Shown here piece after piece: positions 1 through 64,000 of a stretch of DNA of 64,000 nucleotides (positions are counted from its first letter, which is position 1; each line of letters starts with the position of its first letter). Source of the stretch: Ianthella basta (Eukaryota > Porifera > Demospongiae > Verongiida > Ianthellidae); NCBI GenBank assembly GCA_964019415.1, contig OZ025870.1:6375415-6439414 (forward strand), read 5' to 3'. Both the position numbers and the translations under genes were made by a program. A model generated the notes under the pieces. It saw only the letters and a program-made list of their open reading frames with translations, was not told the DNA's origin and ran no database searches.

Positions 1-478
1 TCCATTGCAACTCTCTGAAAGGGTAGTGGTACCAAAGGCATTGGCACCATCTCAGCACGAGCAGGTCGCCGAGGCTGGCTCTTCTGACATACCTCGCAGG
101 ACTTGCAGTATCTGGCTACCTCCGAAAAGATTCCTGGCCAGTAGTAGCGCTGGAGGATTCGATCCTTGGTCTTTGTGATTCCAAGGTGTCCGGCCATTGG
201 CACATCATGGGCCAGATGCAACACTACCAGCCGGCACTGTTTGGGTAGTACCAGTTGCTCACAGGCCTTGGCTAGCCCCGCTGACCCTTTTGGCTGCCAG
301 TGTCTGTACAGGAGTCCCTCCTGTTGGTAAAAGTAAACTCGTTCCTCTGCTGGCCCCTCAATGACCAGGCCACGGGCTTTCTCTAGGGTGGGGTCACTTT
401 GCTGCCAAGCTCTCAACTCCACTGCAGTGGCTGGCAGCCCTTGTTCACCCCCTTCCTGTACTTTGTCCTCTGTACCTG
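1..478 (-). CDS. Integrase N-terminal part of Gmr1-like element (partial)
   Basis: The minus-strand frame open through this stretch encodes a linker, then a typical retroelement integrase HHCC zinc-binding domain: His in LHLAHDVPMAGH, then RYYWPGIFSEVARYCKSCEVC with the CxxC pair, followed by QKSQPRR. It ends at PFQRVAM, which in this family directly precedes the first catalytic Asp of the integrase core, so the core lies outside the window. The frame is offset from the upstream protease frame. The two are separated by a run of nine G at 501-509 (plus strand), so a homopolymer indel is the likely cause of the break. Confidence 0.7.
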
Positions 479-1130
479 TCACCTCTGACTCTGACTCTGT
501 GGGGGGGGGTGTGACTCAGTGACCTCTGTGGGAACCCCAGGTGCCAATTTCTCACTATCAGCTGTTGTCTCCTCTGGGCTGGCTGACTCATCACTGGGTA
601 CATCCCCACTCAGCCCTTGGCTGTCCTCAGAGTTGGCAACATCTTGTTCAGCCTTTTTCTTGGCTGACCTGGTAACCACCATCAAACCTCTAGTGGGGCT
701 TTCCCTATCAACTGGGTCGTACAAATCCCGCCCCAGTAGCACAGCCACTGGTAGTTCTGGTGCTACCACCACCCGGGCCTGCTGCTGCCAAGTCCCCACC
801 TGTAGTTGTACCACCACTGTGGGGTATGACACTGTGTCACCGTGTACGCACACAACAGGCACCCGATCTGAACCGTTGACCTTTGATGATTCGATGAAGT
901 CGGCTGCTACCATGGTTCGATCAGACCCTGTATCCACAAGCATCTGTACTGATCTACCATCCAGCCGCCCCCGTCGTAGGTACTTATAACTCTGCTCATT
1001 CCAAGCAACCTCTTGGCAGCTCCCTCCATAAAGGGCTTTAGGTCTGGCAGGTGTGGAGGCCTCCTTCTTGTAGGGGCAGTTGTACATCATATGTCCAAAT
1101 CTGTTGCATTGGAAGCAGCGTTTTTCCCCT
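479..1130 (-). CDS. Nucleocapsid zinc knuckle and aspartic protease of Gmr1-like element
   Basis: The frame encodes one CCHC knuckle (CFQCNRFGHMMYNC, spacing C-x2-C-x4-H-x4-C) followed about 65 residues later by the retropepsin active-site motif MLVDTGSDRTM and the downstream hydrophobic-Gly motif AVLLGRDLYD. The open frame extends upstream to 1279, but the part before about 1130 overlaps gag in another frame and is unlikely to be used. It ends at a stop at 479 next to a C9 tract. The protein would be made as a fusion with Gag, either by frameshifting at 1121-1129 or in an ancestral unbroken frame. Confidence 0.72.
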
Positions 1131-2027
1131 CGGTTGGTTTGTCTGGTCACGCCCCTTCTGCTCTCCAGGGCCACTGGGCTCCACCCACCGGGATTCCTGC
1201 TTGTTGGCTCGTGGGGCTGTCCCCAAGGGAGTGGTCTCCTTCGCGCTCCCTTTTCCACCGTCTTCCCTGGCCAGGGCATAGGTGTCTGCCAGTTCAGCAG
1301 CCTCTGTCAACGACTTTGGCTCCTTCTCCTTAAGTGCAATTGCTAAGCCCTCAGGCACCCCTGCAATAAACTGCTCTAGAAGGATCATCTCTTCTACAGA
1401 GATCTCCCTATCCCTCTTCCACTTCGCGAAACGGTCTCTCAGCCGATCTGCCCACTCAGCATAAGATTCGTTGGACTTCTTGCGGTCCTGTCGAAACTGC
1501 TGTCTGTGGGTCTCGGCATTCACTTGGTATCGTCTCAAAATCGCTTGCTTGACTGCTTGGTAGTCGTTGGCGCTCTCTATTCCAAGGTTCGCGTAGGCCG
1601 CCATCGCCTTACCCGTTAGCAAGCCCGCGAGCTGCATTGCCCACACGTCCTCGGGCCAGTCGCGCTGCTTGGCAGTCCGTTCAAACATCTCTAGAAAGTG
1701 TTCGACATCGTCATCGACACTCAACTTCTGCAATGTGGGCTTAGGTAAACTCACCTTGGTCGTATCTTTACCTGCACCCGCCTCCGCCCTAGCGAGGATG
1801 TCAGTCATCTGGTCGCGATGTTTGGCCATCTCCGCCCGCTGTTGTTCGATGATCTCCATCAGGATCTGTCTCTGGGACTCCTGCTGATCTTTCATCAGCC
1901 GCTGCTGGTCCCTGAGAATCTCTACTAGTGTCGTTGCTGACACTCCGCCGTCCGTCTCTTCTCCCGTTACAACTGCGGTCGGCTCCTTTTCTCCCCGCTC
2001 TGAAGTCTTCTTAGTCTGCTTCGACAT
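1038..2027 (-). CDS. Gag capsid protein of Gmr1-like element
   Basis: Start chosen at the ATG giving MSKQTKKTSERG, 117 nt after the primer-binding site; 329 residues to the stop at 1038. The N-terminal third contains a Gln/Glu-rich coiled-coil-like stretch (DQQRLMKDQQESQRQ). The centre matches Ty3/gypsy capsid: FLEMFERTAKQRDWPEDVWA, LLTGKAMAAYANL, ILRRYQVNAETHRQQFR, LRDRFAKWKRD and LLEQFIAGVPEGLA. This is the segment related to SCAN domains. The last 25 or so residues overlap the knuckle frame and look out of frame relative to family expectation. It would assemble capsids and package element RNA in the cytoplasm. Confidence 0.75.
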   Translation of the reverse strand: MSKQTKKTSERGEKEPTAVVTGEETDGGVSATTLVEILRDQQRLMKDQQESQRQILMEIIEQQRAEMAKHRDQMTDILARAEAGAGKDTTKVSLPKPTLQKLSVDDDVEHFLEMFERTAKQRDWPEDVWAMQLAGLLTGKAMAAYANLGIESANDYQAVKQAILRRYQVNAETHRQQFRQDRKKSNESYAEWADRLRDRFAKWKRDREISVEEMILLEQFIAGVPEGLAIALKEKEPKSLTEAAELADTYALAREDGGKGSAKETTPLGTAPRANKQESRWVEPSGPGEQKGRDQTNQPRGKTLLPMQQIWTYDVQLPLQEGGLHTCQT

Positions 2028-2143
2028 CGTCGCTGCTCCCCGAGTCTCGGGTGAGTCCGCTGCTGCTCCTTCGTGACACTGAGTCGGGTCCTCCCGTACT
2101 GTACCTCCGCCGGTCCGAAACGTTCTGATCCAGGAACTGCAGG

Positions 2144-2161
2144 ATCCCACCGCTGCCACCA
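2144..2161 (-). promoter_or_regulatory. Primer-binding site, tRNA-Leu (AAG/UAG type)
   Basis: The minus strand reads TGGTGGCAGCGGTGGGAT two bases after the LTR terminus. It is complementary to the conserved 3' end of animal tRNA-Leu(AAG) including CCA (recalled, not aligned). It fixes the LTR boundary at 2164 and the orientation of the element. Confidence 0.75.
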
Positions 2162-2163
2162 AT

Positions 2164-2268
2164 TGTGACGTTTCGAGCGTAGTAGGGCGCGTTTCGATCT
2201 CGGGGCAAGGACGACAACAGGTCTCAACGTCAGAGATTCAATCACAACTGAACCACAGCACTACAAAG
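2164..2268 (-). repeat. 3' portion of the 5' LTR of the Gmr1-like element
   Basis: LTR sequence between the PBS side (LTR end CACA at 2164) and the insertion point of the MULE-like transposon. The last 8 bp, CTACAAAG (2261-2268), are the left copy of the transposon's target duplication. Confidence 0.7.
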
Positions 2269-2310
2269 GGTCGGGTATAATTTTCGGACCGCGTCGGACC
2301 GGACCGGACC
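2269..2310 (+). repeat. Left terminal inverted repeat of MULE-like transposon
   Basis: Identical over 42 bp to the reverse complement of 5310-5351. It contains tandem GGACC units that can pair with each other. Confidence 0.88.
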
Positions 2311-2636
2311 AATACATTAAATAGGACGGTCCGAAAAATGGCTGAATCGGTATAATAGTCGGACCGGTGGTATAAAATTCGGACCAAGAACAAGTCAATC
2401 AATATACATTCAGCCATTTGAACAAGAACGCTGTTCTTGCGCTAGCTGTACATGCGTATCAAATGCATGTAGGCACATGCATACCAAGAAGAAGTAAAAC
2501 TACATGTTATTGAAACTCTCCAACCGGAATTTCGCACTCGTGGTGGTGTAAACTGGGTTCCGCATAGTGATCGACTGCGATCTTGTGAAATAGGAGGTGA
2601 GAACTCAGTTTATTCATCTGCGCTTGCTTCGATTTG

Positions 2637-4819
2637 ATGATGGAAGATGCTGAGCCGCCTGAACCCGTTCCCTATCTGGAGATATCTCAAGAAATCTCTC
2701 CACTTGCTGCTCGCGACTACCTGCAAGCTAGAGACGAGGTCGCGCCTTTCGTGACTTCTCTGCCACCATTTCGTGCCCAGGGAAACACTGCTTTTTTGTA
2801 CTACAACCCAGAGAAAGAAGGTGTGTATACTTATGTTATGTTTCAGCCGTATGTACGTATCTCCCTACGTTAACTCATTATGAAAGTTATATTGTAAGTA
2901 TACATGCAACATATAGTATTAATTATATTTTCAGCAGTAAAATGTCAATGACATATTAATATCACACTGCAACCACACAGTGTTATATAGCTAGTAATGA
3001 AAAATGCAATTACTTAAAAACTAAAAGCAATCAGTCTAATACTGTCTGTTGGTCTTGCAGGAGACTGGAAGGCCGATGGCTATCGCTGGTACCAGAATGG
3101 ACGAAAACTCCTACCAAGCTCTGATCCAGTGGTAGAGAAGATCTACTACTTGCTGGTTGTGGAGGGCACCAATGCACCTATGAAGAGCAAGGAGTTCAGA
3201 AAGGTAGCATACCACCTTTACAACGATCCAAAGGGCACACAAGGGACACTTGTGCAGTATTTAGGTAAGGATGTCACATACAAGATACATACATACAATG
3301 ACATACATACATACATACATACATATAATACATTACATACATACGTATTGGTCAAGCTTAAAGATTTTATAATTATACTTCCATTTCCAGGGACTGTACC
3401 GGAAAGTGGCACACTGTTTCCTCATGGAAACAATAAGGTGGCCAGACCACACATTAGGACTGCTCCTAGTGTAATCAAAGAAGCTGGACAAGCCAGAACA
3501 GATCCGTCCCTACATTACAAAGAGAAGATTGCGGAGAGGGAGATACCACTCACACATGAGGCCACACTAAAACCAAGAAACCCAAGACAAGTGAAGAATG
3601 CGCAATCTGCTACACGGCAAGAGCAGCGTTATTCACATGATGACCTGTTCAATCTGGTGGAATTGGCACAGGATATAACAGGCTATATTCACCGCATGTT
3701 CCTGGTTCCTGAGCTAGGAGTGGTGCTTGCTCATAGATGGATGTTGCAAGAGCTTAGAGCTGTTCTGAGTGTCCCAGGAGCCCAACCTCAGCTACTTTCC
3801 TACGATACGACATACAACTTGGGAGATTTCTATGTGTCACCCATTCTGTTTCGACACACATTGTTTGAGCAAGCACCAGTAATGCCAGCTGCATTTCTCA
3901 TTCATGAGAAAAGGACACAGTTTGCTCATGAAATACTGATGACCTTCATGGCAGCCGAGATCCCAGAGATAGCCGGAACTCCCCTTGTCACGGATGGTGA
4001 AGATAACATTATCAAGGCCATCAACAAGTGCTTACCGGAAGTGCTGTCCCTGAGATGCTGGAACCACCTTCTGTCAGCAGCGAGGCACTGGCTCAAGAAG
4101 CATGGGGCAACCACTGCAGAGTGTAACGTATACACACAGGATATCAAGGAGCTGCTAATGTCACCCTCAGAAGATGACTACAGAGAAATGTATGCACTGG
4201 GTTTGCTTATCAAACAAATTTAGTGAGGATGGTGCGGTGGAGATTTTTGACACTGCTCCACCCAAGTCACAAAGGGTCCCTGCTTGCATTCAGAGGGCGA
4301 TTGCCACCATCATGAAGACAGGAGAAGATGAAATTCGAGTCAGGTTGGTGAATTAATTGAAATAGCTTATACTAAGTCTTGCCTTCAAATAATTTAATAT
4401 ATTTCAACACCTACAGGTTTGTCAATGTACAAAAGCAAACAGGGGCAAAGGATTGTGGATTGTTTGCGATTGCATTTGCCCTTAGCCTGGCAATGGATAT
4501 AGATCCCTGCAGCAGAGTATACAACCAAGGCTGCCTGCGACAAGAACTGATTGCAAGCATTGAGACAGGAGTGATGAAGCTCTTCAGCTCAAGAAATCAG
4601 AAAAGAAAATGGCGAGCTGGCAAGATCACACATGTGCCAGTTTACTGTAAATGCAGAGGAGTTGAAGAAGGGTTGATGATTGAGTGTGAAGGATGCAGTG
4701 AGTGGTTCCACCAGAAGTGTTGCAGTGTGCCAGACAAGTACTTTTCCAAGACTGAGGACTTGCAATGGACATGCATGGAGTGTCATGAAAAGTACATCAT
4801 ACATACTTTGTTGACCTAA
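2637..4819 (+). pseudogene. Transposon-encoded MULE transposase / ULP1 protease / PHD-finger protein, broken
   Basis: Exons supported by GT-AG junctions and frame: 2637-2820, 3061-3264, 3391-about 4200, (frame change) to 4343, 4417-4819. The N-terminal DWKADGYRWYQNG...VVEKIYYLL segment resembles a CG-1-like DNA-binding fold. Transposase follows: first catalytic Asp in LSYDTTYN, second in LVTDGEDNIIKA, then RCWNHL, the CxxH motif typical of Mutator-like transposases. The frame closes at 4223 before the third catalytic acidic residue. From 4174 another frame gives CMHWVCLSN (catalytic His), VEIFDT (Asp) and, in the last exon, QTGAKDCGLF (Gln, Cys) of a C48/ULP1 cysteine protease. A PHD finger ends the protein (CKCRGVEEGLMIECEGC...WFHQKCC...CMEC). 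The simplest reading is an internal deletion fusing the two domains out of frame, so this copy is non-autonomous. Confidence 0.75.
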
Positions 4820-5309
4820 TTTTCTTTCATTATGCTATATACAGTTTTTGTTGTTCTAATGCACTTTACTGTGAACTCACTCTAGAAAATGGCAAAGGTG
4901 GTCAAATTGTACTGTACCTGTCTCATGCTGAAGACTTGGGGTGACATGGTGCAGTGTGACATGTAGTTTTGGGTTAGGGTAAGCTACGTACAAACTAACA
5001 TAGCACAGCATAGGGTCTACTTATCTTAGCTAGCTATAATGGATAAAAGGATCCAGCACCCCTGCAATAGAATGCTAGCTATCGTGAACTAGATTACGAA
5101 TTTACGACGGTACAAATTAACATAGCATATTAAAACTATTGGCAAGGTCAACTTATCTTCGTTGTAGCCTTTCCACAAGCAGGTGCATCATGCCATGAAT
5201 CCTGATCCTCCTGCCTCCCGCCATGACCAGACACGTGGCCAGCTTTTCCTTCACTTTACTCGTGTGGTCACTGGTCCGTAAATTATACCGCTATACTATC
5301 GGACCGGAC

Positions 5310-5351
5310 GGTCCGGTCCGGTCCGACGCGGTCCGAAAATTATACCCGACC
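5310..5351 (-). repeat. Right terminal inverted repeat of MULE-like transposon
   Basis: Reverse complement of 2269-2310 over the full 42 bp. Followed directly by the right CTACAAAG target duplication. Confidence 0.88.
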
Positions 5352-5554
5352 CTACAAAGATCATTTAATTACAAGCATGCACAGGAAACAGGGCCAAACA
5401 TCAAAAGATAATACAAAGCATGCGACTCCATAATACAGCATCAATTATTAACAAACACAAACAAAGCAATACATACGCAGCACATAACTGACACACCAGA
5501 CACAGCTACAGCATTACAAGATACAGCATTACACACAAACACAACTTTGTCACA
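5352..5554 (-). repeat. 5' portion of the 5' LTR of the Gmr1-like element
   Basis: Continuation of the LTR interrupted at 2268. It starts TGTGACAAAG (minus strand, 5554), matching the GTCACA terminus at 2164 as an inverted end. ATTAC at 5555-5559 would be the 5-bp target duplication, but the partner copy lies outside the window. Confidence 0.6.
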
Positions 5555-5689
5555 ATTACCCTACTCTAGCAAACCAAGCTGGTCAAGTATTCTCTGTACC
5601 AGCTACGTCTGAATAGTTGAGCATGTTCAGCCAAGCAGGAAGATTTTGAGTCCACTGTGATGGCATAATTATGCTTTCGAAGAACTTCA

Positions 5690-5880
5690 GAACACTAACA
5701 AACTCCCACTTTTAGTAACTCGAAGTAATTGTAATTGCAATCATAATTGGCTTCAAGTAGTTGCAACGGGAATTAATTACTTGTCTTATTAGAGTAATGG
5801 TAATGGTAATTGTAATTTAAAATGGCCAAGTAATTGTAATTGTAATTAATTACCTGAAAGCAGTAATTACCACAACACTG
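5690..5880. repeat. hAT-like MITE fragment with TAATTGTAATT low complexity
   Basis: A long run of GTAATTGTAATT-type sequence ends in AGTAATTACCACAACACTG. Its reverse complement starts CAGTGTTGTGGTAATTACT, the usual look of hAT terminal repeats in animals. No matching left end was found, so it looks truncated. The remaining DNA from 5881 to 6313 shows no exon. The phrase CCATTTTTGTAGGGTG at about 5938 recurs near 46966, suggesting another dispersed repeat. Confidence 0.4.
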
Positions 5881-6295
5881 GTAGGGACCCTATAGTACTG
5901 AATTCAGGGAAATTAATACTGTTATCTGCGGCTCTTCCATTTTTGTAGGGTGACAAAGGGGAAAGCAATCATTGGTTTCCACTCAATAGGGCTTCAGCTT
6001 CCCTACCAAGTACACCAGTATTGGTGTAGTTGGTGGATTCGGCATAATATCCATTATATCATATTAATTCAAGTCAAATGTGAAGTCACACGTAATGTCA
6101 ATGATATATGCTATGTATCATGTCATGCCACATGACATTGAACTCAATAATTAGATTGATACAGGTAATATGGCTGTGCTAGTTACACAGGAAGGATTGT
6201 CTATCAGTTACAGGTCATGTCATAGAATCATAATAACTATGTAGGTCATGTGTTGGTGCATGCACGTCACATGTCATATCCTAGGTAGATCTCTA

Positions 6296-14593
<8,298 letters not shown>

Positions 14594-14596
14594 GTT

Positions 14597-14952
14597 ATGT
14601 GATCAATGGAGAATCGTGCATGAGCAGATCACAGCAGTGAGTGATGGAACACTCATCCCACAGAATTACTTTGAGCCAGTCAATAGAAGGTCACGAAAGG
14701 GGAGTGTTTGCCGTGGGGCATCGTAGCTCAGTAGCAGAGCACTGGTGCGTTAAGCCAGAGGCTTTGGGTTCGATTCCTGGCAGCGCCACCTTTCTTTTGT
14801 CCCCTACCGTTTCAAAGGTCTACAGACAGTAATGCCTCCGTATTCATGTCTACGGTTGGACATGATAACTACTAGGTCTTCGGACTGCAGGAGCCCTTCC
14901 ATCAGGCTCCTCACTGCTGTGATCTGCTCATGATTCTCCCCATTGATCACAT
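14597..14952. mobile_element. Inverted-repeat element enclosing a tRNA-like sequence
   Basis: The left arm (14597-14642) and right arm (14909-14952) are imperfect inverted repeats sharing GTGATCAATGG, GAGAATC and GAGCAGATCACAGCAGTGAG. Between them lies the tRNA-like sequence. To its right is a tail (GGTTGGACATGATA, GGTCTTCGGAC) that recurs in diverged form at about 40200-40300. This could be a tRNA-derived SINE with a fold-back tail, or a MITE that captured a tRNA-type promoter. Confidence 0.5.
14717..14788 (+). tRNA. tRNA-Asn(GTT)-like gene or SINE head, probably degenerate
   Basis: The A box TAGCTCAGTAGC and B box GGTTCGATTCC are intact. The D arm (GCTC/GAGC) and anticodon arm (CTGGT/GCCAG) pair, with loop GCGTTAA giving GTT in the anticodon position but C instead of U at position 33. 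The T stem pairs with three wobbles. The acceptor stem (GGCATCG/CAGCGCC) has two mismatches. TTTCTTTT follows at about 14791 as a pol III terminator. The defects argue against a working tRNA and for a tRNA-derived repeat or pseudogene. Confidence 0.45.
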
Positions 14953-15523
14953 GATGTCATTATAGGATGATGATGCCTATACTTTACATTCCAGAGTGTG
15001 CAAAGAAAAGGAGATCACCACAGTCTGATGAACCCACAATGGAGGAAGAGGGTGCTGTGAACAAGTCAGATGAGTGGAATAGACACTGCGCTATGTATGT
15101 GTGTATGTATGGTACACACCTGGTGTCTGTGGCATGCCGCAGAAAGCTATAGTGATTACATACTTACTACTGGGCATGCATTGTGTACATGTACTCAGTG
15201 TACGATTGTCATAACTAGTATACATGCATACCTCTACAGGCTGCACTGATACTCATGCGCCATAGATGAGTCAGTATACCAGGCCACCTGGCAATTGCAA
15301 CCTTCCATCCGTTGCAGGCTTACATCTTCTATTGTATAGCCTATAAAGATGATAGTGGACACTCATGTCATGCATATTGTTGCCATGCACAGACTTTGGT
15401 ATATAGATACAATATAGCACACAACGATGAGTGACACAGTGCATACATCTGAGTCCCACAGTGCCACAGCAACATGGCACTAATGACTATGCACACATAT
15501 CCACGTCACAATGAGTGAACCTG
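14953..15523. other. No gene seen
   Basis: AT-rich spacer without splice-supported exons or obvious repeats. Confidence 0.4.
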
Positions 15524-15534
15524 TACACACACAC

Positions 15535-15619
<85 letters not shown>

Positions 15620-15638
15620 CACACACACACACATACAC
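15524..15638. repeat. (CA)n microsatellite
   Basis: About 115 bp of CA repeats with rare CG/TA interruptions. Cysteine/valine or histidine/threonine frames here are artefacts. Confidence 0.95.
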
Positions 15639-16955
15639 ATAGTGAACAATTGTGGACTCCAGCAAGTGCTTAGCTGTGTATTGCTGGTGGCTCTAATATG
15701 TATGAGTATGTATTTGCCCATGCATGTACCAAGGATTCCTGTATGACTGTTTAACACATTGCAACCATATACAAATGAACCCACAACAATTGCAAATCAC
15801 AGGTATATACATAAACTCAACAGTACTCATGAAATACAGACTAACATGTGTTACATTCCTCTAAGCATTTGTCCAGCACTCAAGAAAATTCCCTAGCCTA
15901 ACATTCAGCTAGTAACACAACAAGAAATGTCAAGCGGATGTGGCAATGTCATATCTTATTATATACAACTACATCACCTATAGCCATACGTGTACAATGA
16001 TGGGGTTGGGGACAACAACTAAGTGAAACAACATGCGTTAGGTTGATCAGCAGTCGAAGGAATGGTGAACAAAGGATCAGAATTGTGACCAGTACCTATA
16101 CTGTGAGGAAAGGTTGCCCATAATAATATATTATTATGTACATTATACTAACTGTTAAAGTTAATGATGAGATCCTAACTTTGTCTTGATCTTCAAACGA
16201 TTGTGCTAGTATAGTTTGCACTACTAGTAGCAGCCTTCAACTGTTGCTGCAAACAAGCAAAGTTTTAGTAACGATTATGCTCACCTCTGAATTATGTGTA
16301 ACTAAACTATAATATAATTACAGTATAATTGCTTCCCTGCTATTCAGCTTACCATGTCAACTGAAACGAGTGTAAGATAAATCATAATTCATCATTGTAC
16401 AATAATCAAGAGATTCATCTTGCTTCACGCAGCAACTTCATCGTGGCTAATAGCTATCTAATCAGTATTTCTACTATGAAATTGCATTATATACTCTGAG
16501 TGTCACAAATGCATGCATTTCTAGTATATACAAGTGATTGAACAGACTGGGAAGATTCATGCACACATCATGCAACGAAGTTGCCAAAGAAGAGTGTTTG
16601 TATTTACAGAAAATAATTATCATAGATTGCATGAAAGTTGTCAACATTGGGTTATACAAAGATAGCTCATAAAACCATTATAATCAAACAATACATATAG
16701 TAACATACTTTAATGCAACATATAATGTGTGCGTGGCAGTGAACATGATGGGTTAATTTTAATGGTAATTTTTAGTGTACAAAAATTATCAAATTGTCAT
16801 GTAATACACAATATAGTATAATAATATGACTGTTATAAAAATGCTTACAATCATATAGTACTTGTACGTACGTATAACAGAAAGTTATTAGCTATACTGA
16901 AAAGATTTGATTTTAGAAAAGTAAGATGCAATCAAGGTACAGTCACTGTTCAGTA
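15639..16955. other. No gene seen; 3' flank of the COR-CARD gene
   Basis: AT-rich sequence. The part nearest 16956 is the likely 3' UTR and terminator region of the minus-strand gene. No clear AATAAA was singled out. Confidence 0.35.
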
Positions 16956-19813
16956 CTAAATGGCACTACAAACAAAATGGTGACCTCTGATCTTAAAATC
17001 CTCAGCTGCTTTCTGCAGCTCTATTGCCCACAAGCCATAGTTGCTCTGCTGCAGCAGCTGACAGAAGATTTGAAAGTCTGCATTTCTCTTCCCCCTCAAG
17101 ATCTGAATGACTTGTGCCATCTGTTCACCATCACTCTTCTGATTTGCTACTGATTGTGCTTCTTCTCGGGTCATAAACCCACCAGCTGGTTTCTCCAGCA
17201 TGTATTGGAGTTGTGGAGCCAATTTGACATTTGTCATGAGCCTCAGTTGCTGGGAGACCAATGCAGAGTCATTCCAGGGACTCATTGGAGCAGCAGTGAT
17301 AGCTAATGAGTAATGAAAGACAGGAGAGTAAAAAGAAAGGACTGATCTATGTGTTTATACAGTAATCATCAAAAAGAATCATTGTGCCATTTTGTGCATT
17401 GTAAATAAAATAAATAATTCTGTGCACATGGGCAGGACCATCATATGTATGTCTTTTGGACTTGAGACCCATTTTAGTGGCAAATGCATGCATAAACACA
17501 TGCAAGCATAATAGGTCATAAGTCCTACAGTACGTGTAATGTGCAAAAAGGCTACAAATTGTAACAAAACAAGACATTAAAATGGGAAGACAGATCTATA
17601 ATTAATACAGTACTTACTCTTGACTTTTTCAGAACCTTTCACACTGCAGTCACATTCTTCAAAGGTCCAGATTTCAAGGTCATCTTGGTATTTGAGCTAA
17701 AACAGGTGAGCACATATTAGTATATGAAGAGAGGTAGTGCACAATCACCTATATTCAGGTTTCCAATTCAATCTCACCTCATAGTCATCTACTTCGGAGA
17801 ACCAAATGCGTTGCTGCTTGTTGTATTCTGGCCGTTTGGATGACTGAGTGCATCGAAGGGACTTCCCTTTGGCAGTAGGCATAGCAAGGTGAGGCACTTT
17901 CACCTTTTTGCAAGTGCGCTCAAAACCGACACACAGTTCAGCCTGCATGCTGAAGTGACTCCCCAGAACATCCTTGGTGGAGACGGAGAGGCATTCTTTC
18001 AGGGTGGTGAGGACAGCGTCACAGCCAGTGTGCAACTCTGAGACGGACATCTCATCCACAACTCGTGGAATGAGTGTGATGTAACCAGGGCTCTCCTGGA
18101 GGAACAGTTCAAATTCCTCCCAGTAAAACTTGAGCAATGTTCGTGTATTCTCTTTGTATACAATTTCCCACTCATTTCGAATGAGATCAACTGCCAAACG
18201 GCAAAAAACGCCCCGAGGCAGATCATTATATGAGGACACGGAACCCTCCTTGATCTTGTAGGTGAGGCAGATTGGGGATACACTGGCTGGTGGCTTCTGG
18301 ATTGTTGAGCTCGAAGGGAGAACTGCAGGGATGAAGTACTCCAATCGATCTATGGAGGGCAAGTGAGCAGCTATTCCAAGATGATCAAGAGCCCTGAGAA
18401 ACCATAGTGGATCCATCTCCTGGCTCATGCCTAGCTTTTGAAAGAGCTGTCGAGTGAAGGCGAGAATTCCAGTCTTCTTGAACTCTGCCATTTCTCTTGT
18501 CTTCGGAACCATGAATTGAACAGCTAGCAGCTTGGATACCTCCTTCAAAAACACTCCCGTGTCAGTGCAAACAAAATTGGTACCAGATGGGACATCTTTG
18601 AGGTCAAAGAATGAATAGAAACCGAGGAAAGTAAACAGATGCAAAAGAGAACGAAACTGCTCCTCTGCACATTCCTCATCAAGGTACTTGTGCTTAAGGC
18701 AAAAGCCCATCAAATCTTGACATTTGAAGAACTTCTGTGCTGTGTCTTGGGTGATTTGCTGGATGATGTACCACGTCAGTGGGACTTTAATTTTGAAGGA
18801 GGATTCTTCACTGGAGAGGTTCTCCCGTAGGCCGCTGACGTACTCTCTCTCCTCCTCTTTGCCTACCATGTTGTCGATGAGATAAAATAGTTGACCTGCT
18901 GAATCATACTGAAAACAGCGATAATATGGCTGCCCATCCAGTTCCTGCAGGCGCTTCCTGATATCTCTGGTAGCCTTCTTCAACCTGCCTTCCTTGATCA
19001 GCTGATCCTTGAAAGTGCCTACCAGAAAAATGCGTAACTTTGGAAGCTGCCTTGTGCAACCCCCCTGGAGATATGTGTCCAGCTCGCTGGAGCACTTGTC
19101 GACCATGGTCTGCACGCTGGAGAGGGAGTGCTGTAGCATTTGCCATCCAGTCAGCATGCTGTGTGGGAGGACCTCCTCTGTGAGGTCATCAGGGCGATAT
19201 GTGTTGGGAACAAGCTGATCCAGATCTTGGGAAGCATTGAACACCTGGATGTATGTACAAGGGGCATTGAGGAGTAGGGGAAGTGCGTCTTGGAAAGATG
19301 GCTGACCACCTGTGTCAAGCAGGTGAATGAAGGACGCATCTTTTAGCCTGACACTCTGACTTTGACTTCTCTTAAATCCCTCTCTCATTTTGGCCATAAA
19401 ATGGGACTGCTGCTCATCTAGAGAGGCAACAGCTCCAGTAACCCCATTTGGAGTGGTGGATTGGGGTAGCATATCCTTCTCTTCATCCTCCATCATTTGT
19501 TGAGGATGCTGACCCTCATCATATGCTTGATTTGTAATGCATTCATGCAAGGAGAGCCCCATCACATTGCTATCGACCAGCTGCCAGGCAGATGCACCTC
19601 CTCTGACAGCATACTGCTCAGATGATACACAGACCACATCTGGTGTATCCATTACGGCAGTGCTGGTCTTGACAGCCTTAGGGGTATTGTGCACCAGGAG
19701 ATGTTTCAGGGACGATTTGCCTACTGCTGATGGTCCAATGATGACGCACCGTGTCACCCCCATTGACACTGAACCATGTTTATCAAGGGATTCCCTGTAT
19801 GCCTTTTGCCACC
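16956..19813 (-). CDS. Roco-like GTPase with COR-type region and C-terminal CARD (5' incomplete)
   Basis: Exons on the minus strand: 19813-17778, 17696-17618 and 17302-16956 (stop), joined by GTGAGA and GTAAGT donors in continuous phase, about 820 residues. The large exon opens with a basic linker and a G domain: P-loop GPSAVGKSSL, DTGGQPSFQD (switch II, Walker B) and a G4-like LVGTFKDQL. A COR-like region follows (VPLTWYIIQQIT through HLFTFLGFYSFFDL and beyond). The last exon encodes a six-helix death-fold segment best read as a CARD (LRLMTNVKLAPQLQYMLEK, GGFMTREEAQSV, ILRGKRNADFQIFCQLLQQ). No leucine-rich repeats or kinase are visible. P-loop plus COR plus death-fold proteins are expanded in sponges and are thought to act in innate or cell-death signalling; function here is inference. 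The first exon found starts in phase 1 (acceptor CTCTCCAG), so at least one upstream exon is missing. Confidence 0.8.
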
Positions 19814-21080
19814 CTGGAGAGATCAGAAGCAGATGATTTAGTGATTCGACTAATAGTGATTATGCAAAGTTTAGGTGTAATATTACAATATATCATCTAT
19901 TTTTAGTAAGGCAAAGCTTTAAGAAACAATGTCATTTAGAATTATAAATTGGCCAAGCTAGCTGAACATCAGGGGCGAGTAAATGTTGAATGAATATATA
20001 GCACGTGGGTCACATGCAGTTATTTTAATATAGAAGAATGCAAATGACTGCTTTCATTTTTGCTGCTGTATGACAGCACATTTTCCATGAGGAAAGTTGG
20101 AAATCCAGCATTGGTGTTCTAGCGACTTGCAAAAGACACTTTGGTGATTAGACCACTGTGTACCATCTGTATCTTGCTTGTTCAGCTTCATTACATTCTG
20201 TCCTCCTGTTGGGCAATTCTCATGATACATGATACATAGTTTCTGCCTACCAAGGAGGAAACGTAGTAGTGGTAAGAATCGTAGCAATGGTAGGTCACTC
20301 TCTAAGAGAGATCTCTCACTAAAAAGCTCATTCCTTGGATCATGATGAATCAATTGAAGGGATAGTGACAGATGCCAGAAGCTACAGTAAAGTTTATTAT
20401 TTGGGAAGCTTAAGAGATGTCTTGACTGGTTAAACATCTCACTTATAAAATAAATTATATTACTGCTAAGTTTACAACTATATATTTTAGCGTTGTCAGC
20501 TACTTTCTATTTTATCATCACCCTTGTGTGAGCATGTTTGAGTTTGTAATGTGATGTATACTTAGCGTCCTCTTCACCACACTCCTCTATTATGGTGTCT
20601 TCAGATCCCACGAACAGTCTTGCCCTGACTCATCATCTGCCTCTTCCAGTCCAATGGAGATTGTATACATAACTGATCAACTCTACAAGGACCCTACAAG
20701 ATTGTTCTCTCTCCCATCAACACTGTTGGAAACTCCAGGTACTAAGTATGTCGGTCCTTAATGCTTACAACTCCTCTATTCTATTGACAGGTAGCCTATG
20801 AAGGTCTTTCCATCACTGATTGCAATCATATATGTAATTAAACCTCCAACTCCAGGGGTAGTGAATAGGTCTTACTCACGACATTGCACTGACCCCGTTA
20901 CTGTGGCTAGGGCTTGGGCCTGAGATTGCAGCAAGGCTTCCTGGTAGGTCCTTATCCCGTATCTACTTCAAAAGAATCTCTGGGTCAGTAGCTAATCACT
21001 GATCAGTCATCTCAATGCCTTGTCTTTGGCAGTCAAATAGCTCTTGCTTTTTCCTTAGGCCCCACTTCATATATAGTATA
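19814..21080. other. Upstream of COR-CARD gene: no confident exon
   Basis: Expected to contain intron sequence of the gene above. A plus-strand segment at about 20645-20740 bounded by TTCCAG and GGTAC is open in one phase, but I could not connect it to anything. Confidence 0.3.
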
Positions 21081-21475
21081 TTAGCAGGGCGCCCGCCTTC
21101 GGCGGGCTTCTGCTATGGCGAGTCGCACAACAGCAAGTCGCCCCCAGCCAGTTTTGACGTATGTGAGCTGATAGCAACGGAAGGCAGCTGCTATAACAAC
21201 GGCCGAGTTTAAAGTCGATCGTTGAACGACAGCAAATCAAACCGTCCGACAACCGGAAGTCAAGGAAGCAATAATTAATAAAATGGCCGTCAGCCGCGAA
21301 CGAAAAACTGGAAATAGAAGGATCTCTTCAAGAACTGCAAGACGGGCAATTTCAACTCATGGAGGACACTCACGGAGCCCCACTTTATAATCCCTGAGAG
21401 TTTGGTGGCGTTCTGTGCAGTAGTTTTTGCCCGAATCGCGAACGAACAAACAAACAAACAAATGAACTGAATTAT
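21081..21475 (+). repeat. Dispersed element starting with a GC hairpin and ending in (AAAC)n
   Basis: Begins with the perfect hairpin GCCCGCC-TTC-GGCGGGC (21091-21107) and ends in GAACGAACAAACAAACAAAC, like a non-LTR/SINE tail. The same hairpin start (GCCCGCCTTCGGC), preceded by a similar TATATAGC-type flank, occurs at 33921, inside a segment shown by comparison to be an insertion. No coding region was recognised. Confidence 0.45.
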
Positions 21476-21705
21476 ATATAGCGTATATGGATACTTTCAG
21501 CGTGTGAGATTAACTTGTATAATTATGTAGCTCAATATCATCAATCATTATTACCTCAATATTAAATACAAGTAGCTCAATGTATAAACAGAATTAACAT
21601 GTTCTTAAGCTATAGTGCTACAGATTCTTTTAATGAACAAACCATTCACACACAAGGAGATTTTGCATGACATTTAACTAGCTATCAGACCTTCACTATT
21701 ACCAG

Positions 21706-21740
21706 CTTGAAAAAGGACACTGCGGTGTCTCGAAACTTCC
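21706..21740 (+). ncRNA. Hammerhead-ribozyme-like motif remnant (Penelope-type)
   Basis: CTTGAAAAAG followed by stem GGACAC/GTGTC with loop TGCG and then TCGAAAC resembles the CUGANGA-stem II-GAAAC core of hammerheads carried by Penelope-like elements. The CUGAUGA box is mutated, so activity is unlikely. Confidence 0.3.
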
Positions 21741-24340
21741 TTGGCTGTTCATTGCTATGTATGTAATACTTCTTGTTGCTATAATTTCAAATTTATCACA
21801 CCATTGGTCACATACGGTGGATGATATTACCATTGCTAGGCTTCTTAATGCAGAAATTGCAAACTGAATGAATGTCAAACACTAGCTATGAAGGTAAATC
21901 AATGGAAATTATGGTAAAACCCTTCAATTTGCTTGCCTCTACACTGGCTAATTGCAAACCACCGCCCCTTCTTAATTAGCTACCACCACAATTCTCCCAA
22001 TAGCTATAGCATTAGTTGATGAGCACACAAATTATGAATTAATAAGATTCTAGGAGTAGACTTTCAAGTTACAGGATATGCATTAACTTTATCCTTGACC
22101 AATCAAATATTACAAGTTTAAAAAACTTGTGGGGTATGTACCTGCACCCCCAAAAAACTTAAAATGGTTGCTAACAGTTTCACCTTGTATGCTGTGAATG
22201 TTCCATAGATCAGATAGAAGTTGTGGGTGTAGTGTTGCTTATGGCCTGGGACTAAGGCCTGTTAAGATTCAATAGTCTGTTGGCGTATAGTCATATGCAC
22301 ACCTCTCTCCAAGCCTGCTATAGTAGTCATCGAGTGAAAGTACCCAGTATAACAATCTTTCATATGCTTGCTGACTGCTTTACTGATTGAAATACTTAAC
22401 ATTCTGAACAAGGATACATATATGTTCATGTTACACTTTGTTCACACTAGCCAGAATTTCAAAAAATTTCTCAGACATTTTGGCAGCAATCATCGATCGG
22501 CTACCTGCCATGATCACATTCCAAATTCACACAATATTGACAGACTTTGAAGTCAAGTACATTTGTGCTGTTCAATACCTTGCTATGTATAACTATGGCA
22601 ACTTCCTAGAAATCTTAATATAATTAACGTAATGCACATTTTCGTTGTCCAGGATATACTCCTTCAATTCTGGATGGAACGTCATGAAACTTGGTAGGAT
22701 TACAAAGAGGCGCAGTGTGAGTAACCTAGTTGAGCCGAAATTTGGTCTAATGTTGTTCCGTCTGGGTTCTTGCCACTTTTGCAGTCGCTGCCATATCTAA
22801 GAGATAAGGAAAACATCATGTTTTGTTGTTCACAAACTCCTCCTTCAAAATTCTACCAATTCTCACCAAGCTTGGAAGAGTATGTCACAGCAATACAGGG
22901 GTGACCTAAGGTGGTTTGCGCCTTCACCGTTGATCTCCTTTAGATGAAATGGATTAACATAAGTAAATTTTTCGCACACAAAATTTTATGGAGTAAGTCT
23001 ACGAAATGGTCCCAATCCAATGGACTTTTTGATTGGTTCAACGCTCAAATTACCAACTGCAGACTGGGAACCCACTGAAGGACGGGCATTCAGCTAGTAT
23101 ACATAATGTAGGAAGTGGCCATGCATGGTAATGGGCAGCATATGGCCTACTGCTTGAATTCCATATACATAGCAAGAAATTGAACAGCATAAATGTACGT
23201 ACTTGACCTTGAAATCTACCATAATACATGTGTGAATTTCCAAAGGTGGTAGCTACATCAAAAGATAGGCATTGATTATGGGTGTGCCATGCGAAGCAGC
23301 GCTATAGCACTATCTTTGCATACAACGCAACACACTCATGATCAAAAGAGCATGCTTTCTTATGCAAAGTGAGCCAAAAATTACCGTTCACATGCCGGAG
23401 TTTGCATTGGAGCTGCAGTAGTGTGCAATCAAGCAGCTAGCAAACAAGACTAGTTAGGGACAGCTAGGGTGACGCTTCTTGCAACATTAAGCTAGCTAAT
23501 TACAAGGACAGAGTCATTATAGCTAGCTAGTGTCTCTGGTGACTCCTAATATCCTCTTCTTGCATTTGGCGCAGTACAGCGTGTTCCTGCTTTGTATTCA
23601 CTTGTTGGTTGATCTAACACAATGACTGAATAGATACGATTGCAGCTCTTTGACAGAAAAATGCTCAAGTAGGCAGCTCCTGCAGACACTTTCACATCAC
23701 TGTGAGTATGAAACCATGATTAGAGGAAAGCTGTCAACGAAGTTCTTCAGCACATGAAAGCTTGGACAGGCAATCTACTGCTAGTCCATAGCAATGAGTG
23801 AGACGGTCTGGAAGAGCAAAATTTAAATAGTGTGTAGCTATAGGTATGGTAGGCAAATGGTGCTGGTGAATAGAGAGACTGGAATGAGGTACAAGCTTGC
23901 TTTGAATACAGGAGCAAGCTCCAGTTGAGAGTCTTATCCTTTCGCTGTGCAAAGTGAAATGGTGTCATGTCCAACTTCCTACAAATCTTCGACGGCAAAC
24001 GACAGCAAGGAGAAAGATATGGTTGGAAAGGTCAGGTACAATATACGAATAGTATCCCATTTCCCTTTCCATCCCCAATCCTCCTTGCTACTGTATAAGA
24101 GATACATAAAATTAGTATACTCACATAAAAATGATTCGTGCATTCATGCAAATTGCCAGCACAATTTTTTAAGTATTTGCAGAAGATAATGCAATTATAT
24201 GGTAGTTTGATAGACTACAAGTATGTACTAAGCATATGTCCATGTACTGCTATTGTCCTGAACAGCTATTGTACATGGGAACCATGGCAACTAAATCTTT
24301 TTATGCATTAAAGGCAAAAAGAGTGCAATACATCTGGTAT
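21741..24340. other. Repeat relics, no gene
   Basis: The stretch 22650-23100 (GAACGTCATGAAACTTGGTAG ... GGACGGGCATTCAGCTAGT) has the look of an old transposable-element body. Around 22115 a short AAAACTTGTGGGG motif recurs in similar form near 36910 (AAAACCTCGTGGGG). A minus-strand frame at 23950 with an ankyrin-like TPFHFAQRKDK is too short and degenerate to call. Confidence 0.35.
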
Positions 24341-24344
24341 CAAC

Positions 24345-25015
24345 AACTACACTACACTAGTGGAACAGTTCCGTAACTGGTTATATTTGAGAACCGTTCT
24401 ATGGATCGGTTCTCATTGGTTCAGCCCCCGTTTACACTAGTTACAGCAAAACAGGTTCGAGTAGTGCAAATGAAGTGCGGAAAACGAACATAGTAGTCTC
24501 CAACAGATGATTTCCATTGCATAGGCGCCAAATTTCTAAACAAAAGGCGCAGTTATCAGTATTTGCCGCCTGAGTGGCCGTCTCCCATATGCATTTCAAT
24601 TGAAAGAAGCACCTCTGCGTCACTCCAAACACCAGCCATTGCTCTTACCTGCTTAGAGCACAATACAGGTCACTACTGAAGAATTGGAACTACTGAAGCC
24701 TCTCTGTGCTCTCCATCTACCTGGTTACGCATGAGACAAGTGGCGTGAACAGCCGCTTACGAATGTGTATGTATATGTGTAATGTGTAATGCGTATGTAA
24801 TGTGTATGCGAATGTGTAATATGTATGAATTTTACTTGCCGTATTATTTTCACTAGCGAATGGTATGGTTTTGGACCAGTTTGGACCACCAACCCGAGGT
24901 GGTACCGTTCCACCTGGAACGGTTTGCTTTAAACCATTCCACGCCCATTTACACTACGGTAAGAACTGTTCTGGAACCGTTCCAGAACCATTCCACTCCA
25001 TAGTGTAAACAGGCT
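24345..25015. mobile_element. Inverted-repeat DNA element (hAT/MITE-like), about 0.67 kb
   Basis: The left end (CACTAGTGGAACAGTTCC, internal GTTTACACTAG) and right end (reverse complement CACTATGGAGTGGAATGG, internal TACCGTAGTGTAAAT) are related inverted repeats rich in GGAACGGTTC-type motifs. The interior has no transposase. No clean target duplication was identified. Confidence 0.4.
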
Positions 25016-25038
25016 GACAGACACCAATAATTACTTAC

Positions 25039-25056
25039 TTTGTGCCTCCAACACCC
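25039..25056 (-). CDS. Candidate 18-nt microexon (m0)
   Basis: Minus strand: acceptor TTTCTGCAG, 18 nt, donor GTAAGTAATT. Length divisible by three and open in the phase shared by the other microexons. Its acceptor side resembles that of the 30-nt copy at 36424. Unlinked to a transcript. Confidence 0.3.
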
Positions 25057-26186
25057 CTGCAGAAATAAATAAGGAAGAGACGCATAATCCACATACTGTC
25101 AACTGCTTATTAATGTATAGCACAAACAATGCATACATGACACATCGATAATTAAATTTTGTGACAATATTATATCTACACCACCATTTCATTGCCATTG
25201 TGGTCATGAAGGGACTTGGCTGGCATTCAACTCCATTACAAAAATATGATAAGCAGCATGCACCTATTATTATAGTGAGTGTAAATCACAGAACACCAAA
25301 CATTCACTATACACCACACCCCATGGGCTTGTTGTCTTGGCTCGTAGACAGGCACTCAACAATGTCCCTAATTATTCATGCTCCCCGTAACCTCCCTGAC
25401 CAGGGAAAGTCCAGCAAGAGACTAGGCTAGTTACTAAACTGGTGCCAAGATACAAGGTAAACTGTGTGTGTTCAACCAATAGGATTCAAGAAATGGAGAA
25501 GAACTTGGACAATTAACATCATCTATATGATTTAAGTATGGCACAATTCTACAGATCAGCCAACGCAAGCCACAATAATCCACTTTTGAATGAAGGTAGA
25601 TTGAGGGTCTCTTAGGGAACTATGGCACTTGGGGTCAAGTCTCATTACCTGATATAGCATTAGGCTTTGCCTCTTGCTGTATCAAGAAATGAACCTCACC
25701 CCCAGCACCACAACAGGTGGCCAACCAACTGACCAACTTTACGCAATAGTCATTCTGAGAAGTAAGTTACGTATACAGAAAAAGAACTGTACTACAGTAT
25801 TCAGCAATAGCATGCCTACCCTGCCATACAGTGGGTGAATGGAAGATGTTCAGATGTCATTCTGCATGTGTACAATCATACACAGCTCATTCAATGGTTC
25901 TATAGGGAGTCTAACTGGGAAGGTTTGTAACAATGCAGTACTAACACATCACTTGAGTCACAAAGCCGAACAGTAAGAACATACACCTCATCTGATTGCA
26001 ATCTTGTTTTGCATATTGAAAGCCAAAAAGGAAGCAACTGAAGACATGTTGGTTACAATCAAGTGCTTACATTCTGGTTCCTCAAGCAATGATGCCCTGT
26101 GCCTAGTGGTAGCTGTATATAGAATGTAGAGAGATACTTGCTCACACTTGCTGCAAAACCTGCAACTCACAAAAGTCAGTACTCAC

Positions 26187-26222
26187 ATAAGGATGCTGAA
26201 GGTGACTGCACATGAGGGGTAT
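26187..26222 (-). CDS. Candidate 36-nt microexon (m1)
   Basis: Minus strand: acceptor CTTCACGCAG, donor GTGAGTACTG. Reads TPHVQSPSASL in the shared phase (two leading bases, one trailing). Closest copy to the COR-CARD gene among the 36/39-nt family, lying outside the tandem duplication. Confidence 0.45.
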
Positions 26223-27119
26223 CTGCGTGAAGAAGACAGATTGGGGAAGAGTGGCACAAAACGGCCACATTGCCAGAGGCAAACATGGGAAACAGTACCT
26301 ATATTGTGTAACTTATGTCAACATTTTCTATTCTCAAACAAGCCACAGACACAGTGGTCATGCCCACATCAGGTAATACAGTGGAGTGGCAAACAAATGA
26401 ACTGGTATAAGTTTGCATGACACACAGTAAAGAAGACGATCACATCATCAAGTCATTATGTTATGGGAGCTATGTAACTAACAATAACAGAAACATGCAT
26501 GCCAAAAAGCTGTCTGGATATACTGACACAATTATGTACAATAACACATTTTGCGTGTTGTTGTATATATGATGAAGCCATACATCAAAGGCAAAAACTG
26601 CGGTATATACATATTGTATAACCACCAGTTTGCTATACTTTAACTTCCCCAAGAGCACTGGTCTCATATTGTTAGCCAATCAGCTTCATGTGAAATGTTT
26701 ATTTTGTTCTAAAGTTGTTGCTCATTTTTTACAAATTTCTTGCCATGCAGCTGCTGTTCACATAGCATGTGACTCTTTCTTGCAGCACATTCATGTGTCA
26801 CCTTGTGGATGTGCAATGTCATGGCAGTGTATGCTCATGTCATCCCATGATTACACATGACTTGCTTGTGCATGCTAGCTAGATGCATTAAGCAAAGAAT
26901 AGAATATATAAAATTGGTTGATGTGAATGTATCTAGCATAAAAAATATACTTTTCACACGTATGTAAGTGTCCAACTCTTTTCTCAATACATTGGGCTTT
27001 GACTGCTGCACAACACTGCTACATGCAAGCTAAAACGTACTGCACTTACAGTGGCTGCCTTGTCTCCATGTATTACAGCGAATTCAGGTAACTTGGTACG
27101 GCCTGGTGTGCATAACTAC

Positions 27120-27320
27120 CTTGAAATCAAGGGCTGTGTTACTACGCTGAAACACCGTTCGCGGAACCTCATTTCTGGCAAAAGTTACTACTAAGTTCCT
27201 CTGGTCACGGCGAAAACAAGAACAGCGCTTTTTCCACAGAAGACTCCTTCTGACTTCTTGCGCATTCCTTCTGATCTGGTCCGCTACACGCTTGGCAATG
27301 AAACGTTCAATGTTCAACAT
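27120..27320 (-). CDS. Candidate first coding exon, unknown protein
   Basis: Minus-strand ATG at 27320 with an upstream in-frame stop, then 67 codons rich in Arg/Lys (MLNIERFIAKRVADQIRRN..., RRSLLWKKRCSCFRRDQ) ending DFK before a possible donor GTAGTT. The local base composition is coding-like compared with its surroundings. The exon ends in phase 0, which does not match the phase-1 microexons or the COR-CARD exon, so linkage to that gene is doubtful. No family recognised. Confidence 0.3.
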
Positions 27321-27566
27321 AAAGCAGGCTTCTTGAAGTTACTTGGTCCAGCACCGTCACTAATCACTTACTTTATGCTATATCCTCCTGAGTCCATAAG
27401 CATCTGCCGTTGGTACCTAGGAAACGGCGCTCTAGTTCGATTGATTCGACGATTCAAACCATTCTCGTTCCAAAAACAACAAGCCATATCATGGTATGCT
27501 TGGGCGTTAATCTAATTTAGCACACTCGGGCGCTTTGCGCCCTTGTGGTCAAATTAGATAACACCC

Positions 27567-28017
27567 TAGTCTAGCCGCTAGCCCCTAATTCATCATTGCG
27601 CGCGGGGGGCGGTAGAAAGTAGGGTCTAGCAGAATGTGTAAATTCCACACCTCGCAATCATCACGCTACTGGGCGTTAACTTATCAAGAACGTCGATTAC
27701 GAACAACGTCAACGAATAATACTCAGTAACGAGAGATAACGATGGCCTGAGGGTGGGAAATGTCGTCGCATAGGCTTTCCTTGAGGATCGCGGGCTCAAC
27801 CTTGGCCTGCAGCAAATGTATTATTGTCTCGGATACAACTGTCGCTTTGTCTCTACTTTGGTACAATAAGCTCCAGTGTCTTCATAATTGCTGCTGTGAT
27901 CTGAGGCAACAGCGATCTCATGGTCAGCACGAGGTGTGGAACTTACACATTCTACTAGACCCTACTTTCTTCCTCCCCCGCGCCCAAATGACAAAGTAAG
28001 GGCTAGCGGCTAGACTA
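27567..28017. mobile_element. MITE with about 85-bp terminal inverted repeats
   Basis: Left arm TAGTCTAGCCGCTAGCCC... (27567-27650) and right arm (27935-28017) pair with few mismatches through GAAAGTAGGGTCTAG and AATGTGTAA. Both ends read TA-GTCTAGCC, consistent with a TA target duplication (Tc1/mariner-like). No transposase inside. Confidence 0.7.
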
Positions 28018-28189
28018 ATAACGCCCTCACTGCCATAATATAATTATAACTTGTGTCACAATGCTACGTAGCTATATGTATCGCAGTAGCTACAACTGTA
28101 CACAACCTTGTGTGAAGGTTGCTTGAGATAGCTACACTTGCTGCAGAGACATTAACTCAGTGAAGACACCATTGGCAATCAGTACTCAC

Positions 28190-28228
28190 AGTTGTAAGAT
28201 GCTGAAGATGAATGTGCTTTGGGAGGAA
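28190..28228 (-). CDS. Candidate 39-nt microexon (m2)
   Basis: Acceptor TCCTCTACAG, donor GTGAGTACTG. Reads PPKAHSSSASYN in the shared phase. Paralogue of 32349-32387. Confidence 0.5.
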
Positions 28229-29361
28229 CTGTAGAGGAGATATATAGATCAAGGAATAGTGGCACAAAGGACCTCTCCACCAAAAGCAATCACGGAGAAC
28301 AGTACCTATTTCAATCTATTTTATGGATTAAGGTTGCGAAGTCCACTTACAAGCACTAAAATGTTTGTGTATAAAATTTAGCAGCAACTAAATTTATTGT
28401 TCTCCAAAGTTCAGGTTGTGTGAGTACGAATTTAGCAAAGCATTTTGTGCTTAGAACAATATTCTGATGGTGTAAACTAATTGTGGGTAACTACACTATT
28501 AACAATTATTACATTACTTACTAAATTCACTGTGATTCACAGATGCAATGAAGCCTTCAGGGATAGCTATGTAGCTAGAGAAGATTCAGTAAGCCTTGGC
28601 TATGTAAACCAAGGTTAGTGGAGCATTAACATTGCATGTATAGTATGTGAACGTGATGCGGAAATTAAGAGTCAAGGTACACAATGCATGATATAAGTTG
28701 AATGCACTGTTAATCACCACTTTCATCACACAAGAGTGTGGGTGAACAACTGTTACACCAAATTTGAACAGATCAATGGCTGCTGATTACGGCTTAAAAT
28801 GTTCACCTAAGAGATCTAGTACAATTCATTATATGTTTCAGAACTAGTCATCCTATGGTCAATTGCAGAGAGACCAGTGCCTACCACTATTCAAACACAT
28901 AGGCTGTAGCTATATTATGTCGATATGGTGAAACCACAAATCAGCATCAACTGATATTGACTACGATGGCAAAGGGACCAAAAATGGGTCAACTAAAGAT
29001 GCATGAATGATCCACAGTTAACTAATTAATGGAGTGTGATGCACCACACTCTTCTAGCTAGGATGAGCTGAAGAGCCTGTCAAAATTAGTTTTGCAGAAT
29101 AACCTGTTTTGGGCTCAGGAGAGTCAGCAGTGATATGGTACGACAGAATTCTCCTGATTATGCAGTAGTGACTCATGCTATTGTGTTGAATAGAAATGGG
29201 TTGTTATGGAGTGTTCACGCAGCAAAGAAGAATGAACTGGTGAGATTTTTAACCTTAAAGGTCATATTGCCAGTTCTGCCATGCTGCTATACACCAGTAG
29301 CTACTATGCGGCCTAGTGTGCAAGTGTTTGACTAGCTACCATATTATAGTTTCTAATATAT

Positions 29362-29461
29362 AGGCGCCCCTTAACAATAATTCCAGCGCTGAAAGGTGCT
29401 TCTTATTAGAACGACCAAAAATATGCAATGACCAAGGGGCGCTTCAATTAGAAGGGCGCCT
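29362..29461. mobile_element. Small MITE with TAGGCGCCC ends
   Basis: About 100 bp bounded by TAGGCGCCCC and GGGCGCCTA, with further inverted GCGC-containing segments inside (CAGCGCTG/GGGGCGC). Non-autonomous, superfamily not assignable. Confidence 0.4.
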
Positions 29462-29630
29462 AACACATGTACTAGAGCAGAATAGTACTTTTAAGCACCT
29501 GCGTACAGAACAGCACGCTGCTTTTGTTTCGCGGGGTACATAATTATTAGAAATTATACAGTATATATAATTATATACACTTTCTGCAAAGGCTGCAACT
29601 CGATCAGTGAAGACACCAATCAGTACTCAC

Positions 29631-29666
29631 AGTAGGATTCTAAAGATGAATGTACTTGATGAGGAA
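29631..29666 (-). CDS. Candidate 36-nt microexon (m3)
   Basis: Acceptor TCCTCTGCAG, donor GTGAGTACTG. Reads PHQVHSSLESY in the shared phase; another phase contains TAG. Paralogue of 33273-33308. Confidence 0.5.
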
Positions 29667-30076
29667 CTGCAGAGGAGATAAATTGAGGAGTATATAGTGG
29701 CACAAAGCTAAAGGGACCACACAACCCAAGGCAAATGTAAGAAACAAGTAATACAGGCGTAGCTACATAATTTATAATGCATCAGATTCTGTGTGATTGC
29801 GTATACAAACATTACATTTACACTGATTATTTCACCGTCCAATTCTGTACTAAGCAGACTTTTGCGTATAACCAGAGAAGTTTTAGCAAACCATGGTTTT
29901 ATGGTAGAGCATTTGAAGTACCATAGCACCGGCCTGAAGGTGTAGTAATTATACTTCAAGTGATATAATTGTATAATGCACGTTAACATGCAGTTGAGGG
30001 CATTACTTCACTGTAATATTCATTGACATAACTGATGGCAAGCTGGGCTACGTTTTAGCAGCTCAATGCCTACCAA

Positions 30077-30328
30077 TCATGGTCTAAAGACACTAGCATG
30101 ATCTTTCTTTTGGTCAATCGAGCACACCTGGAGACACTTGCCAATGTAGTACAACTTTTCACTCATCATGGGCTTTGTCAGGCATACAAAACGAAAAGAT
30201 GGCAACTTTTGTACTAGCACAGTGAGCAAAGATTGGTCAGCTATTGTTTGACCAGTCAGATGGGTAATAATGTTTACTCCCCTAGAAGCCAAATATGGGA
30301 GTTCCACACTTTGGGGATATAGCTTGAT
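30077..30328 (-). CDS. Candidate coding segment, unknown
   Basis: Minus strand after the acceptor TTTAATTCTGCAG the frame runs IKLYPQSVELPYLASRGVNI...KLPSFRFVCLTKP...YYIGKCLQ. It then either splices at GTGTGC or continues to a stop at 30077. It is absent from the paralogous second array. No family recognised; may be exonised transposon sequence. Confidence 0.3.
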   Translation of the reverse strand: MKLYPQSVELPYLASRGVNIITHLTGQTIADQSLLTVLVQKLPSFRFVCLTKPMMSEKLYYIGKCLQVCSIDQKKDHASVFRP

Positions 30329-30657
30329 CTGCAGAATTAAAGATCAAGCTAGTATCAAGTTGGCATGCTTAATATATGTTTCATGACTGTATCTCAAGCA
30401 GTTTTGGACCAGCTCATACAAATAGAATCTACAAACTTAGAAGAGCAGAAGAAAAGTTGGCAAAGGCAAACAACCACCTCATCTTCCTCATCAGATGTCG
30501 AAGCCACGTTGGGACGTTCAGCATTCTTTGCATGACACACCATACAAACCTAAGCTGCATGTTGTCTAGAAAAACAGACTATAATATTATAGGTGCAGTA
30601 ATGCATATGCTGGTTCCCCCATGGTGCTAACGTTATTACACGGCATGTACACGTTGT

Positions 30658-30858
30658 TTGTGTGGCTGCCACACTTCATCTGTAGAACAAGCTGCTGCTT
30701 ACTTGCAACAAGCACACTTAACACAGTCAAGGTGCAGATTAATTGACATTGTCGTAGACATTAACCACGTGGATGAGCTCTTGTTGGGCACACATTATGC
30801 ACTCTTGCATCACAAGCACAGGTGCAGGATATACAGTGTGTCATGCTACCTAGGTTAA
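30658..30858 (+). other. Conserved open segment duplicated at 32990-33180, function unknown
   Basis: The plus-strand frame CGCHTSSVEQAAAYLQQ...LIDIVVDINHVDELLLG is largely preserved in both duplicates (differences such as RC to KC and NH to NQ). No start, splice or domain support, so it may be an old transposon or exon relic rather than a gene. Confidence 0.25.
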
Positions 30859-31303
30859 GTGAGTGGACTATTTGACATTCATTTGCATTTCCTGCGGGTG
30901 AGCTCAAGGGTGAATACCATTACATTTGAACAGCTCAATGCCTGCCAATCTAAGGATGCTGGTGCCACCGAGATTCAATGTACATTGTTAGGTACCTAAA
31001 ACTAAGGCTATGGCACCAGAACACACAATACTCCAACAACACTAGCATATCTGCAGTACAATAATGTGTCCTGCTACATATGTACATACTACATACGTAG
31101 GTTAAACATCACACCTCTTACAGTAAATGGATGATATAGTCTATATTGTTCACTCATGCACATTAAGCAACAAAAGGCTGCATGTATGTCATTATGTAAC
31201 AGCGAGCATAATGCTTACCAACAACACCCTTACAATGCCATATTACATAATTATGCAATTGAAGCAACAAGGAACTAACTCGAAGGCACCAATCTGTACT
31301 CAC

Positions 31304-31339
31304 AGTAAGTTTCCGATGATGAATCACTTTTGGGGGGAT
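31304..31339 (-). CDS. Candidate 36-nt microexon (m4)
   Basis: Acceptor TCTCCTCGCAG, donor GTGAGTACAG. Reads PPKSDSSSETY in the shared phase. Paralogue of 35543-35578 (two differences). Confidence 0.5.
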
Positions 31340-31604
31340 CTGCGAGGAGACAGATTGAGGAGTAGTGACACAAAGGGATCCCCGTGCCAATGGCAAACAT
31401 GAGGCAACAGTATTCACAACCATTACAAGTTCAACTAAATATGTGATAAGCTGCTAAGTTTTGTACAGGCTAGCAAAGATGACCCTAGTCATGCAGGAGC
31501 AAAGCTGTATTCAGGTATTATGTATATTGTGTTTATTGTAGTTCAAGGCACTGGACCATATATAAGTTGAAGGCCATATAAAATGGAGTATACACAATTG
31601 GTTC

Positions 31605-31880
31605 AGCCAGAAGTACGTACAGGCCTTCAGCAGTGGACTACATTGGAGACCTATATGAGAAACTGAAGCGGGGTCCATGCATCACTATGCCAGGAATCAC
31701 CTCAAGATCATATATGATAGGAAGAAGCAGATTTATGACTGGCTGCAGTGTGAATATATCACTGTCAGAGTCAGCAGGAGATATTGTGTGGTTTCACAGC
31801 CCCATGCATGCACAGAAAGAAAGGCCCAAGCCTCAAGCTGCAACAGCCCGAGTAAGGACCTTACATATGTGGTGATCAAG
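31605..31880 (+). pseudogene. Ty3/gypsy integrase C-terminal fragment
   Basis: In broken frames the segment reads DYIGDLYEKLKR, then YARNHLKIIYDRKKQIYDW and GDIVWFHSPMHAQKE-type sequence. This is the familiar end of a gypsy integrase (helical ARxxLKxxxDRxKxxYD, then GDxVWxxxP). Frameshifts and no upstream core show it is a relic. Duplicated at 35862-36135. Confidence 0.5.
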
Positions 31881-32348
31881 AATTCGCAGATCAATGAGTG
31901 CACAGAAAACATGAAATTCAATCAACAATGAATTCTTACTTGTATATACATTTGCAGGTAGTGCCTTGAACTGCCAATGCATCAGCCTGCAATATACCCT
32001 CATTTTTAGCACCCCATTGCATTTAATTCCTACCATCAAATATAATAATTATTATTCTCTCACCTTTGTGTCTAAACTAAGTTAGTTTGCAGTTAAGAAG
32101 ACGAACACATTTACCAAGTCATTATGTTATGGGACTACATAACTGACAACAACGGAAACATGATCATGCCAAGATGCTGTCTGAAAAACTGACACAATTA
32201 CAATACTACATTTTGCTAATTGTGCCACAATGCAATGCAGCTACACAACAGTAGCTACGACTGTACACAACCTTGTGCGAAGGTTGTTTGAGATAGCTAC
32301 ACTTTGTGCAATAGCTTCTTTTCAGTGAAGACACCAATCAGTACTCAC

Positions 32349-32387
32349 AGTAGCAAGATGCTGAAGATGTATGTGCTTTGGGAGGAA
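32349..32387 (-). CDS. Candidate 39-nt microexon (m5)
   Basis: Acceptor TCCCCTACAG, donor GTGAGTACTG. Reads PPKAHTSSASCY in the shared phase. Paralogue of 28190-28228. Confidence 0.5.
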
Positions 32388-33272
32388 CTGTAGGGGAGAT
32401 AGATCAAGGAATAGTGACACAAAGAACCTCTCCACCAAAGGCAAGCACGGAGAACAGTACCTATTTCAATCTATTTATGGATTCAGGTTGCAAGCACTAA
32501 GTTGTTCATGTATACATTTAGCAGCAGCAAATAAATTTATTGTTCTCCAAACTTCAGGTGTGAGTACTAGTTAAGCAATTATCAAGCATTTTGTGCCTGG
32601 AACATTATTCTGCTGATGCAAAATACTTGTGGGTACACTATTAGCAATTTTTGCATTACTCACTAAATGCACTGTGATTCGCAAAATTGATGCAATGTAG
32701 CCTTTAGGGATATGTAGCGAGAGAAATTCAGCAAACCATGGCTATGTAAGCAAAGGTTAGTGGAGCATTAAAGTTGCATGTAGTATGTGAACGTGAAGCA
32801 GAAATTAAGAGTCAGGGTACATAATGCATGATTTAAGTAGAGTGCACTGTTTAATCACCACTTTCATTGCTCAAGAGTGTGTGTGAACAACACTAAATTC
32901 AAACATATCAATGGCTGCTGATTATGGCTTTAACATTTTCACCTAAGAGATCAAGTACAATTCATTAAGTTTCAGAGCTAGCCATCCTGTGGCTGCCACA
33001 CTTCATCTGTAGAACAAGCTGCTGCTTACTTGCAACAAACAAACGTAACAGAATTGCGATGCAAATTAATTGACACTGTCATGGACATTAACCAAGTGGA
33101 TGAGCTCTTGTTGGGCACACATTATATGCATTCATGCATCACAAGCACATGTACAGTATGTACAGTGTGTCATGCTACCTAGGTTAATAACAATGCCATA
33201 GATTACAATGTTACCACTTGCTCTTTAAGAAATACATGTTGCAACTCAGAGGGGATACCAATCAGTACTCAC

Positions 33273-33308
33273 AGTAGGATTCCACAGATGAATGACTTTT
33301 CGAGGAAA
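33273..33308 (-). CDS. Candidate 36-nt microexon (m6)
   Basis: Acceptor TCTCCTTGCAG, donor GTGAGTACTG. Reads SSKSHSSVESY in the shared phase. Paralogue of 29631-29666. Confidence 0.5.
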
Positions 33309-33825
33309 CTGCAAGGAGACAGATTGCATGAGGAGTAGTGACACAAAATTAATGATCACACTGCTAATAGCAAGCATGAGAAACAGTACCTACATTCCGC
33401 ATGCACACTATATTATATCTATTTTGGTCCACTTATGAACTAAGCTGCTATATATGTCTCATGCATGGCCAGACATAATTCAGCACTGTGCAAACTATAT
33501 ATGCACATGGCATGTGCTATAGCATTAGGTTGTACCACTTGCAAGTGATGCAATTTTATTCCTGGTTATATACTCATACACGCAAGTGAGTGGACTATTT
33601 GACATTCATTTGCATTACCTGTGGGTGAGCTCAAGGGTGAATACCTGTGCCGTTATATTTACACAGCTCAATGCCTGTCAATCATGCTCTAAGGACATTG
33701 TGCCACTGAGATTCCATGCACATTGTTATATAGGTACCTGAAACTATGGCTAGGGCACCAGAACACACAATACTCCAACAACACTATGGCATATCTGCAG
33801 TACAGTATTGTGTCATGCTATATAT

Positions 33826-35287
33826 ATATATAACAGTGCAAGTCACAAAGTACAAGGGTGAAGCCATACAATGAACAATGCAATAACAATATAATATCAC
33901 TGTAATTATATAGCTGCAAGGCCCGCCTTCGGCAAGCCCATAATTTGGCCCCGTTCCCCATCCCTTGCGACGCTCTATGCCATAGTGCAGTGTCCCTGGG
34001 CCTCTGAAAGTTTGATGGCAAACCGTTGCCGTGCGCAGGGGTTGGCTGGTAAAATTTGGCCTAATAAACTCTTTCGCCATTCCTTCCTTGGTTGTTGGCT
34101 GTTGGAGAGCACCGACGATTCAGTGCACCCTACAGCACAGTGTCGTAGTGCTGAGAACATTTGGTGGCAATTTGATCACAGCCACATGAGAAAAAGTGGG
34201 GACAAAGCTCTGGCCGACTTCTCTATAACAACATGGCTATCTCCACTGATTAAAGATGGCCGCTGTGTGGGGTTAGCGAAGAACCGTCGTTGCGCTGCAT
34301 GCTCAGAATAGGCCTGCTTTTGAAAATGATGGTCAACTTGATTAGTAGCAGCAACGGGTGAGATGATTGGGAAAGTTTGGCAGCAATCCACCGGCCGCCA
34401 TTGGAGGAGTCTGGTTTGCAAGCGCGCCCAAACTTTTCCTTCTTGTATGCTGCAATGAATGAATAGTTGAATGATGAATAGTTCATCTCCGAACCCCTCT
34501 CCTCTAGTGATGCTCTAAGGCATAGCATGGTGCCTCTGAGAGAGTTTTGTAGCAAACCGCTACCGGACGCGGGAATGGTTGGCGGACGAGTTTTCTCAAA
34601 AACTCATTGGCCTTTCCTTCCTCGGCTGTAGGTTATTAAAGTGGGCTGAAACTTGGGTGCAATCTATGGCACAGCGTCGCAGTGCTGGGCAAAGCTTGAT
34701 GGCAATTTGTTAGCGGGCGCCCGAGAATAAGGGGGACAAATGTTCTGCCCACTCTTTAAATTATGTGTCGACTCGTTCGCTTCCCCTCTCCTCAGTCGTG
34801 GGCCATTAAAGAACGAAAACATTATTGTGTAGCTTACACCACGGCTCCAATTTGTGCCGTTCGACTAGCACCAGCATTGTACTTGCATTGATACTGGTCC
34901 CTCACTGCATGCCAATCGATGCTGGTGCCCAGTCCCCCTGACCTTCAGCAACTTGCACTGGTGGTGTGTTTCCTTCCATCAACTAGCACAAACACTCTAC
35001 TTACACTTGGGGTGGTTACCCACAGCAACTTGCACCGGTGGCCTTGTTCGTAGAAGCACCGGTGCTTATACTGCATGCGCAGATTGCAACTTGCACTGTG
35101 TGTTGGTGGTGGTGGTGGTGGTGGTGGTGGTGGTGGTGGTGATGGTGGCGGTGCATATATATAAAATTATACATAATGTGTTCTGTCCAAGTGCAAGTTT
35201 CATACCTGTTGCTGCATCCTGCAGCTGCTCCAACTTGTGCTGTTCGACTAGCACTGCATGCCGATCAAAGCTGGTGCCCGGTCCCCC
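33826..35287. mobile_element. About 1.46-kb insertion in the second duplication array
   Basis: The first array runs directly from TGTCCTGCTACATATGTAC to TAGGTTAAACATCAC (31066-31115). The second has about 1.46 kb between the same sequences, so this piece was inserted after duplication. It contains the GCCCGCCTTCGGC start shared with 21091. It also holds a diverged internal direct repeat (33980-34170 against 34510-34720) and a second repeated motif (CCGTTCGACTAGCAC...GGTGCCC at about 34855 and 35235). No coding region recognised. Confidence 0.55.
35104..35151. repeat. (TGG)n trinucleotide repeat
   Basis: About 13 tandem TGG units with one GAT interruption, inside the insertion above. Confidence 0.9.
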
Positions 35288-35542
35288 TACATGTCATAGG
35301 TTAAACATCACACGTCTTACAGCAAATGAAATGCATGTTATTGTCCATATTATTGTTCACATATGCACATTAAGCAACAAAAGGCTGCAAGCACATGGGT
35401 CAATATGGATACCAAAAAAGTACTCACAAATGAAGTGTGTAATAGCAAGCATAAAGCTTACCAACGCCGCTCATACAATGCCATATTATATATGCAATTG
35501 AAGCAACAAGGAACTAACTCAGAGATACCAATCTGTACTCAC

Positions 35543-35578
35543 AGTAAGTTTCTGATGATGAATGACTTTTGGGGGGAT
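35543..35578 (-). CDS. Candidate 36-nt microexon (m7)
   Basis: Acceptor TCTCCTCACAG, donor GTGAGTACAG. Reads PPKSHSSSETY in the shared phase. Paralogue of 31304-31339. Confidence 0.5.
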
Positions 35579-35861
35579 CTGTGAGGAGACAGATTGAGGA
35601 ATAGTGACACAAAAGGGTCATCGTGCCAATGGCAAACATGAGAAACAGTAGATCACAACCGTTACAAGTTCAACTACATAATAAGCTGAACTAAGTGATA
35701 AGCTGCTAAGTCTTGTGCAGGCTAGCAAAGATGACCCTAGTCATGCAGGAGCAAAGCTGTATTCAGGTATTATGTATATTGTGTTTATTGTAGTTCAAGG
35801 CACTGGACCATATATAAGTTGAAGGCCATACAAAATGGAGTATATATTCACAATTGGTTCA

Positions 35862-36135
35862 GCCAGAGGTACATACAGGCCTTCAGCAGTGGACTACATT
35901 GGAGACCTATATGAGAAACTGAAGCGGGTCCATGCATGCATCACTATGCCAGGAATCACCTCAAGATCATATATGATAGGAAGAAGCAGATTTATGACTG
36001 GCTGCAGTGTGAATATATCACTGTCAGGTCAGCAGGAGATATTGTGTGGTTTCACAGCCCCATGCATGCACAGAAAGAAAGGCCCAAGCCTCAAGCTGCA
36101 ACAGCCCGAGTAAGGACCTTACATATGTGGTGATC
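35862..36135 (+). pseudogene. Ty3/gypsy integrase C-terminal fragment, second copy
   Basis: Same relic as 31605-31880 with small indels that shift the frame at different points, as expected for a decayed sequence duplicated with its flanks. Confidence 0.5.
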
Positions 36136-36423
36136 AAGAATTCACAGATCAATGAGTGCACAGAAAACATGAAATTCAATCAACAATGAATTCTTACTTG
36201 TATCTACATTTGCAGGTAGTGCTTTGAACTGCCAATGCATCAGCCTGCATTATACCCTCATTTATTAGCACCCCATTGCATTTAATTCCTACCAACAGAT
36301 ATAATATTCGAACACTTTTGTGTCCAAACTCATATCATCCAGCCAATTGCACTCTAGCTATAAATGCTCAATCAACATAATGCAGCACACAATTACAAAG
36401 AAAACCATCTATCTAGTACTCAC

Positions 36424-36453
36424 TTAAAGTTTGTTTATCCTTTAACATCACCC
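36424..36453 (-). CDS. Candidate 30-nt microexon (m8)
   Basis: Acceptor TTTCTGCAG, donor GTGAGTACTA. Reads VMLKDKQTL in the shared phase; the other two phases contain stops. This copy is the best evidence that the phase is real. Confidence 0.45.
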
Positions 36454-37152
36454 CTGCAGAAATGACAAGTTGAGGAAGCACTATGTATGCACATGTTAGC
36501 ATGTCACCATCTCAGTTTACTAAATTCACTGTTCACAAATGCCACCAGATGTAGATATTGCAGGCCCAGAGGAAGCACTTTATAGGTGGCCAAGCCATGT
36601 CAAACAATATAACCTAGACAGTCACATGCACAGGCCACGAAGTACCTTAGCTATATAGAACAGAATGGTCAGACCTAAATATCTGGTCAGGCCATGGCTT
36701 GGGCAGCCAGAGCAGTTCTGCCAGGTGTGTATTGTTTCAATGCACTGCTAAGGAAAACTAAGTAACTGCTCCATCCACCTTGTTTCTGAGCATTTTTTGG
36801 AAACGCTGCAGCACCATCCCTATAATATTATACCTAAAATTTTCTGGATAACACGTTATTTATATAACGTCTAGTTTCAATACTTTTAGCGAATAGCTCA
36901 ACAAGTATTAAAAACCTCGTGGGGCTGCTGCCCCAACTCAAAATACTTGCTCCCTCCGGTCACTGCTGTGCATCAATATATAGTAGCTATTGCAACTTGT
37001 GTAATTCATCAAAACACTTGTGAACACACTTCATAGGCAAGAATGAACACAGACGATTGCAGTGGACATGTTTGCACAACGGCACAGTACATTAACTTAC
37101 ATACCTTATACACAGTTTGCACATCCTCAGAGTTGCCAAAAACACAATCAAG
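36454..37152. other. No gene seen
   Basis: AT-rich spacer. Contains CTCGTGGGGCTGCTGCCCC near 36917, a small hairpin in a motif also seen near 22120, likely part of a dispersed repeat. Confidence 0.35.
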
Positions 37153-37210
37153 TACACGCACGCACGCGCACACACACACACACACACACACACGCACGCA
37201 CGCGCGCGCT
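37153..37210. repeat. CA/CG microsatellite
   Basis: CACA core bordered by CGCACGCACGCGCGC. Confidence 0.9.
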
Positions 37211-39164
37211 AAGCACACACATGCAAACAAATGTACATGCTCTCTCAAAGACATGGACGAGAGGAGAGGGACCTGGATGGAGGACACTGCACAGATACCT
37301 GCAAGTGCTTTACAGCACACCCCGGCGCAGTTATTGCAGCGGCTATAAGGTTGTGTTGTGGTGGAAGGCAGTTCGCTCGACCGCACTACGCGCACCATCT
37401 GGAGGAAATTTCGAAGGGTAGCTATAACTGTGCGAGCTTAAGCTTTAAACGCTATAGACCGTTAGCAAATGTTTGCGTACAGAATTCGTGGGGTTCACCA
37501 AGTTCTATGTCGTTCTTGTCACTTCTCTAAGACAGGGAACTAAAGTCCTTCAACGGGGCGGCCTTGATAGAAAGCGTCGTGTGAACCAAGTCGCCGAACT
37601 CCTGGGTGTAATCCCGCTGCTTCCTGTACGTCTTCAGACCAGAGGTGGTGTGGTTGCCTGTTCTACAACTTTCGAAGGCAGAAGACTCCAACGCTCCGCG
37701 CAGATCGACGTTTGAAAGCCGGTTTCAAGTCCTTCCCTCGGTTCTTCCGGCGTGAGAGGCAAACAAATGGCCGACAATATCCTTATATCTTCATTACTTC
37801 CGTCGATACATAATTATATAAATGTAAGGACAGTTATACCACCGCAGTTTACGTATTATATGAACCGACATACCACCGGAAGCGTTCCACGAAGTTTCTT
37901 ATAATTATTTAAATTTCCTATATTTTACACAATAGTAGCCTATGTGGCGTCACCTCCTCGTGGGCTGCCTTTTCGCTGGTTTATAACGCGAGTGAATAAC
38001 GCTACTTTCAGTCTGTAGCACAACCAACCGCCACCATACATACATAGTCAATTCAATGTAAGCTTTTATATAGGCACACTACGTATATGACCATACGGGT
38101 GTCGCTGTCTGGTAAGTTAACACATTTGTATTACGTACGTAGCTAGCTGTCCCAAAGTAGATGTTGCGATCTGTAAGCATACAACCTCTATTGATAGCGT
38201 TTTTATGGAAAAAAAAAAAACAGAGAGTCAGTAGCTAAGCTGAAAGTACTATGAGTTGATAGAACTGTTTCTGATTATGGTGCCGGAGCAAGGCCCTACC
38301 TGTGATATCTTATCATAACTGCTAACAATTTCTACCTCAAATTTCAACGATGAAGGGCTCATCGCACTTACATTTCAACTTGGTCACCTCCTTTCCTAGA
38401 TCGGCCCTTGCGACGGTGATTCCTTAAATTTTACACGGAGTTGGTACAGGAGTACACTACAAAATTCTTCATCTGTACAACTGACGGAAGTCCGCTCTTG
38501 TCGCTATCTATACCTATGCTTTTGTCTATCTTTTGTGTGGCCGTGCACGCACTCTAGCTATCACTTCCGCTACGACGTCGTGTAACGGATGTGGTCAGGG
38601 CTAGCACGTTGTCTACGAGTCGTGCGTGGCTTTTCGTTGTACATACAATGCATGTGGGTGCATGTCTCACTGTACGCACACTTACTTTGCTGCTCAGCAT
38701 TTCCATACTTGTTGCAGGGAGGGTACTCTCAGGACCAGTAGGTCATTGATACCAATTAAGTACAGTAAGAAAAATTAATAGAAAAGAGAGCAATTAGCTA
38801 ATAGGCACTGCTGCTAACTAGATGTTCATTGCAACCAAGGAGAGGAGGAAGTTTGTGATGACTATGATGTTACCCAGACTTCGATATAATTTTCATAATA
38901 ATTATTTGTAAAACACATATAAGAGACCTGAAGTGCATGGTATATAGAGCATATGTTATTGACTGTATAAATTAGTAACATGTAGCCCATGATTATTCCA
39001 ATGGAATTCAGAAGGGTCAGTTCATATAATTATTGTATTCGTGCTTCATATATACCTTGTGCAAGGCATGAATATTCGTAGTAAGATATTTACTTACCTC
39101 CTCATGCCATGCTCACACACACACATACAAGCACAAACACAAACACATGTACATGTGCACACAT

Positions 39165-39168
<4 letters not shown>
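37211..39168. other. CG-richer block then AT-rich spacer, no gene called
   Basis: 37250-37780 is richer in CG than its surroundings and lacks repeats. Frames on both strands stay open for 40-80 codons (for example Arg/Lys-rich on minus), but no splice-consistent exon or domain was found. It could be a promoter/5' exon region for a minus-strand gene. 38205-38220 has an A run. Confidence 0.3.

Positions 39169-39249
<81 letters not shown>
39169..39249. repeat. (CA)n microsatellite
   Basis: About 80 bp of uninterrupted CA. Confidence 0.95.
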
Positions 39250-39251
<2 letters not shown>

Positions 39252-39363
39252 CAGCAACTATAATTATTCATGCCAATATACTGAGTCTAGTACATTTAAA
39301 CAGCATCAGAACGAAGTAACTGCAGAATAGTATGCTATATTCCAGAACGTGATGCAGCCATAC

Positions 39364-39396
39364 CTTGAATGTTAGTATAGGGACTCCGTTTTCATC
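39364..39396 (-). CDS. Candidate 33-nt exon
   Basis: Minus strand: acceptor CTGGCTTCAG, 33 nt reading DENGVPILTFK in phase 0, donor GTATGG. Plausible but isolated, and in a different phase from the 25-36-kb microexons. Confidence 0.2.
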
Positions 39397-40390
39397 CTGA
39401 AGCCAGAGTGCTATATAAACTATCTGCCATAGTAATTAAATTAACAGGAGAGGCATGAAGCCAGGTCCTTCAGGGGACTATACCCCAAAGATAGCAACCC
39501 TACTTGTGCTAGATTGGGACTGAAATCACTGGTATGGGGAATGATATTGTGGTTGGGGGTTTAGCAACTGAATGGCATAGTTGTAGGTATCAGTAGCTGC
39601 TTGAGAGGAAAGCTTGTAGATAATGATACAATATTAATAGCTGAATACCCACAAGCCCTAATTACAAATTTGATGCCATAGCAGTTGATACCAAGTATTT
39701 TATTAACTTAGTAACTAGTGGTAACAAGTTTGATGTGTCATTCAGCTGCAGAGTATGAAAACCACAGGCATCTCAGCTAGGAAGCCCATGCAATGGCAAA
39801 CTGCTGTAAAGAATAATGTAGCATCAAAAAAGTAAATGTACAAGTAGAGATTGAGAGTGTGTCAAGGTACTATGAAGTGAAGAAGGCCTATAGGGGAGAC
39901 CCTAATTACGATAGTCAGACAATTTTGACAACATTTATAGATCTTATCATTCATCACTTTCAATGATAGTCATCTTGATGGCTAGAGAGTTGCATCATAA
40001 GGTATTTAAGGTAACTTCCTACCAACTTTTATAGAGTGCAGCATTTTTGAAGAAATTGCCCATAACTTACAAGAACCTTGGCCAATGCATGCACAACAAT
40101 AGTGACATGACACACACATGCACACACATGCACACACATGTACTTGTGCATACAGGTGTACTCACACGGTACATGCATGTACATGCCTGCAATTGTGTCT
40201 GTGGTTGGATGTGATACTATTGGTCTTCGGACCTAAGGGCCCCTTGAATTCCATCTGGCTCTCCAGTGTTGTCATTGTATTCAAGATTCTGCATTGATTA
40301 TGTACATGCATGAACATATTCACAAAATGAATCTGTCTCACCTCTGACTCCATCATCAAAACAAACATTTGCACATATTATGCTTATGTA
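39397..40390. other. No gene; repeat tail at about 40190-40300
   Basis: TCTGTGGTTGGATGTGATAC, TTGGTCTTCGGACC and CATCTGGCTC at 40190-40260 align with the tail of the tRNA-like element near 14850-14910, so this is a second copy of that repeat's 3' part. Confidence 0.4.
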
Positions 40391-40567
40391 CAGTAGAACC
40401 TGTCTAAGATGGTCACTGTGTTAGACGGCCACCTCTCTAAAGCAGCCTGTCTCTCTGGCCCCAAATAGCACCAGCATTGCAATAAACCTCTGTGGAGTAG
40501 CCAGCTCTCTTTATTTTAGGTCAGTTACAACTGGCTCACAAATGGTTGTCTTACACAGCTTTCACTG
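40391..40567. mobile_element. pogo-like MITE
   Basis: The 177-bp element starts CAGTAGAACCTGTCTAAGA and ends in the inverted form (reverse complement CAGTGAAAGCTGTGTAAGA). TA is duplicated at 40389-40390 and 40568-40569. CAGTRGAAC ends with TA duplication are typical of pogo/Tigger elements. Confidence 0.65.
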
Positions 40568-42700
40568 TATACAGGTATTTATGACTACCATGCACCACAC
40601 CACCAGTCCAGAAATCAAAGTAGCAGAGTTTGCAGGGCTATTTCATCTTCTATGTTCAATGATATATATGCATAATTAATTATATTAGCATTAATACTTG
40701 TGAGTGGTGCACATGCAATCAATTAAATGACTGAATTGCTATGCATATTACTGTAAGCATACATATATATACTGCAGACATACACAAGCTCCAGGTAGTG
40801 ATATAATAACATTGATCTTCAAACGACTAAATTATTCATGCAGATGCAGCCACACAAAACATTCAGCACACATGCGCATGCAAACACGGTGATTTATGTA
40901 GTAAAAACATACACAGTGATTAATTTGCAGAAATAGCAGAAGCTTGCATGACCCTTGAAAGGTCCCGCTTTAGGATATAAACAATGGTTACTTACACCGT
41001 CATTACTCTCATGAAAAGACCCTATACATGAACACAGTAATTATATAGATGCATGCAGTTCCCATGGACTCAAACAGCAACTGACGCATGACTAGACATA
41101 AAAATATGCATTTGGTCCTACTGACAAATTCTATAAGTGACTTCCGGCTATATAACTAATTTAAGTCGGTATTAATGGATGATACAAGAACTTCAAATCC
41201 ACAGATCCGAATGTGTAAAAGAGGGGGATCACATGCACCCTAAGCTGATAAACCTCCAGGGCGTATGTGGGTGTTGTGAACAAGTCAGATCAATGCGTAG
41301 TTGGAGTTATTATTGTAGAGTACATATCTGTTTACCTTTAGGCTACTAATTAAACTGGACAACATTTTAGCGAATTTGCCATGCAAAGCAAATCCATCAT
41401 TGTAACCCATTAGCACCACCAGCAGCTCTTCTAAGTGGTTTAAAGAGGCCCAACAGAAATTTTAACTTGGAATGGGCCAATGGATGTTGAGTGGACAAGA
41501 GAAATTGAAAGAGAAGGATAATCTTACACCCGAGTCCTACTAATTGCTGAATTTAAGAAGATAAGTATTCAGCTTTGGAATTTTGTTGCTGGCAAAAGCA
41601 AAAATTGTGACAGACAAATGTGCCAAAGAACATAGATGCCTGTACATATAGCAGAAGCATGCATGGAAACACAACTTTCAATCTCAGGCTTACATCAATA
41701 TGAGCACATGCAATGCTGTAGAGCACTGCGACAAGTGCTTGCTCTGACAATTATGGATAAATCATGTTGAACCTCATTGGCATCCAAACCTGAAGCAATC
41801 TTTACAATTATCTGGCCACTGAAATTTCCACTAAGTAAGCTCACTAGATGCAGTGCTGTAATAAATCAAGGTCCTATCTACTGCTGCATCCCTCACAACT
41901 CCCACAGCTACCCAGATGGCTTGAACCTATATTGAATTCAAAAACATTCGCTATAATAGTGCATAGATGTTTTCTGAAATTCTGTACAGTGGAGTTAACT
42001 TACAGTATGTGTAGTCAAATTGCACGTACCACATTTATATTAAACTAATGGTTTAAATTGCTGCCCAATTATTTAAATGCATCATCCATTTAAATGAATG
42101 CACTGTCCACTTTCATAAATGCTGATTAAATAAATGACTGTATTTTGTATAATTACTAGTACACAACAGTAGCATGTATATAATGCAGCCACTCTACAAA
42201 CACAGCCAATCACCTTAGATATGCTAAGGTGATTGTGGTAAACAATCATACCTATTCAAACTGCCCACTACTCTGTCCAAAACCTCTCAAACTAGCATTC
42301 ACAGTTCATTTCTGCACATATTTATAATAAATTTTATATGCCATCTTTGTGCCATCACATGCCCTACCTCATCCACTCCATATTGGCAGAAAGTTTGTAT
42401 GAATTAACATAATGTAGCAAATTAGCAGCAAGAAAGGCATGATGGGGCATCATGAAAACGAGTTAATCACTGGATTTCAACCTAGCCCAGCCTGTCCGTT
42501 ACAGTGGCCTACTGTAATGAACCGAACTTTCATGTGGCATCATCAGTGCAGAAATTGGACTGCTACTTAGCAATGACATACACAATGGAATATGAATAAC
42601 ATTAGCAGCTCAATGAATAGTCTTAATCAGAGCAACAAAGCCGAGACTAACTGATCTATACTGTTATTGTCTCAAAGAGCAATGTGCTAATTCTAATAAA
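40568..42700. other. No gene seen; one strong hairpin
   Basis: AT-rich. CAATCACCTTAG-ATATG-CTAAGGTGATTG at 42207-42235 is a perfect 12-bp hairpin. The last 100 bp before 42700 (GCTCAATGAATAGTCTTA at about 42610) is the duplicated promoter region of the collagen genes. Confidence 0.4.
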
Positions 42701-42743
42701 ATATTGCAGTGGAGATTACTGAAGAGAAATGGAAGCCAAAGCT

Positions 42744-43575
42744 TTTGGCTTTGCAACTGTGCTGATGCTACTATTAATCCAGCACAACAGAGCTATATAC
42801 TAAAAGAACATTTAGCCATGTATCTCCACCAATACCAGGACTGCCTGGACGTGATGGCACCCCAGGACTCAATGGCACTCCTGGGAAGGAAGGTTCTCTG
42901 GGGTCACCAGGGCCACCGGGAAGCTGTCTGGTGAAAGACTGTACAAACTGCGCACAAATTCTTGAAGTAAATCTCACTTCAGGGGAGTATGAATTAGCTT
43001 CTCAGTCAGCAATAACTCTTAATTGGAATAGACTACCAACTTCACCTGCTGGTACGTGCACTAGGCAGGGGGTGATGACAGCAACCTTTCCACAACCAAG
43101 GCAGGGACGTCAACCATGCAGACTGAAGCTTGACTTTCACTTTCAAGCATCCAGAGTAGGTTGGACATTTGACATTGGTGACTCGCCAACAGTGAATGGT
43201 TACGGCAGTGATGCTGGCACTACCTCCAATGCAGCAGAGGTACATAGTCTCAATAATCACACCCTTACCTACATCGGCACTCTTCCAGGATACCGTGACT
43301 ATACCATTGATGGACATTTACTAGTTGAAGGTAACATACTCCTTACCAACATTGTCACCATTACCATTGGAGATGAACTTGTTGAAATTGACAACCACCG
43401 TGGTGTTCAGCGGCGCTATGAGAGCCCCTATCTCTTCACACTCAATGGACAGGCAACCACCTATGGCTCAATTGACTACAAAATCCACTTCAGTATGAAT
43501 CGTGTGATTCAAAGTACCTATCACTCTGGTGCAGGCCTCTACAAGGCTATTGTACACGAGTGCTGCAACCCTTGA
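42744..43575 (+). pseudogene. Short-chain collagen copy, 5' broken
   Basis: Paralogue of the intact gene at 47377. The start region is recognisable (ATGGAAGCC, then a hydrophobic signal-like stretch AFGFATVLMLLLIQHNRA), but the frame hits TAA and TAG where the intact gene has its CPCHYKS segment. The collagenous part, in another frame from about 42820, has only about eight Gly-X-Y triplets (PIPGLPGRDG, GTPGLNG) instead of about 80. The C-terminal non-collagenous domain is open and well conserved through ECCNP and the stop at 43575. Either the gene now starts differently (no good upstream ATG is seen) or the copy is dead with a recently decayed 5' end. Confidence 0.7.
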
Positions 43576-44490
43576 TACATGCAACTTGTATTACCAACTA
43601 CCATGGCCGATTCCCATAGCTAAGTGCGACCATGTACTTGCACACACACTGTAGCTGGAGTGTTATAACTATAGTATGCATGCCTTTGCATCATAACAGT
43701 ATTAATTGTATGCAACAATATTGTGTGAAGTGTATTCTTTATATGTAAGCTTCTCTTCTCTTTGATGCAATTCTTCTTTGACGCATCTTGCAATGGCAGT
43801 AGTACCAAGAATTTCAAGTGTAGCAGTGTGACTGAAATCAATGTTTGTACAATGACAAGGGGTGAATCTTTACTGCAGCCATTTTGTTGTCAGTGGTTGA
43901 GTGGTGATCAAGGTTAATGATTGTATTTAATGGAATCTGAGTAAAATTATATATCTAGGTCAGTAGGTGAAGAGAGTCTAGAGTATACACCACATAGGTA
44001 AATGATACATTAGTTTCCACATACTATTCACCACGTACAAGAGAATATAAGTATATACAGTACATCCAAACAAAACTTGGTTGCATGATAGCTGGTGAAG
44101 TCAGATGTGAACTATAATAGCTATACCAGCAAGGTCGACATGCACATTGTATATTTTAACAGTTTGTTTTTCGCAGAAAGAAAACAATCCAAATTGTAAT
44201 CATTTTCATTCGTTAACTAAAGATGTAGCAGAGATGTTCCATTCTGCTATGTGCAGTAAATGGATCTAGGTCACCATGAGCCCATGTAGCTGCAGGAGAG
44301 TGTTGTGAATAAAAGACCAGAATTATCTTGCTGCATGGTCCCAGATTATAAACAATGATCAAGACCTGATTGCTATTGACTAGCAGCACCTTGCCAGCAT
44401 ATACGTATAACAATTATAATATGTGTATTCATGTTCAGATTCACTCCATGGAGCTGCTGCAGTGACTTCTACTGATAACTGCCAATCTTG
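43576..44490. other. No gene seen
   Basis: AT-rich 3' flank of the collagen copy. Confidence 0.4.
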
Positions 44491-44494
44491 AAGA

Positions 44495-44690
44495 GATTGG
44501 CAGTCACTTTGTGAGGATCTCTCCAGGCTGGCTGTGTGGTGTCAGCAGTGGCAACTCCCACTGAACACCAAGAAATGCAAGGCAGTGTGCATTACACTCA
44601 AGATGAAGCCCCCTACCTTCACTTGGGTAGACACGTTCAAGTACCTAGGCATATTAGTGGATAACAAGTTCAAATGGGTGATGTGTTGAG
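44495..44690 (+). pseudogene. LINE reverse-transcriptase fragment (Jockey/CR1-like)
   Basis: The frame reads DWQSLCEDLSRLAVWCQQWQ, then LPLNTKKCKAVCITLKMK and FKYLGILVDNKFKW. These are the conserved post-catalytic RT motifs (W..W.L.LN..KC and FKYLG...D..LKW). Truncated on both sides. Confidence 0.65.
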
Positions 44691-45175
44691 CAAATGGGAG
44701 TTGAAGGTAAATTGGAGGAATTAAGACTAAGGTGATGAGGGTGGCTGGGAAGAGTGAGGATTGTGAAGTTAAATTTGGCGAGGAGGTAATAGATCAGGTA
44801 GATGAAATGAAGTAATTGGGTGTGATAATTAGTAGTGATGGGAGGATGGGAAAAAAGTGGAGGCAAGGATTGGGAGTGCAACACGAGTGATTGGGGGGCA
44901 TGAACAAAACCGTATTGAAGAGGAAGGTACTAAGGAGGAGCACAAAATTGAAAGTGGTGAATGCAACAATGATCCCCACACTATTGTATGGTTGTGAGAC
45001 GTGGTGCCTGTCAAAGCATCTAGAATCTAGGGGACAAGCCACTCAGATGAATGTCTTGAGGTGGATCGAAGGAGTAAGTAGAAAGGATAGGGTAAGGAAT
45101 GTGGCATCAGGGAGAAGCTACATCAAGGGTGCATATATAGGAGAATTACACTACGAGCTGATGAAGATGCTATAG
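44691..45175 (+). pseudogene. Second LINE reverse-transcriptase fragment, different family
   Basis: In disrupted frames: LGVIISSDGRM, RIGSATRVIGGMNK, LKVVNATMIPTLLYGCETW and MNVLRWIEGVSRKDRVRN. This is the C-terminal RT region of another LINE group, typical for LLYGCETW elements. It directly abuts the previous fragment, indicating insertion of one relic into another. Confidence 0.65.
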
Positions 45176-45977
45176 CAACATTTGACATCTGGCAGCACAG
45201 GTAGGCCAGGTGAAGGGCTCATACAGGTTTCACAAACGTTTGAACAAACAATCACCCAGCATATCTTTGACCACCGAGAAAGTTGGAAGATTGGATTATC
45301 TTATTAAATGTGAATATAATGTACACTGAAGGAGTCTGTATCTGTCTGTTTTAGCTTTACTGTAAGCCAACGCACGCAGACCAATATTCATTCACTTTCA
45401 TTCTAGCATCATCACCAAATGTTCTCTCGCACAGGGTGCATGTGAAAAGGTGAATGTGAAATATGAGTCTTCCGGAAATTAGGACAGACTGGCAAGAAGG
45501 CAAAATTTTCATGCTTAGAAGATGTCTTTAAAGTCAGCAAGTTCCATGAAAGAGCTAACATGATTTAGTGTACTCTATATAGTGATGAAGACTGTGTCAC
45601 ACTGTTATCTTTATGGAGATCACGAGACAAAGTAAGCAATTGCAGAGTCTCCACCGAACGTTTTGTACATATTAATACTACCTGTACAAAATTAATGCAC
45701 AATAAGGATTGTGTAACCATAGGGATGAAGGCTGAACTCATAATATTATGTACCCCTCAGAACAGGTAATGATATCAAGGCACAGATTGCATAATTATAA
45801 ATATAATACTGCTAATGAAGTAGACTACAACAGAAAGAAGGATGCATGCATATGCATGAGATATACATGCAAGGTACATTGCAAAGACTGTGAATTAGAA
45901 GAAAACAGCAATGTGTCCTTGCAAAATATTATCTGCCTAGCCAGCTACTGATCTGCTACAGCATACTCCAAAAAATG
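45176..45977. other. No gene seen
   Basis: AT-rich, no coding or repeat structure recognised. Confidence 0.4.
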
Positions 45978-46159
45978 CAGTGGAACCCACTTAATACAAA
46001 CTCACTTAACATGAAATTTCATTTAACATGAACAAATTTCAAGTCCCCACGGCACTGTAAATGTTGTAAAACCTATAATTCCTTTAACATGACATTCTCT
46101 GAACATAAAACATATATTTCTATTGGTCTGACAAATTTTATGTTAAGTGGGTTCCACTG
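45978..46159. mobile_element. pogo-like MITE
   Basis: 182 bp with inverted ends CAGTGGAACCCACTTAA (left) and TTAAGTGGGTTCCACTG (right), plus internal ACATGAAATTT/AAATTTTATGT pairing. Same terminal style as the MITE at 40391. Confidence 0.7.
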
Positions 46160-47220
46160 TATTACATCATCACAAGACAAGTACTAGTGCTAGCTGCCAG
46201 TATCAGAGGCTTGCATATTTTAGCTAGGAAGCATAGTACTGAGTCAGTTATGCACCAACGGTTGGAAAATCAAGAGCAGGCATGCATGCAAATGCATTAG
46301 AGAAACTATATATCTTTTATATATCACTGTCCACATGATACTATGCACATGTAATATAACCTTTTAACCCATCCTTTAAGCTACTCTGTCTTATCTCACC
46401 AGTTTTCTTCCCATGCCAGCTTATAGTCAATTGAACACCTTATGCCATCATGTGCACCTCTTCTTTCACTGCTCATCACTTTATAATGTATTAGATGCAC
46501 AAATCAGTAAGTAGTACATAACTTGGGAACAAGCATGCATGTTGCTAGAGGAATCAATGGGGTTACACCACCAGCTTACTACACTTGGTGTCACAGCTGG
46601 TTAGGAGGATTAAAAGGCACTATTGAGTTAATTGGCTAGCAGCAATTACCTTTTCCATATAGCATCCTACACAGATGGAGAGCCCCACACAGCTATTTTG
46701 CCCTTCTAGCAACAACTGATGAGCCTATGCAGTGGTATCACTGCCAGAGTACTTTAGAACACATGCAACCCTGACTCAAGCCATCTTTCCTGGCTGAGGT
46801 CCCCCCCCCCCCCCCCCCCCAAGTTGAAATTTAAACCACATGCAAGTGTTCTATCACTTGCAGTGGATACATATGGAGGTGGCATACATTATATCATTGG
46901 CCATACACCACACCGATGAGCCCCATGGCCAATCAGGTTGCAACAGCTTATATCTGTAGCTCTCCATTTTTGTAGGGTGTCATTGGGGGTGTAGCCTGTT
47001 AATATAGCTCATTGACCTTTTGGGCCTCCCAGCTGACGTACTGTGACACCAACACAGGTGTGGTAGGCTGGTGGCATAAACCCAGTGATCCTTCTAACAA
47101 CAATTGAGTCCATGCAGTTGCATCACTGCAACAATCACACTAGGACAATGCATGAGATTGCCAATACAAGCTTTGAGCTGGCAGTCAAACATGGATGCTT
47201 ACAAATGCTGTGAATGGCAT
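46160..47220. other. Intergenic, C20 run and collagen upstream region
   Basis: Twenty consecutive C at 46801-46820. CCATTTTTGTAGGGTG at about 46966 recurs near 5938. Two loosely similar segments (46700-46740 and 47090-47130) suggest a local duplication. No gene. Confidence 0.5.
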
Positions 47221-47260
47221 TAAAGGCTCAATGAATAGTCTTAACTGCAGCAACGTACCC

Positions 47261-47268
47261 TATAAAAG
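47261..47268 (+). promoter_or_regulatory. TATA box of collagen gene
   Basis: TATAAAAG lies 116 bp before the chosen ATG. Sequence upstream (GCTCAATGAATAGTCTTAA) is shared with the broken copy near 42610. The TATA motif itself is not evident there, which may explain the different fates. Confidence 0.6.
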
Positions 47269-47376
47269 TGAGGCTTAGAAGGCACCTGCCCTACTACTGT
47301 TGCAAAGAGCAGCTTGATACTGCTACTGCAGCAGAGGGTGCTGGAATACTGCCGCAAGTTACAGGATCCAGTAGAA

Positions 47377-48894
47377 ATGGAAGCCACATCAATTCGCCTT
47401 GCAACCATGCTCCTGGGGCTGCTTCTGCTCGTCCACTTCAACAGAGCTGTAAACTGCCCATGCCATTACAAATCTCCACCAATACCAGGACTTCCAGGAC
47501 GCGAAGGTCCACAAGGACGTGAAGGTTCACCCGGACGTGATGGCCTTCCAGGCCGTGATGGCCCTCCAGGTATTAATGGTACCCCAGGAGCTGATGGTAC
47601 TCCAGGACGCGATGGCCTGCCAGGAGCTGAAGGTCCCCCAGGAATGAGCTGTATCCCAGGAGTTGATGGTGTGCCAGGAATTAATGGTACTCCTGGAGTT
47701 GATGGTACCCCAGGACGTGACGGTGTCCCAGGTCTCAATGGCACACGCGGACAGGATGGTCCAGTCGGACCACCAGGACCATCAGGACGTGATGGCTTCC
47801 CAGGAGATGATGGTACGCCAGGAATTAATGGCACTCCAGGAATAAATGGCACCCCAGGAGCTGATGGTGCTCCAGGACATGACGGCTCCCCAGGAATCAG
47901 TGGCCCACCAGGAGTAGGTGGTATGCCAGGAATTAATGGTACTCCAGGTGTTGATGGTACTGCAGGACGTGATGGCATCCCAGGAGTTGATGGTACGCCC
48001 GGAAATGATGGCCTGCCAGGAACTCAAGGCCCCCCAGGAGTTGATGGTACCCCAGGCCATAATGGTGTCCCAGGGCTCAATGGCACTCATGGACAGGATG
48101 GTCCAGCCGGACCACCAGGACCATCAGGACCATCAGGACGTGATGGCTCTCCAGGAGTTGATGGCACCCCAGGCCAAGATGGTGTCCCAGGACTCAATGG
48201 CATACCAGGACAAGATGGTCCAGCCGGACCACCAGGAAGCTGTCTGGTGAAAGACTGCGCAAACTGCACACGCATTCTTGAAGTTGACCTCTCTTCAGGA
48301 AACTACGAATTATCTTCTCAGTCAGAAATGACTCTCAACTGGAATGTGTATCCAACTTCACCTGCTGGTACGTGCACTAGGCAGGGGGTGATGACAGCAA
48401 CCTTTCCACAACCAAGGCAGGGACGTCAACCATGCAGATTGAAATTTGACTTTCACTTTCAATCATCCAGAGTAGGTTGGACGTTTGACATTGGTGACTC
48501 ACCAACAGTGGATGGTTACGGCGGTGATGCTGGCACTACCTCCAATGCAGCAGAGGTGCATAGTGTCAATAACCACACCAATGTCTATACCGGTACTCTC
48601 CCAGGATACCGTGACTACACCGTTGATGGACATTTACTAGTTGAAGGTAACGCACATTTCCTTACCAACGTTGTCACCGTTACCATTGGAGATGAACTTG
48701 TTGAAATTGACAACCGCCGTGGTGTTCAGAGGCGTTATGAGAGCCCCTATCTCTTCACACTCAATGGACAGGCAACCACCTATGGACCAATTGACTACAA
48801 AATCTACTTCAGTATGAATCGTGTAGTGCGTGGCAGTTATCGCTCCGGTACAGGCCTTTGCAAAGCCATTGTACAGGAGTGCTGCTACCCTTGA
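47377..48894 (+). CDS. Spongin-type short-chain collagen, intact single exon
   Basis: Secreted extracellular-matrix protein, 505 residues. ATG at 47377 chosen because it begins a clear signal peptide (MEATSIRLATMLLGLLLLVHF); the open frame extends upstream to 47314 without another Met of that kind. A short CPCHYKSPP segment follows, then about 80 Gly-X-Y triplets (about 36-288) rich in GTPGxDG and GINGTPG, with one break where Cys92 replaces Gly (GMS-CIP-GVD). The C-terminal domain (about 289-505) contains conserved cysteines (CLVKDCANC, GTCTRQG, QPCRLKFDF, GLCKAIVQECC) and matches the non-collagenous domain of demosponge short-chain collagens, a group related to type IV collagen. NNHT in this domain and NGT triplets are N-glycosylation sequons. 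Confidence 0.93.
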   Translation: MEATSIRLATMLLGLLLLVHFNRAVNCPCHYKSPPIPGLPGREGPQGREGSPGRDGLPGRDGPPGINGTPGADGTPGRDGLPGAEGPPGMSCIPGVDGVPGINGTPGVDGTPGRDGVPGLNGTRGQDGPVGPPGPSGRDGFPGDDGTPGINGTPGINGTPGADGAPGHDGSPGISGPPGVGGMPGINGTPGVDGTAGRDGIPGVDGTPGNDGLPGTQGPPGVDGTPGHNGVPGLNGTHGQDGPAGPPGPSGPSGRDGSPGVDGTPGQDGVPGLNGIPGQDGPAGPPGSCLVKDCANCTRILEVDLSSGNYELSSQSEMTLNWNVYPTSPAGTCTRQGVMTATFPQPRQGRQPCRLKFDFHFQSSRVGWTFDIGDSPTVDGYGGDAGTTSNAAEVHSVNNHTNVYTGTLPGYRDYTVDGHLLVEGNAHFLTNVVTVTIGDELVEIDNRRGVQRRYESPYLFTLNGQATTYGPIDYKIYFSMNRVVRGSYRSGTGLCKAIVQECCYP

Positions 48895-50195
48895 CACTAC
48901 CAACTGTAACAGCTTCAAGTGTGACCGTGTGTATGCAGATCAAACTGCAGTAGCTACAGTAGGCATACGTTTACAGTATAGCACTAGTTTCGTGTGTAAC
49001 AGAATGTGTGAAGTTTATATTATACTATAGGCTAGTTGGATTCAGTAAGCACTTTCTTGATGTATTAATACATTTACAATAATTACAATAGCCTTAGGAC
49101 TAACACTAACTTTGAATTGTGACAGTGTGATTGCAATTAATGCGTTGTACAATGTTGAAGGCTGTCTGAACATTTGCAGCATGCAGCCAATTAATTATAA
49201 ATTGACTTCACTGCTGCATGGCCAAGGATCATAGTACATATTCTTTACATTTTTGCTAGTATATGTGGCATGTCTGTATGTACGTCCACTATTGCATGCA
49301 TTAAATGCGAAACGGAAGCTATAGTGCACCATCTCCCTAATTATCACTGCCCCAATGGATTCTTCTCCTGTTGGACAAACTTGCATGTGTGGGGCATATA
49401 ATTATATCATAATAACCTTTGCATTTACTTTCACAGTGTATAGACATAATTATTTTCAAGTCATACTTACTTTCGAATAATAACTTATTTTCACAAAACA
49501 TACTGCAGAATATCTGTCAACTAAATTTTGTAGAATTTTAGCCTCATGATCCCACATGCATATGCATGGTCATGCTAAGACAAAATAGCCACCATATACA
49601 GCTAGAGGAAGAGGAACAACCCACATGATAGCTACATTATGCCATCATCACTGGCATCCTTCTTCTCTGCCAACATTACATCCAGATTTGCGTAATGATC
49701 TTTGGGTGATAGGATTTTGACTGAAAGTGGCCCATGAGTCCAAATTTTCATGTGTATATACCAATTTTTGCAAATAGGGACTTACCAACAAACATAGATA
49801 GTGTTATTGCATACAATATACATGTATGAATGTACCTAACCCTAACATTATAAGAACAGGTGTTACTTCAGCGTCACATATATATGTACCTAGCTGTTGC
49901 TTATTAGCATAATGCTATTAGTTATAGCAAAATCAGCGTATAAGAGACAAAGCACATTTGTGCTAGTATAGAGGTAAACAATTGGAGCTATTTACATAAT
50001 TTATAGATTCATTATTGAGCACTAGTCTTTTCGTTTCAGGAGCCTACCAATTCACAAGAAGAACACATATAGGGAGTTACACAATGAATGATATTATATA
50101 GTAAGTGGGATATACATCGTGCATCTCATGCATCCCGTTGTGAGGTATTCAGTGACATCATTGAGGCATGTAATAAAGGAACAACAATTTTGCTA
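48895..50195. other. No gene seen
   Basis: AT-rich 3' flank of the collagen gene; no repeats recognised. Confidence 0.4.
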
Positions 50196-50405
50196 ATGAG
50201 TCTGCACTGCTACTGCTGTAAAGAGCTGTTTCATATTATATACTTCCATTGCAGTTTGGGGCATTGGCACAGTGATGCCAGTACGTTACACGATCCAGGA
50301 GAGATGGAAGCTACATCTACAGCCTTGCAATTTTGCTCCTGTTTCTGCCCACCCAGCACAACAGAGATGCAATTGCCCATGCCATTGCACGTGCACATTT
50401 CTATC
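50196..50405 (+). pseudogene. Third collagen copy: promoter/signal-peptide fragment
   Basis: CACTGCTACTGCTGTAAAGAGC, GATCCAGGAGAGATGGAAGC and CCCATGCCATTGCA align with the leader, ATG and CPCH region of the intact gene (47300-47470). The signal region is frameshifted after MEATSTAL, and no Gly-X-Y or C-terminal domain follows. Confidence 0.6.
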
Positions 50406-50618
50406 AAGTTACTTCATTGGAGTTGTACAATTGCAAGCTGAATCATATGGCACATAACAATTGTCAACAATATTGATATAACCCCCATGCAACATCATTT
50501 GGCAGTGGTCGATGAGTTTCTTTAAAGAAGCAATTGACTATGGACAGTCTCATTGACAGACCAACGCTGAAACCTTTATGCATGAATAGCATATTGACAG
50601 TATGCATGGCACACAATG

Positions 50619-52186
<1,568 letters not shown>

Positions 52187-52347
52187 TAAAATCTCATATA
52201 ACAACTGTGCAGACATTGGGGTCATTTGCAGCTGTTTCTGCCACAACTTGTGCAAATTTGCACTTGTTTACTTTTACACCGCATTCTTTTGTGCAAGAAA
52301 CAGCTGTAAATGACCCAAACTGTGGGCAGTTGTTATATAAGATTTTA
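52187..52347. mobile_element. MITE with about 55-bp inverted repeats
   Basis: TAAAATCTCATATAACAACT... pairs with ...AGTTGTTATATAAGATTTTA, continuing through GGGTCATTTGCAGCTGTTTC/GAAACAGCTGTAAATGACCC. The total of 161 bp is nearly all arm, so it can fold into one long hairpin. The TA termini fit a TA target duplication. Confidence 0.7.
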
Positions 52348-53000
52348 ATGGCTTAGAGACGATCATGTACCAGCAAACATGCTACAAAAGATTACATCTT
52401 CTTAAAACTAGCACAAGGGGAGAAGGGCTGAGCTGTCACACCAAGTTAGCACACATTGTAACAACGAACACCAAATTTCTGAGAGATGGAAGTATATAAT
52501 ACAGTCAATGGAAGAACAAGGACAAATGATGTGTGGATGTGTGCAGATGCATGTGTATGCATGTTATTCTTGCACCTATGTGTGCGTCTGTGTTTTGTCT
52601 GTCATTACACATGTTTGTGTGTGAATGTGTATGAGTGTGTGCGTGTGCATGTGACGTCGAACTAAAATTGCATGCTCTCAAAAGTAGAGCTTGCATGGTA
52701 TGTATTATGTCGATATGTATATATACATGTAGGAGTGACTATTGCACCAAGCATGTGAAAGCACACCATGCAAGTAAGAGCACACACACTCATGGTATTG
52801 TGTGACTGCTACCAGACAACTGATGGTTACAACAGCTACAGAACAGTGCGTATATGGAACAGCAATGTTGTAGCAGGAAATGCCAGACAATACACCAATA
52901 CACATGTTGTGGCGTGACTGACCACAGCAAAGATTCAGCTGCAGTACACATTGCATCATGCATATGGTGCACAATGTTATGCAGGAAAATACAATGAATG
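52348..53000. other. No gene seen
   Basis: GTGT-rich simple sequence at 52530-52650, otherwise unremarkable. Confidence 0.4.
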
Positions 53001-53200
53001 CTCAATGAACAATACACACAATACATACAATGAGGTACTGGAAAAGAAAAATATGAATGGTACCAATGGTGAAGTAAACACAGAAGCATTTGTTTGTTTG
53101 CTCAATGAACAATACACACAATACATACAATGAGGTACTGGAAAAGAAAAATATGAATGGTACCAATGGTGAAGTAAACACTGAAGCATTTGTTTATTTC
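53001..53200. repeat. Exact-period tandem duplication, 2 x 100 bp
   Basis: 53001-53100 and 53101-53200 (CTCAATGAACAATACACACA...) differ at only about three positions, so the duplication is recent. Confidence 0.95.
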
Positions 53201-54553
53201 GGAAGACCATACAACACATGAATGCATTGCTGCAGAAACAAACTGTGCTCTCCATTCAGTACATACTCCGGAAGAGAAGGTGTTAACCAATCAAGTCAGG
53301 CTGGCTGAATAGCAGTGACAAAGTATAGCTACGCAGTAGCATGCACACATGATCCTTGTATGTACTGCTGCTCTAAGATACTATGTTTTACAATGCACAC
53401 AAGAGAATGACGTGGAAATGAGGACAGCTATATACATCTGAAACATACAGATAGCAATGAAAGCCTGGTGAGGTTTGCATGAAATTTGGCATTAAACCTC
53501 CAGGGCTGCCACCTCCCACCTCCCACCCACCCACCTCCACATGCATGTAAACTACCGTTTCTTTATTAGCTCTCACCATAATATTGTTCCAAATAGTTTG
53601 CAAACATGTATATGCAAACATGTATATGCAAACATGTATATGCAAACATGTATATAGTACTGCACACAAAACATACACACACACATGCATGGCTACACAT
53701 ACACACAATCACATATATTATATATGCAATGGCCTATAAACATGCATGCAGTGCCCGGTATAACTAAATAATGCATTGCAAAGGTACAAGCCAGTGCACC
53801 TACTGTATGTAGCTATGGATCTCAGTACACCATGGCCAAATCGGAAGAACACTCAAGTGCTGTCTGACTAGAGTCTGCTATGCTATGTAGCAGGGCTCGG
53901 TTGTTGCTAAAATGGAGCTACGTAAACTGCTTGCGTAAACTTACATGTGCTCAATGCTTAGTTCACTAGTGAACAATCGTTGCAAGACCACTGATAGTCA
54001 CGTAATGAGCACACATTGAAACACTTCAGCTGAGTTGTGCAAATAGCTAGTAAAGGTCTCTATGAGCATCACAATTAAAAGGGAGCACAACCGCAGTTTT
54101 CATATGACCTTCACACACAGCATGCATCATCGGCCAACAACGTACAGCTTTAAGTGACTTATCAAGATAGCCTGCTTGCATACACACAATAATGGCTTCA
54201 TATGCATCAATGTACATGTAGGAAGTTCTTTTCCAGCTGCAGCAGGCACACACAACTATACAAAATGACATTGTACTGCAATTGTGGGACAAAATACAAA
54301 TGTTCTAAGGCACAGCCGAATGAACACACACCAGTGGTATATGTTTCCAAAGCTCATAAATAATAATGTACATAAGTTACTGCAAAGAGTCACAGAACAA
54401 TGGAGACACACTTCAGAGCAGCCATTACAAGTTGATATATTATCACATATAATACATACATACATTAACTTATTGGAATAGTGACCATCAAACAGTAGTT
54501 AGTATTATAAATACAGGAATTCATAAGTTACTGATTAAACGTTACAGTAAGTG
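53201..54553. other. No gene; minisatellite
   Basis: Four 14-bp units GCAAACATGTATAT at 53600-53655. The rest is AT-rich. The end nearest 54553 is the 3' UTR side of the RhoGEF gene. Confidence 0.5.
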
Positions 54554-57500
54554 TCATGATACAAGGGATCCACTTTTGCCATTGTCATAAGTTAATACAT
54601 TACTTGATTCTGTGTCCAAAGATGGGTCATTCTCAGAGTCAGAATGGGATTGTTCACTCAATGTGTCAGCCGGATTTGTTTGGCTGTCAGCGTACGAAAT
54701 AAAACTGTCCACTGTATACACAGAAGCCCGGTTAGACTGGAAATTTGATTCTTCAATAATTGTTTGGGATGCATCATTTAGCAAGCCGTGAATGTCATGC
54801 ATCGAATCCTCTCTCGGTAAGGCCTTCAAATAGGAAGATGGTACATACCCCTTCTCACTTCCTTTTTGGACTAACCACCACTCACTGCACCCGAGCTGGT
54901 CATGTGGGGCAAGCAAAGTGACCAGATCTCCCTTGTCCACTGCTAGCTCAACCGAAGATTCCTCGGCCTCAAAGTCATAAATAACCTTCAAAGGGTGACC
55001 CTCTGTGAGCTCAGGAGGCTAATGGATGGAGAACGAGAAAGAATACAGAAATATAGTCAGTTTGGACTGATACAGTCGCTGTGTGGATTGGACAAATGCG
55101 TAAATCGCAGTGCAGAAATCAGTCAAAATACACTTCAGCTAATAAAGAAACTCTCGTGTACAGTGCATTACAGATACTCTAGCGACAGTCGATTGTCTAT
55201 GGATACATACATACGAGGGAAAGTTGGACCGTGACTGTCTGTAACAACGATTCTATTAATGATCCCGCAAATTATTCATTGTGTAGGGTGTCAGGAACCC
55301 CAGTACTCATTGATGGCTTACCATAGCAAGGCCACACAGATAGTAAAACTTATACTCTGTTGGTCAAGCGTCATATACGTATCACAGCAGCATTCATGTA
55401 GCACATTCCTGCACACTAACCTCAGGTGATAGCTCTGGAGAGGAGGCTGGCCAGTGAGTGTCTGTTGGGTTGGTGCTCCTTCGCTGTCGAAGAGGCCCAA
55501 TGAGTGAGGACATACCAATGCTCCGGACTTGGAGCAGGGAGCGCTGGCAAGCAATCATCAGGCGCTGTGAGTGCAGGTCTTGTATAGCACTGGACGATGT
55601 AACCTAGGATGGGTGGGTGGGTAGGGGGAACATGGTCAAGATATATGTACTTGCTGATTCAGCGTATGCCAGGAATATGAATTTTCACGATTAATTTTTG
55701 CAAAGCTTTGTTGAAGACTGCACTACCAAAAGGCCACTGCTAGCACAGCCCTTTAAGTCCCGCTCAGTCATGCATTCAAACTGCTCTGGCAATAACTGGT
55801 GGCAAGAAACGCTCCACAGGCAAACAGCATGCAAGTATGCATCTATTACTTATGCAAACATGGACACAGTATACACAGCAGCAGGCAAGACATTTCATAC
55901 GCATGAAGCAAAAACACATACATGTATATTGTTGAGGGTATGCAACATCATCGGAGGAGGCTTTAATACAACTGCATGTGTTCTAGTGCACTGCTAGCTA
56001 ACGTGGATGAGCTGGTAGCCTTTGGAGACTTTGGCCCCTAAGCCAAAGAATGGTGCATACAGTGATGCTGCAGTATGGGTTGAAATAATCACTGTCTCAC
56101 TTTCTCTAATGTGGCAATAGGGATTACGGTCAAAACGTGCACTCAATCTAACTTCATTGTCCAACTGCAGACATTCTCACACTCACAAGCTGTGGGTCCA
56201 TGACTTGCTTCTTCCAAATTTCCTTGCACCTCACATGGAATCGGTGCTGAGCACCACAAAAAACTCGCAACAAGTGGACCAGCATTTGTTGCATGTGAGC
56301 TCGAAACAAGGGCAGGTCTTCGAGTAACTGCTGATTCAGTGCAGAGTATGTGCGTTTCGCAAGCTTCCTGTCATCTTTCAAGGAACTAATCTTCTCTGAC
56401 TCTTTGGCTCTCTCCAGCTCATGATTGACGTGGTCATAGTCCAGTAGTTTCTGGTCCCTCTTGTGAATGAGGAAGGCAGGCTCCTGGAAGCAGGACAGGG
56501 TGGCTCTGAGGGGCTCCATTACATAGGTGTCTGCGTAATTGCCCTACAAGAGAAAGATAAGATGTGGCCACGACTAAAGAAACTATGCAGTAAAGCAAAA
56601 TGGCACATACAGTGTGTGACAACATAATGTTAACGTCCTGTTATATTTCTATCCATTCTATGGTCCGTACTACGATAATGGTCATTTTATTCTACAAAAC
56701 GCTAATACTATACGTACGTATTGTCACATGGTGTAGGTGATTACAGTCAAGGCAGTAAAAGCCCTGGGTAGTGCATGAGCCATTTCAATTGGCACTGATC
56801 AATGGCATCATATCATGCACATGACATTGTTTGCTTAGTTGAGTGATCCTCTGATTCACAGATCCCTAAACAAATAAATGAGCAGCACAGTACCCACATG
56901 CTCTGGTCTTCTTCAGGGTGAAAATGTTTGCCCTGAAGAAGACTAGAGCATCTGGTCAAAACGTCGGCAAGGTCTCAAACCCTGTATTTATCAAGTTGGC
57001 AATTGGAAAATTAACCCGTCTCATGCCTAAGTCAGCTGAGAAGCCCTCACTTCACAGTACACACAGTTCCTGCAACATATTCCACTTATCAGATCACTTA
57101 CGTGTGACCGAATTTCCAACTGCAGTCCTGAGTAAACTGCCTCCCCATACCGTGCTAATTGCCGTGGCGGCCGGTCAGCACAGTACTCTACCATGGTCAC
57201 TGTCATTCGCTGATGGATGTCAAACACTTCCTATAAATTAAAAGGTGTGAGGAGAACAGTACAGAAAGTGGCTAGCACAGACATACGCACTACATCATGT
57301 ATACGAACAGTGGCAAACTAGTAGAGGAAATTAGTACAGCAGAAAAAAAAGTCCCTACAAATGTAAATCTCAATATATTACGGGCATTATCTTAAATCTC
57401 GGCAGTATTTCAAACTCTACCTTAATCTCCTTCAGCCAAGCCTGTACCCCTCTCTGAAAGGACCTCAACATCTCTTGGAGGTCAAGGAACCTCTGACGCT

Positions 57501-59832
57501 CATCTTCAAATCTGCTATCAACCGTCTGTGAGAGTTGAAAACCATGGGATATGTCACCATCACTTTAAACAAGCTTCCATACTTTGTGTTCAATGTATGT
57601 ATGTACCACCGATTGCAGTTACACAAACATCCCTTGCATGTCTAATCAAAAATGCATTGAGTAGTAAAAATCACCAATGGCTCAACTAGTCTCGTAAATT
57701 AGGAATTGATGATTTCTGGATAAGGCATGTGGCTGTTCACCTTCTTTGCAATGTCACTGCAAGCACTCTATGTATTAATACTGCATGATTTGCTTCTTGC
57801 TAAAAGTCTAACATAACTATGCAGCTGACGCCATGTGCATCTTTAAGAAACAGAACATATTAAAACATCACCATATCAAGACCATGCACAGCTCATGGAT
57901 ATGGCAATGGCCCAAGTGGGGGAGGGGGGGGCATTAACAGAAAACTGAGCGAAGAACCCACAACCCCAAACAGCAGCTGCACATGACCAGTGCAGGTCAC
58001 ATGAGGCAAAGGAGTGGCCAGGTCACCCTGGAATGTTATCAATTACCAATAGTACAAACAAACAATGAATACCATTTGATGAGAATCCCAGAAGTGGAAA
58101 TATACTACAGGCAAACATACAGTACATGGTAAGTACATTCCGCTAACCTTCATCCTGAGTCCTGCAAACTGAGTCATTGCAGTGATAAACCGGTCCATCT
58201 TCTTGGACATGGCATGCTTCATATTCACCTTGCTGATATTCATGGTCTTGCTGGATGGGTCAGTGTACCTCTCAACTATAGGACAGTTGTGTATGGCAGA
58301 GAAGCAAGAATGTGGAAGAGTGGAAGAACATTTGACAAGCAGAAGCAAAAATAAATACTGTAAGAACATAAAAGTGTAGTACTGATTCAAATCACTAAAG
58401 CTCACCAAGTTCTTTCCTTCTTTTGGCCTCATTGATGGCATCAGCAACCTCTTTCATGTTGCCCTCTGCTTTCTGCACATCAGCCAAGTCTGCATGAGAC
58501 TCTTCTGTCTCCTGCAAACAATAAGAGAATGACACTGAAGTGCACCATAGAACAGAAGTACACATTGACCACTACATATGATTTTTAGTATGATGCAGTT
58601 GGAGCTTCACGTCACGTTTGCACATTTCTCTTCATCACAAAGAGCATGTTCACACTGTTGTGCCTAAAGCGTACTGACCTTCCTCAGCTGAGTTAGGAGG
58701 AGGTGGTATCTCATGATCCTCTGAACTGGTTTAATGAGCATAGAGCCGAGGTCCCACGAGACAGTCTTGCAGCGCACCATCTCCATGCACTCTTGCAGCT
58801 TGGTAACAGTAGCGGGGTCTTCCTCATACTGTGGGGCATTGGGGGAGAGGGGAAACGGGAAACAGGTGGGGTAGAAGGAAGGTTGTCGTACTGAACAAGG
58901 TGGGAGAATATACAAACAATGAAGTTGAGGTAAGAGAATACAATACAACAGCCCTGGCAATATCCAGCCAACTACTGTAACATATACTAAAAGGTGCTGC
59001 TGTAGAGGCCCATGGCTAATGACTATACAGTACAAGGAATAGCACAGGCAAGATGAGTACAAGATGAGTGTATGTGAGCGTGGATGCATATGATTATATG
59101 GTAATGTATGTGTGCACACCTTTCTGAGCGCCAAGGTGGCGAGGTTGTAGTTTTTGCAGTAAATAGTGTATACCTCTAGTAGCTCTTTTGACATACGCAC
59201 AAACACACTCCCAATCTGCTCCCTCTCCTCCTCCATTGCAGCAAGGAGCTCCTCACTTATCTGACACACCTCATCAATGTTGCCAAACAGCACATCGCAT
59301 TCAATGCCATCACACTGCAGATATGCAAGGGAAAATGCATGGGGGATAAATTAACAAAATGAGAAAACGGAACACACAACTACATACATACATACTACCA
59401 GAACAGAGTGCAAAAGCCCATCCAATGCAGTTGCATATTCAAACCACCCGCAAATAATAATCCGGGGGACTTTAAATATACAGCTCTGTTAGGGCATAGA
59501 GTAAATGTCTTTTCCTCACTACTCCGGGGCCATAGTATTGGTGCCGAGGTAAAACACCTACCTATGTAGATACTCCTAGTACAGTAGATACAAAATGCTA
59601 TAATACTAGTGTATAGCAATCTTACTCACATCCTGCAGAAATGGTATGACGTGGTCTCGCAACACTGTAACGTCTTTATGATATTCCTTCTCTGTTTCAA
59701 TCATTTCTTGAATGACCTTTCCTCTCACAGGCACTTTGGGTGTCTTCTTGTCACTCTGCGGAGGGGCAGGGGGTTCCGGTACAGCAGGGGAGCGGGCAGA
59801 GACAGGGACAGCTTGGATACGGGCTTTGTCAG
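54554..59832 (-). CDS. Tuba/DNMBP- or ARHGEF37/38-like RhoGEF: DH, BAR, SH3 (5' incomplete)
   Basis: A Dbl-family exchange factor for Rho GTPases (Cdc42 for Tuba) coupled to a membrane-binding BAR domain and an adaptor SH3. Ten exons on the minus strand: 59832-59630, 59314-59120, 58828-58679, 58511-58406, 58275-58148, 57525-57421, 57230-57102, 56543-56187, 55603-55421 and 55018-54554. All have GT-AG borders and continuous phase, about 672 residues. A Pro-rich linker (SPAVPEPPAPPQS) precedes the DH domain, which starts KVIQEMIETEKEYHKDVTVL and ends LGSMLIKPVQRIMRYHLLLT. The BAR region spans exons 4-8 (MSKKMDRFITAMTQFAGL, LERAKESEKISSLKDDRKL, ALNQQLLEDLPLFRAHM). A Ser-rich linker leads to SH3 (KVIYDFEAEESSVELAV, EWWLVQKGSEKGYVPSSYL) and an acidic Ser-rich tail. 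No PH domain, as usual for this family. The first exon here starts in phase 1, so an upstream exon is missing. Confidence 0.92.
56898..56968 (+). ncRNA. Hammerhead-like Penelope signature, inverted pair, in RhoGEF intron
   Basis: CCCTGAAGAAG, stem GACTAGA/TCTGGTC with loop GCA, then AAAACGTC (56931-56966) follows the hammerhead layout CUGANGA-stem II-GAAAC-GUC with substitutions in both core boxes. The first part is repeated inverted just before it (GCTCTGGTCTTCTTCAGGG at about 56900). Probably a fragment of Penelope-like long terminal repeats; catalysis unlikely. Confidence 0.4.
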
Positions 59833-61206
59833 CTGTGTGCCAGGGAAGGAGGGGCCGGAGGGGTGTGAATACAATAGCACGCTATGAAATGATGGCATTT
59901 GCACATACCCCCATACGCCCATATCTAAGACACACATTCATAGTACAGCAAACATGGTCATGGAGTAGTGGTGCAACATATATGATACCGGTAACTATAG
60001 TACAAGGATACTACTTCACAGTTATGCACCACCACAGACTGCCACACCACACCAATGACAACCTGTCTGTTGGCATGCAACAAGCACAAGAGCACTCCAC
60101 TTGTGAATATCATCAATCTTGTAAAATGGATGCTGAACATGTAAAACTATAAACCAACTTCTGGGCAGTCCTGTACCAATGCATTCGTATGCAATACCAT
60201 TGCTCTGTAATACGCTGCATTTCATCAGTGTCCAAGACAGAACAAATCTTGTTTACAATTTATCATGACAATAATTATGTACATCACAATTACACCCCAG
60301 CAGTCACCCTAACTGAGCATGAATAGCTCAGCTTCCTCATACCTGATCAGCTACTCTCTGCACTTTGCAATTACTTGCATTATTAGATCAGCATAAACCC
60401 AAGGCAGACAGTTGCTAGGCAACCACTGTACATCCCACTCTAAATACCACAAGGCCATCCAGGGGGTCAAATTAATGAGATTCATGACTGTAACAGGACA
60501 TAAGGCTATTCATGGCTGCACTATAATACCAGACAAAGGAAAGAACATTTGTCTATGATAATACAGGTGAGGCTCACAACCAATGAGTAGTCTCCAGTAG
60601 CGACCGCTCTCCTTCCCTGCCTCTTGCACAATGAGGCAGGAGTGGGGGCTTGGCTCGAGACTAACCAATGAGTGCTGTTGAAGGGCACTCATCATAAGCA
60701 ATAGACTACACACTACCTGATCACATGACCACATGCAGCACAACGCACAACTACTGCCAATGTCTGCATGCACCAATTGTGAGCAGTTATGCCAGTAGTG
60801 ATATTGTGTAGGTGCACATGCATGCTGTATGTGCATTCACTTGGTACATGCTATGTATTAGCTATACCACACTCAAGTGTGATGCATAGGTGATGTCCAC
60901 CTGAGGTCGAAGGCCAAGGATGGAAATCACATAGGATCACATTTGAGTGTGATATATTACTAAAGTAATAATATATCACATTCAGTTTTAGTGTGAGAAA
61001 TAACATTTATCACACACCAGATCACCTGCTTGCTATGGTAACGTGATATATGACAGGTTATAGACCTAATTACAGTAATGCAATGGCATTTTATGGTAGA
61101 AATAGATTCCAACTACAATCCAGTGGCACCTGACCCTACTTTGAATAAAATATACGAGTACACAGTGAAACTCAACACACCTTTTAGGCTGCATGGCTGC
61201 TCTGGT
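59833..61206. other. Upstream of RhoGEF: no confident exon; hairpin
   Basis: Near 60948-60985 GTGATATATTACT...AGTAATAATATATCAC is an inverted repeat set among several ATCACACT motifs, probably a small MITE. GAGGCAGGAGTGGGGGC at about 60632 resembles the reverse complement of a segment near 13050. Confidence 0.35.
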
Positions 61207-61282
<76 letters not shown>

Positions 61283-61339
61283 CACACACACACGCACACA
61301 CACACACGCGCACGCACACACACACACACACACACACAT

Positions 61340-61386
<47 letters not shown>
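61207..61386. repeat. (CA)n microsatellite, compound
   Basis: About 180 bp of CA with CG and TG interruptions near the middle. Confidence 0.95.
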
Positions 61387-61387
<1 letters not shown>

Positions 61388-64000
61388 GCATGCACAGCTA
61401 CAAGCAGGAAATGCTGCGCTCATGTACACACACAGTTATCTACCTCATGCTACACAAATGTAGCACAACCCACGATTACACAACGCGTACCATGCAACGC
61501 CATTACTGTAGCATTATATGACAATTATTCTACCAGCTCAGCACTGTACACACAAATAATATGCTGTATCCTAGTAGTGTTAGAGCTACAGTTGATTTAC
61601 AGTGTGAACTGCTGTGCTGGCATACTTCACAAACTCACCCAGTCTAGCGTGCAAGACCCTTCTCCTAACTGTCTGCTTGACTAGGTCCACTATCTAAGTG
61701 CCCCTGGGCAGAGAGGGTCTAGCTTGCTAGACTAGAACTAACCTTACACAAACAGCATGGTACCATAATTATGTAGTATCACGGAGCCTACACTATATGC
61801 TACAAGAACGTTACTGTTCTTTGGATGTATGGCAACTACAGGTACGGGTCATTTATGATCAGAAGCATAAGAGATTCTATATTAACGTATAATAAGTGTG
61901 GCACCAATGCAAGTAGCTGAGGGCATAGCAAACACTGTGTATGAACTGTACGAGCAAGCATGAAAGAAGTGCTAACTGTGTGCACATTCTTGCTAAACAA
62001 CTTCTTCCGGAGGTGTGACATGCAAGTGTGTGATATGCACAACATCAACACCTATGTATGTTACAAAGACACTACAATGGGGACAAAGCTCTCAACAGTG
62101 ACTGCCCGCCAACCTGACGCCACAGCCACTTCAGGATTAACCCAACACCCCAGGTCAATGCTACTGGGAGGGCTGTAATCAATTACTTCCTCTACAGGAT
62201 GGAGACAGTGTGTCTGTAGCAAACAACTCCTGACATGACCACAGTGGACTATGAGCTGGGTTCACTCCCACCACATGGGGAGGTCACAGTGTGTAATGGA
62301 AGTCTAATTAAGTAGTTGCAGGGTAGGTTTTCAATGCGGGGCCAAGAAGGATTCAGGAAGACTGACCACTCACATGTAAACAACAAGTAAATGAAGCATG
62401 GCATAATGATTCTACTAGGGCATACATTAACATGCAAGCGGCCTCTCTGAAGCTACAATACACATAAAGGACAAACAGCATAAGAAGAAATATAGCCAAA
62501 TACTTTGAATACTACTGTTTCTGCAGATTGTAGTTATCTAAAAGGTTTGCACACCTGCAGACAGAGTTAGTCATATCACAGTGTCATTCTAATCCTAGGC
62601 TGACTTGCTAGACTCTGCGAGAAGTTGGCAAACAGAGGCCAATGTTACACATACTGTACCCATTGAAAGGGCCAAATATACCTTCACACACACGTATACA
62701 CAAACGGAACTGATTGTTGGACATTTACTAGTTGAAGCAACAAAATGTGACATTGCACTGGGTTAAACTCATTCTATGCTCACCATGTTAGATAATCTAT
62801 TAAAAGATCAAACACTTCTACTCATGCAAATTGCAAATGGTGTATATACTTAGACGTAGACAGGACAAGAGCACTTGTTGGACTGCACCACTTATCAAGG
62901 GACCCGCAGTGAACCCTAACATACTGTAAGCTAACGTCTACACACATTGTGTGTGGCACATGTGTGTATGCTAATGGCAGAGCATTAAGTTGAAGATGTA
63001 GAGCTTGTGTGGATGCAGGTGTGCATGTCCTTGCACATATGTACGTACACACACACACATCATCGTGGTGCAGTACCACTGTATGAGGCATAAGTACATG
63101 TACAGTATACAACAAACCAAAGCTACTTATACACATGACTAGCATATTCATGTGGGCCCAAACTTAACAGTACTCCTTTACACAATCAAGGGCGCGATTG
63201 TGTGAACTACACATACTCGTGATTATGCTATAACTTAGTAACTGACGTACCCAACGCATGATTAATTCAGTTAGTAACTCAATCATACATGACTTGCGCA
63301 AACCAGTCATACAATCCACAACCGAACTTGGTCAGACTAAGCCTGTTACACATAACATCCCTACATAGAGGTGCTACCACACTCTGACATACAGTAAGAG
63401 GTTAACAGAGCTACAATGTGGTGAGAGGAACTATCCCGTGCAACATATGTATTCCTTACAAAGTTCTCAGTCTAATTCAACTACATTATGCACACAAACA
63501 ACTACACCAATTTACCTCTAGCTCGCTGATCACAAACACAGGCTGAGGCCTACCAAACACCATCCAAGCCTCTCTTGAGCCCACCTGGTGGAGGCTACCA
63601 GAGACTAGAAGCCGTCAATTATCCCTTGGGAGTCAATGTCTACACAATCTTCTGGGTAGCTTAAGGGAGGGCACCTGTGCCAACACTTCTAATGTCTAGT
63701 GAGCATAAACTTCCATATGTGTTCAAAGCTTTGCTGGATGTTAACGTTCATTAATCTCATAAGTTAGCAGAAATTTGTGAAAGGAATCCTCATACTGTCA
63801 TTGGACATTAAGGGGATACAAGGGCTTTGCGAAAATCCAGAGGCAAGGGGTATTTGCAAAATATATGTCACGCAAAAACTGTATGCATTTGGCACCAGCT
63901 TTACATGAGAGTAGGCAGGTGCATTTAGTGTTGTAGTGCTTAACTGAATGCCGCACTAGAGGCTCAGCTTGCCATGTACCTTCCAACATAAAGTGGAACA
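61387..64000. other. No confident gene; two weak exon candidates
   Basis: On the minus strand, a segment about 62177-62080 after an ACAG reads PPSSIDLGCWVNPEVAVASG and on, before GTAGTG. Another about 63594-63519 reads EAWMVFGRPQPVFVISELE before GTAAAT. Either could be an upstream exon of the RhoGEF or of another minus-strand gene. Neither contains a recognisable domain. Confidence 0.25.

What the first reader, a model, noticed from the sequence alone, without database searches (positions are those of the whole stretch)
25039..36453. Array of nine symmetric microexons on the minus strand
Seen: nine segments of 18, 36, 39, 36, 36, 39, 36, 36 and 30 nt, each with an AG acceptor after a pyrimidine tract and a GTGAGTAC- or GTAAGT-type donor. 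All lengths are multiples of three. All nine are open in one common phase (two leading, one trailing base); in the 30-nt copy only that phase is open. The seven 36/39-nt copies encode related Ser/Pro-rich peptides (PPKSDSSSETY, SSKSHSSVESY, PPKAHSSSASY). Inference: inclusion or skipping of any of them keeps frame, so a linker of variable length or sequence could be produced. The phase matches the GTPase exon acceptor at 19813. I know of no described equivalent in this gene type.
Basis: partly seen in the sequence, partly recalled or inferred. Interest (0 to 1): 0.8.

Follow-up and report, generated by a model that had tools for sequence, protein, structure and literature searches.

The report
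Tiny in-frame exon arrays before GTPase genes
An animal genome, probably a sponge's, carries rows of tiny exons just upstream of some immune-type GTPase genes, and any mix of those in the studied gene could be spliced in without breaking the protein, so one gene could make many versions of a linker or recognition segment; this is predicted from DNA and awaits RNA data.

Summary
On the minus strand at 25039-36453 lie nine segments of 30, 36, 36, 39, 36, 36, 39, 36 and 18 nt with AG/GT borders, all open in phase 1-1. They lead in frame into a Roc-like GTPase exon (phase-1 acceptor at 19813) followed by a CARD exon, and all 512 subsets keep the frame. Similar arrays stand before other members of this gene family: a 32-nt acceptor-flank pattern has 51 hits genome-wide (backwards control 0), all in three GTPase clusters and in sense; of 39 hits read in full, 38 open onto an 18-36-nt symmetric phase-1 exon with a GTRAG donor. 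Arrays were shown for 13 of 63 GTPase loci scored, all on contigs C3 and C6; not found elsewhere with these probes. In the 21-nt class, exons vary about six-fold more than the adjacent intron. I read this as duplicated splice cassettes with variable payloads giving the GTPases an adjustable N-terminal linker. Splicing and alternative use are inferred: no RNA data. Closest known kind: schistosome micro-exon genes. The first exon was not found.

The parts
36424..36453 (-). microexon 1, 30 nt, phase 1-1, peptide VMLKDKQTL
   Evidence: second-best distinct candidate of a scan trained on other loci
35543..35578 (-). microexon 2, 36 nt, PPKSHSSSETY
   Evidence: not recovered
33273..33308 (-). microexon 3, 36 nt, SSKSHSSVESY
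   Evidence: not recovered
32349..32387 (-). microexon 4, 39 nt, PPKAHTSSASCY
31304..31339 (-). microexon 5, 36 nt, PPKSDSSSETY (D reads H in the tandem copy of the locus)
   Evidence: not recovered
29631..29666 (-). microexon 6, 36 nt, PHQVHSSLESY
28190..28228 (-). microexon 7, 39 nt, PPKAHSSSASYN (PPKAHSSPASYN in the tandem copy)
26187..26222 (-). microexon 8, 36 nt, TPHVQSPSASL, most diverged of the seven
   Evidence: not recovered
25039..25056 (-). microexon 9, 18 nt, VLEAQ; by eye resembles class-A exons of contig C6 (e.g. VLEEQK in L072)
   Evidence: rank 38
17778..19813 (-). GTPase exon, phase-1 acceptor, Roc-like P-loop, DTGGQ motif
17618..17696 (-). 79-nt exon, phase 0 to 1, between GTPase and CARD
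16956..17302 (-). last exon: CARD (Pfam PF00619, E 6.5e-6, above its cut-off) and stop
5352..38620 (.). block holding the gene, present a second time 76.4 kb away on the same contig (pieces 98.8-99.7% identical)

Best explanation
The nine segments are real coding microexons of a GTPase-CARD gene of death-fold innate-immunity type. They form one array of a system shared by a subset of the gene family: a small splice cassette (a conserved branch-site and pyrimidine stretch, AG, an 18-39-nt phase-1-1 payload, a strong GTRAG donor) has been duplicated many times upstream of paralogous GTPase exons. Each payload adds 5-12 whole residues plus one junction residue. Because every unit is symmetric in the same phase, units can be gained, lost, included or skipped freely, so the linker before the GTPase varies between paralogues (shown in DNA) and probably between transcripts of one gene (inferred). 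In this gene the linker is Ser/Pro/Tyr-rich and probably flexible; in C6 paralogues it is rich in Glu, Lys and Arg and probably helical. Shown: positions, phase, cassette homology, recurrence before 13 GTPase loci on C3 and C6, and exon divergence above flank divergence in the 21-nt class. Inferred: splicing, alternative use, linker role, immune role.
For: Nine of nine in one phase, with none elsewhere in the window under the same criteria. In 26 of 26 paralogue loci listed, of 30 held, an AG in the 75 bases before a conserved motif leaves the same two leading bases before the GTPase frame; by eye it is the first AG after the pyrimidine tract, and no control was run. Tandem microexon arrays directly before the GTPase exon: six exons in L032 (30, 30, 30, 30, 30, 21 nt, 154-160-bp period), two in L027, one in L024, and a 24-nt one in L019, the nearest paralogue outside the copy at 62% identity. 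Flank pattern: 51 hits genome-wide, backwards control 0, all in these clusters and in sense; 39 of 51 lie within 25 kb upstream of a same-strand GTPase exon. 38 of 39 hits read in full have symmetric open phase-1 exons with GTRAG donors. Corrected matrix scan of 30 loci, 1.5 kb upstream, strict thresholds: sense strand 10 symmetric open plus 1 off-frame alternative donor; antisense 1 open and 1 not open; GTPase body 0 sense and 2 off-frame antisense; downstream 0. Class-A exons: mean pairwise difference 0.305 against 0.049 in 58 downstream intron columns.
Against: No RNA evidence of any junction. The N-terminal exon is unknown, so the joined frame has no proven start. The 10 hits of the strict scan come from 4 of 30 loci; the other 26 show none within 1.5 kb, and at loose thresholds the contrast shrinks. 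No flank hit falls in the GTPase clusters of C1, C2, C5, C9, C10, C11 or C16, so the system is shown only for a subset. Some copies have decayed: L073 has a GTCAGT donor, and a copy at C6:8187619 lost its AG. 12 of the 51 hits lie 46-82 kb from the nearest same-strand GTPase exon found, 11 of them in one group. Exon pN and pS are alike (0.352 and 0.379), so the excess variation is not a clean dN>dS signal. Hits were chosen by upstream flank, so only the downstream intron is a fair comparison. The GTPase exon scores below Pfam's Roc cut-off; 10 of 18 members reach E 0.01.
Confidence: 0.72

Rival explanations
1. All nine microexons are always included. The array is simply a long repetitive linker that grew by tandem exon duplication, with no isoform diversity.
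For: Strong splice sites on all nine. 0 of 540 splice-flank bases differ between the two copies of the locus, though only about two changes would be expected at the overall rate. 876-bp and 789-bp repeats of intron plus exon show ordinary tandem growth.
Against: Perfect symmetry of all units is not needed for constitutive exons, though it also follows from duplicating one phase-1-1 unit. Splice flanks more alike than payloads suggest regulated splicing (17 of 21 window exon pairs), but do not prove it.
Confidence: 0.3
2. The exons are mutually exclusive alternatives, Dscam-like: one payload chosen per transcript.
For: Related payloads in similar cassettes.
Against: The best complement of the shared flank element in 24 kb of pre-mRNA matches 18 of 30 positions, no better than 30 shuffled controls (17-20), so no simple docking site was found; ungapped matching of one element only. 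All lengths are multiples of three, so no frame enforces exclusivity.
Confidence: 0.07
3. The microexons belong to a separate upstream gene, or to a non-coding transcript, and do not join the GTPase exon.
For: 5.2 kb separates the last microexon from 19813, and ORFs of 80 aa or more in that gap were not examined for domains; the first exon is unknown; one C6 group of 11 hits lies over 57 kb from any GTPase exon found.
Against: Phase agreement with the GTPase acceptor; in L032, L027 and L024 the array sits 0.3-1.1 kb before the GTPase exon.
Confidence: 0.1
4. A dispersed repeat or chance splice-like sequences with no role.
For: The cassettes are repeats; some have decayed. The genome has dispersed repeats, one of them just upstream of the array.
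Against: All 51 flank hits and all 29 class-A exon hits lie in GTPase clusters on the sense strand, controls 0; open phase-1 frames with intact borders in 38 of 39 read; shuffles give 0.11.
Confidence: 0.05

Closest known systems
Schistosome micro-exon genes (MEGs)
   Same: Many very short exons, most of them multiples of three, separated by introns of 0.1 to almost 5 kb (passages of PMC10526429); symmetrical exons allowing alternative splicing into variants (passages of PMC4350168).
   Different: MEG products carry signal peptides and are secreted or membrane-anchored, most of the coding region is microexons, and MEGs were described as apparently restricted to platyhelminths (passages of PMC4350168).
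Tandemly duplicated alternative exons (Dscam and similar; recalled)
   Same: Arrays of related exons formed by tandem duplication.
   Different: Much shorter units, frame-neutral in any combination; no docking sequence found.
Roc/ROCO GTPases and NLR-like death-fold receptors
   Same: Roc-like P-loop, DTGGQ motif, CARD or, in a paralogue, SLFN_AlbA_2 downstream, large clustered family.
   Different: The Roc match is below cut-off; no COR, NACHT or LRR match in the parts scanned.
Variable repeat linkers such as titin PEVK exons (recalled)
   Same: Phase-equal small exons tuning a linker.
   Different: Homology was not tested; payloads here are shorter and differ by gene.

Membership tests
Schistosome-type micro-exon gene | series of very short symmetric exons | tested here: met
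   nine of nine, 18-39 nt, all multiples of three, one phase
Schistosome-type micro-exon gene | most of the coding region lies in microexons | tested here: not met
   306 nt against 2462 nt in three larger exons; first exon unknown
Schistosome-type micro-exon gene | signal peptide, secreted or membrane-anchored product | tested here: inconclusive
   first exon not found; CARD and Roc-like domains point to the cytosol
Schistosome-type micro-exon gene | alternative splicing of microexons | not testable with these tools
   no RNA data
Dscam-type mutually exclusive array | docking/selector complementarity | tested here: not met
   best complement 18/30, shuffled controls 17-20; one element, ungapped matching only
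ROCO (Roc-COR) protein | Roc domain | tested here: inconclusive
   E 2e-4, below the cut-off, for the window gene; 10 of 18 members at E 0.01
ROCO (Roc-COR) protein | COR domain | tested here: not met
   no Pfam COR match; no fold comparison, since structure prediction did not complete
NLR | NACHT domain with LRRs | tested here: not met
   no such Pfam match in the exons scanned; N-terminus not found
CARD protein | CARD domain | tested here: met
   PF00619 E 6.5e-6, 26.5 bits against a cut-off of 23.9

The most novel reading that the evidence does not exclude
An early-branching animal diversifies part of a large family of immune-type GTPase receptors through arrays of duplicated splice cassettes whose borders are held constant while their 5-12-residue payloads vary far faster than the adjacent introns. 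Each gene would then produce a combinatorial set of linkers, up to 512 here, that work as variable recognition or docking strips or as adjustable spacers. In this gene Tyr-(Phe/Tyr)-Pro-Pro motifs arise only at microexon-microexon joints, so splicing itself would count out YxxP-type docking sites.
Probability: 0.25. Interest if true: 0.9.

Novelty: new variant of a known kind. Interest (0 to 1): 0.74.

Why it matters
If the exons are spliced and used variably, an animal outside flatworms evolved micro-exon gene architecture inside immune-type signalling proteins rather than secreted antigens. It would be a DNA-encoded source of receptor diversity without adaptive immunity, with a clear prediction that one long-read RNA data set can test. 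It also warns that gene annotation, which often misses exons under 40 nt (recalled), may hide the variable part of such families.

Tried and rejected
A first exon at 37299-37398 (MVRVVRSS..., phase-1 end) is present in both copies, but it lies in a dispersed repeat scored at 38 other places (of 313 first-look candidates), and 64 of 74 hits of its peptide contain stops; not accepted. A Dscam-type docking site was sought and not found. The first matrix scan used the wrong orientation for 13 of 30 loci and is replaced. A looser search also listed a 60-nt segment in L024 and a 27-nt one in L027 with GTAGGT donors; I left them out as unlike the cassette. In one search the sixth residue of two of the 29 typed rows came out as K where the copy read in full (L048) has T; counts for that residue are not used. 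Profile search of the GTPase against solved structures gave 0 matches at E 0.1. Four literature searches aimed at sponge microexons or such arrays and three on sponge GTPase/CARD families showed no title or abstract start describing this system; that covers open-licence PMC papers and those terms only. PMC8242945 (passages) and PMC8195603 (passages) describe diverse sponge receptors and expansions of TRADD-N domains joined to Death-type domains; the passages shown do not mention this architecture.
Full report
Setting. The window lies at C3:6375415-6439414 of a 209-Mb genome in 96 contigs.

Observation. The nine minus-strand segments are exactly as described. A plain search for pyrimidine tract, [CT]AG, 15-45 nt and GTRAGTA returns exactly these nine on the minus strand of the whole window and none on the plus strand; all nine are symmetric and open in phase 1-1. 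200 shuffles of the locus average 0.11 hits and 0.03 symmetric open hits (criteria chosen after seeing the nine). Matrices trained only on other loci of the genome rank four of the nine as the four best distinct candidates in 204 kb on both strands, put the 18-nt exon 38th, and do not recover the other four at the cut-off.

Gene model. Downstream come a 2036-nt exon (17778-19813, two leading bases), a 79-nt exon (17618-17696) and a last exon (16956-17302). The joined frame reads through all nine microexons to the stop, and each of the 512 subsets of the nine also ends in that single stop. The large exon has a Roc-like P-loop (E 2e-4, below Pfam's cut-off) and the last exon a CARD (E 6.5e-6, above it). 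The first coding exon was not found: the best candidate lies in a dispersed repeat.

Local history. The block 5352-38620 occurs twice, 76.4 kb apart. Across the array the copies differ at 52 of 13773 aligned bases; splice flanks differ at 0 of 540 and microexons at 2 of 306. Both microexon changes alter the amino acid (D to H in e31, read; S to P in e28). With so few changes this says little about selection. Within the array, an 876-bp piece (93%) and a 789-bp piece (82%) are repeated, so it grew partly by duplicating exon plus intron. Judged by one 161-base query around microexon 7, related units occur only in this locus and its copy (6 matches).

Family. A search with the GTPase exon gave 97 matching pieces from 63 scored loci (of 304 in the first look), the window's and its copy included, some with stops, on 11 contigs. 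A search with a C6 member gave 67 pieces from 65 scored. In 26 of 26 loci listed (30 held), an AG leaves two leading bases before the GTPase frame, the same phase as here; several AGs often compete in the stretch and no control was run.

Microexon arrays elsewhere. L032 has six microexons (30, 30, 30, 30, 30, 21 nt) at a 154-160-bp period just before its GTPase exon, L027 two and L024 one; L019 has one of 24 nt. Their peptides are charged (EREKQEKKR, KREKQQ, RKEEEAR), unlike the Ser/Pro-rich ones here, yet the acceptor flanks match. In the corrected scan of 30 loci (matrices trained without L019, L024, L027 and L032), strict thresholds gave 10 symmetric open hits and one off-frame alternative donor on the upstream sense strand, all in these 4 loci; 26 loci gave none within 1.5 kb. 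Upstream antisense gave one open and one not open; GTPase body 0 sense and 2 off-frame antisense; downstream 0 on both strands. At loose thresholds (open / multiple of three not open / off-frame): upstream sense 11/0/6, upstream antisense 3/1/5, GTPase sense 5/0/0, GTPase antisense 1/0/11, downstream sense 0/0/25, downstream antisense 1/2/4.

Genome-wide flank. The pattern TGTCACTNTTCCTCAATCTGTYTYCTNNNCAG with up to 3 mismatches has 51 hits and 0 in the backwards control. 40 are in C6:7.79-8.41 Mb, 9 in C6:2.64-2.68 Mb and 2 at this locus and its copy; all are on the strand of the nearby GTPase genes. None is in the GTPase clusters of the other contigs. 39 of 51 lie within 25 kb upstream of a same-strand GTPase exon; 12 lie at 46-82 kb (distances worked out by hand). 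Each of the seven minus-strand GTPase exons in C6:7.78-8.40 Mb has at least one hit within 25 kb. With this locus and its copy, the three genes of C6:2.6 Mb and L019, that makes 13 of 63 loci. I read 28 of the 40 C6 hits in full: 20 of 20 and 7 of 8 have an 18-30-nt exon, multiple of three, open in phase 1-1, with GTRAGT; the exception has GTCAGT. With the nine C6:2.6-Mb hits (donors GTAAGT, or GTGAGC in three) and the two of this locus, that is 38 of 39 read; 12 were not fetched. A pattern for the 21-nt class itself found 29 hits, control 0, all inside the same C6 cluster and strand, one with a lost acceptor AG.

Variable payload. Among 12 distinct 21-nt copies (of 16 such among 28 read), mean pairwise difference per column is 0.305 in the exon and 0.049 over 58 downstream intron columns (Mann-Whitney p 4.5e-5, columns treated as independent); the upstream flank, 0.059, was chosen by the pattern. 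pN is 0.352, pS 0.379 and downstream intron 0.063. So the payload varies five to six times as much as the intron beside it, mostly in codons 1, 2, 5 and the first base of 6, while a central Glu-Glu and the exon ends are nearly constant. Equal pN and pS do not show classical positive selection; strong constraint on the cassette, or conversion of flanks, could also give the pattern. In L032 the contrast is weaker (pN 0.166, pS 0.145, intron 0.106). In the window array the 40 bases before the exon are more alike than the exon in 17 of 21 pairs; intron 21-220 bases after the donor aligns at 58-86% with gaps, without a control for unrelated sequence.

N- and C-terminal partners. Upstream of L032's array is a Ras/Rab-type exon (Pfam Ras, E 5e-13) that ends, as read directly, in a phase-1 donor. 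Similar exons stand 1.3-2.6 kb before all three GTPase exons of that subcluster, so a fusion is possible; no match was found near this gene at E 0.001. Only the window gene, its copy and L020 show a CARD like this within 1.5 kb downstream (3 of 30; L020's scores below Pfam's cut-off). L035 has SLFN_AlbA_2 above its cut-off; three other downstream ORFs tested gave nothing above a cut-off. Changing C-terminal partners would fit a defence family, by analogy.

Mechanism. Most likely a phase-neutral splice cassette has been copied repeatedly, so that the linker before the GTPase can be lengthened, shortened or exchanged during evolution and, I infer, during splicing. Tyr-(Phe/Tyr)-Pro-Pro appears at three of the eight microexon joints of the full-length reading, each formed only when two microexons are joined; that it resembles YxxP docking motifs is recalled and untested.

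Compared with the known. Schistosome MEGs share the microexon architecture (passages of PMC10526429, and PMC4350168) but not the gene type. By the tests made this is not a MEG: most of its known coding sequence is not microexons. It works like one if alternative splicing is confirmed. Confidence figures are unchanged after re-checking; the claim that the system is family-wide was narrowed to the C3 and C6 loci.

Noticed in passing
window 7484-11503 +: Long open frame with the look of a Ty3/Gypsy-like retroelement polyprotein (my reading of the translation); it falls in the stretch absent from the second copy of the block, so it probably inserted after the duplication.
   Followed up: partly
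window 37290-37900 -: A roughly 600-bp dispersed repeat, scored at 38 other places at 80-86% identity, just upstream of the array.
   Followed up: partly
C6:8.083-8.107 Mb: Eleven microexon-flank hits without a GTPase exon found within 57 kb downstream: an orphan or very distant array.
   Followed up: partly
L032:3-172 and C6:2.64-2.74 Mb: Ras/Rab-type exons before the three GTPase genes with charged microexon payloads, and a local Rab cluster: a possible Rab-linker-GTPase fusion.
   Followed up: partly
L035 (C11:4.77 Mb), 1.5 kb downstream of the GTPase exon: A GTPase paralogue followed by an SLFN_AlbA_2 domain in place of CARD.
   Followed up: partly
window 42778-43575 and 47272-48894 +: A collagen-like gene (Pfam Collagen) and a related stretch at 89% identity, with further similar stretches about 9-10 kb and 72-73 kb before the window start.
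   Followed up: no
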